Positions 1-64,000 of a DNA stretch of 64,000 bases are shown here, piece by piece. The translations under genes and the position numbers were made by a program. The stretch covers positions 20,807,645 to 20,871,644 of the forward strand of contig OV121088.1 in NCBI GenBank assembly GCA_921293015.1, in the 5' to 3' direction. The stretch's first letter is position 1. Every line of letters starts with the position of its first letter. The notes beneath the pieces are model-generated. The model was not told where the DNA came from and did not search any database. It saw nothing but the letters and a program-made list of their open reading frames with translations. The DNA comes from Phorcus lineatus (Eukaryota; Mollusca; Gastropoda; Trochida; Trochidae).

Positions 1-772
1 CGAAGTTATGAGTCAGACAACTAACAATTCAATGCTTCGAGATCTGAACAAAATAAACCCGAAATCAAAACAAAAAAGTTAAAAAATTGTTGACACCTTC
101 AAGTTATTATGTATCTCACTACCAAATTTGATCAAAATTAGATGATTAGTTTACAACTTGTGAAACAGGATTTAACAGAGACCACAATTTGTGTCATTTT
201 TTCAAAATTGTAAATTATGACACACCTTCATGCAATTATGGATGTTCATACCAAATATTGATCATAATTAGATGATAAGTTTAGCTATGAGCCAGACTGG
301 ACTTTAGCCAGTTTTTACAGGGTCCCCATTTTTTGCCAAAATCACAAAAATATTTTCAAAATTCATAAACATGACACTTTTTCAACTTAGCATGCATGTT
401 CATACCAAATTTGATTGAAATTAGATGACAAGTTTAGAAGCTATGAGCCGGACGGGACTTGTTTACAGTTTTCTATCAAATTCATCACTTTTCCCCTAAA
501 ATCCCAAAATTTTAAACATATAACTGAATGTCCATGACAAATTTTAATTCAAATAGTTGATTAGTTACAAAGTTATGACTAATAATGACACATCATAACA
601 TATATCTCAATTTCTATGACAAATTTCAATAGTTACATAGTTCTGAGCTAGACACAATGTGTAACAGACGAACAAACAGACAGACAAACGATGCCCAATA
701 TAAACCCCCCCCTGGAGACAACATCTTCGTTGTTGCGAGGGATAACAACTTTGTTGTTGCGGGGGATATAAA
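1..772 (+). mobile_element. Pearl/Helitron-like non-autonomous element, copy A (left edge outside window)
   Basis: Degenerate tandem units of roughly 130-150 bp recur: the phrase 'accaaatttgatcaaaatta' or a variant is at about 120, 250 and 405. The array runs into a tract rich in 'acagacgaacaaacagacag' (664-690) and then a G/C hairpin-like end (about 697-772) with 'aaaccccccc' facing 'gcgggggatata'. This order (tandem core, GACA-rich tract, ccccc/ggggg end) recurs at 7840-8070, 1735-2476, 18629-19904 and 52637-53690. It matches what is known of mollusc pearl-type Helitron relatives. Short open frames here are not genes. Confidence 0.6.
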
Positions 773-873
773 GACACATTTCATAGCAACTTGCGTTTTC
801 TACTCTCAATCTAACACGGGAGAAAACAAAACAAAACAAAAACAATAGAAAAAAATGTGTATTCAAATCACAA

Positions 874-1345
874 ATGAATAAAAAAAATGTTATTTTGTGC
901 TTTTATAAGAAATTGTGCTTGCATAGATTGATAAATAGGGTCAAGTTATTATCCATCCCAATTCTTGTGAATAAACGTATTTGTACTTCCACTCTTGACT
1001 ATGACAAACATGCAGTCAATTACTACATAAATTACACCAGAAAAACATACAGGTGTAGGAATGATTTCTCCTGCAAAAGTTGCAAGGTAGTCTACTTGCT
1101 GACCTGCAATAAATGTGGTTAACAATACATAGGTGGAACCAAAAGACACTTTGGTACACGTTTGAAGGAACACTTGCTGCCATACAACACAAGCCAGATA
1201 AACCAGTAGCCTTGCATTTTAATGGCAAGGGACATTCCACACAGAATCTCCATTTCAAAATAATTTACCAGTTCAACTCTGACCATGACATAATACAAAC
1301 CACTATCAAACATATATCAGCAGAATTACACAGGATCTTGAGCTG
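874..1345 (+). pseudogene. Penelope-like retroelement 3' remnant (GIY-YIG endonuclease region)
   Basis: The + strand encodes a Cys-rich stretch ending in VYLLTCNKCG (to 1119). A stop codon follows, then QYIGGTKRHFGTRLKEH in the same frame (from 1123). After a frameshift near 1195 comes ALHFNGKGHSTQNLHFKII (about 1212-1270). A Cys-rich lead, an xYIG motif, R-x3-H and a later H-F-x-x-x-G-H are the signature of the GIY-YIG endonuclease at the C-terminus of Penelope-like elements. The first Tyr of GIY-YIG is represented by VYLL. No reverse transcriptase is seen upstream, so this is a 5'-truncated copy. One in-frame stop and at least one frameshift make it non-functional. Confidence 0.65.
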
Positions 1346-1734
1346 AAGACAATAACTCCTTACGGTATTAATGATATAAGATTCAGCCCTGCTCTTATAT
1401 CCCCCTCTCTTCTCCCTCCAAGCCTAATGATCAAGCTTATTTTAGACATACCCTTACCTTTACATAACTATAATTTATATTTTTATAACAACTTTATTCT
1501 AAAATTAACTCTATGTTTTATCTTACCTGCTTAGCATTGGTATCTGGCAAAGCATAGGATCATTGGGAAAATGATGACTGCTGAGAATGAATATTTTAGG
1601 GCTCACATTCGGTTAAGTATTTTTGCATTAACGCAAATGCATTTAGATTTGATTGCAAGATAGTAATAGACCAAAATTTTTAATTTGACGCTTCATATTT
1701 CATAATTGTGTTTACTAAAAAATGTTAAATGTGT

Positions 1735-2476
1735 TCCCATTGGAGCAACCGATCTGTTAATGCTACAAGTCCAAATGCGCAATCAAGGGCCATAAGTCTG
1801 TCAAAAATAATATTTCGGAAATGGCTTTCGAACTCAATCAAGAGCATCAAGAGGTGTGTCCAAAACCAAAATTTCATTCACCTATGTGTGATACTGTCTG
1901 AGAAAACTTGTCCCCATTGAAGCATCAGACCTGTTAATCGCACCAAGTCCAATTTCAGAAGCAACGGCCATAAAATAAGATTTTGGAAATGCCTTTCGAA
2001 CTTGATCAAGAGTATCATCAGGTGTATCCAAAACCAAAATGTCATTCCTCCAGGTGTAATAGTTTCTGAGAAAATCTATTCCCATTAGAGCAACAGATCT
2101 GTTAATCACTCCAAGTCCATTTGAGCAATCAAGGGCCATAACTCTTTAAAAAATAAAATTTCGGAAATGGCTTTTTAACTCGATCAAGAGTATCATCAGG
2201 TGTATCCATAATCAAAATTTCACTCCTCTAGGTGTAATAGTTTCTGAAAAAATCTGTCCCCATTGTACACCATATTACTATGTCCAAAAAATGACATTTC
2301 TATAGAAGTGACGAAAAAAAATTTGTTCGAAAATTCAAAAGTTCTCCAAACTGTAGACAAGGTTATGGTTAAGAAGTGTCCAAAGTTTGGTTGATCTAGA
2401 CCTAATGGTTTTTGAGTAAATTGAGTAAAAAAGGATAGACGGATGGAATGACAGCTATATGACCGGGGGTATAATA
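1735..2476 (+). mobile_element. Pearl/Helitron-like non-autonomous element, copy B
   Basis: Four or five imperfect units of about 170 bp each contain 'ggagcaaccgatctgttaat' or a variant, then 'caatcaagggccataa' and 'atggctttcgaactc'. The copy ends at 2440-2476 with 'agacggatggaatgacagct', then 'atatgaccgggggtataata'. The same core and end recur at 52637-53690, so the two are copies of one family. The small minus-strand frames at 1882-2139 and 2220-2525 are by-products of the array. Confidence 0.65.
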
Positions 2477-2984
2477 AATTCATAGAAGTGAGTATTGGTA
2501 CACCCCTGAAGACATCATCGTTCATGTCATTAGAGACAGGCCATCAACAGTTTACAGACATAAACAACCCTTCCCGATCATTTACTTGAGATTTACAGCC
2601 TGTAGAACTCAGGTACCCTCCTGTAATCATGGAAAGTAATTTATATCTTTGTTTAGAATCACATAACCTTATGTAATATATTGTGAAATAAAAAGTGATG
2701 AATTAGCTTCATTTCCATATATAATTTGCCTATGTGCACTCAGTAATTTAATGATTTTATTAAGTTTGAAATATAGACTATTTTCAGATAATTGTAAAAT
2801 TTAATCTAGGCATATTTTTGTAATAATTTTTATATCAACATCAAGAGGAACTATTCATCTTCAGTTTTGTATTAATATCACGATCTCAGAATTAATGGAA
2901 TTACAGCGCCCGAATTAAAAATAAGTTTACTTAGGTTAAAGAAACCATTCTTGAGGTGATAGAAATATCATCCATTTGTTATAT

Positions 2985-3165
2985 GGGATTGCCGATTAGT
3001 TATGTATACAACAAAATTTCTGGAATTTGCCATGTAATGGTTGCGTCTTGCTTTGCTGGAAAATTCAGCAACCGGTTCTAATTACGCATTAATGGCAGCA
3101 AAGTTGGCCACGGGGGCAAATCTAGTCAAATAAATATTCAGCAATGTAACAGTTGATTCAGCAAA
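2985..3165 (+). repeat. Dispersed repeat family R, copy 1
   Basis: This copy shares phrases with 8335-8795, 46540-47660 and 55680-56165: 'ggattgccgattag', 'gctggaaaattcagcaac', 'ggcagcaaagttggccacgg' and the end 'agtcaaataaatattcagca'. There is no coding capacity. The class is unknown. It may be a non-autonomous DNA element, but I could not define its termini. Confidence 0.45.
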
Positions 3166-3324
3166 CACACCAATCAAAACCATATCATTACAATACAGTA
3201 AACTCTTTATTACATTAAAGTACAAGTACAGAGGGACAGACAGAGGGACAGGTGGACTGATGAACAGAGGACACCATGCAACGACATCAGACCATTAGGC
3301 CTATTAAAAAAAATTATATACCAT

Positions 3325-3415
3325 ATATTACTGTGTATAAGTCGAGTTTTTGCAGATATTGAGGGGTCAATGAGGGGGGTCGACTTATATACGAGGTATA
3401 TGTTTTAGACCTAAA
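3325..3415. repeat. Short inverted-repeat remnant (tataagtcga / tcgacttata)
   Basis: 'tactgtgtataagtcgag' near 3330 faces 'ggtcgacttatatacgag' near 3378, forming imperfect inverted arms about 35 bp apart. Arms of this kind are common at the ends of small DNA transposons. No transposase or clear target duplication is visible. Confidence 0.35.
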
Positions 3416-3587
3416 ATTTCTGAGGTCGAGTGACGATCTGCAGGCCGAAGGAGACAAACAGACGAGATTAAAATCGGAAGCCACAATGTCAACTCATTGT
3501 CAAAATAATGAAATAAAATTACTTAATAGATCTTATTAGGGGTAATAGATCTTGTTCCATAGCTAATGAGCACATATGAGCACATAC

Positions 3588-3763
3588 TTCTGGCGCATAT
3601 GTTTCTTTGTCTCAATCTTCTCCATGATGATCTGCTCCTGCTTGGTGCGGCTGCGCTGGATGTGCTGGTTCAGGTGTTGCATCTGGTTGTGGTGCTGTTG
3701 CAGCAGCTGCTCTGTGTAGCTGCGCGGCAACTCGCCCTCTGTCATCCGCTCCTCCAGCTGGTC
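3588..3763 (-). CDS. Coiled-coil protein, exon 15 (most C-terminal exon seen)
   Basis: The exon encodes about 58 residues, from DQLEERMTEGELPRSY through QLLQQHHNQMQHLNQH to KKHMRQK, strongly predicted to be alpha-helical coiled coil. On the minus strand the acceptor is tttggtag/GAC and the donor is CAGAA/gtatgt. It enters in phase 0 from exon 14 and leaves in phase 2, so at least one more exon is expected below 3588. I could not identify it. If the donor is not used, the frame stops at 3563. The motif L-L-x-Q-H-H-x-Q-M also occurs in exon 8 (ILKQHHQQM) and, weaker, in exon 5 (ELLKQYQEEV), so the protein has internal repeats. Confidence 0.75.
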
Positions 3764-3952
3764 CTACCAAACAGTCAGGCCAACATTCGGAGTCACACAA
3801 TCAGGTCAAACAGTGGGTGAACAATGTGAATCAACGAGTTGGTTAAAAATGTGTGTCAAACAGTGAATCAAAAGTGGGGTCAAACGCAGTTGCTAAAACA
3901 AAGAAGTTGAAAGGTAAGGTCTAAGAATGGAGTCAAACATTCAAAAATAGAG

Positions 3953-5836
3953 CCATGGGCTCTGTAGCTCATCAGACTTTTGATAGAAATAGGTGTTTGG
4001 GTTTAGACCATGGGGTCATGGGCAGTGTATTCACAATCAAATTAAAAATGCCCATTGCCCATTTGGGGTCAAGGGGTCACCAAACCTACAATTCAGAATC
4101 CCCATTGTCCAAGGAGTCTACACACAACTATTAAGCTATCAAGACCTTTTGGAACTGGAGAAGAAGATGAAAGTAGGATTTTAAGGTTTTGACCCCTGTA
4201 ACCCCATTTGGGGTCAAGCGGTCACCAAACCTACAATTTAGGATCCCCAGTGTCCAAGGAGTCTTCACACAATTTTACAGCTCTCTAGACCTTTTGGAAC
4301 TAGGGAAAAAGATGAAATTAGGTTTTTTAGGTTTTGACCCCTGTGACCCCATTTGGGGTCAAGTGGTCACCAAACCTACAATTTAGGATCCCCAGTGTCC
4401 AAGGAGTCTTCACACAATTTTACAGCTCTCAAGACCTTTTGGAACTAGGGAAAAAGATGAAATTAGGTTTTTTAGGTTTTGACCCCTGTGACCCCATTTG
4501 GGGTCAAGTGGTCACCAAACCTACAATTTAGGATCCCCAGTGTCCAAGGAGTATACACACAATTTTTCAGCTCTCTAGACCATTTGGAACTAGGGAAAAA
4601 GATGAAATTAGTTTTTTTAGGTTTTGACCCCTGTGACCCCATTTGGGGTCAAGTGGTCACCAAACCTATAATTTAGAATCCCCGTTGGCCAAGGAGCTTC
4701 ACACAATTTTACAGCTCTCAAGACCTTTTGGAACTAGGGAAAAAGATGAAATTAGGTTTTTTAGGTTTTGACCCGTGACCCCATTTGGGGTCAAGTGGTC
4801 ACCAAACCTACAATTTAGGATCCCCAGTGTCCAAGGAGTCTACACACAATTTTTCAGCTCTCTAGACCATTTGGAACTAGGGAAAAAGATGAAATTAGGT
4901 TTTTTAGGTTTTGACCCCTGTGACCCCATTTGAAATCATGGGGTCACCAAACCTACAATTTAGAATCCCCATTGTCCAAGGAGTCTACACACAACTATTA
5001 AGCCATCAAGACCTTTTGGAACTAGGGAAAAAGATGAAATTAGGTTTTTTAGGTTTTGACCCCTGTGACCCCATTTGGGGTCAAGTGGTCACAAAACCTA
5101 TAATTTAGAATCCCCAGTGTCCAAGGAGTATACACACACCTTTTCAGCTCTTTAGACCTTTTGGAACTGGAGAAGAAGATGAAAGTAGGTTTTTCAGGTT
5201 TTGACCCCTGTGACCCCATTTGGGGTCAAGTGGTCACCAAACCTATAATTTAGAATGCCCGTTGGCCAAGGAGTCTACACACACCTTTTCAGCTCTCTAG
5301 ACCTTTTGGAACTAGGGAAAAAGATGAAATTAGGTTTTGACCCCTGTGACTCCATTTGGGGTCATGGGGTCACCAAACCTACAATTTAGAATCCCCTTTG
5401 GCCAAGGAGTCTACACACAACTATTCAGCTCTCTGGACCTTTTGGAACTGGAGAAGAAGATGAAAATAGGTTTTTCATGTTTTGACCCCTCTGACCTCAT
5501 TTGGGGTCATGGGGTCACAAAATCTACAATTTAGAATCTCCAGTGCCCAAGGAGTCTACACACAACTTTTCAGCTCTCTGGACCTTTTGGAACTGGAGAA
5601 GAAGATTAAAATAGATTTTTAAGGTTTTGACCCTTGTGACCCCATTTGGGGTCATGGGGTCACGAAATCTACAATTTAGAATCCCCATTTGCCAAGGAGT
5701 ATGCACATAAAATTTCAGCTCTCTAGAGTCATTGGTTCTGGAGAAGAAGTCGAAAAAGTGAAAAGTTTACGGATGGACGGACAGACGCCTTGCCATGCCA
5801 TAAGCCCATCGGGTCTTTCAGACCTGATGAGCTAAA
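3953..5836 (+). mobile_element. Helitron-like element with a 145-bp tandem core, copy 1
   Basis: The start is marked by the palindrome 'gagccatgggctc' (about 3951-3963) followed by 'tgtagctcatcag'. The core holds about 11 units of about 145 bp, each with 'ttgacccctgtgaccccatt', 'ggtcaccaaacctacaattt' and 'ccttttggaactagggaaaa'. The element ends with 'gatggacggacagacgcctt', a short hairpin 'ggtctttcagacc' (about 5811-5823) and 'tgatgagctaaaaa'. A 3' hairpin followed by CTAA fits the Helitron end rule (hairpin, then CTRR). Related copies lie at 31683-32418 and, inverted and truncated, at 54642-54840. The evenly spaced 65-residue frames every 145 bp are array artefacts. Confidence 0.65.
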
Positions 5837-6140
5837 AAGTGAAATTAAACAGCTTAAATATACTTCAAAATGTACTTGTTCAATGTACACAATTAAATTT
5901 CTGTTCTTTTGTTGATTGGTATTGTTATTGTTATTTATTTCACTTATTATTGAGAGGTATGAGTTCTTGGATCTTGTAAATCATGGGTTGTGACTTGCAG
6001 ATCTCTGGGATATGACTTTTACGTCCCCAGGATTTAACTTGTGTGCCCCTCAAAATTAATCACATTTATTGACACAACAATTATAACTGAAAAATCCTTG
6101 TTATGATTTTCTTAGTTGGCATGGCAAGAACCTGCTTTCC
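5837..6140. other. Intronic sequence, nothing recognised
   Basis: Unique-looking AT-rich DNA between exon 14 (6793) and exon 15 (3763) of the minus-strand gene. I see no coding, RNA or repeat signature. Confidence 0.5.
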
Positions 6141-6144
6141 TTCA

Positions 6145-6775
6145 TTCTTGGTGTTCCTTTAGTTACCATAGCAAAGGATAGCTAAAGAGAATCCTCATAG
6201 GGTGTTCCTTTAGTTACTATAGTGAAGGGCAGTGGGAGAGAAGCGTCACCTCTACTCCTTTAGTTACAATAGCGGTGAGAGAGACTCCTCACCTCTGCTC
6301 CTTTAGTTACAATAGCGAAGGGCAGTGAGAGAGACTCCTCACCTCTGCTCCTTTAGTTACAATAGCGAAGGGCAGTGAGAGAGACTCCTCACCTCTGCTC
6401 CTTTAGTTACAATAGCGAAGGGCAGTGAGAGAGACTCCTCACCTCTGCTCCTTTAGTTACAATAGCGAAGGGCAGTGAGAGAGACTCCTCACCTCTGCTC
6501 CTTTAGTTACAATAGCGAAGGGCAGTGAGAGAGACTCCTCACCTCTGCTCCTTTAGTTACAATAGCGAAGGGCAGTGAGAGAGACTCCTCACCTCTGCTC
6601 CTTTAGTTACAATAGCGAAGGGCAGTGAGAGAGACTCCTCACCTCTGCTCCTTTAGTTACAATAGCGAAGGGCAGTGAGAGAGACTCCTCACCTTTGCTC
6701 CTTTAGTTACAATAGCGAAGGGCAGTGAGAGAGACTCCTCACCTCTGCTTCTTTAGTTACAATAGCATTGGAAAG
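6145..6775. repeat. 50-bp minisatellite abutting exon 14
   Basis: About 11-12 units of 50 bp carry 'ctcctttagttacaatagcg' then 'aagggcagtgagagagactc'. Units between about 6300 and 6750 are nearly identical, and the outer ones (6150-6300, 6750-6775) are more diverged. On the minus strand each unit reads AAAGGAGCAGAG/GTGAGGA. This resembles the real exon 14 donor AAGGAGCTGCAG/GTGAGGA, which lies 18 bp away. The array therefore looks like an amplified copy of the exon-intron junction. Confidence 0.85.
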
Positions 6776-6792
6776 CAAGAGTGAATCCTCAC

Positions 6793-6855
6793 CTGCAGCT
6801 CCTTGAGTGTTTTGTCCTGCTTCCTCAAGATGGCTTGTCTTCGGGCCTGGCCCAC
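6793..6855 (-). CDS. Coiled-coil protein, exon 14
   Basis: A 63-bp exon encodes 21 residues, VGQARRQAILRKQ then DKTLKELQ, helical and charged. The acceptor is gttcatgcag/GTGGGC and the donor CTGCAG/gtgagg. It is phase 0 on both sides, joining exon 13 (ends in RLQ) and exon 15 (starts DQL). The donor is followed within 20 bp by the 50-bp minisatellite, which carries donor look-alikes in every unit. Confidence 0.75.
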
Positions 6856-7185
6856 CTGCATGAACATATATCCTCAGATACATACTCTACTCATAACTAT
6901 CTCTAGCAAAGATTCAGCACTTTTTCCTTCCAGTGATGCATTCATGCATATATGTTATGCAATTTAGGCATATTTTTGACTCTGTAAAGCTAGATTAAGA
7001 TGCAAAGATTCATTGTATATCCTCAGGAAAGATAATCACCAAACTAATTGAGAAACTAATGCAAATCGATGATAGACATCGAATTTAAACACTGTTATTG
7101 TAATCTCCACTACATGTGGGTTAAAAAGAAAATTCCAAAAACTTGTGGCAGGTGTAAAAGCTCAGCTAATGTCATGGTACAGTAC

Positions 7186-7332
7186 CTGCAAGCGACCAAT
7201 GAGCACTCCAATCTCCTGATCCTGTTGTCTTAGTGCTTCCTCAGTCTCGGCTGCCAGTTGCTGTTTGAGACTGTCTAAAGCTGCTTGCCGGGCTGCTGCC
7301 AACTTGCCCTCCTCTACTGCTAGCTCATTTGT
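7186..7332 (-). CDS. Coiled-coil protein, exon 13
   Basis: A 147-bp exon encodes 49 residues, starting TNELAVEEGKLAAARQ and ending IGVLIGRLQ, with Ala-rich heptads (AAARQAALDSLKQQLAAE). The acceptor is ttctcctccag/ACAAAT and the donor TTGCAG/gtactg. It is phase 0 on both sides. High helix propensity and regular hydrophobic a/d positions support a coiled coil. Confidence 0.8.
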
Positions 7333-7839
7333 CTGGAGGAGAACATAACAAAGGTCTTTAAAAATGTGCTCTCTTTCTGATATGTTGATTGGAATCAAAA
7401 CTGACATGATCTTCTCAGAAGTCTTTTATTTGCCATATATATCGTGCTTATAAAACACATAGAGTAGCAGCTGATTTGCTGTGAGAGTGATTAAATACTG
7501 TCAGGAAATATTGTGATGGTGGATAAACTTCAGGGAGTTTGAAAAGTTAACCCAATGCACCCAAAGTGCGGGCCATGGAATACGCAGGACAACATTACTT
7601 AAATATTAAGCCCCCTCTGAACCCTGAACTCCACACTTTTGTTTTAGGGTCATTCCAGTTCAGTGCTTGTAGACGTGTTGTGAATCTTGTTATGACATGA
7701 AATATCTATTTTTGCTAGTCAATCCCTTCACAAAATCCTTCATTTTTCCTATATATTCATTTCACAAAGCTGTCTACATCAAAATATCTAAACCTAACAA
7801 GTACTTCACCTAAAGAAAACATTAATAGAGTGAATTCAG

Positions 7840-8072
7840 TGGATTATTTACTTACTAAGCAGAAATTCATCACTTTCCGCCCCAAATCCCAAAATTTTTT
7901 AAAATTAGTTAATAATGACACATCATTACACATATCTGAATTACCATGACAAATTTCAATTGAAAAAGTTGATCAGTTACAAAGTTATGAGCTGAACACA
8001 ATGTATAACGGAAGGACGGACGGTGCCCATCATAATACCCCCACAACTTTGTTGTTGCGAGGTATAATAAAA
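7840..8072 (+). mobile_element. Pearl/Helitron-like end fragment, copy C
   Basis: About 200 bp match the right part of copy A (480-772): 'atcactttccgccccaaatc', 'aatgacacatcattacaca', 'gttacaaagttatgagct', 'ggaaggacggacggtgccc' and the end 'aactttgttgttgcgaggta'. The left part of the element is missing. Confidence 0.6.
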
Positions 8073-8334
8073 TGTCCATGCATAATTTACATTTTAGTAC
8101 ATACAGAATTATGAGATGTATAAAATCAGAAATAAAGACAATTTTCATAATTGGGAGAGTGGAATTAAAACTGAGTGAACACTGTTGACAACACGCTCTG
8201 AGCAGTTGAGTTTGCTCGGGGGGGTTAGTCTTGCCTATGACTATGGGGGTTGGAACTTTATCAGGCTATATCACCTTTTCAGGATTAACACCTTTCATTT
8301 CATTGGTCATATTCTCATAAAATTTATGTCACCA

Positions 8335-8795
8335 TAGAATTTGATAGATTGTCTTTATTTCCTTTTTATATGCTTTTCTAAAACTGGAAAGAAAAACAAT
8401 CTTTAGAAGGTTGTAGAAATTTATCTAAAGGCCTTGCTGTAATAACAACTTGTCTTTAGCTGTATATCATTTTGTGCATGTAAATATTTATGCTGTTAAG
8501 ACACCGAAAGTAAAGCGATCTTTCAATTAAACCAATCTAGATAGAAATAGATAGATAATCTTTCATTCAAACTGTCAAATTAGCATAAACTATTTTTTTG
8601 CACGACTCATTGATTAGATTTGTAAGTAAAGACCATTTAATGTAGTCCCTTGTGTACTCCAGTGCCATATGCTATCAGAACATTCTCCCTTCACTATGCT
8701 GGAAAATTAGGAATAATGGCAGCAATTAGAGATCTGGAAAATTAAGGCATGGGGAGTACAAATTGGTCAAGTTAATATTCAGTAAGTTGAGGGTA
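8335..8795 (+). repeat. Dispersed repeat family R, copy 2
   Basis: It contains 'aaaaacaatctttagaaggt', followed some 300 bp later by 'tatgctggaaaattaggaat', 'aatggcagcaattagaga' and 'ggtcaagttaatattcag'. The order of shared phrases is the same as in the copies at 46540-47660 and 55680-56165. Nothing coding is seen. Confidence 0.45.
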
Positions 8796-9208
8796 AAGGA
8801 CACATCAGGACTACAAGGACATATCAGAGATTGTGAACTAGGAGAGTAGCATAAGTTCTGAGGACCTGAATGGTCCAAGGGATGTCACTACCACAGACCC
8901 TCGGATCATCAAAAACAATTAAAAAGATAAAAATAAAATTTAAAAAACATCCCCTGAATCAAATTGTACCTCTGTTAATAGTATATGGAAAGGCTAGACA
9001 CTCCATACGCCCCCACCAGCTTTCTTGACCGAATGCTACAATAAATATGCACACAATCAATCTAAAATTCATGCAGACATGTTCTCATATGATTTGCCTT
9101 TCTACTCCAACTCACTTAAACAAATAAATATTTGGGGTTATTTAATGAGGACGGCCGAAAGACGATTTCCACGCCCAACTTAATGCTGATGGGACAAATG
9201 GCCGCCCG
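8796..9208. other. Intronic sequence, nothing recognised
   Basis: AT-rich intron between exons 12 and 13. No gene, RNA or repeat is recognised. Confidence 0.5.
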
Positions 9209-9350
9209 TCACCTTGACCCTACAGGGGGTGTGGCCGCAGCGAGAGATCTCATTAGTTGCAAGACGGAGAATTAACTGTTCCTTACTTTGCATCAAACCA
9301 ATAAGATCTCTCCCTGCGGCCACATCCCCCGTAGGGTGATGAACCATCAT
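9209..9350. repeat. Fold-back inverted repeat, about 45-bp arms
   Basis: The left arm (about 9209-9254) reads 'gtcaccttgaccctacaggg' then 'ggtgtggccgcagcgagaga'. The right arm (about 9300-9346) is its near-complement, with 'ctctccctgcggccacatcc' and 'cccgtagggtgatgaacc'. A spacer of about 45 bp would form the loop. This could be a MITE-like fold-back element or a conserved hairpin. No target duplication was identified. Confidence 0.55.
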
Positions 9351-9704
9351 TCAGCAAATAAAGTAGTAGAAAGTACAGAGAATTGAACACTCGCCTTGAG
9401 AATCTGAAAACTCAGCTAAGGAACAACACTTAAGTTCCTAGATCAGCCAGAAGACTCCTGAAGTTAGACTAAAATACCTGTATATTTGTATTCTGATTTG
9501 TCAGTTTTATCTAAGAAAGTCCTGAACAGTCCCTCTATCATTAGTATGTCTTTAGCTATGGACTAGAGGAGTGCTGTCACAAGTGTTCACAAGATCTTGT
9601 TCAGCAAGATTGAGCTTGGAATTTTTATGGGCAAATCCATTAGAGCAAAAGGTAGCTTATCTGCATGTGTATTTCTACCGAAGTCAAACGGGGGGTAAAA
9701 AACT

Positions 9705-10085
9705 GAGGAGAGTGAAGTGCTGTGAGAGAGGTGAAGTACTGTGAGAGGGGTAAAGTACTGTGAGAGGGGTGAAGTACTGTGAGAGGGGTGAAGTACTGTG
9801 AGGGGGTGAAGTACTGTGAGAGAGGTGAAGTACTGTGAGAGGGGTGAAGTACTGTGAGAGGGGTGAAGTACTGTGAGGGGGTGAAGTACTGTGAGGGGGG
9901 TGAAGTACTGTGAGGGGGTGAAGCACTGTGAGAGGGGTGAAGTACGGTGAGGGGGGTGAAGTACTCTGAGGGGGGTGAAGTACTGTGAGGGGTGAACTAC
10001 TGTGATGAGGTGAAGTACTGTGAGAGGGGTGAACTACTGTGATGGGATTAAGTACTGTGAGGGGGTGAAGTACTGTGTGACATTG
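9705..10085. repeat. About 19-bp minisatellite beside exon 12
   Basis: About 20 units of 'gtgaagtactgtgagaggg' with length variation (17-21 bp, variable G run). It ends about 15 bp from the exon 12 donor at 10097/10098. Open frames across it are compositional artefacts that also run into exon 12. Confidence 0.85.
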
Positions 10086-10097
10086 ATGGGTTCTCAC

Positions 10098-10221
10098 CAG
10101 CTGCTTTTCCAACTTTTCCTGTTCTTTTTGCTTCATTTGCTGTTGATTTGCCCTGATCTCCGATTGTCTCATTCGCACTGCCTCCACTTGTGCCCGACGT
10201 GCACTCAGCTTCACCTCAAGG
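10098..10221 (-). CDS. Coiled-coil protein, exon 12
   Basis: A 124-bp exon encodes about 41 residues: LEVKLSARRAQVEAVRMRQ, then SEIRANQQQMKQKEQEK and LEKQL. The acceptor is gttggttgcag/CCTTGAG and the donor CAGCTG/gtgaga. It enters with one base completing the last codon of exon 11 (phase 2) and leaves in phase 0 into exon 13. The K-L-x-x-R-R motif recurs in exon 5 (RLAKRR) and exon 6 (KLQQRR). Confidence 0.8.
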
Positions 10222-11089
10222 CTGCAACCAACATGTTGTCTTGTACCTTGTTATGATGATTTAGCATTTATACTTATACAACATTAAGCTGAAACACAAA
10301 TTGTTACACAGTGTTCTTTTTGCGTAAAAACAGATGTTATCTGATATTGATACTGACTATAGAAACACAACTTAGCAGACCCCAGATGACACCTGTGATA
10401 CAGATGAACAGATTGTAGCTTGGGATGTGCTGTAGACGTGAGAGTGACAGTTGACCAGAAGGACTTGAGGGACCAAATAAGGTGAGACATCAATTGATGT
10501 ACACTCCCACTTCAACTTCCACAATCCTCAAAATCTATCTTCCACTAAACACCATATATCGTTGTTTTTATTCAATATAACTAACTTTCAAACTTCATCA
10601 CAAAACTGTTGCCAAGAACTGTCTGTAATCGATATAGATTTTATCAATAAATGCTGAAGATTTAAATCACATTTAGTTAAGGATGTACCTTTTTCACTGA
10701 ACTTTACGCTTCAAGTCTAAGTCCAAACTGGCGCCATGGAAATAGAAAAACAGGGCATATGCTCTGTAAAGCTCTTCATGATTGCTTAAAGATTGCTTTG
10801 AAAGTTGACGACTGAAATTTTAAAAACATTGAATGGTTCTCTGGGCATATCACAATCCCTTTCATGAACTATGAAGTAGTCAGAGTTGTTGGTGGATGCC
10901 ATCTATATAGCCCGAAAACAAATAATAACAAATTCCATGAAATGGTTCTAAGGATTTTTAGATTATTTTCAAGTTCTTTAATTGACAAATGTTGAGCTGC
11001 AAGAGAGAAACAAGTTTTGACAGGTACTAAAATCTTAAATTGGTACTTATTAAAGCAGAATGGTATTATAAACTAGATAAATGACACCT
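10222..11089. other. Start of the 23.6-kb intron, nothing recognised
   Basis: AT-rich intronic DNA immediately upstream, in gene orientation, of exon 12. No repeat family, gene or RNA is recognised. Confidence 0.5.
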
Positions 11090-11730
11090 CAAAGGCTGAA
11101 CAGCCCTGAAATAGAGGGTTGAGCCTTCCACTGTTCTGCCTTCTCCACAGCCATATTAAAATGGACATTTTGTCTATATACACCACAAAAGACATTTAAA
11201 CCTAAAAGATAAGAAATTTCACTTTCAACTAAGTAGCATTTGGATGTCATAACTTCATATGGGTGACTTCACACAATTTGGATAAGATTTTTACAGTGGT
11301 TTTAGAACTTGTGTCTTGGGCTTTGAACTTGAATGTGAACATGTCAAAAGAATTCTCAGGGGTTATAATAGATGATGATTAATCTAAGATCTCAAAAAAC
11401 AATTTCTGATTTAAAAATTTGACTTATCCTTATTTTGTGACCTTGACCCTTGACATTCAAGGTCACAAATCTACAAACATTTTTCATAGGGTATTACACT
11501 CATGCAATGATAAAAAGTGTGACCTCACTGTGACCTTGACCTTTGACCAATTGAAGCATAACTTACCAAATCTTGGTACTTCTCCATAGTTGATAATATA
11601 TACCAAATAAGACCCTCATATTACAAAAAGTTTTCAAGTTATCATGCTCAAAGACGTTCTGAATGTTTGTCTTTTTTGCGCATACGAAACAGTACTGCTT
11701 ACATTTAGAGTATACTCAAGTTATAGGTAA
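11090..11730 (+). repeat. Dispersed repeat family S, copy 1
   Basis: It matches 59660-60230 in order: 'ttctgccttctccacag', 'tttcaactaagtagcatttg', 'gatctcaaaaaacaa', 'gaccttgacccttgacattc', 'aggtcaca', 'cttggtacttctccatagtt' and 'accaaataagaccctcat'. The repeated 'tgaccttgacc' phrases suggest a tandem core, as in the pearl-like elements, but no GACGGA tract or terminal hairpin is seen in either copy. Confidence 0.5.
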
Positions 11731-12685
11731 ATGTTGTTGAATAAATGTCCCCGAGACATTATCAATCTTCAGTAATTAATTAATTTTAACTGTGGAATGC
11801 TGAGTTGTCTATCATTCGACCAATGTATGTTTTGGTCATAGATTTTAAGAATTAAATGAATATGCATTGATCATAAACGGTAGCAATGTTTTGACACAAC
11901 TGTTCAATGAACGTGAATTCGTATTCCATTGTTTCATAGGTTATAATTATATTGCTATTATTATATTGTTGATGAAATAATACAAGTTATCCTTTGCAAT
12001 CACTTTGTTAAACATTGTTGCGGTGACGTCATTGTCCAAAAAATGGACGGCGCATGGCAAGTCCTCAGAATGTTTCACAATATGTGAACAGTAATTGAAC
12101 ACTTATATACTGAAAGAATTTTTTCCATCTTGAAAATAATGTAACTTGTAGAAACAATAGAACGGAATATTAAGTAGCCTCCATTAGGCCGTAAACAATA
12201 GCGGTGCCCGGTAAATAAAATCTCAGTTAAGATAGCTTGTTCGCAAAAACACAAAAAAGTAAGTAAGTTGTTGCATTGTCATCTCAAACAATTATTAGGA
12301 ATATTAGAATAGAAATTGAATTTATTAATAATATTTTTGAATAGTTCTAGATAGATGTTTTAAGTAAAAAAGTCAAAACTGTAATCAAGACAAAATGTGC
12401 ATAAAAATAATTGGGAATGTATCGCGAAACTTGGCTGCATTAATTTTTATTTAAAATGACAAGATCTAAGCGGCAATATTCAATCATTAACACAGTTTAA
12501 ATTGTGGGAAAACATCCATATAACATACCATTCACAATAAAATTTACGAATCATGCGAAAATAATTATTTTGGTAAAACTTTATTTGACCGAAGTCAAAA
12601 TTCAAAAAGAAATTGAAAATATGTCCGTGGTCTGCTCGGTTCATGAAGTAAATCAAAACGATATTATTATAGTTATCCTTGAGAA
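11731..12685. other. Intronic sequence, nothing recognised
   Basis: AT-rich DNA up to the left terminus of the outer DIRS element. No feature is recognised. Confidence 0.5.
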
Positions 12686-12726
12686 TGAACAATTACATGT
12701 ATTGTTAGTAATCATTAGTAAACTTA

Positions 12727-12883
12727 CCTCTGTGATGAGCTGTGCCCTTCTTCCCTTTCCATCTGAAAGTGTCTACAGGTAAGAGAATAAAAATTTATAG
12801 TTTAAAAAACCTAAGTCCTAAGTGGTAGCAAGAGTTACTTCCCCTTGGCCCAGAGGTGCATGACTCATAATTCTTTCTGTAGC
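12727..12883. repeat. Outer DIRS left inverted terminal repeat
   Basis: It reads from 'cctctgtgatgagctgtgcc' to 'aattctttctgtagc' and is the near-exact reverse complement of 29434-29590 over 157 bp, with only a few differences by eye (tgtgatg/tgggatg, aattta/aagtta, ttctttc/ttcttcc). Confidence 0.85.
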
Positions 12884-12945
12884 CATCTTATGGACACATG
12901 AGGGGAGGAATTAATAAAATCTTACTTGGGCGGGTGTAATTTTGC

Positions 12946-13045
12946 TCATCCCAGAGGTAAGTTTACTACTAACTACTAACAATACATTGTAATTGTTCAT
13001 AATTATTGGCGTAAACATTCCCTCTGGGATGAGCTGTGTCCCGAA
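12946..13045. repeat. Outer DIRS internal complementary region
   Basis: The first half ('gctcatcccagaggtaagtt' through 'gtaattgttcat') is the reverse complement of the element's left terminus at 12686-12745. The second half ('aattattggcgtaaacattc' to 'tgggatgagctgtg') is the reverse complement of its right terminus near 29570-29610. A region complementary to both outer ends joined together is diagnostic for DIRS elements and is thought to template circular replication intermediates. Confidence 0.8.
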
Positions 13046-13456
13046 TTCCACATTAACGAGGCGGGGTGCCCAGAAGATGAAGAGGTAATGTTCACACCAA
13101 TATCTTATCTTAGTATTCAAATTACCAATACGATTCAATGAATGAAACTTGAGAATATCATCTTCACTTGTTTGACAAACTCTTTAGATGAATCAAATAC
13201 CCTATACTTTATGGAAATCCATCATCAATGTCAAAGAATATAAATTCCGCGTTCAGAACTGATAGTAAATACATTAGAGTGTTACCAGAATATAATAACA
13301 TATACATATGACCAAATCTGACCTATTGTCAAAAGTTTACCCTCTAACACCAGATATTTGACCAATTATATCCACATGGAACCTTTTTACTGTATTTCCA
13401 GTAAATGTGACATCAGGAACAATTACATGTATTGTTAGTAATTATTAGTAAACTTA

Positions 13457-13627
13457 CCTCTGGGATGAGCTGTGCCCCTTCTCTCTGTTCCCTGAACCTA
13501 CCTACAGAAGACTGAAAGTCCTAATAAAGAAAAAAACTAAGTCATAATTACCCTTAGCGGTCTGCACCTCCCTTCTTCCACCTGGAGTTACTTCCCTTGA
13601 CCCTGTAGGTGGCAGCTTCACATTCTC
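13457..13627. repeat. Inner DIRS left inverted terminal repeat
   Basis: From 'cctctgggatgagctgtgcc' to 'ggcagcttcacattctc'. It is the reverse complement of 22226-22396 with a single mismatch visible (cttcttcc versus cttcatcc), which indicates a young insertion. Confidence 0.9.
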
Positions 13628-13702
13628 GCAAAACATCCCGAGACATCATCTGGAATCATGCGGGGAGGTATTAGTAACTTTACTAGGGAGGGTGTAATTC
13701 GC

Positions 13703-13797
13703 TCATCCCAGAGGTAAGTTTACTAATAATTACTAACAATACATGTAATTGTTCCTAATTATTGGCGTAAACATTCCCTCTGGGATGAGCTGTGTCC
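13703..13797. repeat. Inner DIRS internal complementary region
   Basis: Positions 13701-13756 are the reverse complement of the left terminus 13416-13471, and 13757-13797 the reverse complement of the right terminus near 22377-22417. The two halves meet at 'gttcc/taattatt', which fixes the element ends to within a base or two. Confidence 0.85.
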
Positions 13798-13799
13798 CC

Positions 13800-14427
13800 G
13801 AATCCCACATAAAGGAGGATGGGATCCAGCTCGATGTTGAGGGAATATTCACACCAATAATCCTTTACTTCCTTACTTGACCATAGAATACTTAGCATGT
13901 TTATTATTAAACACTTCAATACTTTATATAATCCATCCTTAAGATTATCCATGTCTACATATGAACTCATACAACAATTCCTTCCACCGGTCAAGGGAAA
14001 TTAGTAACAAAACACCACCACTTAGTACTTTATTAGTTTTGTGTCAGGATATGACGTTCTTCAGGCGACATTACACTATTGACTCTTAATAACTCCTCGC
14101 CTTCAATATTTCCCCTCCGGCTCTGTGACGTCACTTCCGGTTCTATGACGTCACTTCCGGTTACTCAGGCACTCCTACTCACACCTAAAACGTCATATTC
14201 TGAGTTGCTTTTTAGGAAGGTGCATAATCGGTGGTTTACCAGACCACAACTCGTGCTCTGTAAGTTCCTCGCCCAACTAGCTTGGCCCTCCACCACCATT
14301 CTCAATAGCGGACAACCTCACCTTCCCAATATTGGCTCCTGATGGTGCTCAGGTCCCCCTGACACTCGTCCCTGACGACCCGTTCCCCCCCCCCCCCCTT
14401 TCTTTTCAAGCTCTACTTGCAAAGGGG
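13800..14427 (-). other. Inner DIRS 3' untranslated region
   Basis: Non-coding stretch between the internal complementary region and the recombinase stop. It contains repeated 'tgacgtcacttccggtt' (about 14127-14163) and a C run (14388-14398). Diverged equivalents lie in the outer element at 22540-22640 ('gaggtcacttccggtt') and 22741-22760 (C run), confirming that the two elements belong to one family. Confidence 0.6.
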
Positions 14428-15294
14428 TTAAGCACTTGCCAGATGTTGAGCCGCTACTAGCGGTCCTAATTCCTTCAAACCATCCAGCGATGAAGCTATG
14501 TCCCTAAGATATGCTGATATAAAGGTATTAGATCCTTTCCATTGGCAAGCCGCCACAAGGTGATCAATAGATATCGACTTCCATGCTGCTAATGATGTAG
14601 CTAGCGCACGAATCTCATGGGGGGAAAATTTCTGATTCACTGTATCCTGATCCATGGCCTGGTAAGCAAAAGCAATAGTTTTCCTCAACCATGAAGCTAT
14701 AGTGTTCTTTGAAATTTCTGTGTCCACCGCTGTCTTACAAGATAGAAATAGTCTCCTCCTTGCGCGTCTGAAGGATGCTGTCCTCTGTAAATACCAGCGA
14801 AGAGCTCTCACCGGACACAGTAATCTTGATTTATTAGAACGCGATGACGACCCTGGCAGAGCCGGAATCCTATAGATTCTCGATCCCAATGGTCCCAACG
14901 CTGTTGATTGATTCTTGGCGATGAACTCAGGCAACGCCCGACATGACACTTCTGTATATCCTTCTGAAAACCTTATTGACGCATTATCAATAGCATGGAG
15001 CTCAGATACTCTAGCTGCTGAAGCAAAAGCAAGTAGAAAAGCCATCTTGAATGATAAGAACCTTAGGTTTGACTCCTGCATCGGTTCGTATGGCGCCTTC
15101 AAAAGCGACTGGAGTACGATACATAAATCCCATCTCGGAAACACCGACGGTGTTGACAAGTCCTTAATCTGGAATGATCTGATAAGCTTATGTAACAAAA
15201 TATCAGAACCTATCGATAGTCCTTGAATGTCACACACTGAGGCAATGGCTGACCGGTAACCCTCTATTGTACCATGTTTAAGACCCCTCTCCAC
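14428..15294 (-). pseudogene. DIRS tyrosine recombinase (catalytic part), separated from its N-terminus
   Basis: The open frame of 288 codons shows the lambda-integrase-type catalytic residues in order: Arg in AARVSELHA, the H-x-x-R box SPHEIRALAT, and a candidate nucleophile Tyr in FISAYLRDI. The domain integrates the DIRS circular DNA. The Met at 15294 is probably not a true start. The upstream RT/RNase H frame is in the same register and already ends with core-binding-domain-like sequence (RPSTSRLYDAKWNICNRW), so recombinase and RT were one continuous frame. They are now cut by the retroposon scrap 15299-15365. The catalytic part looks intact, but the copy as a whole is broken. Confidence 0.8.
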
Positions 15295-15298
15295 TCGT

Positions 15299-15365
15299 GA
15301 GTGAGTGAGTGAGTGAGTTATTGCTTAATGCCGCTTGGGCAATATTTCAGCCATTAGCGGCGAGT
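15299..15365 (+). mobile_element. 67-bp 3'-end retroposon scrap with 11-bp target duplication
   Basis: The insert starts with (GAGT)n and continues 'tattgcttaatgccgcttgg' and 'gcaatatttcagccattagc'. It is flanked by 'tctccactcgt' at 15288-15298 and 15366-15376. GTGAGTGAGT tails followed by 'GCCGCTT..AGCAATATT' are familiar from gastropod and bivalve SINE/LINE 3' ends. Insert plus duplication is 78 bp, so the host frame is kept in register, but stop codons are introduced. Confidence 0.75.
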
Positions 15366-17727
15366 TCTCCACTCGTAAATGTAATAAAAATTCCGCTACC
15401 ATGGGAATAGAAATGTTTAGATCTAACAACTGTCGCTGTTCTCTCCATCTATTACATATGTTCCATTTTGCATCATACAATCTAGAGGTAGAAGGTCTGA
15501 TCGCCTTAGTGATTGCATCAGACGGTCCCTCGCCGAATCCTCTATCTGAGCGATCTCCTGACAATCTCCACACGTGTAGATTCAATGCCGCTAGGTCTTT
15601 GTGGAACACTCCCGAGTGAGGCTGAGTGAGAAGATTGTGCCACTGAGGTAACTGAAGTGGAGCTTCCGTCAACAATTCCAACAGATTTGGAAACCACGGT
15701 CTTGTGGGCCATGCTGGCGCTACTAAGTAAACCCGACACTTGTGGGTCGCGATCTTGGCTAACACCTCTGGAATGATCTTCATTGGTGGAAAGGCATACG
15801 CTACCATCCCCTCCCAAGAGATCGACAGAGCATCCACTGCCCAAGCTAAAGGATCTGGAATCGGACTCACAAACGTTGGAATGCGAAAGTTCCTGCTCGT
15901 TGCGAAGAGGTCTATCGTTGGATACTCCCAAGTTCGCGCTATCAACTGCACAGCTTCCTTGTGAAGAGTCCACTCCGTAGAAATCACTTGATTCCTGCGC
16001 GATAGAGAATCGGCCAAAACATTCAGTTTCCCCGGAATGTGCCTCGCTCTTATGATGATCCTGGCCTGATCCACTATTTGGAAAAGTACACGAGTGAGAT
16101 CCATTAAGTCCTTCGAGCGAGTTCCCCCTTGTTTGTTTATATACGCTACCACTGTTGAATTGTCTGTGGCTATCATCACATTTTTTCCGTACAGTCGACG
16201 CCACCACTGTCGAACTGCCTTTACCACCGCCAACATTTCCAGTACGTTTATGTGCAACGATGCCTCCTGGAGAGACCATGAACCTTGGGTCTGAAACCGA
16301 TCTAGATGAGCACCCCAACCCTCTTGGGAGGCGTCCGTAAATATCGTGATCTCTGGCGGTAGCTCTGTAAACCTCGTTCCTCCCATCACATTGCACTCCT
16401 TTGTCCACCATAATAGCTCGTGGCGTACTCTGAAAGGACATGTTATGCAGCTGTCCAACTGCCAACGCCTGTTGTCGTTTATCCAGACTTGGAAATGACG
16501 AAGGTTTAGCCGGCCCCTGTAAGTGAATGCCTGGATTGACGTGAGTGATCCCAAAAGCGACATCCATCTCCTTACTGGCGCTGCTCCTTGTTGAGTTAAC
16601 GTGAGAATCAATTCCTTGATAACTAACCAGCGGTCTAGAATGGGCAAAATGAGACCTTGATCTGCATCCAGCACAGCTCCCAGAAACTTGATCCTTGTTG
16701 TGGGTGTTAATTCCGATTTCTCTGGGTGAATTAACCAACCTAGATGAGTAAACACGTGGATAACGAATTCCGTCTGTTGCAAAAGCATGTCCGTTTTCAC
16801 ATGTCTCCCCAAAAAATCGTCGAGATATCCGTGGATGGCAATACCCCGCATGTGCAGGAACTGGAGTACCGGTTTCAATACCATCGTAAATAGCCAAGGT
16901 GCTATTGATACCCCGAAGGGAAGAACACGAAACTGGAATCGCCTGCCGTTCACCGCGAACCTCAGATACTTCTGGGAGTGAGGATGTATAGGGATGTGAA
17001 GATAGGCGTCCTTCAAATCCATGCTGACAAACTTGGAACAAGGATGAATGAGCTTCCTGACATTTGACAGAGATTCCATCATGAATTTTGGAGGTTTTGC
17101 CAAAAATTCCTTGCTCAAGATCTTCAGGTCTATTATCATTCTCATTTCCCCTGAGTCGCGCTTGGGTACTAGGAAAACTGGAGAATAAAACCCCCGAGAC
17201 GAGTCTAGGGGGGACAACTCTACAACTGCCTCCTTCAGCATCAGTTGATTCACTGCGAGCATCGCCGCCTCCAGGTGCGAACCTTGAAGATAATACCTCC
17301 TTCCTATAGGATACACCGCTAGAGGTGGACGAACTTGGAATTGAAGTTGATACCCTTCGGAAACCACCGAATTTATCCAAGGATCCCGCGTGATCTGTTC
17401 CCAATTTTGGGCGTAATGTTGCAGTCGACCCCCCACTGGCGAGGGAACGACTGGAAGTTGAAATCCGAAATCTAAAATCAAGTCCGTGGACATGCGAGGG
17501 TCGAAAGGATCTGACTGTGTCAAAACGTCCGGAACGGAGTCAACGACGTCGGGGGGGAGCAGACACGCCCCTAGACCCCCTGGAACCTCTGCCTCAAAAA
17601 TTAGACGGCTGAGTGTTGTTTCTCGGTTGCTGATACTGAGCTTCTGTCTGACGACCCTTGGCCTGCATATTTGCTCTCTCCCACGCTGAACGATGGAGGG
17701 GGGAATGGGTCTGAAGACTGGGGCCAC
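15325..17727 (-). CDS. DIRS reverse transcriptase-RNase H (plus N-terminal part of the recombinase)
   Basis: The frame is about 800 codons. Reverse transcriptase covers roughly residues 150-400, with VFLVPKRDSGEMRMIIDL, MDLKDAYLHIPIHPH, LPFGVSIAPWLFT and the catalytic box GYLDDFLG. RNase H covers about 460-590, with FTDASQEGWGA, NVLEMLAVVKAV, ATDNSTVVAYINKQGG and HIPGKLNVLADSLSRR. A conserved DIRS tail follows (TIDLFATSRNFRIPTFVSP), then the start of the recombinase core-binding domain. The stop falls in the 67-bp insert. The listed start codon is GTG; the frame is open further up to a TAG near 17770 with no ATG seen, so the true start or a frameshift from gag is uncertain. The 620-codon frame at 15542-17404 is a shadow of this one. 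Confidence 0.85.
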   Translation of the reverse strand: MAPVFRPIPPSIVQRGREQICRPRVVRQKLSISNRETTLSRLIFEAEVPGGLGACLLPPDVVDSVPDVLTQSDPFDPRMSTDLILDFGFQLPVVPSPVGGRLQHYAQNWEQITRDPWINSVVSEGYQLQFQVRPPLAVYPIGRRYYLQGSHLEAAMLAVNQLMLKEAVVELSPLDSSRGFYSPVFLVPKRDSGEMRMIIDLKILSKEFLAKPPKFMMESLSNVRKLIHPCSKFVSMDLKDAYLHIPIHPHSQKYLRFAVNGRRFQFRVLPFGVSIAPWLFTMVLKPVLQFLHMRGIAIHGYLDDFLGRHVKTDMLLQQTEFVIHVFTHLGWLIHPEKSELTPTTRIKFLGAVLDADQGLILPILDRWLVIKELILTLTQQGAAPVRRWMSLLGSLTSIQAFTYRGRLNLRHFQVWINDNRRWQLDSCITCPFRVRHELLWWTKECNVMGGTRFTELPPEITIFTDASQEGWGAHLDRFQTQGSWSLQEASLHINVLEMLAVVKAVRQWWRRLYGKNVMIATDNSTVVAYINKQGGTRSKDLMDLTRVLFQIVDQARIIIRARHIPGKLNVLADSLSRRNQVISTEWTLHKEAVQLIARTWEYPTIDLFATSRNFRIPTFVSPIPDPLAWAVDALSISWEGMVAYAFPPMKIIPEVLAKIATHKCRVYLVAPAWPTRPWFPNLLELLTEAPLQLPQWHNLLTQPHSGVFHKDLAALNLHVWRLSGDRSDRGFGEGPSDAITKAIRPSTSRLYDAKWNICNRWREQRQLLDLNISIPMVAEFLLHLRVENSPLMAEILPKRH

Positions 17728-17818
17728 CTCTTCTGCCGCTGGGGGCGCCGCGATTTCTGGTCTGAGCTAGTAGAGCCGCCGTAAGTCTGGAGTTAAGGTT
17801 CCTAGAAGTCTGCGCATC

Positions 17819-18628
17819 CTATGAACTTATGGCCTGACTACACTTCCCGTTAAACATAGACTCAGAGTTAACAGGTTGCTGAAAGAGATCCTCCTTCGAG
17901 TCCTGCGGCAGATTCCTAACTCCTTCCAGCAATTGAGACCGTTCCAAGGCTGTCAGCCGTCCTATTGTGCCAAGTTGAGCTTGGGTAGCATCACTGACTG
18001 CCAGGTAGATGACGTCCAGAAAAGAATGAGCTATGGCCACCTCCTCCGCGCTCATGACTACCAAAGATTGAGGTTTCACTCCCTTATAGTCCTGGAAGGT
18101 AGGGGGTATGAGCTGTCTGACCCCTGCAGCGAACCAGTTAATATACGACAAGATATCCACTGAACTCCTCGCTGAAGAATCAATGTCCCTTATATCCTTG
18201 CGTGTGAGGGAAAATTTCTTCATTGCTCTCCTCTGGAGTGCCCTGGCATCTAACTGGCCAAAATCCCTGTCCAGATCTGGTGCAGAATCAGGAAGCATCC
18301 GATCATGGATGACATACGCTTGTTTCAAGCTAGCTCTAGGGAGACTTGAAATATCCTTGGCCTTAGACAGATTACTGTTAATCAAGTTCAAGCCCGCCTT
18401 AACAACTGAGGAATGAGGCAAAGATCGTTTGGGTGGACGAGGGGTAGGCAGCATGCCTGTGGTACCCAATTCTTCCGGAAGAGCCTGAGAATCCTCCTGA
18501 TCCAAAGATGACGGAGCCGTACATGGCTTAAGTTTGTACAACATCTCAAGTTTGTCAACAAATGTCCATTCCGGTACTAAGTCCGCGGCCGAAGTGTCCG
18601 CCGGCGGAACAAGTAAAGAAGTGAGCAC
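17819..18628 (-). pseudogene. DIRS gag-like protein, C-terminal part (cut by pearl-type insert)
   Basis: About 270 codons, no cysteine knuckle, mostly helical. Segments include WTFVDKLEMLYKLKP, SSVVKAGLNLINSNLSKAK, QLDARALQRRAMKKFSLTRK and ILSYINWFAAGVRQLIPP. It lies just upstream of the RT frame, as gag does in DIRS elements. Its upstream end runs straight into the pearl-type element at 18629, so the listed start is artificial (GTG at the junction). The N-terminal part continues beyond the insert at 19905. Confidence 0.7.
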
Positions 18629-19904
18629 AGCTCACATACCCCCGCTTCAAACTACAGTCTGGCTTTCTTTGTTGGTCTTACCCTCAAAAAGCTCACTTAG
18701 GGATCATGGTTGATAAGTGTATTAAGTTTGTTGAAGCTAGCATGTATAGTTTAGAAGATATGCTCAGGAAAAAGCACTTTGTCAGATAGTCATTGTTTTA
18801 GTAACGTTTCCATGTAAAACGCAAAAAATAAAAATAATTTTTTGGTCTTACCCTCAAGAGACGCACCAATATGGATAAGTGTATGACGTTTGGTGATGAT
18901 AGCATGTACGGTTTAGAAGATATACTCCGGACAAAGGACTTAGTCATAAATTCACTGTTTTAGTCATGTTTCCATGGAAAGCGCAAAAAAAATAAAAATC
19001 ATTTGTTGGTCTAACCCTCAAAAGGCACATCAATGGATCATGGTTGATAAGTGTATGAAGTTTGGTAAAGATAGCATGTACAGTTATGAAGATATACTCC
19101 GTACAAAGGACTTTGTCACTGTTTAAGTCATGTTTCCATGGAAACCGCAAAAAATAAAAATCATTTGTTGGTCTAACCCTCAAAATCACATCTAGGGATC
19201 ATGTTTTATAAGTGTATGAAGTTTGATGAAGATAGCATGTATAGTTTAGGATAAATGCTCCGGACAAAGGACTTGGTCATAGAGTCACTGTTTTAGTCAT
19301 GTTTCCATGGAAATCGCAAAAAATAAAAATCATTTGTTAGTCTAACCCTCAAAAGGCACATCTAGGGATCATGGTTGATAAGTGTATGAAGTTTGGTGAA
19401 GCTAGCATGTATAGTTTAGGAGATATGCTCCGGACAAAGGACTTGGTCATAGAGTCACTGTTTTAGTCATGTTTCCATGGAAACCGCAAAAAATAAAAAT
19501 CATTTGTTAGTCTAACCCTCAAAAGGCACATCTAGGGATCATGGTTGATAAGTGTATGAAGTTTGGTGAAGCTAGCATGTATAGTTTAGGAGATATGCTC
19601 CGGACAAAGGACTTGGTCATAGAGTCACTGTTTTAGTCATGTTTCCATGGAAACTGCAAAAAATAAAAATCATTTGTTGGTCTAACCCTCAAAAGGCACA
19701 TCTAAGGATCATGGTTGATAAGTGTATGAAGTTTGGTGAAGCTAGCATGTATAGTTTAGGAGATATGCTCCGGACAAAGATTTGTGACGGACGGACAGAC
19801 GGACAGACGGACAGACAGACAGACGGACAGACGGACAGACGGACGGACAGAATGAACGCTATATACCCCCGCTTACGCTGTAAGGCGGGGGTATAATAAT
19901 AATC
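18629..19904 (+). mobile_element. Pearl/Helitron-like element inserted in the DIRS gag
   Basis: The left end is 'agctcacatacccccgcttc'. The core has about 6.5 units of 170 bp carrying 'tctaaccctcaaaaggcaca', 'agtgtatgaagtttggtgaa' and 'gtcatgtttccatggaaacc'. It then has a (GACGGACA)n tract at 19789-19850 and the end 'gctatatacccccgcttacg' followed by 'gcgggggtataata'. The left end motif 'ctcacatacccccgc' is shared with the element at 52637. This layout is typical of mollusc pearl elements, which are non-autonomous Helitron/Helentron relatives. It is unbroken and lies inside the inner DIRS, so it is among the youngest insertions here. Confidence 0.75.
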
Positions 19905-20964
19905 ATCCCCTCATGCGTATCTAACTTCGCATCCATAGGCAAGTTACCTCCCGAATTCTCATCCGTGATTATAGGCAAGTTCGGCGGATTGAAAACATCA
20001 ACAAATTCCGACAGCTCCTGTTGTTGTTGTTGTTGATTGTCACCTAGTAAGTCATCATGACCCAGCCCGAGCGGGACGCCCCATGCCGTCCCTGAGCTTA
20101 GAGGCTGGCAGCTCGCCCGACCGCCCGCCGCACGTGCTAACCGGGCCGGTAATTGATGGGTATGACCCACATTCTGTACCACGGTTCATAGCCACGGGCT
20201 TCATGCCCAGCACGTGCGACCCGGCCTTTACCGACCCAGTGGCGGGAGGGAGAAGGTTATCGGTGTCACGTCCGTGCGGCCCGATCAAGCCTGCCCCACT
20301 TGCGGCGCATGGTTGAGAGCGGACACTCACACTTCCTAGGTCTCCACGACCTGACAAAGACGGCAGGCCCCCAGGGGGTAAACACTGCCTCTTAACGGGG
20401 AGATCGTTAAACCTAACCTCCGAACTCCCACCGTTGGGGTCGGCAGCTCGCTTACCAGCTGTAGTCTTATTATCAGCGGACTGCTTAGCTCCGGAACGGG
20501 ATTCATACCCCTGGGGGGAAGCGGAATTTGCCGAGCTACCCGAACGGGACTTAAGACTTATTGAGGGATCTCTTAAGTTCCTTAAACTTGGCATCGTTAC
20601 GCTCCTCTAAATCCTTGACTGACTTGGAAAAGGACTGAACTAGCTCTTGCTTAAAAGATGAGAGGAGAGCACCTAAATCAAGGGAGTTGGACTGAGTAGC
20701 TACCGTACCAGACGGGGGAATCTGAGAAGAAAGTATTGGATCCTCACTTAAAGTAGCTGAAGCTTTAGTTTTTAATGGAGTGGATAGGGACTTCTTAGAT
20801 CTTATTTCGAACATCTTTATCCATTCCTCATCGGGCAAATCCTTACACATAAGGCAACGTGAGGCCATAGAGCAGATTGAATCTTTGTCACATAAAAAAC
20901 ACAAGGAATGAGGGTCCCTATTCGACATAAATCTCTGGCAATTAACACATTTACGTTGCGACAT
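19905..20964 (-). pseudogene. DIRS gag-like protein, N-terminal part (frameshifted)
   Basis: It starts at 20964 with MSQRKCVNCQRFMSNRD, followed by CFLCDKD and CLMCKDL: a Cys-rich N-terminus with C-x2-C pairs that could bind zinc. A coiled-coil stretch follows (FKQELVQSFSKSVKDLEERN), ending at a stop at 20551. Coding character then continues in a second frame (20594-20055, Ser/Gly/Pro-rich) and a third (20182 to about 19905, with a Gln run and ELSEFVDVFNPPNLPIITDE). There are therefore at least two frame changes before the pearl insert. One could be a programmed shift, but decay is the simpler reading. A diverged version of the middle section survives in the outer DIRS (27940-28236). Confidence 0.65.
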
Positions 20965-21105
20965 CTTGAATACTTCGCGGAAAAAACGACAAAGTCACAC
21001 AAAATCAGAGTACAAGTCACACAAAAAACACATGAAAGTCACAAATAAACACAATGCGATTGTCCAAAGACCCAATGTCGATGTCACATACCCCTATTTA
21101 ACAAG

Positions 21106-22140
21106 CAGGGTACGAATTCGTTTTTTTTCATGCCCTGCACCAAGTGCAGTCAACTGATTTTACCAGACTGCACCTGTGTCTCTCTGGCTGCACCAAAGAT
21201 CATCACAATGGGTGACTTAGTTTTACATATTAAAATATCAACAATATCTCTTTTGTTGTTTATCTTTATTCGTCTTCGTAAAAAACTGTAAGAGTTTCGA
21301 TTGACCAGCTTGTTTTGACATCTTGGCCACGTGTGACAGCAGGACGATATGGTTGCTAAGCGACAATGTTTTCACTGAAGTTAAAAACGAGTTCTCACGG
21401 AAATATCCGAAGAGTCTGAATTTAGCTATTTTTGTTAAAATGCGGAAGTAAATCACTGTTTTGGTGTTGCAAACGTTTTAAATCTTTTTGTTATCGTTTT
21501 CAATTGAATAAAGTTAAAACTAATCTTGGAAATAAGAAATAAGCTGATCTTTCAAACTGGTTGCAGTCCAGAAACGAATATATAGACCAAGTCAAACGAT
21601 GTTGATATTTTCAATAGCGATGGCAAAATTGTAAAATGCAGAGTAAAATTAAAAAACTTACGATCTTATCATTTATTCCAAGCAGTCATAGTACATATAG
21701 TGTATTTTTAGAGTCAACAAAATTTTGTTATACCCTTGAAATGCCGATAGAACTTTTTGTTTACACTTCGACAGAGCACATGGCATATTTGAGGGGCTAT
21801 TCTTTTTGCCACCCTCGTTAAACAAACTCATAACACTGTCAACAGCATGCCGGAGAATGGGAAATTTACAGAGGGAGTAAATAGTAAGAGCATAAAATAT
21901 CAACATGGCGATCGTCACTGACGATTCTCGGAAGTTTGCCTTTATAAAATATTGGAATGATTAAAGCTGTTTGTGAAATTTAAGAAAAACATTCATGATT
22001 GGAACAGTTATATGCGAAAGGTATTTGAAAATATGTTATTTTTCAAACTGCACCCGGTGCAGTCCAGTAACTAATTTAGACTGCACAAGACGATTTTCAC
22101 CTGCACTGGTGCAGTGTTTAAATGACGATTTCGCACCCTG
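21106..22140 (-). mobile_element. hAT-like non-autonomous transposon with 5-bp flanking repeat
   Basis: The ends are CAGGGTACGAATTCGT and the inverted ACGATTTCGCACCCTG (14 of 16 matching), flanked by 'acaag' at 21101-21105 and 22141-22145. Subterminal 'ctgcaccaagtgcag' and 'ctgcactggtgcag' palindromes occur near the two ends. A short minus-strand frame within 21238-21456 encodes MSKQAGQSKLLQFFTK followed by a lysine-rich stretch. This N-terminus, with a PIP-box-like QxxLxxFF, resembles the start of hAT-type transposase or zinc-finger proteins. The remainder of a transposase is absent. Canonical hAT duplications are 8 bp, so the class is tentative. Confidence 0.65.
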
Positions 22141-22225
22141 ACAAGAAATCCAACGTAGCACATGTAGAAGCAGAAGGAATTTTCAGTCTCCTGTGAAGTA
22201 GCTGCTGAACACATGGGCTACAGAA

Positions 22226-22396
22226 GAGAATGTGAAGCTGCCACCTACAGGGTCAAGGGAAGTAACTCCAGGTGGATGAAGGGAGGTGCAGACCGCTAAG
22301 GGTAATTATGACTTAGTTTTTTTCTTTATTAGGACTTTCAGTCTTCTGTAGGTAGGTTCAGGGAACAGAGAGAAGGGGCACAGCTCATCCCAGAGG
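22226..22396. repeat. Inner DIRS right inverted terminal repeat
   Basis: Partner of 13457-13627 (171 bp, one mismatch seen). On the minus strand this is the 5' end of the element. About 220 bp of leader lie between the repeat and the gag start once the hAT-like insert is discounted. Confidence 0.9.
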
Positions 22397-22417
22397 GAAT
22401 GTTTACGCCAATAATTA

Positions 22418-22779
22418 CATACGGTTTTATGATATTCCTTCCAATCTTATGATAATGTTGGAATGTTGACATCATATCCAATTCTTGACATCACTTCACG
22501 ATTCCATTATGTCACCCGGCTTTATGTTTATGTTTCCTGTTTCATGACATCACTTCTGGTTTCATGATGTTACGTCCGGTTCCGAGAGGTCACTTCTGTA
22601 TTCATGACGACACTTCCAGTTTCATGAGGTCACTTCCGGTTGCCTGACTTCACTTCATCACTATTTACCCAAACATATTCTGTACTAGAGTATTCTAACT
22701 CTGCTACCACAACTATTACTCAATGTCGACAACTTGACTCTCCCCCCCCCCCCACCCCCCCCTTTCTTTTTCCCCCCAA
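22418..22779 (-). other. Outer DIRS 3' untranslated region remnant
   Basis: Resumes the outer element after the inner one. It has repeated 'tgaggtcacttccggtt'-like phrases (22500-22640) and a C-rich run (22741-22760), as in the inner copy at 14100-14400. Confidence 0.6.
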
Positions 22780-23293
22780 GGAGGTTTAAGAGGGAGACAA
22801 TGTTGAGCCTCTACTGACAATCCTAATGCACATAGTCCATCAAATATTGTTGTTGTAATTCAAAGTTGACATGTTGTGGCTAACTTTCATGCCTTAACGA
22901 GGAAGCTATAACTTTAATTTTGAGAGATAATTCTGATACAAAGAATTCTGTTCCTCATCCTGTCAGGAAAGAGAGAATGTTTTCCCTTGTCAGGATGAAA
23001 TGGTATTCTAAGACTCTTTAGTTCAAGAGACTGTCTTGCAACAAAGTAACATAACATAGAAGCAGTTCTTTGGAGTAGCCAACACAATGCTTTTTCTGGA
23101 CAATTAGTCTGGAGCAATACGATCCCTACTATTGAATTGTGTGAATGAATTATGAAGCACAATGGAGTCCAGTATCAGACCTTGAATATCACTAAATATC
23201 TGAATGGTAACTGTCAAATCTCACTATGTTTCAGCTTCTTTTCCTTTTTGAGATACGGCAAACAATAGAACTGAAATTCACTGTCTTAGAAAC
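22780..23293 (-). pseudogene. Outer DIRS recombinase remnant
   Basis: Plus-strand 'tgttgagcctctactgacaa' then 'tcctaat' (22802-22829) aligns with 'tgttgagccgctactagcgg' then 'tcctaat' at the inner recombinase C-terminus (14444-14471). Further down, collinear short matches persist without an open frame. The remnant is cut at 23294-23297 by the TTAA transposon and resumes at 25782. Confidence 0.6.
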
Positions 23294-23297
23294 TTAA

Positions 23298-25777
23298 AGG
23301 GGAACTGCAACTCTAATTTTTAACTTCCAGTGTTTAATAAGCGAGGCCCCGCGAGAGTCGTAAATCTCAATCAGCGCGCTCTCTACTCAGCGGTGTTTTT
23401 TCTGCGCAGCTTACCTACTCACGGTTACCCTTATCGCGCGAATTACCCAACCGGATACGTGTGTGAGAATGTCGTTGTAAACAAATCGTTCTACGACTGA
23501 ACTGCCATATGAGATACGAGATAAAAATTATAAATCATTGTAAATTGAAATATTATATAGTTGTTTACATTTTACTATTAAGCTTGGACACTACAAACTT
23601 CGCAATATTTATTTCGATATTTTTTTTAAGTTAGGTTCTGACTTGTGTGTATATATTTTGGATTTTCGTCACTATTACTCAATTCCTATGACAATAGAAA
23701 TTTCACTAACTATTTGAATTTTTTTTATCTATGAGGGTTTTTTTTAAATATAGCAGTAAATTGAACCTTGATTAAACAACTGTAAAATCAATGCACTTTT
23801 GATATTGATACAATTCTCATATAATTATCCAAACATTTACAAGTATAATTGAACACCAAGTTCACATTTGACAATGATACAATAATTTTTCAGAAATTTA
23901 AGACACGTTTGCCATAATTTGACAATATCACTGATGGTTATAAAAAAATGAATATAGGAAGGATACACTGGTCACTGGTTAAAAAGTTTCCGCTCTTTTA
24001 CATAATACATAAGGCTGAAACAAACACAATAAAATGGGAGACTTCAAAAGCTAAGAAACAATGTGTAATGTTAACATGTATATAGTTTAACTAAAATGGT
24101 TACCTTGATGATAGGGTGTTTTAAACTGTAAGGTCCGGTTTAGTATGTCTCACAACACTGTGTAAAAAATCGCATTTGAGTTGACTATTCATCAGAAAAT
24201 TTTTAAGGTATAATCTCATAATGATACAATCGAAAATTGATTTAATATTTTCATTATTTCATAGTCATCGACAAGGGGTTCACCTCGTACGCCAGGCGTC
24301 CCGATAGTTGCGATATGGGATTTCTGATTACCAATGGATAAGAATAAAAATGACTTGAAAAATGATGTATACATACCTGGCAGTGATTGTCAACGTTCAT
24401 GTATTTACCAGTCTTACAGAGAAAAGGGCACCAACAATCTGAGCCATAATTAATGATAGATACTCTATAGTAAATGACAATAAAAATTATCTCGTCCTAA
24501 TGATAAATCCCGGATTGACAAATAGTTACTTTGTTTTGATTTTTTCGCCAATTCACAGTAAATGAACACAGGCTTTTGACATTTAAAAGATAGTGTAAAA
24601 TATAATATAGAGTTGGATTCATCTTGAACATATTCAAAACCGCATAATTTACATAATCATTTCGTTATAGATATATCTTAATCCACGTAGTTTCTCAGAC
24701 ATTTTACAATGCATGAACGGTAAAAATTAAATCAACAATGAAGCTATCTAATTAATCAAGCAGCCAGCTAGGCATAGAGCAATAAAGCACAGCTGTCCTC
24801 GGAACAGGAAATGATAATATGATTATTATGTAAGAGATCGATTACATACGTTGTTTATAACACTTCAAGGAAGTTATATAGTACTGGTCTAAACTGTCAC
24901 TGTACTCTCGCTCTACTCACATGTTTTCAGTTGGTGAGCTTAAATAAACATTGTCAATTCACTTCCTCTCTAATTTTGTTTTATTTGTATATGATTGTAT
25001 GTGGGCGTAAGACACCTTACAAGAATTGAAATATTTATTCATAACTAGTGAGACAATTTTAAAGTGACACAGAGTATGTTTCGAAATTGTTTATGTCGCA
25101 TAATTTGTAACCAATACACCATGTGTCCTGGGAAAAGTTCAAGTCATGTCATCACCTAAATGCCAAAATTATGATATTTACTTATTTTCAATAATCATTC
25201 AATTATCGGCAAAAGGCAATATACGGCTGGTTTAGTCGACCGACTGCAGGTGTTCTTACAGCGACATGTGATAGTAGAAAAGCTAGCCATTTTGGACTGC
25301 AGGCATCGTGCTGTTGTTGTTGTTGTTTAGGGGATTAACGTCTGCTTCCACCTGAAGGTGATTTCGCCGACGTGGCTATGTTACTTATTAATAAAATGGG
25401 GGAAGCGAGGGATAAATTTAGAATTAAGTTACATAGCCAGGGGAGATAAAGTTATAAATGGTAAAAAATAGGTAAGAATTTACAATTGAAAAACGAGGGG
25501 GGTTGGGGATATAAAAAAATATAAATAAGATAAATAAAATAAAAATCAATGTAAAATGAAAACAGGCATCGTGTCACACGACATTGTTTATAAACAGAAG
25601 AATGAAAAATGAATCAGCCAATCAACGATCGCATGTCATAAAGGGGGTTCCCCTGTCACAATGACCGTACCTCGCTTGGCCAGCGCCCAGTCCGTGTCAC
25701 GTGACCTCTTTCCCGGCTATGGCAATTACGTAACTGCTGGTCAATTAGGTCTGAAAGGCTAGGGTTGCAGTTCCCCT
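23298..25777. mobile_element. TTAA-flanked DNA transposon, non-autonomous, 2.5 kb
   Basis: The left end AGGGGAACTGCAACTCTA and the right end TAGGGTTGCAGTTCCCCT are inverted (17 of 18 match) and are directly flanked by TTAA at 23294-23297 and 25778-25781. A TTAA duplication is used by piggyBac and Kolobok superfamilies; the 5'-AGGGG terminus is compatible with Kolobok-type ends. No transposase frame is visible in the AT-rich interior. The outer DIRS recombinase remnant continues on both sides, which confirms it as an insertion. Confidence 0.8.
25311..25563 (+). mobile_element. Short retroposon (SINE or truncated LINE) inside the TTAA transposon
   Basis: It is flanked by the 11-bp direct repeat 'caggcatcgtg' at 25300-25310 and 25563-25573. 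The insert starts 'ctgttgttgttgttgtttag', continues 'gggattaacgtctgcttcca' and becomes A-rich toward its right end ('aaaatcaatgtaaaatgaaa'). An 11-bp duplication and A-rich 3' end indicate target-primed retrotransposition. No A/B-box promoter was recognised, so a 5'-truncated LINE end is possible. Confidence 0.65.
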
Positions 25778-25781
25778 TTAA

Positions 25782-27300
25782 GGTATCGTCCTTTGTTGTG
25801 GATGCTCTGGCTTGTAGAACTTGAATGGGAATGCCTAAAAGATTGATAGATTGCCTCTATAGCATTCGCTATGAAAAAAAATTTCCGGAGCAATCTCGTA
25901 ACAGTTTCAACATGTATACTCTATAGATTCTCAGTTTGGAGAAGCAAATCTATTGAGTGATAAGATTGAGCTAAAATCTTTTAACAGAGTTAAAGAAGTC
26001 TTTTAAACGTGGATCTGGTTGCCTGGAGTTGGGTTTCTAGATAGATCAAAAAGCCATGGAAGAATGTCTTGTGCAGCCAAACATCCAAGGAAATGCTCCT
26101 TCTATTGGAAAGAGGTCTACCATTAAGAGATTTAACTGCAATGAATTGGAAGGCTTTCCACTGCAGAGTCCATCTGAACCACTTAATTCCTCCTGGAAAG
26201 AGGGATCGCTGGACATTCATCTTGTCTAGAATGAGGCTAGACAATCAAATGAAAAAATAGCCAAATAATCATGTCTACAAAGTCCTTGGAAACCGTTGCA
26301 CTGCAGGCTATGTAACACTTATGTCCAAGGGGACTGCCAATACACAAACTTTTTAAAATATGATTAGGTGCCAAACGGATTGCTCTAGAGACAATATGCT
26401 TGTGTTTGTTATTTTGACATTCAACCTGGCCTAATAGGTGAGTGTGTAAATACATGTCAGAGATTTCTACACTGACATCTATCTCAATTTAGTCCAGCAA
26501 AACATGAAACTATACAAAAAAGCTCCAAGAATCTTGATATGAATGTTGGGAATGAGGAGTCATTCACTGTGAGGTATAACATGGAAAGAAAAAAATAATG
26601 CAGTCAGCTTAATGTTGATACATGTGTGACGAGACAAAAATATGCCAGGACATCAGATGTACTGGAGAAGACAACTCAACAACTGCCTCCATCTTATGTA
26701 GGTTCCTAGGTCAGCTTTTAGACATGAAACAATCATGTGATATCTGTACGTATATAGGAACAAACTAGAGCTTTAGCTGTATAAACTGTAACATGTTCAA
26801 GTCATACTATCTTTATGGTGATATTTGCTCCCTGAAAATTAATCTCTGGTAAAACTGTGTAGGATCGATACCAAAAAAAACAGATGCTGTAAGGGTACAT
26901 TCTCCCAGGAATAAAAACAAAACACCACCATGTTTAATACTGGTCAGGTCTTGGAAATTTGGAAAGTGATGGCTAAGGTGAACAAGCCATAGAATCCAAG
27001 ATCTTGATGATATACGTCTATTTTAATGAAATATCAGGCAATGAAGAGAAAACTTAATTTTAGCATTGGAAAAGTAAGAGTCTACAACATCTTATTTTCT
27101 TTGACAACAGGTGGGAGGAGAAAATCTGTTTCATTGCAGCAGAAAAGAAAACATTCTTAATGAACCAAGATCCATCAGAGAGAGTTGAAACTTGATTATT
27201 AACTGTTGGGAAATTCAACATCTTAAACTACTGTGATTTCTCAGAAAATCAATTGAAGTGTCAGAGAAATAATTCTTAATTCCTCATGCATATACAGTTG
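25782..27300 (-). pseudogene. Outer DIRS recombinase/RT-RNase H remnant
   Basis: It lies between the recombinase and gag remnants, where RT-RNase H should be. Only short frames survive. The one at 25990-26244 has phrases such as GGIKWFRWTLQWKAFQ. I could not find the YLDD box or an intact RNase H motif. Assignment rests mainly on position and on scattered matches to the inner copy. Confidence 0.4.
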
Positions 27301-27579
27301 GCTTTTCAAGGGAAATAATTTATTAAGTTATTGTTTAGCACTGACTGGGAAATGATTTAGCCATTAGTAGCTTGGGACAATATTAAACACAACAAACACA
27401 TTTGAGCTTAGCTGTCCCTCTTGCAACCTTTCCAAAACCTTAAGCAGTGCAGGTTTGCCTGCCTCAAATAGTTGGGTCTGATCCATTTACAGATCCAGGA
27501 CCATTATTCATGATGATGTTCATGGAGATGCTATCAACAATTGTAAACTGGTGTTAACTGTCAGGCTGGGAAGATCGAA

Positions 27580-28240
27580 GTTAAGGAGACCAACACCAAC
27601 GGCTGGGTCTAGCCCCGTTTTGGAACGAGGGATTTAGTTCATTGGTCGGTGACGGCTAGAACTGTCATCCGCAACTGAACCACAGCTGCCGGCTAGGAAA
27701 GGCCCGTTACTTCAACACGGCTACCCGTCACAGCCCTGGAATGGCTGGATCTAAGGACGTTATGGAACCATGGATTCAGTTCATGTGTCCGTGACGGCTA
27801 GAACTGTCATCCGTAATGGAACCACAGCTGCCATGTACCGGTCCGTAACGGCTAGGAATGGCCCAATACTTAAAACACGGCTACCAGTCACAGCTCTGTA
27901 ACGGCTGGGTCTAGCCCCGTTATGAACCATGGATTCAGTTCATGGTCCATGATGGCTAGAACTGTCATCCGTAACAGAACCACAGCGGTTGGTCTTGTTA
28001 TCTGTTCCTCCAGGGGAGCCAGACTGAGCTAAGACCTTATCAGACAACGGCTGTAATATATGGGCTTTGCCCTGCACGTATGTTACCAACCCAGTGGAGG
28101 GAAGGAGAAGGTTGACGGTATCACTATAATGCGTCTCGGTCGAACCAGCGCCACTGGCGGTGCATGGTTGAGCACGGACTCTGATACTCAGTAAGTCACC
28201 CAGAGGGTACACACTGCCGCTTTGGTTTGAAATCATTTGC
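27580..28240 (-). pseudogene. Outer DIRS gag remnant with internal tandem repeats
   Basis: The minus-strand frame 28236-27940 has LGDLLSIRVRAQPCTASGAG and DTVNLLLPSTG. It parallels RGDLGSVSVRSQPCAASGAG and DTDNLLPPATG of the inner gag region at about 20240-20340. Adjacent to it, 27590-27990 holds about 2.5 units of about 160 bp with 'ggctagaactgtcatccgta' and 'accacagctgcc', an expansion not present in the inner element. Confidence 0.65.
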
Positions 28241-28735
28241 CCTTATCTCCATACTTTATTATACAAGCCGTTAAACATTATAATAATCCCACTGGGAGGT
28301 CCTATAAAGGTAGACGCTGCCAAGTTAAGCCACTGAAATTACCTTATTTCCACTGGCAGACCCTGTCCCCTACGGAGGGCCCTGGAGAGGTAAACACTAC
28401 AGATGTGAGCTGTTGAAATTTACCTATCTTCATTACCAGGCTCTGAACAGGTAAACCTTGCTGATATAAGGCATTAGAAATTACCTTATTTTTGCATGAA
28501 GGTCCCAGTCAGGTAGAGACTGCCATTATAAGACTTGAAATTACCTTAACTCCAATGACAAGCCCTGTAGAGGTAACACTTCTGATATGAGCAGTTAAAA
28601 TGACCTTATCTACAATGGCAGGCCCTGTAAAGGTAAACACTGTTGCTATGAGCGATTAAAAATTATCTACCTCCACTGCCAGGCTCTGTACAGGTAAAAC
28701 ACTTCCAATAATAGCCTTTAAAAATAAACTTATTT
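28241..28735. repeat. About 60-bp degenerate tandem repeat in the outer DIRS
   Basis: About eight units carry 'ggcaggccctgtaaaggtaa' or a variant, then 'acactg' and 'atgagc'. They are strongly diverged from one another. No coding frame is kept. A run of A and short ORFs around 28730-29110 is low complexity. Confidence 0.55.
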
Positions 28736-29433
28736 CCAAAGGCTGCTATGAGACTTGGGAATAAAAGTAAAGGAACCCCTAAAAACCATATATATATATC
28801 TCAGGGTTGTAGACCTTCCAAAAAAACAAACCAAAAAAAAAAAAAAAAAAAGTCTAAAAAAAACAAAAGGAAGAATTTGGAAAAAGACAGTCCTTAACAA
28901 TAAAGACCACATGGATGCCAAATCTTTGGGCATATTACTGCTGATAGTAACTGAACAGCAAAAAAAACTTGGGAATACAGCGTAATTATCCAATAAGAAA
29001 AACAGAGAGGAAAGAAAAAAAGGAAAAAGAAAAGTCCTTCTTGACTTAAACTTAACATGGAGGGCCAGTCTTAGAAGCCCAGGTCTAAAAAAAACAAAAA
29101 CAAAAAACAACAAACATCAATTTCCAACTTAGCAAGAAAATTGATATCCTTTATATACAATACAATATACAATACTGACAGTAAAAAGTGAATAACCTGA
29201 GAGTAAGGCCAAAGGAAAATCAAAATCCTAGGAGAGAAAGCAATCCAAATGGATAACCTGAGTCACAAGTAAAACAACAACAAAAAAGACAAATTACATA
29301 CAAATAACACAGAATGCAATTGTTAAAGACCTATTTCAATAACACTAACCAGAAATCCTTGAAAAAAAGGTCAAAGAGATGAATGAAGTCAAAGTTGAAA
29401 ATCCTCTACCTGCAGACATATGCTTCAACAATT

Positions 29434-29590
29434 GCTACAGGAAGAATTATGAGTCATGCACCTCTGGGCCAAGGGGAAGTAACTCTTGCTACCACTTAGG
29501 ACTTAGGTTTTTTAAACTATAACTTTTTATTCTCTTACCTGTAGACACTTTCAGATGGAAAGGGAAGAAGGGCACAGCTCATCCCAGAGG
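29434..29590. repeat. Outer DIRS right inverted terminal repeat
   Basis: Reverse-complement partner of 12727-12883 (157 bp). It runs from 'gctacaggaagaattatgag' to 'ctcatcccagagg' and closes the outer element near 29610. Confidence 0.85.
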
Positions 29591-29610
29591 GAATGTTTAT
29601 GCCAATAATT

Positions 29611-31682
29611 TAACAATTTAATTTGCGATTTATATTTTCTATCAACTCACTAGTATGAGTTCAGTATGACGCTAGCACCTCATGCTTCCCGAACCGGGCC
29701 AACTTGATTGAGGGCTATTCCTCATCGTATTAGCTCCGTCAACTTGCTGCGCTTGAATGCGGTGTTCTTACATCGCACAATAAATAGATCTTTTGCAAGG
29801 AAGTTTTGAGGTTAGATCTATGCCAGAGGACACTCAAACTTACTTTGATTAACTTAAATCATTTACAAATAGAAAACATTTGTAATTTTGTAAGGTGTGC
29901 TTTTGAAATTAATTGTGGATACTAAGAGCTTGTTTACACATAATTTGACCAAGATGTCATTTTATAATGTCTTTTTACACTTCAAACATTTCATAACACT
30001 GATTATCAAAGATTTTGAAATGGGATATAATGTGTTGTTTCATATCATTAACATGAATTATCATTCAAAGGAAACAAAGAGTTACCTCCCCTTATGATAT
30101 TTTCATAAGTTATTCAACTTCAGCTTCAAATAACTCAGAAAATACGTCCATGACATATCTTTTTTCTTTTAAATTATTTCTTTGCAATATTTTGTCTTCT
30201 ATTTAAAACATATTTAAATTAAGTTTCATTTATTTTTATAATCAAGGACGTCTTTTAAAGCAATCTTTTTTCTTTTAAATTATTTCTTTGCAATATTTTG
30301 TCTTCTATTTAAAACATATTTAAATTAAGTTTCATTTATTTTTATAATCAAGGACTCTTTTAAAGCAATTTTTGTAGAGATCATTATTGAAAGTGTATCT
30401 TTAACATTGCAGATAAATTACAAAAGACACCAAATTAGTTACAAGAAATCAATTTTCTATTACATTATCATTCCATTTATTCGAAAAAAAGTAAATTCAA
30501 CTATGAATGTTTTTATTCTTTTGTTTTTAAGATTTTAGTTAAAAATTTGGACATTTCCCCATTTTTTAAAAACCAAGCCGTTAAAATCATCATTTCTCTG
30601 AAAAGAAGGTCCGTGACATGAATTTTTTATTTTAAATCTTGAAGAATACATATCCAGCTTTCACCATGCCAATTTACAGCAATTTTTCATTTATTTTGTT
30701 TATTGGTTCAAACCACTTTAAAAGTTTTTTTTTAATGAATTTCATAACTCTCAATTTTGACCTTTGACTTTCAATGTATATGAAAATGTCAAAACATTTC
30801 CCCTTGGATAAGTAAGAAGTTATGGAGGCTTTATGAAACTTGGGAAAACGTTAAAACTAAACACGATGCGTGGCTGTGGCATCAGCAACAGCAACGGCAT
30901 AAACCAGACAAAAAACTGATATCAGCATTGACCAAGTCACGGCTGAAGCATGTCTAGATAATTTTGTATATTGAGGGAATATGCCAACTAACTCAAGAAT
31001 CTCCCTGCCCTATCTCCCTTGGCCTAAACAGACTCATTTATTGAAGTTGTCTTGTATCTTTTTTTTTTGGTGCTACAGGCATAAAACCGGGCTCGTTTGA
31101 AAGTTCATGAGTTAGTTAAAGAGTCTGACCTATTGGCTATGGTCTGCCATCTTGTTTTAGGGAAAATGACATGTGAAAAAGGGTGCTGACTATTAAGAAT
31201 TTTACAACATCATAACAGTGAACTATATTCATGGATGGAATATTCACACATTTACAAATAATTTATGATAAGACTAATCAACAATGCCTTGTAATGCCAT
31301 TGCAAGGTTTTCACACCAATGAATAGCTTCATGACACTTCTCATTCTTGTTTAATTTACTGAGTGTGTGCTCTCATTTATCTAGTTGTCCCATCTAAATC
31401 AACCAGAATGTTACCCTCAGTAAGGTGTTTCAACTGGGTTATGTAAAAGTCATGTACTGATACCATACTTGCAAAAGGAAATGACCCCTTGAATTTCGTT
31501 TTCACAAAAAATAACTCTATATGACTGTCCAAAATTTTAATTACACTCAGCATTTCATCGTAGCCCTAAACAGGTTTAACCAACCTAAAGTTCCCAAATC
31601 TACAAAGTTTGATTCCTTAAATGCAAATTACCTCCCACAAAATTTCACATTGTTGTGAACAGCAATTCTAAATGAGAAGTCA
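29611..31682. other. Intronic sequence with one local duplication
   Basis: AT-rich intron of the coiled-coil gene. The only structure seen is a two-copy tandem duplication at about 30157-30365. A few 'gacctttgac' phrases near 30760 hint at a decayed member of the tandem-core repeat families. Confidence 0.45.
30157..30365. repeat. Tandem duplication, 2 copies of about 109 bp
   Basis: 'atcttttttcttttaaatta' begins both units (about 30157 and 30264). The copies are almost identical through 'tttttataatcaaggac', differing by small indels, which suggests a recent slippage or unequal exchange. Confidence 0.75.
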
Positions 31683-32418
31683 AGAATAGAGCCATGGGCT
31701 CTGTAGCATCATCAGCCTTTGTATTGTTTGACATTCAAGACTACGATACACAGTTCTCCAGAACAAAAGACAATTGAAGGTTTGAAGGTGGACATCCTGC
31801 CACACTCATATTTGAAGCGGGGTCAAGTACAAATTTGACTCTCCACTTAACAAAGACTTTATTCTGAAAATTTTAGCTACCCATGCCAACTGTTGTTGAT
31901 TTTGGTTAACCGCCCTAGGGTTGCACCTCTGCCACGCCCTTATCCTGGGGGTAGGACAATTAAGTTTACACATGTTAGTCTCCATACTACAAAGATATTT
32001 TTAAAAATCTAGATTCCTAGCATGAAAAAGAATGGAATGAAATGGATGAAAGAAGATTTGATGGCAGACACTCTGCCAAATATATTTGAAGGGGAGATAT
32101 CACCAAATTTACAAATTTGAGTCTCCATGTCACAAAGATGTTACACTTAAGATTTTAGCTTTCTTTGTCAATTGGTTTCAGAGATGAAGGTTTTTCTAGA
32201 GGGGTTGGAGGCGGTCCTTAACATATAAATTCAGATCACCAAGATGCATGGTCCCACAAAATATCAACTGTTGGGATGCAGCAGATTTTGATTAGTCGAA
32301 AATATGAAAAGTTTACAGGCGTAGCCATTTGACGACAGACAGATGTGGCACAACAGACTCTATACAATAGGCCATGCATGCCATAAGCCCTTTGACCTTT
32401 CAGGTCTCATGAGCTTAA
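31683..32418 (+). mobile_element. Helitron-like element, copy 2
   Basis: It starts with 'agaatagagccatgggctct' then 'gtagcatcatcag', as at 3946-3975. It ends 'gccataagccctttgacctt' then 'tcaggtctcatgagcttaaa', as at 5797-5836. The core is diverged and lacks a clean 145-bp array. The hairpin and CTRR-like end are partly eroded (CTTAA). Confidence 0.55.
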
Positions 32419-32789
32419 AATTTGATGGACGGATGGTAGATAAGAGACAGCGGTCGCCGCATGACAAACTATGTCATTAGCCGATCAAATTGAAAACTAA
32501 AAGTTTAACCCCAAAGGACACAACAATAAAATATGGCAAGGCAGAAAATCAAATCTGATGATGATGATGGGACAAGTAGTTACAGAATCATGTTTCAGAA
32601 ACAAAACTACCCTAAAAAAAGTCAAAATTGTTGCCATGCAACAGAATAAACAGAGCTGAAAAACATAAAACCCTGAAAGTCACACCAACAAGATATGGAG
32701 ATGCAGTATACCAAATATCACGATGCTTTTCAAGCGATGGGCAACCAAAATAAAAAAAGTGTTTGCCACTAACATGGCAATGTCCCCTG

Positions 32790-33700
32790 CCATTATGAGA
32801 TATGTAGGTGCTAAGCTTTACGAGATATCGCGTTCACAATGTATTACAAAGTGGTCAAAGTGTTGTGGTGACCTTGAAAATGAGGTAAAGGTCACCAATG
32901 TTGACTGGCATCTGAGTCTTCCTCCATTTAAAGCTGACACCAAATATGAACACTCTAGGTGCTAAGCTTTACGAGATATCGCGTTAACAATGTATTACAA
33001 AGTGATGACAATGTCGTGGTGACCTTGAAAATGACATCAAGGTCACCAATGTTGACTGGCGTCTGAGTATTCCACCACTGAAGGCTGTCACTAAATATGA
33101 ACACTCTAGGTGCAAAGCTTTATGAGAAATCGCGTTCACAATGTATTACGTATACACAGTGGTCAAAGTGTCGTCATGACCTTGAAAATGAGGTAAAGGT
33201 CACCACTGTCAACTGGCGTATGAGTCTTCTTCTATTGAAAGCTGTCACTAAATATGAACACTCTAGGTGCTAAGCTTTACGAGATATCGCGTTAACACTG
33301 TATTACAAAATGGTCAAAGTGTCGTGGTGACCTTGAAAATGATGTCAAGGTCACCAATGTCGACTGGCATCTGAGTCCTCCACCGTTGTAGGCTGTCGTC
33401 AAACATAAACACTCTAGGTGCTAAGCTTTACGAGATATCGCATTCACAATGTATTACAAAGTGGTCAAAGTGTCGTGGTGACCTTGAAAATGTAGTTAAG
33501 GTCACCATAGTCGACTGGCGCCTGAGTCTTCCTCCATTGAAAGCTGTCACTAAATATGAACACTCTAGGTACTTAGCTTCACGAGTTATGGCGTTAACAA
33601 GAATCCGGACGTATGTCCGTACGTACGTACGGAAGCCGCTTAAATCATAGTCCCCCATTCCGCGTTGCGGCGGGGGACAATCAAAAGCATTATGTCTCCT
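32790..33700 (+). mobile_element. Pearl-like element with about 153-bp tandem core
   Basis: About five units contain 'gtgctaagctttacgagata', 'tcgcgttcacaatgtattac', 'gtggtgaccttgaaaatga' and 'aaatatgaacactctagg' at a period of about 153 bp. The end near 33600-33690 has the palindromic 'cgtacgtacgtacg' and a hairpin 'gtcccccattccgcg'/'gcggcgggggac'. This layout (tandem core, then ccccc/ggggg hairpin) is the same as in the other pearl-like copies with a different core sequence. Confidence 0.6.
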
Positions 33701-33826
33701 GACCCTTCGGGGAGACATACCAAACCATTTGGGGAGACATAATGCTTTCTATACGCACATTCATATATACATACAAAACACTTGAAAGGAGCACCACAGC
33801 TACTAAACATCTGAAGTGTTGCTCAC

Positions 33827-33916
33827 CTTTTCTGCTGTCTCAGCTTACTCCGCTGCAGCTGGTTTGTCACACTCTGCATGTTCTGTTCATGTTCCCTCAA
33901 AATTTGATCCTTGGCT
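33827..33916 (-). CDS. Coiled-coil protein, exon 11
   Basis: A 90-bp exon encodes AKDQILREHEQNMQSV, then TNQLQRSKLRQQK. The acceptor is gtatttgacag/AGCC and the donor GAAAAG/gtgagc. Its first base completes the last codon of exon 10, and it ends in phase 2, matching exon 12 across the 23.6-kb transposon-filled intron. Helical, Gln-rich and charged, as in the other exons. Confidence 0.8.
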
Positions 33917-34087
33917 CTGTCAAATACAACTTCATCATGAGAATAATTAGGAAATCCATGGTTTAAATTCCTGATTTTGTTCTGATGTGTTTTTACTATC
34001 CAGATTTACAAAGGTTTTGCCAAATCTGATAGATATTCTAGTGATGAAATGATTGAGAGGTGAGATAGGAGGCAGCAGGGTACTCAC

Positions 34088-34197
34088 TGCTGAGACAGTT
34101 CGATGTTTGAGGAGAGCACCCTGGTGAGCGTGGCTGTCTGCTGCTGTCTGAGCGAATCCATCTGCAGCTCCCCTTCCTGTTCCCCCTCCTCCACAAC
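34088..34197 (-). CDS. Coiled-coil protein, exon 10
   Basis: A 110-bp exon encodes VVEEGEQEGELQMDSLRQQ, then QTATLTRVLSSNIELSQ. The acceptor is gtatgtgtgcag/GTTGTG and the donor CAGCA/gtgagt. Phase 0 in, phase 2 out. Its first bases GTTGTGGAGGAGGGGG are closely copied, together with the acceptor, in every unit of the adjoining minisatellite 34198-38145. Confidence 0.8.
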
Positions 34198-37100
34198 CTG
34201 CACACATACAATTCATAGACAGTATATCATACGTAGCTACTGTTACTGCTACCCTCCTCCACCACCTGTACACACATGATTCATATTGAAAATATTACAA
34301 TGCCGCTAGTGCTCCCCCCTCCTCCACCACCTGTACACACATGATTCATAGATAGCATATTACAATGCAGCTACTGCTCGCAGCTACCGCTCCCCCCTTC
34401 CTCCACCACCTGTACACACATGATTCATAGATAGCATATTACAATGCAGCTACTGCTCCCCCCTCCTCCGCAACCTGTACACACATGATTCATAGATAGC
34501 ATATTACAATGCAGCTACTGCTCGCAGCTACCGCTCCCCCCTTCCTCCACCACCTGTACACACATGATTCATAGATAGCATATTACAATGCAGCTACTGC
34601 TCGCAGCTACCGCTCCCCCCTTCCTCTGCCACCTGTACACACATGATTCATAGATAGCATATAACAATGCAGCTATCGCTCCCCCCTCCTCCGCCACCTG
34701 AACAAATGATTCATAGATAGCATATTACAATGCAGCTACCGCTCCCCCCTTCCTCCACCACCTGTACACACATGATTCATAGATAGCATATTACAATGCA
34801 GCTACTGCTCGCAGCTACTGCTCCCCCCTCCTCCACCACCTGTACACACATGATTCATAGATAGCATATTACAATGCAGCTACTGCTCGCAGCTACCGCT
34901 CCCCCCTTCCTCCACCACCTGTACACACATGATTCATAGATAGCATATTACAATGCAGCTATCGCTCCCCCCTCCTCTGCCACCTGTACACACATGATTC
35001 ATAGATAGCATAATACAATGCAGCTACTGCTCCCCCCTCCTCTACCACCTGTACACACATGATTCATAGATAGCATATTACAATGCAGCTATCGCTCTCC
35101 CCTCCTCTGCCACCTGTACACACATGATTCATAGATAGCATATTACAATGCAAATACTGCTTGCAGCTACCGCTCCCCCCTCCTCCGCCACCTGTACACA
35201 CATGATTCATAAATAGCATATTACAATGCAGCTATTGCTCCCCCCTCCTCTGCAACCTGTACACACATGATTCATAGATAGCATATTACAATGCAGCTAC
35301 TGCTCGCAGCTACCGCTCCCCCCTTCCTCCACCACCTGTACACACATGATTCATAGATAGCATATTACAATGCAGCTATCGCTCCCCCCTCCTCTGCAAC
35401 CTGTACACACATGATTCATAGATAGCATATTACAATGCAGCTACTGCTCCCCCCTCCTCTACCACCTGTACACACATGATTCATAGATAGCATATTACAA
35501 TGCAGCTATCGCTCCCCCCTCCTCTGCCACCTGTACACACATGATTCATAGATAGCATATTACAATGCAGCTACTGCTCCCCCCTCCTCTACCACCTGTA
35601 CACACATGATTCATAGATAGCATATTACAATGCAGCTATCGCTCCCCCCTCCTCTGCCACCTGTACACACATGATTCATAGATAGCATATTACAATGCAA
35701 ATACTGCTCGCAGCTATTGCTCCCCCCTCCTCCACCACCTGTACACACATGATTCATAGATAGCATATTACAATGCAGCTATCGCTCCCCCCTCCTCTGC
35801 CACCTGTACACACATGATTCATAGATAGCATATTACAATGCAGCTACTGCTCCCCCCTCCTCTACCACCTGTACACACATGATTCATAGATAGCATATTA
35901 CAATGCAGCTACTGCTCCCCCCTCCTCCACCACCTATACACACATGATTCATAGATAGCATATTACAATGCAGCTACTGCTCGCAGCTATTGCTCCCCCC
36001 TCCTCCACCACCTGTACACACATGATTCATAGATAGCATATTACAATGCAGCTATCGCTCCCCCCTCCTCTGCCACCTGTACACACATGATTCATAGATA
36101 GCATATTACAATGCAGCTATCGCTCCCCCCTCCTCTGCCACCTGTACACACATGATTCATAGATAGCATATTACAATGCAGCTACTGCTCCCCCCTCCTC
36201 TACCACCTGTACACACATGATTCATAGATAGCATATTACAATGCAGCTACTGCTCCCCCCTCCTCCACCACCTGTACACACATGATTCATAGATAGCATA
36301 TTACAATGCAGCTACTGCTCGCAGCTATTGCTCCCCCCTCCTCCACCACCTGTACACACATGATTCATAGATAGCATATTACAATGCAGCTATCGCTCCC
36401 CCCTCCTCTGCCACCTGTACACACATGATTCATAGATAGCATATTACAATGCAGCTACTGCTCCCCCCTCCTCCACCACCTGTACACACATGATTCATAG
36501 ATAGCATATTACAATGCAGCTATCGCTCCCCCCTCCTCTGCCACCTGTACACACATGATTCATAGATAGCATATTACAATGCAGCTACTGCTCCCCCCTC
36601 CTCTACCACCTGTACACACATGATTCATAGATAGCATATTACAATGCAGCTATCGCTCCCCCCTCCTCTGCCACCTGTACACACATGATTCATAGATAGC
36701 ATATTACAATGCAAATACTGCTCGCAGCTACCGCTTCCCCCTCCTCCGCCACCTGTACACACATGATTCATAAATAGCATATTACAATGCAGCTATTGCT
36801 CCCCCCTCCTCCGCAACCTGTACACACATGATTCATAGATAGCATATTACAATGCAGCTACTGCTCGCAGCTATTGCTCCCCCCTCCTCCACCACCTGTA
36901 CACACATGATTCATAGATAGCATATTACAATGCAGCTATCGCTCCCCCCTCCTCTGCCACCTGTACACACATGATTCATAGATAGCATATTACAATGCAG
37001 CTACCGCTCCCCCCTTCCTCCACCACCTGTACACACATGATTCATAGATAGCATATTACAATGCAGCTATCGCTCCCCCCTCCTCTGCCACCTGTACACA

Positions 37101-38145
37101 CATGATTCATAGATAGCATATTACAATGCAGCTATCGCTCCCCCCTCCTCTGCCACCTGTACACACATGATTCATAGATAGCATATTACAATGCAAATAC
37201 TGCTCGCAGCTACCGCTCCCCCCTCCTCCGCCACCTGTACACACATGATTCATAGATAGCATATTACAATGCAGCTATTGTTCCCCCTCCTCCGCAACCT
37301 GTACACACATGATTCATAGATAGCATATTACAATGCAGCTACTGCTCGCAGCTACCGCTCCCCCTTCCTCCACCACCTGTACACACGTGATTCATAGATA
37401 GCATATTACAATGCAGCTACTGCTCGCAGCTACCGCTCCCCCCTTCCTCCACCACCTGTACACACATGATTCATAGATAGCATATTACAATGAAGCTGTC
37501 GCTCCCCCCTCCTCTGCCACCTGTACACACATGATTCATAGATAGCATATTACAATGCAGCTATCGCTCCCCCCTCCTCCACCACCTGTACACACATGAT
37601 TCATAAATAGCATATTACAATGCAGCTATTGCTCCCCCCTCCTCCGCAACCTGTACACACATGATTCATAGATAGCATATTACAATGCAGTTTCGCTCCC
37701 CCCTTCCTCCACCACCTGTACACACATGATTCATAGATAGCATATTACAATGCAGCTACTGCTCGCAGCTATACCGCTTCCCCCTCCTCCACCACCTGTA
37801 CACACATGATTCATAGATAGCATATTACAATGCAGCTATCGCTCCCCTCTCCTCTGCAACCTGTACACACATGATTCATAGATAGCATATTACAATGCAG
37901 CTACTGCTCCCCCCTCCTCCACCACCTGTACACACATGATTCATAGATAGCATATTACAATGCAGCTATCGCTCCCCCCTCCTCTGCCACCTGTACACAC
38001 ATGATTCATAGATAGCATATTACAATGCAGCTATCGCTCCCCTCTCCTCTGCAACCTGTACACACATGATTCATAGATAGCATATTACAATGCAGCTACT
38101 GCTCCCCCCTCCTCCACCACCTGTACACACATGATTCATATTGAA
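34198..38145. repeat. 66/79-bp minisatellite carrying exon 10's acceptor
   Basis: About 58 units over 3.9 kb. The unit is 'cctgtacacacatgattcat', 'agatagcatattacaatgca', 'gctatcgctcccccctcctc' and 'tgccac' (66 bp). A longer variant has 13 extra bases ('tgctcgcagctac'-like). On the minus strand each unit holds tgtgtacag/GTGGTGGAGGAGGGGGG or a close variant, a match to the true exon 10 acceptor and its first coding bases. The boundary unit merges with the exon itself. Confidence 0.9.
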
Positions 38146-38850
38146 AATATTATAATGCAGCTAATGCAACCTCATTTCTCTCTAGTTGTTTACATTCAGA
38201 TTTTTCTGAATTTAAACTAACTGATAAATGCTATTGCAACCAAATAAACATGCAGTCACAAACTATGAGATTGATTTTGTTCAAATGCATTGACAACTTA
38301 GGCATAAAAAGAACAGACTTATGAGGCTAGTTTTTGGTGACAAAATTCAAGGGGACATTCCAGTTTAAAGAAATATGTTATTAGTACATGACTTTAACAT
38401 AAGCCTGTTGAAACATGTTGCAACTGAGGGTAACCTTTTGGTTGATTCGAATTTTACAACTAGATAAATGAGAGTGCACACTCGGTAAATTAAAAGAAGA
38501 ATGAGAAGTGAAGCTACATATATCGGCACTACAACTGTGAAAAGCCTTGCTATGGCATTAAAAGGCATTGTTGATTAGTCTTATCATAAATCATTTTGTA
38601 AATGTATGAATATTCTATCCATACATAAAGTTTATTTTTATGATGTTGTTAAATTCTTAATAGTCAACACCTTTTTCATGTCATTTTCCCTCAAAACAAT
38701 ATGGCAGACTGTAGCCGTTAGCTTAGGCTCTTTAACATCACAATGCCATGATTACTGTCACTTTTTTTTCAATACATAATAATATTTCATGTGAGCCTCA
38801 ATTTGCCACAATTGCGAAGAACAGGAACAATGTATAGCCCAAAAACTCAC
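38146..38850. other. Intronic sequence, nothing recognised
   Basis: AT-rich DNA between the minisatellite and exon 9. No gene, RNA or repeat is recognised. The small minus-strand frame at 38365-38568 has no supporting features. Confidence 0.5.
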
Positions 38851-38918
38851 CTGCAGCCTATGAGCGAGATGTTCTTGCAAGCGTGCCAGCATGGCTTGTC
38901 TTTCCCTTTGTTTTTCAC
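38851..38918 (-). CDS. Coiled-coil protein, exon 9
   Basis: A 68-bp exon encodes EKQRERQAMLARLQEH then LAHRLQ. The acceptor is ttatgtacag/GTGAAA and the donor CTGCAG/gtgagt. Two bases complete the last codon of exon 8 and it ends in phase 0. The M-L-A-R-L-Q-E-H helix resembles RQVLEYNQMQAH of exon 5. Confidence 0.8.
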
Positions 38919-39119
38919 CTGTACATAAATACACTCAAACAATGAATCAGCCATAAACCTCTCAAATACCACCAAAGACTAATACAATTTAACACTTGGA
39001 ACCATCTCTTTTCACAAAAGCATTAAAACTCTAAATGGCATTTATATAAGCTTGAAAAATGCTACCAGAATCAAACATCCCCCCCCCCCCCTCTCTCCCC
39101 CACTTCCTGGCCTGTGACT

Positions 39120-39370
39120 AGCTTCAACTATTTTGAATTCTGGAGAATTGGTATAACAAGTTTAGGGTGTGATCACTGTGGCCCTTATAAGGGGTCACAG
39201 ATCCACCAAAGTAGCAATTTATAATTTCCATTAGCCAGGGAATCTGTACACAACATTTCAGTTTTCAAGGCTTTTTTTCTTTTGAAGAAGGAGACAAAAT
39301 AAGTTGCTAGGGATGCTCCTGTAACCCTTATCAGAGGCCACAGCATTACCTAATCTATAAACCATGATAT
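39120..39370 (+). repeat. Diverged copy of the 145-bp Helitron-like core repeat
   Basis: Two weak units: 'gtgatcactgtggcccttat', 'aaggggtcacagatccacca', 'atttataatttccattagcc' and 'ctgtacacaacatttcagtt' follow the order of the 3953-5836 core unit. No termini are seen. Confidence 0.4.
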
Positions 39371-40196
39371 CCATTGTTCATCTAACCTAAAAAAATCATC
39401 ACAACAAAAGCCAAAAAGTTATATAGTTTTATTTCACAATATATATCTCATGAACTGCACTCATATATATAACAAAGATACAGCATGTACTGCATTATTT
39501 TTTTATTTGTGTGTAGTTATATACCATTATTTCATACCCTATATCTCATAGACTGCTCAGAGCATTTTGACAATTTTCTAAAAAAATAGAAGCTACTGTT
39601 GATTTTTTAAGTTGCATATCATTTGTGTCTTAGTTATTGCTAAATACTTATGGTGGCATAACATGTTTCAATTTCAATTTAATCAGGATCTAATATTATG
39701 CAAACTATTGACAAACGCAAAATGGATTATAAGAAAGTTGAATAGAATGCATAGTTCATTAACTTTGAAATATCATAACAACAGAAATCAGGCCCCATTA
39801 AGTAATGGAAAGAAATGCATCAAAAAAAGGAAGACAGTGCCTAATTGAAGGACACAGCTCAATCGCAAAACAAACACATCAATATTGGTGATACACGTTA
39901 GTAACAGAAATTGTTATTTCCTATTGGAAGGAACATCATCCCGGATTGGAAGGAACATCAGTAGACTTAGGAAGCTTAAGGAACAGTAATTTTGGTGAAT
40001 TCTCGATTGACCACATAAGCGAACGCATCTCAAAATTGCGATGCTTGAACATTCTTCGATTTTGATGAATTTTAGTTTTATGTACTTATCTGCTATTTTT
40101 AGATGAATTTAGTTCATATGCTACTGACTTTGAAATTGCTCTTGCTTCTGGTTAAGAATAAAGAGACAAATATTTAGGGAAGAGAAACCGACTGAC

Positions 40197-40338
40197 TGTG
40201 ATATCGCTCCATCTGCTGATGGTGTTGCTTGAGGATGCGGTTCACATCACTGCTGCTGAGGTTTGCAACATTGCCAACATCTGCCATCTGCACAGCCAGC
40301 TTCTGATCAACATCAGCTTGTTCCCGACTGTTCAACTC
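40197..40338 (-). CDS. Coiled-coil protein, exon 8
   Basis: A 142-bp exon encodes 47 residues: ELNSREQADVDQKLAVQMA, DVGNVANLSSSDVNRIL and KQHHQQMERYH. The acceptor is gtacatcttgcag/GAGTTG and the donor ATCACA/gtcagt. Phase 0 in, phase 1 out. SSSDVNRILKQHHQQME is one of several copies of a 'Ser/Thr-x2-(E/D)-x-LL-x-QH-x2-QM' motif in this protein (compare exons 3/4, 5 and 15), implying a repeating module of about 80-100 residues. Confidence 0.85.
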
Positions 40339-40345
40339 CTGCAAG

Positions 40346-43300
40346 ATGTACAGTATATAAAGACAAAATAGACTCCTAACCGGTGACAGTGTTGGATCCT
40401 AATGTACAGTATATAAAGACAAAATAGACTCCTAACCGATGACAGTGTTGGATCCTAATGTACAGTATATAAAGACAAAATAGAGTCCTAACCGATGACA
40501 GTGTTGGATCCTAATGTACAGTATATAAAGACAAAATAGAGTCCTAACCGATGACAGTGTTGGATCCTAATGTACAGTATATAAAGACAAAATAGAGTCC
40601 TAACCGATGACAGTGTTGGATCCTAATGTACAGTATATAAAGACAAAATAGACTCCTAACCGATGACAGTGTTGGATCCTAATGTACAGTATATAAAGAC
40701 AAAATAGACTCCTAACCGATGACAGTGTTGGATCCTAATGTACAGTATATAAAGACAAAATAGAGTCCTAACCGATGACAGTGTTGGATCCTAATGTACA
40801 GTATATAAAGACAAAATAGAGTCCTAACCGATGACAGTGTTGGATCCTAATTTACAGTATATAAAGACAAAATAGAGTCCTAACCGATGACAGTGTTGGA
40901 TCCTAATGTACAGTATATAAAGACAAAATAGAGTCCTAACCGATGACAGTGTTGGATCCTAATTTACAGTATATAAAGACAAAATAGAGTCCTAACCGAT
41001 GACAGTGTTGGATCCTAATGTACAGTATATAAAGACAAAATAGAGTCCTAACCGATGACAGTGTTGGATCCTAATGTACAGTATATAAAGACAAAATAGA
41101 GTCCAAACCGATGACAGTGTTGGATCCTAATGTACAGTATATAAAGACAAAATAGACTCCTAACTGATGACAGTGTTGGATCCTAATGTACAGTATATTA
41201 AGACAAAATAGAGTCCTAACCGATGACAGTGTTGGATCCTAATGTACAGTATATAAAGACAAAATAGAGTCCTAACTGATGACAGTGTTGGATCCTAATG
41301 TACAGTATATTAAGACAAAATAGAGTCCTAACCGATGACAGTGTTGGATCCTAATGTACAGTATATTAAGACAAAATAGAGTCCTAACCGATGACAGTGT
41401 TGGATCCTAATGTACAGTATATAAAGACAAAATAGACTCCTAACTGATGACAGTGTGGAATCCTTATGTACAGTATATTAAGACAAAATAGACTCCTAAC
41501 CGATGACAGTGTTGGATCCTAATGTACAGTATATAAAGACAAAATAGAGTCCTAACTGATGACAGTGTGGAATCCTTATGTACAGTATATAAAGACAAAA
41601 TAGAGTCCTAACTGATGACAGTGTTGGATCCTAATGTACAGTATATTAAGACAAAATAGAGTCCTAACTGATGACAGTGTTGGATCCTAATGTACAGTAT
41701 ATTAAGACAAAATAGAGTCCTAACCGATGACAGTGTGGAATCCTTATGTACAGTATATAAAGACAAAATAGAGTCCTAACCGATGACAGTGTTGGATCCT
41801 AATGTACAGTATATTAAGACAAAATAGAGTCCTAACCGATGACAGTGTTGGATCCTAATGTACAGTATATTAAGACAAAATAGAGTCCTAACGGATGACA
41901 GTGTTGGATCCTAATGTACTGTATATAAAGACAAAATAGAGTCCTAACTGATGACAGTGTTGGATCCTAATGTACAGTATATAAAGACAAAATAGACTCC
42001 TAACTGATGACAGTGTTGGATCCTAATGTACAGTATATAAAGACAAAATAGAGTCCTAACCGATGACAGTGTTGGATCCTAATGTACAGTATATAAAGAC
42101 AAAATAGACTCCTAACTGATGACAGTGTTGGATCCTAATGTACAGTATATAAAGACAAAATAGAGTCCTAACTGATGACAGTGTTGGATCCTAATGTACA
42201 GTATATAAAGACAAAATAGAGTCCTAACCGATGACAGTGTTGGATCCTAATGTACAGTATATAAAGACAAAATAGACTCCTAACTGATGACAGTGTTGGA
42301 TCCTAATGTACAGTATATAAAGACAAAATAGAGTCCTAACTGATGACAGTGTTGGATCCTAATGTACAGTATATAAAGACAAAATAGAGTCCTAACCGAT
42401 GACAGTGTTGGATCCTAATGTACAGTATATAAAGACAAAATAGAGTCCTAACCGATGACAGTGTTGGATCCTAATGTACAGTATATAAAGACAAAATAGA
42501 GTCCAAACCGATGACAGTGTTGGATCCTAATGTACAGTATATAAAGACAAAATAGACTCCTAACTGATGACAGTGTTGGATCCTAATGTACAGTATATTA
42601 AGACAAAATAGAGTCCTAACCGATGACAGTGTTGGATCCTAATGTACAGTATATAAAGACAAAATAGAGTCCTAACTGATGACAGTGTTGGATCCTAATG
42701 TACAGTATATTAAGACAAAATAGAGTCCTAACCGATGACAGTGTTGGATCCTAATGTACAGTATATTAAGACAAAATAGAGTCCTAACTGATGACAGTGT
42801 TGGATCCTAATGTACAGTATATTAAGACAAAATAGAGTCCTAACCGATGACAGTGTTGGATCCTAATGTACAGTATATAAAGACAAAATAGACTCCTAAC
42901 TGATGACAGTGTGGAATCCTTATGTACAGTATATTAAGACAAAATAGACTCCTAACCGATGACAGTGTTGGATCCTAATGTACAGTATATAAAGACAAAA
43001 TAGAGTCCTAACTGATGACAGTGTTGGATCCTAATTTACAGTATATAAAGACAAAATAGAGTCCTAACTGATGACAGTGTTGGATCCTAATGTACAGTAT
43101 ATTAAGACAAAATAGAGTCCTAACTGATGACAGTGTTGGATCCTAATGTACAGTATATTAAGACAAAATAGAGTCCTAACCGATGACAGTGTGGAATCCT
43201 TATGTACAGTATATAAAGACAAAATAGAGTCCTAACCGATGACAGTGTTGGATCCTAATGTACAGTATATAAAGACAAAATAGACTCCTAACCGATGACA

Positions 43301-43929
43301 GTGTTGGATCCTAATGTACAGTATATAAAGACAAAATAGAGTCCTAACTGATGACAGTGTTGGATCCTAATGTACAGTATATAAAGACAAAATAGAGTCC
43401 TAACCGATGACAGTGTTGGATCCTAATGTACAGTATATAAAGACAAAATAGACTCCTAACTGATGACAGTGTTGGATCCTAATGTACAGTTTATAAAGAC
43501 AAAATAGAGTCCTAACTGATGACAGTGTTGGATCCTAATGTACAGTATATAAAGACAAAATAGAGTCCTAACCGATGACAGTGTTGGATCCTAATGTACA
43601 GTATATAAAGACAAAATAGACTCCTAACTGATGACAGTGTTGGATCCTAATGTACAGTATATAAAGACAAAATAGAGTCCTAACTGATGACAGTGTTGGA
43701 TCCTAATGTACAGTATATAAAGACAAAATAGAGTCCTAACCGATGACAGTGTTGGATCCTAATGTACAGTATATAAAGACAAAATAGACTCCTAACTGAT
43801 GACAGTGTGGAATCCTTATGTACAGTATATAAAGACAAAATAGAGTCCTAACCGATGACAGTGTTGGATCCTAATGTACAGTATATAAAGACAAAATAGA
43901 GTCCTAACCGATGACAGTGTTGGATCCTA
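40346..43929. repeat. 56-bp minisatellite beside exon 8
   Basis: About 64 units of 'tgtacagtatataaagacaa', 'aatagagtcctaaccgatga', 'cagtgttggatcctaa'. It starts 8 bp from the exon 8 acceptor, and the first unit includes the intron end. Variants (ataaag/attaag, gagtcc/gactcc, ccgatg/ctgatg, gtggaatcctta) form patterns that recur about 1.4 kb apart, showing block duplication. Confidence 0.9.
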
Positions 43930-44122
43930 AAGACACTGCTCATTGAGGCAAGATCTTTAATGCTGACATTCAGGATATAGTACTTTATAGGACACATCCA
44001 TCCTCCATTAGTCTTCGACCAAACAGTTGTCTAAATCCTCCAATATGTGTAAGAAAACAAAGGGATGAAATAGGCAAAAATTTGAAAAGATAGAGTTACT
44101 CTGTAAATAGAGATTTATGAAC

Positions 44123-44221
44123 CTTGTTGAGTTGATCCATCTCCTGCACATCATTGTGGTCAAGGTCAGTGTTAGTCTCTTCCATCTCCTGGTGTTGTCT
44201 CACTACCAGCTCATGATAGCT
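44123..44221 (-). CDS. Coiled-coil protein, exon 7
   Basis: A 99-bp exon encodes 33 residues: SYHELVVRQHQEMEETNTD then LDHNDVQEMDQLNK. The acceptor is gattttgttgcag/AGCTAT and the donor AACAAG/gttcat. Phase 0 on both sides. More acidic than its neighbours, but still helix-favouring. Confidence 0.75.
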
Positions 44222-44399
44222 CTGCAACAAAATCATCAACATCATAACAGTGAACCATGTTCAGTTATTGTTTTTACAAAAAATTTGTTTATATATTTTA
44301 TTCTAAATTTAAGTTAACTTTACATATACAAAATTTCATGTTGCTTGTCTTCCTAGATTAAGAACAAATGGAAAAATAGTGTTTTTGTCCCAAGGTGCC

Positions 44400-45495
44400 C
44401 ATAACCTCCCCTACATCCCACCTGAGGTTACTATCACTTCCTGCCTCAACACCAATAGTGAGACATGGTACACCCCAATTAAGGTTACAATAACTTCCTG
44501 CTTCAACATCATTAGTGAAACATGGTACACCCCACCTGAGGTTACTATCACTTCCTGCCTCAACATCATTAGTGAAACATGGTTCCCCCCACTTAAGGTT
44601 ACAATAACTTCCTGCTTCAACATCATTAGTGAAACATGGTACACCCCACCTGAGGTTCCTATCACTTCCTGCCTCAACATCATTAGTGAAACATGGTTCC
44701 CCCCACTTAAGGTTACAATAACTTCCTGCTTCAACATCATTAGTGAAACATGGTACACCCCACTTAAGGTCACTATCACTTCCTGCCTCAACATCATTAG
44801 TGAAACATGGTTCCCCCCACTTAAGGTTACTATCACTTCCTGCCTCAACATCATTAGTGAAACATGGTACACCCCAATTAGGGTTACTATCACTTCCTGC
44901 TTCAACATCATTAGTGAAACATGGTACACCCCACCTGAGGTTACTATCACTTCCTGCCTCAACATCATTAGTGAAACATGGTTCCCCCCACTTAAGGTTA
45001 CAATAACTTCCTGCTTCAACATCATTAGTGAAACATGGTACACCCCACCTGAGGTTACTATCACGTTCTGCTTCAACATCATTAGTGAAACATGGTACAC
45101 CCCACCTGAGCTTACTATCACGTTCTGCTTCAACATCATTAGTGAAACATGGTACACCCCAACTGAGGTTACTATCACGTTCTGCTTCAACATCATTAGT
45201 GAAACATGGTACACCCCACCTGAGGTTACTATCACTTCCTGCTTCAACATCATTAGTGAAACATGGTACACCCCAACTGAGGTTACTATCACTTCCTGCC
45301 TCAACATCATTAGTGAAACATGGTACACCCCACTTAAGGTTACTATCACTTCCTGCTTCAACATCATTAGTGAAACATGGTACACCCCACCTGAGGTTAC
45401 TATCACTTCCTGCTTCAACATCATTAGTGAAACATGGTACACCCCACCTGAGGTTACTGTCACTTCCTGCTTCAACATCATTAGTGAAACATGGT
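44400..45495. repeat. 57-bp minisatellite, open in several frames on both strands
   Basis: About 19 units of 'ttcaacatcattagtgaaac', 'atggtacaccccacctgagg', 'ttactatcacttcctgc'. Because 57 is a multiple of three, stop-free frames arise on both strands: 397 and 356 codons on the minus strand, 372 on the plus strand. The minus-strand reading is a 19-residue repeat CFTNDVEAGSDSNLRWGVP. It lies inside the intron between exons 6 and 7, whose phases fit without it, so I treat it as non-coding. Confidence 0.85.
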
Positions 45496-45685
45496 AATGT
45501 AATGAGGTGATAGTCCAAGGGGTACATCAGATAAAATGCATCAACTGTCAACTAATCAAAGATGAATATTTTACTGTAAGGTACATTCAGCATTTTGGGA
45601 TAAATATGCAAGCAAGAAATAGAATTCATATCAGCATGTTACATAGCATTTGACACTTGGTTATCAAAGCCAAACATCTATTTAC

Positions 45686-45834
45686 CTGTATGATTTCAGT
45701 GGTTCCAACCCCCTTCTCTGAAGTTTGCAGAAATTCTGCTCTCTCTTTTGCATGTTTGGTTGTCAACTTGTGTAGTTGTCTATTACGTCGCTGCTGCAAC
45801 TTCTCTACTAGTGATTGTTGCTGTCTTAGTCTCT
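45686..45834 (-). CDS. Coiled-coil protein, exon 6
   Basis: The exon encodes RLRQQQSLVEKLQQRRNRQ, LHKLTTKHAKERAEFLQ and TSEKGVGTTEIIQ. The donor is ATACAG/gtaaat. The acceptor reads gtgttacagagAGACTA. Joining in frame to exon 5 requires the second AG, giving a start at 45832; the first AG (45834) would need one extra base from upstream. Either the second AG is used or a small exon between 45834 and 49195 was missed. The helix 'KLQQRRNRQLHKLTTKH' repeats the RLAKRRQVL pattern of exon 5. Confidence 0.75.
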
Positions 45835-46249
45835 CTGTAACACATATCAATTTGAATTACCTTGATAATCATGAAATATCCATTATGACAAAATTAGTTG
45901 AAGATTTCAATACAGTCAAATTTGTGTATAAAGACCACTCAGCAGAACAACCAAAAGTGGCCCTTATATACAGGTGGCCTTTGTAGAGAGGATCAAGTCA
46001 AACTTCAAGACAACAAACACAAATTTAGGTATAATAATCTTTAGTGCACCATTTCTTTTTAAAAATTTCTCAATCAAATTAATTTCTTGAACAGAGGAAA
46101 GAGGAAACAATGTTCTTCATTTACACATAATGATCATACATGCACAAAAAATTAGGCACAAGAAGTGCCGCAAATTGGGCAACTTTCGCACTTCGTATTT
46201 CTGTAAATTTTTAATTATTTTTTCACAGTCGTTAAGACGAAAGATTCAT

Positions 46250-46515
46250 CTTTAATTCCATGTATAATTTGTACATGCTCGGCAAGAAATAACCATGCGG
46301 CGTATGTAAAGAATTTCCGGTTTTATAATCTTGGAATGTTCGCCCGTGTGTGACTGCTCGTGCCGAGAGGATCGGTACAGCAGGAAGCAAGGCTGGTGCT
46401 TAGAACACTGGCACTCGCAGTACCGATTCCACACTGGGAGAATAAGTTCTGGCTAATAATCCCATTATGTCGGAGCATTCTCGGGGTACCCCCAAACATC
46501 TTTTGCGGCATATAT
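46250..46515 (-). pseudogene. Possible C2H2 zinc-finger fragment
   Basis: The minus-strand frame 46434-46252 contains CECQCSKHQPCFLLYRSS then RHEQSHTGEHSK. H-x3-H followed by TGE is the classic linker of tandem C2H2 fingers, but the Cys-to-His spacing is off and no second finger is seen. It could be a decayed zinc-finger gene or retrocopy fragment, or chance. Confidence 0.25.
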
Positions 46516-46539
46516 CTTTAGAACTGGGTGATATATGCT

Positions 46540-47660
46540 AATAATTTTTTATCACCATAAAGAAGAATAAATTGTCTACAATTCCATATATAATACATGT
46601 ATGCGCGCTCAGTATTAGGGATTTTTTTCAACTGGAATTAAAGACAATCTTTAGATAATTGTAGATATCTAACTAGAGGTCGTATTGTAAAAAAAAAAGA
46701 GGAATAATGCAGTGTTTCTGTTTCATAGTCCGATAAAAAATATGATTGTCCGGTATTTAAAAAAACCTGTCGGACATGATGTCCGATTAAATAACAAGCT
46801 GTCAAACTCATTTCATAAACCTTTATTTGAAAAAAACACTCGTAACATCTAGTGATGCGATACCCCGGTCATATTTGTCTGGAAATCCCACTCGCTTCTG
46901 TAGCTTGAAATAGAACGCAACGAAGTGCGCATGACATAATCATTCGAATAACTGCAGCTGAATTTATTGACCTCAGTTTCAATGTATGCGTGAAATGTAT
47001 ACGGAAATCATCGACTTATTCCGAACCTTTTACGAATGTAAACACGTTTTTTCGACAATGAAAAAGCAGACGAATCTTTCTTCCTACTTTGGTGGCAAAA
47101 ACAGTCAATTAAACGAACGAAAGAGAAAATCAGAAGATGACGCAGGTAATATTATTACTAGCAAAAAATCAGCAAATGAAACATTTATTAGTTACATTTA
47201 TCTGACCGATAAAAAATGTAAATGTCCGGTATTTTTCAAAGCCGTCGGACATGATGACCGGCTGTCAAAAATGCCAGCGGAAACACTGTAATGTATCTTC
47301 AATTCCATATGTGATTTTTAATTGTGCGATCAGATTTAAGAATTTTCTTTAACTCTAAATAAAGACAATCTTCAGATTGTAATATAAATCGTTCTAGGTA
47401 AGATAAAAAATTCATTCATTGTGTCGGATTAAGATCATTTATTTGCATACGGGATTGGCAGGCTACTTTTGTATCAAACGGCCATTTACATCCAGAAATT
47501 GCCATGTGAACACCATTTATTGTAAAAACGGTCGCATCTTGTTGTGCTGAATAATTCAGCCACAGGAGCTAATTGCGCTATAAAGGTAGCGAGGTGAGTG
47601 CTGGAAAATTCAGCCACGGGGGAAAAACTAGTCAAAATAATATTCAGCAACGTAAGTGTA
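46540..47660 (+). repeat. Dispersed repeat family R, copy 3 (split by a hAT-like element)
   Basis: Two related segments ('ttgtctacaattccatatat' near 46572 and 'tatcttcaattccatatgtg' near 47293, each followed by 'taaagacaatctt') lie on either side of the insertion 46710-47288. The family's right end follows at 47500-47650: 'gctgaataattcagccacag', 'gctggaaaattcagccacgg', 'aataatattcagcaacg'. Confidence 0.45.
46710..47288 (+). mobile_element. hAT-like non-autonomous transposon, 579 bp, with 5-bp flanking repeat
   Basis: The ends are CAGTGTTTC and inverted GAAACACTG, flanked by 'taatg' (46705-46709 and 47289-47293). Direct repeats of about 55 bp lie just inside the ends (46730 and 47206: 'ccgataaaaaat', 'tgtccggtattt', 'gtcggacatgatg'). 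Between them a + frame (46986-47291) has MKKQTNLSSYFGGKN then NERKRKSEDD, a PIP-box-like QxxLxxYF start followed by a basic stretch, as at the N-terminus of many hAT-type transposases. The catalytic domain is missing, so this is an internally deleted derivative. Confidence 0.65.
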
Positions 47661-48180
47661 ATGAGGGCCACAGGGGCCACCTCCTATAAACCTGTTTTTC
47701 TCTTCATCTTTAAAAGCAAAAGGCTTAGAAAGCTGAAAGGTTGTGCACAGACTCATTTACTCATGGAAATTCTTATTTATAGATTTGGTGATTCTTTGGC
47801 CCCTCAGATTGTGACTCTGTGGCTATTTGTATTATAAGATATAGATAGCCTGAAGAGCTACAGAGTCAATAGCTCTTTTTTTCATTGATTAGAGTGGTGA
47901 TTGCTGATACTTTTGTGTTCTCTACTGATGCTCTGTTAAAACATACAGCGCTATGGCACTTGTCATGTTTGTATATGATTGAGGGCATTGAAAATTGTTA
48001 GTCAAATGCTTTGACAATAATCATTGTAAGCATTGACAGTTCTCAATCATCTCTATTACATCAATAATGATCTTCAGATATGCACTGCTCATCTCAGACT
48101 AATGTCCCATATATATGTAAGTGCTCCACCACAAGCAGGATGATTTTCTGAGTACCTTCCTTTTGCACTACATTGCAAAT
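47661..48180. other. Intronic sequence, nothing recognised
   Basis: AT-rich DNA between repeat family R and the 40-bp minisatellite. No gene or RNA is recognised. Confidence 0.5.
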
Positions 48181-48184
48181 GCAT

Positions 48185-49190
48185 ATTTGATATTTCACTC
48201 ACAGGACTGTGCCTGTTTTGTAGTGCTTCATTACATTTCAAGCTGACTGTACCTGTTTTGTAGTGCTTCATTACGTTTCAAGCTGACTGTACCTGTTTTG
48301 TAGTGCTTCATTACATTTCAAGCTGACTGTACCTGTTTTGTAGTGCTTCATTACATTTCAAGCTGACTGTACCTGTTTTGTAGTGCTTCATTACGTTTCA
48401 AGCTGACTGTACCTGTTTTGTAGTGCTTCATTACATTTCAAGCTGACTGTACCTGTTTTGTAGTGCTTCATTACATTTCAAGCTGACTGTACCTGTTTTG
48501 TAGTGCTTCATTACATTTCAAGCTGCATGTACCTGTTTTGTAGTGCTTCATTACATTTCAAGCTGCATGTACCTGTTTTGTAGTGCTTCATTACGTTTCA
48601 AGCTGACTGTACCTGTTTTGTAGTGCTTCATTACATTTCAAGCTGACTGTACCTGTTTTGTAGTGCTTCATTACATTTCAAGCTGACTGTACCTGTTTTG
48701 TAGTGCTTCATTACATTTCAAGCTGCATGTACCTGTTTTGTAGTGCTTCATTACGTTTCAAGCTGACTGTACCTGTTTTGTAGTGCTTCATTACATTTCA
48801 AGCTGACTGTACCTGTTTTGTAGTGCTTCATTACATTTCAAGCTGACTGTACCTGTTTTGTAGTGCTTCATTACATTTCAAGCTGCATGTACCTGTTTTG
48901 TAGTGCTTCATTACATTTCAAGCTGCATGTACCTGTATTGTAGTGCTTCATTACATTTCAAGCTGACTGTACCTGTTTTGTAGTGCTTCATTACATTTCA
49001 AGCTGCATGTACCTGTATTGTAGTGCTTCATTACATTTCAAGATGACTGTGCCTGTATTGTAGTGCTTCATTACATTTCAAGCTGCATGTACCTGTATTG
49101 TAGTGCTTCATTACATTTCAAGCTGCATGTACCTGTATTGTAGTGCTTCATTACATTTCAAGCTGACTGTACCTGTATTGTAGTGCTTCC
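48185..49190. repeat. 40-bp minisatellite abutting exon 5
   Basis: About 25 units of 'agctgactgtacctgttttg', 'tagtgcttcattacatttca'. A second version has 'agctgcatgtacctg'. The last unit runs into the exon 5 donor: real GTAAGGAAGCACTACAATAC, unit GTAATGAAGCACTACAAAAC on the minus strand. Each unit also holds ACAG/GTACAGT, a plausible donor. Confidence 0.9.
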
Positions 49191-49194
49191 TTAC

Positions 49195-49389
49195 GGAATC
49201 AACCTCCTCCTGGTATTGCTTTAGCAGCTCTTCCTGCTGTGTGGGGTTCAGTTTGCCACTGGACTGCAGACCAGAGAGGATGGTGTCTATGAGGTGCACA
49301 TGTGCCTGCAGGTCTTCTGTTTGGTTGTGAGCCTGCATCTGGTTGTACTCCAGTACCTGTCTTCGCTTGGCCAGCCGCTCCTCCAGATT
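49195..49389 (-). CDS. Coiled-coil protein, exon 5 (longest exon)
   Basis: A 195-bp exon encodes 65 residues: NLEERLAKRRQVLEYNQM, QAHNQTEDLQAHVHLID, TILSGLQSSGKLNPTQQ and EELLKQYQEEVDS. The acceptor is gtgtgtttaag/AATCTG and the donor GATTCC/gtaagg. Phase 0 on both sides. It combines the basic helix E-x-R-L-A-x-R-R with the 'G-x-L-x-P-x2-x-E-x-LL-x-Q' motif. This pair looks like one unit of the protein's repeat module. Confidence 0.85.
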
Positions 49390-49620
49390 CTTAAACACAC
49401 ATAAAAGTTATTCAAATGTTTCAGGTCAAGAGCAATTAAGGGCAAACTAAAGGTCAAGCTAAATTTTCATTGTAATGAGGATATTTTTCTATGATTGATG
49501 GTAAAAGTTGTCTTATACTTATCCTTAAAGGAATTTTACAAGTTTTCTCAGTTATGTAATTTAACAAAAATGGGTGTGGCTATGTTTTTTGTAAAGAAGT
49601 GTGAATGAGGAGTCACACAC

Positions 49621-49704
49621 TTTTCTCTGGCGTGCCTGCTCAATGCCCAATTTTGCTTCAAGGGCAGACATTTGTCCCTTGAGCTTCTCCAGCAATGCAT
49701 CTAC
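49621..49704 (-). CDS. Coiled-coil protein, exon 4
   Basis: An 84-bp exon encodes 28 residues: VDALLEKLKGQMSALEAK then LGIEQARQRK. The acceptor is gattcttttcag/GTAGAT and the donor AGAAAA/gtgtgt. Phase 0 on both sides. It continues the motif begun at the end of exon 3 (GMSEAE). Confidence 0.8.
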
Positions 49705-49911
49705 CTGAAAAGAATCACCAGCACGCATTAGGCACACAATTACACACAGATTTTTGACAACTGACCTGTACATGAACACTAGCAAAGACAAACATCATAG
49801 AGATAAACACATGCATGCGCAAACTAACCATTAATGTAACATATACTGTTGGTGAGATAAAAGTATGTTACCAAGAGATAAAGTAAGATATAAGGGTATG
49901 AATGATTATTC

Positions 49912-52262
49912 GGATGGTAAGATGACAAGATAGTAGAGATGTGAGATGACAAGATAGTAGAGATGTGAGATGACAAGATGGTAGAGATGTGAGATGACAA
50001 GATGGTAGAGGTGGTGAGATGACAAGATGGTAGAGGTGGTGAGATGACAGGATGGTAGAGGTATAGTGAGATGACAAGATGGTAGTGGTGGAGATGACAA
50101 GATGGTAGAGATGAGAGATGACAAGATAGTAGAGATGTGAGATGACAAGATAGTAGAGATGTGAGATGACAAGATGGTAGAGGTGGTGAGATGACAGGAT
50201 GGTAGAGGTATAGTGAGATGACAAGATGGTAGTGGTGGAGATGACAAGATGGTAGAGATGAGAGATGATAGGATGGTAAAGATGTGAGACTAGAAGATGG
50301 TAGCGATGGTGAGATGACAGGATGGTAGCGATGGTGAGATGACAGGATGGTAGAGATGGTGAGATGATAAGATGGTAGAGATGTGAGGTGACAAGATGGT
50401 AGAGATGTGAAATGATAGGATGGTAGAGATGTGAGATGACAGGATGGTAAAGATGTGAGATGACAGGATGGTAGAGATGTGAGATGACAAGATGGAAGAG
50501 ATCTGAGACAAGAAGATGGTAGAGATATGAGATGACAAGATGGTTGAGATGTGAGATGACAGGATGGTAGAGATGTGAGATGACAGGATGGTAGAAATGT
50601 GAAACGATAGGATGGTAGAAATGTGAGATGATAGGATGGTAGAGATGTGAGATGATAGGATGGTAGAGATGTGAGACTAGGAGATTGTAAAGATGGTGAG
50701 AAGACAGGATGGTAGAGATGCGAGATGACAAGATGGTAGAGATGGTGAAATGACAGGATGGTAGAGTTGGTGAGATGACAGGATGGTAGAGATGTGAGAT
50801 GACAAGATAGTAGAGATGTGAGATGACAAGATGGTAGAGGTGGTGAGATGACAGGATGGTAGAGGTATAGTGAGATGACAAGATGGTAGTGGTGGAGATG
50901 ACAAGATGGTAGAGATGAGAGATGATAGGATGGTAAAGATGTGAGACTAGAAGATGGTAGCGATGGTGAGATGACAGGATGGTAGCGATGGTGAGATGAC
51001 AGGATGGTAGAGATGGTGAGATGATAAGATGGTAGAGATGTGAGATGACAAGATGGTAGAGATGTGAAATGATAGGATGGTAGAGATGTGAGATGACAGG
51101 ATGGTAAAGATGTGAGATGACAGGATGGTAGAGATGTGAGATGACAAGATGGAAGAGATCTGAGACAAGAAGATGGTAGAGATATGAGATGACAAGATGG
51201 TTGAGATGTGAGATGACAGGATGGTAGAGATGTGAGATGACAGGATGGTAGAAATGTGAGATGATAGGATGGTAGAAATGTGAGATGATAGGATGGTAGA
51301 GATGTGAGATGATAGGATGGTAGAGATGTGAGACTAGGAGATTGTAAAGATGGTGAGAAGACAGGATGGTAGAGATGCGAGATGACAAGATGGTAGAGAT
51401 GGTGAAATGACAGGATGGTAGAGGTGGTGAGATGACAGGATGGTAGAGATGTGAGATGACAAGATTGTAGAGATGGTGAGATGACAAGATTGTAGAGATG
51501 CGCGATGACAAGATGGTAGAGATCTGAGAAGACAGGATGGAAGAGATGTGAGACTTGGAGATGGTAGAGATGGTGAGATGACAAGATGGTAGAGATGTGA
51601 GATGACAAGATGGTAGAGATCTGAGAAGACAGGATGGAAGAGATGTGAGACTTGGAGATGGTAGAGATGGTGAGATGACAAGATGGTAGAGATGTGAGAT
51701 GACAAGATGGTAGAGATATGAGATGACAGGATGGTTGAGATGTGAGACTAGAATATAGTAGAGGTGGTGAGATGACAAGATGGTAGAGATGTGAGATGAC
51801 AGTATGGTTGAGATGTGAAACTAGAATATGGTAGCGATGGTGACATGACAGGATGGTAGCGATCGTGAGATGACAAGATGGTAGAGATGTGAGACGACAA
51901 GATAGTAGAGATGTGAGATGACAAGATAGTAGAGATGTGAGATGACAAGATAATAGAGATGTGAGATGACAAGATGGTTGAGTTGGTGAGATGACAGGAT
52001 GGTAGAGATGTGAGATGACAGGATGGTAGAGATGGTGAGATGACAGGATGGAAGAGATGTGAGATGACAAGATGGTAGAGATGTGAGATGTGGATGGTTG
52101 AGATGTGAAAGTAGAATTGGTAGAGGTGGTGAGATGACAGGATGGTAGAGATGTGAGATGACAAGATGGTAGAGGTGGTGAGATGGCAAGATGGTAGAGA
52201 TGTGAGATGACAAGATGGTAGAGATGTGAGATGACAGGATGGTAGAGGTGGTGAGATGACAG
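49912..52262. repeat. 24-bp minisatellite with a 657-bp higher-order duplication
   Basis: About 95-100 units of 'gatggtagagatgtgagatg' plus 'acaa' or 'acag'. The period is a multiple of three, so minus-strand frames of 814 and 636 codons read as 'ILSSHISTILSSH' or 'SLPSCHLT' repeats. Both are artefacts. The segment from about 50281 (marked by 'gatgtgagactagaagatgg') recurs at about 50938, showing duplication of a roughly 657-bp block. The array fills most of the intron between exons 3 and 4. Confidence 0.9.
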
Positions 52263-52357
52263 AATCAAACAGTGATATGGCAGAGTGGTACAGATGGTAT
52301 CTTAATAGTATGGCACGTATTGCAAGAGGATACGATGATAAAAACAAAAAAGCTCAC

Positions 52358-52432
52358 CTCTGCCTCACTCATTCCCGAGGAGCAGATAAGGTCATTTCTC
52401 ATCTTCTCCCTCTGTTCTTGCCTGTGCTCATT
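52358..52432 (-). CDS. Coiled-coil protein, exon 3
   Basis: A 75-bp exon encodes 25 residues: NEHRQEQREKMRNDLI then CSSGMSEAE. The acceptor is gtttgttgctgcag/AATGAG-type, with branch-rich upstream sequence, and the donor GCAGAG/gtgagc. Phase 0 on both sides. It joins exon 4 to give SSGMSEAE/VDALLEKL, a typical junction of this protein's repeated motif. Confidence 0.8.
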
Positions 52433-52636
52433 CTGCAGCAACAAAGCTAAATAAGTCACTGCATCAGACAAACAGGCATAGTTGACGGAATGTTTGCCTG
52501 ATTCAGAGGCCATTTTTTTCTCTCAGGCTCCTTTCACAAAGCACCCAAAATCATTTCTGTTAATTAATAAAAGCCCTAGGCAACATTTCACTAAACATTC
52601 TTAACTAACCACATTCATAACAAGAAAAAAGTGAGA

Positions 52637-53690
52637 ATGGCTCACATACCCCCGCGGCCCATCTGATTTCTTCTCCCTCTTCCATACTCAAATGTAAACA
52701 CAGATATTTATCACAATCATAAAGTAGTGACTGAAAGTGTGCTAAAGTGAGGATTACAGTCTTGTGCATGTTACGGTACCGCTAATAGGAAGTATGACAC
52801 TAATGGTACCATGACTAGAGAAGGAGAAAAAAGGAACAAATATTTTTTTAAATCTAGTCTGAATAATATGATTCTGGATAACCTGATTTACTAAAAGTTA
52901 CTGTAACAGTTTAAGAGTAAATGTGTCCCCATTGGAGCAACAGTCTGTTAATCGCTACAAGTCCAATTGCGCAATCAAGGGCAATAAGTCTGTCAAAAAA
53001 TATAATTTGGAAATGGCTTTCGAATTCGATCAAGAGCATCAACAGGTGTGTCATTAAAAAAGTGTGAAACTGTCTGAGAAAACTTGTCCCCATTGAAGCA
53101 TCAGACCTAGCTGTTAATCGCTCCAAGTCCAATTCAGAAGCAAGGGCCATAACTCTGTGAAAAATAAAATTTCTGAAATGGCTTTCGAACTCGATCAAGA
53201 GTATCATCATGTGTATCCAAAACCAAAAATCACACCCCAAGGTGAAATAGTTTCTTAGAAAATCTGTCCCTATTGGAGCAACAGATCTGTTAATCACTCC
53301 AAGTCCAATTGAGCAATCAAGGGCCATAACTCTTAAAAAAATAAAATTTTGGAAATGGCTTTCAAACTCAATCAAGAGTATCATCAGATGTATCCATAAC
53401 CAAAATTTCACTCCTCTAGTTGTAATAGTTTCTGAGAAAATCTGTCCCCATTGTACACCATATAAATAAGTCTAAAAAAATGAAGTTTCCATGGAAATGA
53501 CAAAAAAATGAATTCAAGAAAATTCAAAAGTGGTCCTAACAGTAGACAAGATTATGGTTAACAAATGTGCAAACTACAAAGTTTGGTTGATCCAGACCTA
53601 ACAGTTTTTGAGAAAATTTACTGGAAAGACGGACGGAATGACGGCTATATATCCCAGCTTACTTCGTAGCGGGGTATAACTAACAATGTT
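52637..53690 (+). mobile_element. Pearl/Helitron-like non-autonomous element, copy D (near full length)
   Basis: The left end 'ggctcacatacccccgcggc' matches that of 18629. The core has about four units of about 170 bp with 'gttaatcgctacaagtccaa', 'gcaatcaagggcaataagtc' and 'aatggctttcgaattcgatc'. The end is 'gacggacggaatgacggcta', then 'tatatcccagcttacttcgt' and 'agcggggtataac'. The same core as copy B (1735-2476). The 166-codon minus-strand frame across the core is spurious. Confidence 0.7.
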
Positions 53691-54641
53691 CATAACTAAC
53701 ACATATGTAAGCAATTACGACTGATATTACGAATTTGTCATGAAAAGAAAAAAAGTTTTTCACTAAATTTTATTAAGCAGATTATAAAATGATCTTTGTT
53801 ATGAAGGTAAATAAAATCTTGTAGCAGGTGCACGATTAAGTAAGAAAGAAAGACTAATAAGAGTTTTTCATACTATTGATGTTTATCATATTTTTCTTTT
53901 GATTGAGTGTCCTTGTCAAAATAAAATGAATAAGCTAATATATTGCATTTTCTAAAATTAATATGTGCATTCTACCGCAATGTTTTATGCTTACAAAATG
54001 TGAAACACAGATTTTTTTACAAGGCACACATACTTCCAAATGTTTTCACAATCAACTTTGTCATAGGGTCAACGACAAATTCCAGGAAACCCTTATGCAA
54101 TCATTGGCTTGGATTCACATTAAAACCGGCGCTCAAAATAAAAGGTGACCAAAAAAAATGACATATTTTTCTGTTGATACAAATGAGCCATTTTTTTAAT
54201 TGACTAATTTTGAACTTAAAAGTCAATCATTTAAGTCATATATCAACAAATCAAGGGAACTGGAATTAAATAAACCATACACCATGTTTGTCGGGAGCCG
54301 ACAGAGGTCAAATACAAAGACACCATTTCAAAACTTTGAATGTCTCAAGGGCAGAAAAGTGAATTTCAAAGTTTTTTGATAGTTTTGCTATGTAGTCCCA
54401 TCGAAACCATCAGTGTTCCAATTAATAAACATTGGGCATACAAAATATTTTCAAATCAAGCATGGATATTGGCAGCTACCTGTATTTGAAAAGCACACCT
54501 GAAAATTCGGACAGGATTGTTTCTGTGAAAACATAACATAGTTATATGCGGGTAGCGTGTTTGACCATTACTTAGAAATCTATATTATTCATTTATCCAT
54601 ATTCATTCATGTTAACTTCCATGAATTATAATTCTGATTTT
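53691..54641. other. Intronic sequence, nothing recognised
   Basis: AT-rich DNA without recognisable coding or repeat signal. Confidence 0.45.
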
Positions 54642-54840
54642 TAGCTCATCTGGCCAGAAAGGCCTGATGGGCTTATGGCATGGCATGTCAACTTTTCACA
54701 ATTTCATCTTCTTCTCCTGAATCATTGACACTGAAAATCTGAAATCTTGTTTTATAGACTCCTAGACTAAAGAGTTTTTTTAATTTATAGATTTGGTGAA
54801 CTGTTGACCCCTACAAATTCTTGTTCTCCTGCAAGGGACT
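54642..54840 (-). mobile_element. Helitron-like element, copy 3 (inverted, truncated)
   Basis: 'tttttagctcatctggccag', 'aaaggcctgatgggcttatg' and 'gcatggcatgtcaacttttc' are the reverse complement of the 3' end of copy 1 (5780-5836). About 200 bp remain, including 'atcttcttctcctgaatcat' from the core. Confidence 0.6.
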
Positions 54841-54864
54841 CATGCTGAACAAGAAGAGGAACTT

Positions 54865-55230
54865 GAACTATTGAAAATAGTGTGGTCACAAACATAACGA
54901 TATATTTGCTGACTATCTAAACAGCATGTATCTCTAGTACATTCAGCCTAGGAAGCTGATTTACATCTATCAGATGGGTATTGAATGTAACAACAGCTTA
55001 ACTACCACATGTGGACCATAACTTTGTCAGGACAAAATGGGCGAGTGGGTTGGCTGCTGGTGCGGTCCATGCTGACGGTGTTGCCTGACTCTAAGGGATA
55101 GGGTTCGAATCTCGCAACAGGCCTGACCCGAAAAAGTACAAGAATATTCATTATTGAAGATAGTGTGATCCCAAATGTGAAAATATTACAGTTGTTGACT
55201 ATCTAACTGACATGTATCTCTAATATACTA
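54865..55230 (+). mobile_element. tRNA-derived SINE flanked by a duplicated segment
   Basis: 55036-55135 has RNA polymerase III promoter-like boxes: 'gcgagtgggttggctgctgg' (A-box region) and 'agggttcgaatctcgc' (B box). It does not fold as a complete tRNA by eye. The sequence downstream (55148-55230: 'gaagatagtgtgatccca', 'ttgactatctaactgacatg', 'tatctctaata') repeats 54868-54945. The promoter thus lies between two copies of the SINE body, as in a dimeric or nested SINE. Confidence 0.5.
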
Positions 55231-55679
55231 ATATTGTCTTTCACTATTACATGCCTTTCCGGTTCAAATTGGCTATTTAAAGTATATGAGGACATAGACA
55301 TTCACTTAAGCTTTCTGTTGATGCAATGAAATACCTACCTACAAAATTTTAAAGATCGCCGCTGTCGACTTGAACATATAAAAAATCTACGGTCACCTGT
55401 GCACAAAACGCGTAAATTATGGACAGTTAAAAACAGCTGAACTATTAATGTGTGCAGCTATTGAATTTACCTTAACTCTGAACTGAGAACAAAGGATAAA
55501 ATATAGTTTATCAAAACAATCTTGTAAATTAACCGATTCAATAACATAGTATTAGCATTGTCATTAGATTGACCAAATAGGCTGCTGGTTCTGCTTTTCT
55601 GGTTGTAAGCAAAATTTTAATATTTCCGATATCGTAGTTCATGCAGAGTTAATGCCATGTTGCATTAAATACTTCCGGC

Positions 55680-56165
55680 CTTTCAAAAACTTGATAAATT
55701 GTCTTCATTTATGTATATATTTTGCTTATGCATACCCAGTTTTCTTTTGATATTATAAAGCTTGAAATAAAGACAACCTTGTAAAAATCAAATCATGAGA
55801 TGTATTGTACAATTTTCATATTGATGTAAAAGGTAACAATTCATTTTTAGCTGAGGATTTATGATGACATAAAACTTAAATAAAGACAATCTCGATCGTT
55901 GTCAAATCATTCTACATTTGATCGAAATTTCATTCAAAGATTCAGGTACCTGTCGATCATTTGTTTACGGAACCGGAAGCTTATAATTGTTAGTAAGAAC
56001 CGTTTATTTCTTTCCTTTGCTATGTAAATACATGTAAAAATGACTCAAGAAGAGCCACGTGAGAAATTCAGTCAATCGTGCCAGTTGGGAAATATAGGTA
56101 AAGAGTAGAGGGTTTAAGAATTCAGCCAAAGAGGCTTATTTGGTAAAACAGTATTTAGCAACTTG
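55680..56165 (+). repeat. Dispersed repeat family R, copy 4
   Basis: 'aattgtcttcatttatgtat', two 'aaataaagacaa' phrases (55758, 55867), and then 'gaattcagccaaagaggctt' and 'aaacagtatttagcaac' follow the order of copies 2 and 3. It ends about 15 bp from exon 2. Confidence 0.45.
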
Positions 56166-56179
56166 AAGGTGTAACTCAC

Positions 56180-56269
56180 AAGCTTGTTGTTTGATCTATT
56201 TTGGATGCTCAACAAAGCCGCCTCCAGAGCTTGTTGATCTTTGCTTAACTTGTTGTCTTTCCTGGCCTC
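56180..56269 (-). CDS. Coiled-coil protein, exon 2
   Basis: A 90-bp exon encodes 30 residues: EARKDNKLSKDQQALEAA then LLSIQNRSNNKL. The acceptor is ttttttgcag/GAGGCC and the donor AAGCTT/gtgagt. Phase 0 on both sides. Helical and charged. It joins exon 1 (KHGL) and exon 3 (NEHRQ). Confidence 0.75.
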
Positions 56270-59200
56270 CTGCAAAAAAAGTTTGGTACATTGAATCAAG
56301 GGAGTTACAAACTGATTCAGGTAATGTTTTCATTAATAGTAATAATGAGATATTTCTTCTATATGTCATTTATGAAACATGGCTGTGACAACCAAAGAAA
56401 ACAAGCAAACAGAGTCAGATATATCCCTTCCAAGTGAGATACGCCTAAAATATATTGAACGTGATAATAAAACTAACATCGTTTTCTTGAAATAATCAAG
56501 TTTTCAATGCCTTCCTAATATACACATGGAAATTATCTAAGCTGTACCTGAGAGATATTGTGATAATGTTTTACCCATTAGATATTGTGATGATTTAAAG
56601 ATCGACTGCAATGCTCCTTGGTCGCTTTTGGGATTCATTAAAAGGGATAAAAAAAATTGCATTGACTCGACCTTTTGTGGAAATTGGCCGATAAAAAACT
56701 GAGTTACGGCTTTTTAAACACACTTCCTAATCATTGTCAATGAGCAGATTTTCAAAGGGTTATATGGTCACTGAAGCATATTTGATTTCTGACATCACAG
56801 GAGTCCTCTTGTTAACCCAACCGATCATTTTTCAATGTGGATTTGTACCTTTTTATCTGTCAATTTGACATACGAATCTTTGCCAAAACAACTCAAATCT
56901 TGTATCAGTCAATAGCTTAGTTAACCAACCAGTCCAAAAATGGTAAGGTCAATCGCATGCTTATTGTATAAATATGTAGAATTGTATGTTTCAAACACCC
57001 AATCATCTGTTGAAACTGTGACAATACAAAGGGCTTGTTAATTTGGCGTATGGAAGTCGGTAAGTCAAGACATTGAACATGTTAGGTACACATTAGGTTT
57101 TATTAAATGAGTTAATGATTATAAGTATAAAACGAGCAAAAGCAAGTTTGATACCAAAATCGTTAACAAGTTCAATAAAAATAGTATAAAATGGAAGGGA
57201 GTTTAGTATTCTACGGAAGCATCCTAGTGATAGATCCTAGATAGTTATCACCTAATTAGGACTTAATCATCACCTAATAGTATCTCCTAATTATGAGCTA
57301 AAAAAAATTTGACTGTGGCACTAGGGTGCTTCCGTAGTATTCTGTTAATTACTCGACCTCATCAATCAATAATGATCATCAAAAGTGTGCTGAAGGAAAC
57401 ATTTCTGCAACGTGGCTGCCATTGTGACAGCAGTGCTTACATTGTGACTTCACAACCACACACTATTGTGATGTCATACTTAAAGCTGATTACACTAACT
57501 TGATACCGCAGTATAAATATCTTACAAGGGCGAGTAATACAAAATACTCATTAAAGAAAATCCTTTCTTGTAACCATACATGTTATAACCATCATTCGAA
57601 ATACCTGCCTGCCTGACCGTCTGGGACAGGTTGTTTCCAACTCAGATTTCTAAAATTTCACTTACCGACGGATGGGTTAAAGTCATGCCTTATCAAATTT
57701 ATCAACTGAAATACTTTGAATGTTCTCAATGAAATTATGCACAAGTAAAGATGAATTATAAATATTAACGAAAGAGTACTCGTTTTATAACTTTTACAAA
57801 GCGTAAAAAGTGTAGCGTTTATAAAGGACGAGCATATGTTTCATTCGACCAGTTTATTTTCATCTCTATGCTCTAAGCTATTTGTATTAACAGGTGATAA
57901 GCCCTCGGAGCTGATTTAAATACAAAACTGATGAAACAAGTTTTGGAAATTCCTTTTAATTTTTTACTACTGTTTTATCAAAGATATAGTATTCATATTC
58001 AGTTTAAAATTGGATAATAGTTACAGATAAATATTCATGTTTAGTGGGCAGGTATCTGTCAGGGCTGGCAAGTCTTTGAGCTAGCCCTGTGGTCTGGCAT
58101 AAATTTTTGGGAGTTTAATACCATCTTATCACTATTGGTTGATCTCTCACTGATCTTTCATACATGTATGTATTGAATATGTTGTCTGCTAAGAATAAAC
58201 CCCAAGAAAATGCTTATTGGTATGGTCACATTCAACAAAGGTATTCTGACAACTGAAAAGAAAACTTCATTTAATGAGATCCCAATAATAATATCTTTAT
58301 ATTATTTGGATGACATTTTGGCTATCATATTAACCTATTTAACCTTCAAAGAAATTAAATCTACGAAGTCCCTCGACATGACCAGCAGAGCAGGTGGCAG
58401 TCATGCTTCAAACCGTACACTTGAAACGGGGTATCAAAGGGTCAAATAATAGCCTAATTATGTGTATATTAATTGTCTTGATTTCTGTCCATTTCATTAC
58501 GATAGATTATGTAAATCGATATAATAATAAATAAAAATAAAGATAATACATAACATATCCCCTCTTTAATATTTTTCACATTGTGGATGGTTTGTCCTAG
58601 AACCAAATTTATGTTTCGAGATTACACCAGATGTGCAAACAGGAAATGCATTAAATGCATGGTACCTACATGGGCCTTTAAAAAGCACTCTCAATCAAAT
58701 GTGAAAAAAGGTATAAGAGAACAAACCATAATGATTACCTCACAACTTTTCTAAACACACGAGAGTGATATAGACAAGCCCATTTGAATTGTTGTTTGGC
58801 TCAATGGTCGGATGAGGGCCAATATTCCTTGAAAACAGTACTGATGGCTGTTAGCCATGTCTAGAGGAACAGTGATTCAAATTTATGAAACCTTGACACT
58901 TCATCTAGTGCACTATCTTAAGCTCTTTTGATCACTGTTGGAAGTGGGGGTATATAAGTGAGAAGTGCTCACTTATCCCCCTATTATTAGATGACAAAAC
59001 ATTGTGATTTAAATACTTAAAATGAATAATGAATGAGCCTTTAAAAGTATACCATGATTAAATAAGAAAGCATTCATTCACGTTTGAAAGATAAAATTTA
59101 CACTTCGTTAAGCATATCTTTGTATTACAAGTAATGGTATTCAAAACGTATTTTGATATGCAGCTGATATTCCAAGAATCTAAGATGTAGGATGTAAAAG

Positions 59201-59659
59201 AATTCAAATTAAACTGAAACTTTAACGCTATACACCATTATCAGACATAATGTTAATAAACCTTTCAATCAAAGGGTTAAAGATGTTTGTTTTCAACATT
59301 CTTTAAAGTGTTATTTTCAAAGGAGAAACATGTCAAAGAAATTTATTTTGAATGTAGAATCAAACATAGATCTTCAAAAGACAAATTTTAAAAACTTTCG
59401 TAGATATATTTTGGGGCAGGTTAGAGACAATTGGGGAGGGCCATGAAGAAAATTATGTTGAATAGGGGAGGGTTACATTTTTATATACAAACTCAAAAGA
59501 AAACCTTGCTGCCTAACCTCCTCGCCCCCCTGTAATAAATTACCTGTCCCTAATCCCTTGCTTTGATGGATTATCTTCAGAATCACCCAAATCCCCTTGG
59601 CTGATACGAGATCGTTGGAATGTGATTGAGAATTCTTGGATTCCAAACACTGGAACCTT
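56270..59659. other. Long intronic stretch, nothing recognised
   Basis: Over 3 kb of AT-rich DNA with only short, featureless frames, for example 57309-57503 and 58210-58449. The latter's phrase LYYLDDILAIILTYL superficially resembles an RT box but has no supporting context. No RNA gene is recognised. Confidence 0.45.
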
Positions 59660-60230
59660 GTTCATAGAATATTGTTGGTCTAATGGCTGCATTGCATTGC
59701 AGAACAGCCTCAACTCTGCGGGTTCCCCCTAAACCTGTTCTGCCTTCTCCACAGCAAGTCCACAAAAGTCAACTGAGCATTAAAGTCAAGAAATCGCACT
59801 TTCAACTAGTAGCATTTGGATGTTGTAACTTCGTTGCAATTTTGAAGAGTTTTTATTGATCACTTAATGATTGATTTAAGATCTCAAAAAGCAAAAAGGT
59901 TTTAGAATTTGATTTCATATTACATCATGACCTTGACCTTTTGACATTCAAGGTCACACGTACAATCTTCTATCATTTTCCATTGGGTATAAAAGTGTTT
60001 AAAGTGCATTTAATTGTTAAATAAAACATTTATGCAAAACCATTGTCATATGATCTCCTTGGGACCGTGACCTTTGATGATTATAGCAAAAATCTTTCCT
60101 AATCTTGGTACTTCTCCATAGTTGAAATATACCAAATAAGAGCCTCACAGCACCAAATAATTTCAAGAAACCATGTTTACAGGGAAGTTTTTAATGTTTG
60201 TGCACTCAAATAACCACAGAAAACAGGGTG
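59660..60230 (+). repeat. Dispersed repeat family S, copy 2
   Basis: Collinear with 11090-11730: 'ttctgccttctccacag', 'tttcaactagtagcatttgg', 'tgaccttgaccttttgacat', 'ttggtacttctccatagttg' and 'accaaataagagcctca'. The two copies are in the same orientation, at opposite ends of the gene. Confidence 0.5.
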
Positions 60231-60299
60231 AGAAAATATTCATTTTAATACATTTGAAATTCTCTTAGTGGCTGTCATGGCTGCTCTGAGTGGAAAGCG

Positions 60300-60475
60300 A
60301 GGGAGAGGAAGCCGCTTAATTTACCCTAGAGTCATGTAACCCGGACATTGCGCCCTGGATTTATGTAACCTGGACATTGCGCCCTGGAGTTATGTAACCC
60401 GGGTGTGTGGAGAATATACCCTGGAGTAATTACCCGGACATTGAGCCCTGGTGTTTATAACCTGGGCATACTATG
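60300..60475. repeat. About 32-bp tandem repeat, 5 units
   Basis: 'atgtaacccggacattgcgc' plus 'cctggagt' repeats about five times with growing divergence ('aacctgggcatac' at the end). Non-coding. Confidence 0.7.
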
Positions 60476-60858
60476 AAGGAGTAGAGGGACCTGAAATGGT
60501 GGAAAAGGCTTCTTCTCTATGAATAGTGGGGAAACCCAAATGAGGTTGAAATGTTTACATGAGCAACAGAACTAAGATTATATTTACACTCAGAATTGGT
60601 CAGTGGGTATGTATGTACTTTTGGATGAAAACCCTGCTCAAGTCATATGATTAGGAAGTTGCAAAAACTGTGATCTGGATGGTGCAGTGGTTCCATTTTT
60701 ATTACAAATGTACAATGATGTCTTAATGCTGAGCTGATACCACACATGCCTTCATAGAACACAGTGTAAGTGGGTTTTTTAAATTTCATTTATCTATAAC
60801 ACACGAGAGACACAATATTTGAAAACTGTGACTTGTCACTTTACGCAACATATACAAA

Positions 60859-61610
60859 ATGGCGGCCCAAAGTACCCGATCAACAGCAACTGTCCCTTCA
60901 ACAATCGATGAGTCTGATAGTATCAGCTTGCTTGAAATAAATGAGCTAATACTCACCTCTGAAAGAAATCTCTCGAAAAAGATTGATCAAGTTGACCAGA
61001 ATTTACAAGAGACTATCGGAAAAATAGAATCAGAAGTGGCTGATACAAAATCACGAATGGGTAATGATGAGGCTGTTCTCAAATGCACTCTGAGGACATT
61101 GAATCACTAAAAGAATCAGTCAACACACGACGTGCGGATATATATCTGAAATGTCACCAACTGAAACAACAGGCCATCCTAAAAGAACTTCATGACAGGA
61201 AACCGAATCTCCTGTTTAGTGGAATCCCGGAAACGAGAAATGAGGATACAGAATCTGTAAAAAAAACCCATTTTCATCAAAAGTCTTAACCTCTCCCCAG
61301 ATAAAGTTAACAGAATGTGCTTTAAATCTGTCCACAGACTCCCCAAACCAAGATACAACATACCAGAAAATACCCAACCAAGGCCCCCCACAATCATAGC
61401 TTCTTTTCTATCTATGGCTGACCGCGAAGATGTCTTTAGAGTGAAATCAGCACTCTACGATACACCCATGAACATTCAAACAGAGCTACCAATTTGCATG
61501 AAGAGGGTGAGAGCTTTGGTCAGGGTCTGTGAGTCCGACCTCAAGATGGTTGTAACAACACAGAAGTCAGTCTCCAGGGCTGCGTCGTTATGGTCGAATA
61601 GTTCTTGACA
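60859..61610 (+). pseudogene. L1-type LINE ORF1 protein remnant
   Basis: It starts MAAQSTRSTATVPST, followed by a coiled coil (ISLLEINELILTSERNLSKK, VDQNLQETIGKIESEV), then LLFSGIPETRNEDTE and KVNRMCFKSVHRLPKP, ending RPPTIIASFLSMADRE and MNIQTELPICMKRVRALV. The order coiled coil, 'xxGIPE', 'HRxP', 'RPPxIIxxF' is that of the L1 ORF1p (transposase_22) RNA-binding protein. At least two frameshifts (about 61085 and 61290) separate three frames, so it is inactive. No endonuclease or RT follows. Confidence 0.7.
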
Positions 61611-62183
61611 AGAGTGTGGTTAACGGTAAATTGTTCAATGGTAAAGAAGAGAACAAGGATTCGAATATATCTTTTCATTGATTTTAAGTAAATAACATAC
61701 ATACATTCAAAATAGCACGGAAGTGAAATAGCACTTATACAAAAAGTACAATGAGTCCATCACGTGAAACAAAAATATACAAAATATACTATACCGAAAT
61801 ATACAACATGTAATATTAGTACTGTTTTATTTTTCTCAACATTTCAAATTTTTCAAGGTAATTAGGAACTAAATAATCTAACAGAATATGAATCACTGTC
61901 AAGGTACTCCATCAATGACATCGTACCATTCACAAGTCCATGTGATTTAAACATATTTTATTCATGAAAAGTAAATTACATGAATATGGATTGGCACAAC
62001 AAGCTTTGAGCTTATGTAAGTGCCGCTCCATTAAATATGACAAAATACAATCATTGATAATACAAATCAAAATTTACAAAGTAATTAAAGTAATATTTCC
62101 ACATAGGCCAACAAAGAAAAAGCAGACAGTAATAAGCGGTACAAGATCATTAAATATATTGAAAATAGGAGTTTTGTGGCATT
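61611..62183. other. AT-rich stretch between two LINE remnants
   Basis: Part of it may be the 3' untranslated region of the minus-strand LINE at 62184. No clear poly(A) tail or target duplication is found. Confidence 0.35.
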
Positions 62184-62759
62184 TTATAACAACCTGAAAC
62201 GTTTAGAATCTTGTATAAAAGTATGAACAGATTCAAGAATATTCTGGTTACGTAATTTACTTAAATATTGATTACCATGTAGAATGGTATATAATTCAAA
62301 ACCATGTCTGTAGAAAAATTTATCAAATCTTATGGAATCATAATTAGGGCAAAAAAGGAAGTAGTGGAGAGAATCTTCCCATGGATGTCCACATGAACAA
62401 TTTGAATTGTTTGAAATATGCCTGTCGAATTTATCGGCGTTTAAGTCACTACAACCCAATCTGAGACGAGCATGGATAATTTGGCATAATCTAGTTCCAA
62501 AGTTATTGTCGAAGAAAACATTATCTTGTTTGGTCCGTAATTGAGTTTTTAAGGAGTTAATTGTTTGTGATTTAATTATTTTGGTTGGTAAATTATTCCA
62601 TAAACGTATAGTATCTGGTAAAAAGGAGCGTGCATACGTCTGTGTATGACAGCGGATTGTTCGTACACTAAGAGTATTTCTAAGATTGTATAAACTTATA
62701 TCCGAAACATTTTGGGGAATTAGATCCGATAGGTAGTTTGGAGTGAGGTTATTTATCAT
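62184..62759 (-). pseudogene. Non-LTR retrotransposon ORF2 C-terminal fragment
   Basis: About 190 codons, 5'-truncated. It shows the post-RT region common in animal LINEs: YARSFLPDTIRLWNNLPT, CQIIHARLRLGCSDLNAD and a Cys/His segment CSCGHPWEDSLHYFLFCPNY (C-x-C-x-H/E-x-H-x-C type). The R-x-L-x-S/W-N-x-L-P and 'H-x-R-L-x-x-S-x-L' phrases are typical of CR1/Jockey-like ORF2 tails. It lies in intron 1, antisense to the L1-type fragment and on the same strand as the host gene. The reading frame is intact over this fragment, so it inserted fairly recently. Confidence 0.75.
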
Positions 62760-62802
62760 TTTGTAGAATAGAGTTAATTTTTTATTTTCTCTACGTTTTC
62801 AC

Positions 62803-62940
62803 AAGTCCATGTTTGTAAGTGTCCAGCCATCTCTCCAAGTCAACATACTTTTTCTTCTTTGGTGGCAGTCTTTGACCGGCGGCGTACTGTTTCATTTTCA
62901 CTTCATTGATGTCCTGTTCTTTGGACAAGAACTTGGCCAA
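62803..62940 (-). CDS. Coiled-coil protein, exon 1 (most N-terminal exon seen)
   Basis: A 138-bp exon encodes LAKFLSKEQDINEVKMKQY, AAGQRLPPKKKKYVDLER and WLDTYKHGL. The acceptor is aacattttttag/TTGGCC. The donor is most likely GGACTT/gtgaaa, which gives phase 0 into exon 2; the alternative AAAAC/gtagag would break the frame. The Lys-rich PPKKKK stretch could act as a nuclear localisation or basic patch. There is no initiator Met, so further upstream exons beyond 64000 are expected. Confidence 0.65.
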
Positions 62941-63255
62941 CTAAAAAATGTTGGGATGTTGCTTGCCTTACTTATTACTGACAGTTGAAATTTGAATTTT
63001 TACCTTTATCTCGTTATATACAGACTCATGATTATGGTCTCACTGCTTATTTCTTATTCGTTTCCTGAGTGAACACATTTCATCCATTCCACATTTTGTG
63101 GAAAACCAGAGGCTTAATCCCTTGAAACAACAATGTTGTAACAACATTGAACTTCAAAGGATTTCTACCTCCACCCAAAGGCTCCCAAGAGCTTTTCATA
63201 ATAGAAAGGCCTATGAACTAAGAAAACAAGACAATGTGTATGTATCATCCCAACT

Positions 63256-63340
63256 GCGGATCCGCCCCATCTTAAGATGGGACGCGTCCCAACTTGGGAT
63301 TCCAAGTTGGGACGTCCCATCTTGAGATGGGACGGGGGAT
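63256..63340. repeat. Chain of nested palindromes
   Basis: Arms 63263-63297 and 63302-63338 are inverted complements around a GATT centre ('cccaacttgg' / 'ccaagttggg', 'gggacgcgtccc' / 'gggacgtccc', 'ccatcttaagatgg' / 'ccatcttgagatgg'). The pieces are themselves palindromic: GCGGATCCGC, CCATCTTAAGATGG and GGGACGCGTCCC. It is GC-rich in AT-rich surroundings. It could be a fold-back element or a hairpin-forming regulatory or recombination site. Confidence 0.75.
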
Positions 63341-64000
63341 ACTTAAACATGTTAATAATATTCATATTTTATAATAATTTGTGTTAGTAAAACATGTTTT
63401 TAGATAGTTTTGTTATATTCTTTTCACACCTAAGAAGAAAATTTGATTTGATGTTCATTTACTTCACTTTTTCACTCGGTTTCATATGTTATCGAGTACG
63501 AACGATTCAACACACCTCAAACATTTATTTAAAGTCACATTTGATTACTGATTGAATCACATTTGTTAAGAGACATAACAAAATCAGATCAATGTATAGA
63601 TTTATATTTAGATAGTAGTTTTCAGCATTTTTCAAACGAACAATACATGCGTAGATCGAACAGCTGACATCACAGAGACACCTTTGTATCTTAGTTTCTT
63701 AACAAAAAGGTGGTATAAACTATTAACAATCACAGATATGAAGTTATTCTAATACAGATCCAAGTTTTACAATACTAGTGATAAATTGCTTTTTCAAAAA
63801 TATATAATTAAAAAACGTACCTGATACAGAGAAATGAATAATCCATGCAAAAACCTCCTATATATGTATAAACAGAAATTAAGGTACTCTCCATCGTTAC
63901 AATGCAGCACTGACTAGACTGAATTTGTTAATGTGTCAGCTTGGCGTGACAGAGAACGGATGATTGGACACCAATTTCCCCACCGTAGGAACTGTTAGGC
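63341..64000. other. Intronic or flanking sequence, nothing recognised
   Basis: AT-rich DNA upstream, in gene orientation, of exon 1. No further exon was found. Confidence 0.45.

Follow-up and report, generated by a model that had tools for sequence, protein, structure and literature searches.

The window, as we call the whole 64,000-nucleotide stretch of Phorcus lineatus DNA that was analysed, contains on its minus strand 14 exons of a coiled-coil gene, one of which is directly adjoined by a large minisatellite. The exons were called by a simple exon finder that had been trained on hand-called exons, and the gene model is a predicted one. The features at the centre of this analysis are as follows.

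3588-56269, minus strand: host coiled-coil gene, 14-exon stretch in the window, exons joined in phase
56180-56269, 52358-52432, 49621-49704, 49173-49389, 45686-45834, 44123-44221 and 40197-40338, minus strand: exons 1-7 of the 14
38851-38918, 34088-34197, 33827-33916, 10098-10221, 7186-7332, 6793-6855 and 3588-3763, minus strand: exons 8-14 of the 14
38851-38918, minus strand: exon preceding the array (EKQRERQAMLARLQEHLAHRLQ), ending in phase 0 in the in-phase gene model
34198-38167, minus strand: minisatellite of mostly 65 and 78-79 bp units, each with an acceptor copy and the first exon bases
34088-34197, minus strand: the true exon, 110 bp, whose coding part starts VVEEGEQEGELQMDSLRQQQ; acceptor tgtgtgcag/GTTGTGG and donor CAGCA/gtgagta, set by the chain of phases
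33827-33916, minus strand: following exon (AKDQILREHEQNMQSVTNQLQRSKLRQQK) in the in-phase gene model

Exon 34088-34197 is supported by the fact that the 14 coiled-coil exons chain in phase; an earlier model with a donor TCG/GTTTCT at 40188 was dropped when exon 38851-38918 was seen to restore the phase. Among the exons found in the window it comes ninth. Two more exons lie upstream outside the window, together with three candidate exons downstream of it, and the number "exon 10" given by the first-pass annotation is unconfirmed. The array-bearing intron before this exon measures 4.65 kb and has its own upstream exon with a strong donor. No Pfam match was obtained at E 0.1 for the joined 13-exon protein, single exons gave by themselves weak matches below the cut-offs (the best being CUX1_N), and a PDB search of the host-gene protein returned nothing below E 0.2; the gene may resemble limbin/EVC2. 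Elsewhere in the window, long open frames occupy 14431-18631 and 20554-20994 (minus strand) within a 23.6-kb intron, which may be a DIRS-type retroelement with recombinase-like, reverse transcriptase-like and gag-like frames, and an open frame at 62187-62798 (minus strand) resembles the end of a LINE-type protein. Arrays with units of about 145-170 bp, at 4058-5727, 18668-19779 and 32805-33600, look transposon-derived, and the genome contains their 170-bp unit again at C2:61980000.

The minisatellite was called by TRF at 34252-38167 on the minus strand and is contiguous with exon 34088-34197. An anchored search of that strand revealed 58 AG/GT sites, namely 57 decoys that read tgtgtacag/GTGGTGGAGGAGGGGGG or a near-copy of it, followed by the true site at 34197. 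The first exon base falls at 38120 in the first decoy and at 34265 in the last. A fuzzy search using a 19-base acceptor segment also yielded 58 copies, 54 of them identical, and every one (58/58) ends in AG followed by GT. The first-pass annotation had counted about 58 decoys in units of 66 or 79 bp, each with an acceptor copy: the observation holds, while the decoys number 57 plus the true site and the spacing of the AG/GT sites is 65 bp in 37 of 57 cases, 78-79 bp in 15, and 64, 66, 68 or 80 bp in the other five. The true site, atgaattgtatgtgtgcag/GTTGTGG, differs from the decoy sequence; over positions -33 to +18 the decoys share on average 0.77 of their bases with the true junction (range 0.61-0.82), with no gradient along the array.

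It had been proposed that the units of the minisatellite carry a version of the exon's own acceptor together with the first coding bases of the exon. This was borne out when the two sides of the junction were aligned in register with the unit and compared with about 50,800 windows lying outside arrays. The intron side, positions -26 to -1, scored 14 against a background maximum of 10 and was equalled by 0 of 50,751 windows; the exon side, positions +1 to +16, likewise scored 14 against a maximum of 10 and was equalled by 0 of 50,831. Extension of the exon side to +39 gave 14 against 12, which is barely above background. Since the intron and exon sides each match above background in one and the same register, the unit, judged by its sequence, holds both sides of the boundary, including at least 16 exon bases.

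A resemblance arising by chance between a G-rich repeat and a G-rich exon start would be conceivable in that both are rich in GGAGG, and tests that ignored the register were less decisive: the exon edge alone was equalled by 2 of 7263 background windows, and the whole junction, in a local test with a score of 57, was reached by 1 of 2523 windows (59), the array edge at 34198-34251 having been left unmasked. When array windows were counted as background the in-register comparisons were also weaker (13/21,328, 176/21,321, 8/21,326 and 329/21,326), and the first three were redone without arrays. However, the intron side matches independently of the exon side and both matches share one register, so that we give a chance resemblance next to no weight. 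The in-register tests thus dispose of chance composition as the source of the match; the suggestion that it might be no better than expected from C-rich sequence had been put forward together with the original observation, and the result of 0 in about 50,800 windows on each side speaks against it. A dispersed repeat was likewise ruled out by a search of the species' own assembly (957.8 Mb in 74 contigs) with the exon and the last unit: among the best five candidates scored, common words being skipped, all eight matches lay in the exon and array at 34 kb and none elsewhere. An 18-base motif taken from a repeat of the window occurred in 4 bacterial contigs and in 0 viral contigs.

The boundary minisatellite at 34 kb is therefore real and large, and it is one of three in a single gene. 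Arrays were collected with a unit of at most 100 bp, at least 5 copies and a TRF score of at least 500, thresholds that were chosen after the fact; seven arrays in the window qualified, each in a different one of the 13 introns. Besides the 34-38 kb array, which repeats an acceptor, two arrays cross an exon boundary at a donor, and the remaining four, at distances of 7-189 bp from an exon edge, show homology to the intron side or none.

48205-49194, minus strand: second crossing array, 40-bp unit with roughly the last 22 bp of exon 49173-49389 and its donor
49173-49389, minus strand: exon of the gene model whose donor is repeated by the 40-bp array
6155-6766, minus strand: third crossing array, 50-bp unit with the donor of exon 6793-6855 and 16 exon bases (one gap), giving 11 extra donor copies
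6793-6855, minus strand: exon of the gene model whose donor is repeated by the 50-bp array
40346-43930, minus strand: 64 copies of a 56-bp unit that holds a stretch of the intron upstream of the acceptor of exon 40197-40338; the array stops 7 bp short of this acceptor
9712-10077, minus strand: 19-bp array that starts in the intron, 20 bp past the donor of exon 10098-10221, with an intron-side match only
44412-45496, minus strand: 57-bp array whose distance to the closest exon edge is 189 bp, with a weak 24-column match to the intron just before the acceptor at 44221
49920-52261, minus strand: 24-bp array; the donor of exon 52358-52432 is 96 bp away

The array at 48205-49194 supplies 24 extra donor copies, of which 22 have GT and 2 have GC. 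For this array and the one at 6.2 kb, the exon-side match in register was in each case equalled by 0 of about 50,800 windows; the intron side was compared in register, with arrays masked from the background, for the 34-kb array. Without the register, 125 of 7263 windows and 1 of 25 other exon edges did as well as the exon side at 6.2 kb. AG/GT is kept in 23 of 25 copies at 48 kb and in 12 of 12 at 6.2 kb, the latter by construction of the search pattern. No exon sequence was found in the unit of 40346-43930, where the exon-side score of 5 was reached by 6383 of 7263 background windows, nor in that of 9712-10077, where a score of 3 was reached by 7174 of 7263. For the array at 44412-45496, 3 of 2523 windows were as good as the weak intron-side match, and the exon-side score of 8 was attained in 707 of 7263 windows and at 2 of 25 other exon edges; no junction homology was found for the 24-bp array at 49920-52261.

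Arrays of this kind have been described in amphioxus under the name of mirages. One report describes them as segments duplicated in tandem across intron-exon boundaries, in Adh3 and in the globin genes BflGb6 and BflGb9; the two haplotypes of BflGb6 carry 6 and 3 units, each of 150-160 bp (PMC3087553). According to the same report, many units contain AG/GT and RT-PCR suggests normal splicing, somatic instability was seen in the Adh3 mirage, copies at the edge of the BflGb6 cluster escape homogenisation, and mirages are proposed as a route to new introns (PMC3087553). Further amphioxus cases, in PGBD5 and troponin C, appear in a second report (PMC3902484). As in those cases, the arrays described here consist of minisatellite-like boundary copies at either exon end with AG/GT within the copies. 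Boundary sequence lies in register within the unit on both the intron and the exon side at 34 kb, and on the exon side at 48 kb and 6.2 kb, and AG/GT is retained in the copies at the frequencies given above. By their sequence, the arrays at 40346-43930 and 9712-10077 are described as arrays beside exons rather than as mirages. Unlike in the reported mirages, the host is a mollusc rather than a cephalochordate, the 34-kb array has 57 copies as opposed to the 6 and 3 units of the BflGb6 haplotypes, and three boundary-crossing arrays occur in one gene. A 133-residue myosin piece from the same genome scored 199-220 bits with eight PDB sequences of squid and scallop (3i5f, 2ec6, 2os8, 1dfk, 1dfl, 1b7t, 1kk7 and 1qvi) and at most 181 bits with vertebrate chains, of which Myosin-7 came next at 181; a shorter piece, a single myosin exon, did not tell molluscs from vertebrates.

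A human parallel is provided by the 31-bp VNTR of CBS, c.1444_1467+7(16_21), whose name denotes 24 exon and 7 intron bases in 16-21 copies (PMC2630376), and which a table in another source places at "exon 13-intron 13" (PMC1395315). On our reading of this notation, the unit contains the donor of exon 13. Its repeat unit hence spans an exon-intron boundary as the present one does, but it involves a donor and not an acceptor and has fewer copies, and it has length alleles and a reported link with activity. Because both the amphioxus mirages and the CBS VNTR have been described, the kind is already known, and the 34-kb array is a mirage-type case. A related idea, attributed to Rogers, is that introns can be gained when AG/GT proto-splice sites are duplicated in tandem. 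Tandem copies with AG/GT could create introns in that manner; in contrast to such a process, no new intron is seen here, the intron having its own upstream exon and strong donor. No molluscan boundary minisatellite was found in the open-access literature, by searches that were mostly general rather than directed at molluscs or bivalves. A study on abalone mentions a minisatellite in intron 3 with no boundary noted there (PMC6905558), and an earthworm study describes intronic arrays (PMC12783039). With the present observations the range of boundary minisatellites, so far lancelets and a single human gene, would come to include a mollusc, in which one gene has several such arrays and the copy number exceeds that of the published globin cases.

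Growth by repeated duplication across the intron-exon boundary, as the first-pass annotation had suggested, is well supported, since the unit matches both sides in register, the matches among the best five candidates in the genome are confined to the locus, and the gene has two more arrays that each repeat a donor junction. The 34-kb array is probably a mirage, that is, an acceptor-spanning duplication that ran from the exon to the array and left 57 near-neutral intronic copies ignored by splicing. The starting event would have been a tandem duplication of a segment over the acceptor of exon 34088-34197, comprising about 26 bp of the intron end and at least 16 bp of the exon start. Unequal exchange or slippage may then have expanded it to 57 copies that were homogenised inside the array and tolerated because they lie within an intron. 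The direction from exon to array is likely, and the array itself does not show it, because identity to the true junction does not rise toward the exon. The same absence of a gradient pointing to the exon as source would be consistent with a repeat that arose first in the intron and one copy of which became the exon edge by sliding of the acceptor, the first 16 coding bases then being derived from the array. Such an origin would also accord with the shortness and G-richness of the exon-side match (+1 to +16), which beyond +16 is near background, and with the AG steps near the exon start, which by eye keep phase, so that the edge could slide without a frameshift. We consider it unlikely: two arrays of the gene run across donors, one of them including 22 bp of exon sequence in register, where an exon source is simpler, and exon 34088-34197 lies within a continuous coiled-coil reading frame.

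The array raises the question of how the splicing machinery picks out a single acceptor when 58 nearly equal ones are present. On a rough matrix of generic splice-site frequencies the decoys scored 1.48-5.86 (median 3.35) and the true site 3.94, with 1 of the 57 decoys scoring higher. Site strength therefore does not explain the skipping of decoys that, on this matrix, are nearly as good as the true acceptor. The same closeness of the scores makes splicing noise from the decoys, which had been suspected from the outset, a possibility. The spliceosome would instead take the copy nearest to the exon's own donor, by exon definition. When read from the phase-0 end of the preceding exon, all 57 decoys encounter an in-frame stop before the true exon, and stop-free in-phase messages resulted from 0 of the 57 decoys and 0 of the 35 duplicate donors (24 + 11). 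Because all 57 meet stops, the decoys could not lengthen the protein and could only lower its output, unless AG/GT were reused as a donor. The further proposal of the first-pass annotation, that the array allows variation in exon length, is thus unlikely, and at the protein level such variation is ruled out by the stops in all decoy products. Rare use of a decoy would produce an early-stop message that is removed by nonsense-mediated decay. Under the mirage interpretation the array would be expected to have little function and a copy number that varies between individuals, with perhaps a small cost to splicing that rises as copies are added.

The universal early stops can also be read as a means of tuning expression, in which the fraction of productively spliced messages would change with copy number, as is conceivable for the VNTR of human CBS; we counted the title of Lievers et al. 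in its favour as well, and regard this role as improbable. That the copies are used, with AG/GT serving as acceptor and then as donor so that the 4.65-kb intron is removed stepwise by recursive splicing and decoy use is harmless, is a far more remote prospect. It would fit the AG followed by GT in all 58 acceptor copies, the AG/GT kept in 23/25 and, by the search pattern, 12/12 copies of the donor arrays, and donor scores of 5.5-6.8 on the rough matrix at 48 of the 58 sites, which lie within the range of the gene's own donors (1.7-12.8). Yet these scores come from a generic matrix on which acceptor and donor are both moderate, the pyrimidine tracts look poor by eye, and homogenisation of the array alone would retain AG/GT. 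Near-neutral copies within the intron remain our preferred interpretation.

The tendency of arrays to lie near exons is marked in the host gene and unproved elsewhere. When the seven arrays were moved within their own introns, five or more of seven fell within 60 bp of an exon edge in 255 of 100,000 trials (1.64 expected), and three of seven within 25 bp in 1853 of 100,000. Free placement over the window, with 13 exons, gave five of seven within 60 bp in 0 of 20,000 simulations, a comparison that overstates the effect, given that several of the arrays occupy their whole introns. These arrays raise the question whether tandem duplication, a step proposed for intron gain, is especially frequent at splice junctions, and exon edges as minisatellite seeds in this lineage are the part worth following. 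It can be speculated, though we think it doubtful, that exon edges are the preferred birthplace of minisatellites in this mollusc, where junction-tied mutation, or a filter sparing duplications hidden by splicing, would have given most of the long introns a single large array beside an exon, some with dozens of working AG/GT sites that are perhaps recursively spliced.

In the flanks of the window, where exons may have been missed by the finder, a 58-bp array of 8.8 copies lies more than 2 kb from any exon found, contrary to the pattern. A 32-bp array of about 95 copies (positions 82892-85929 in the numbering of the window; L058 8892-10000 and L060 1-1929) begins 44 bp from an exon, contains donor-like GAAG/GTAAG in most copies and takes up a large part of the intron that separates two exons of the host gene upstream, and a 53-bp array of 5.7 copies, with a score of 333 that is under the limit, lies about 100 bp from an exon. 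Neither the 32-bp nor the 53-bp array was seen to cross an exon edge. Among 30 partly overlapping myosin loci, one has an array of at least 5 copies with a unit of at least 8 bp. Six regions from the same genome contained two arrays near domain matches, at 26 bp (4.9 copies) and 61 bp (59.6 copies), and three further arrays of at least 5 copies that adjoin no known exon; by eye, neither of the two arrays near myosin domain matches was seen to cross a junction. A 42-bp array of about 60 copies (L061 3228-5724) starts about 65 bp ahead of a myosin exon's acceptor. The myosin-head matches cluster at C2:56253553-57074307 and probably belong to muscle myosin heavy chain genes; one piece of this cluster, L030, is closest to molluscan muscle myosins.
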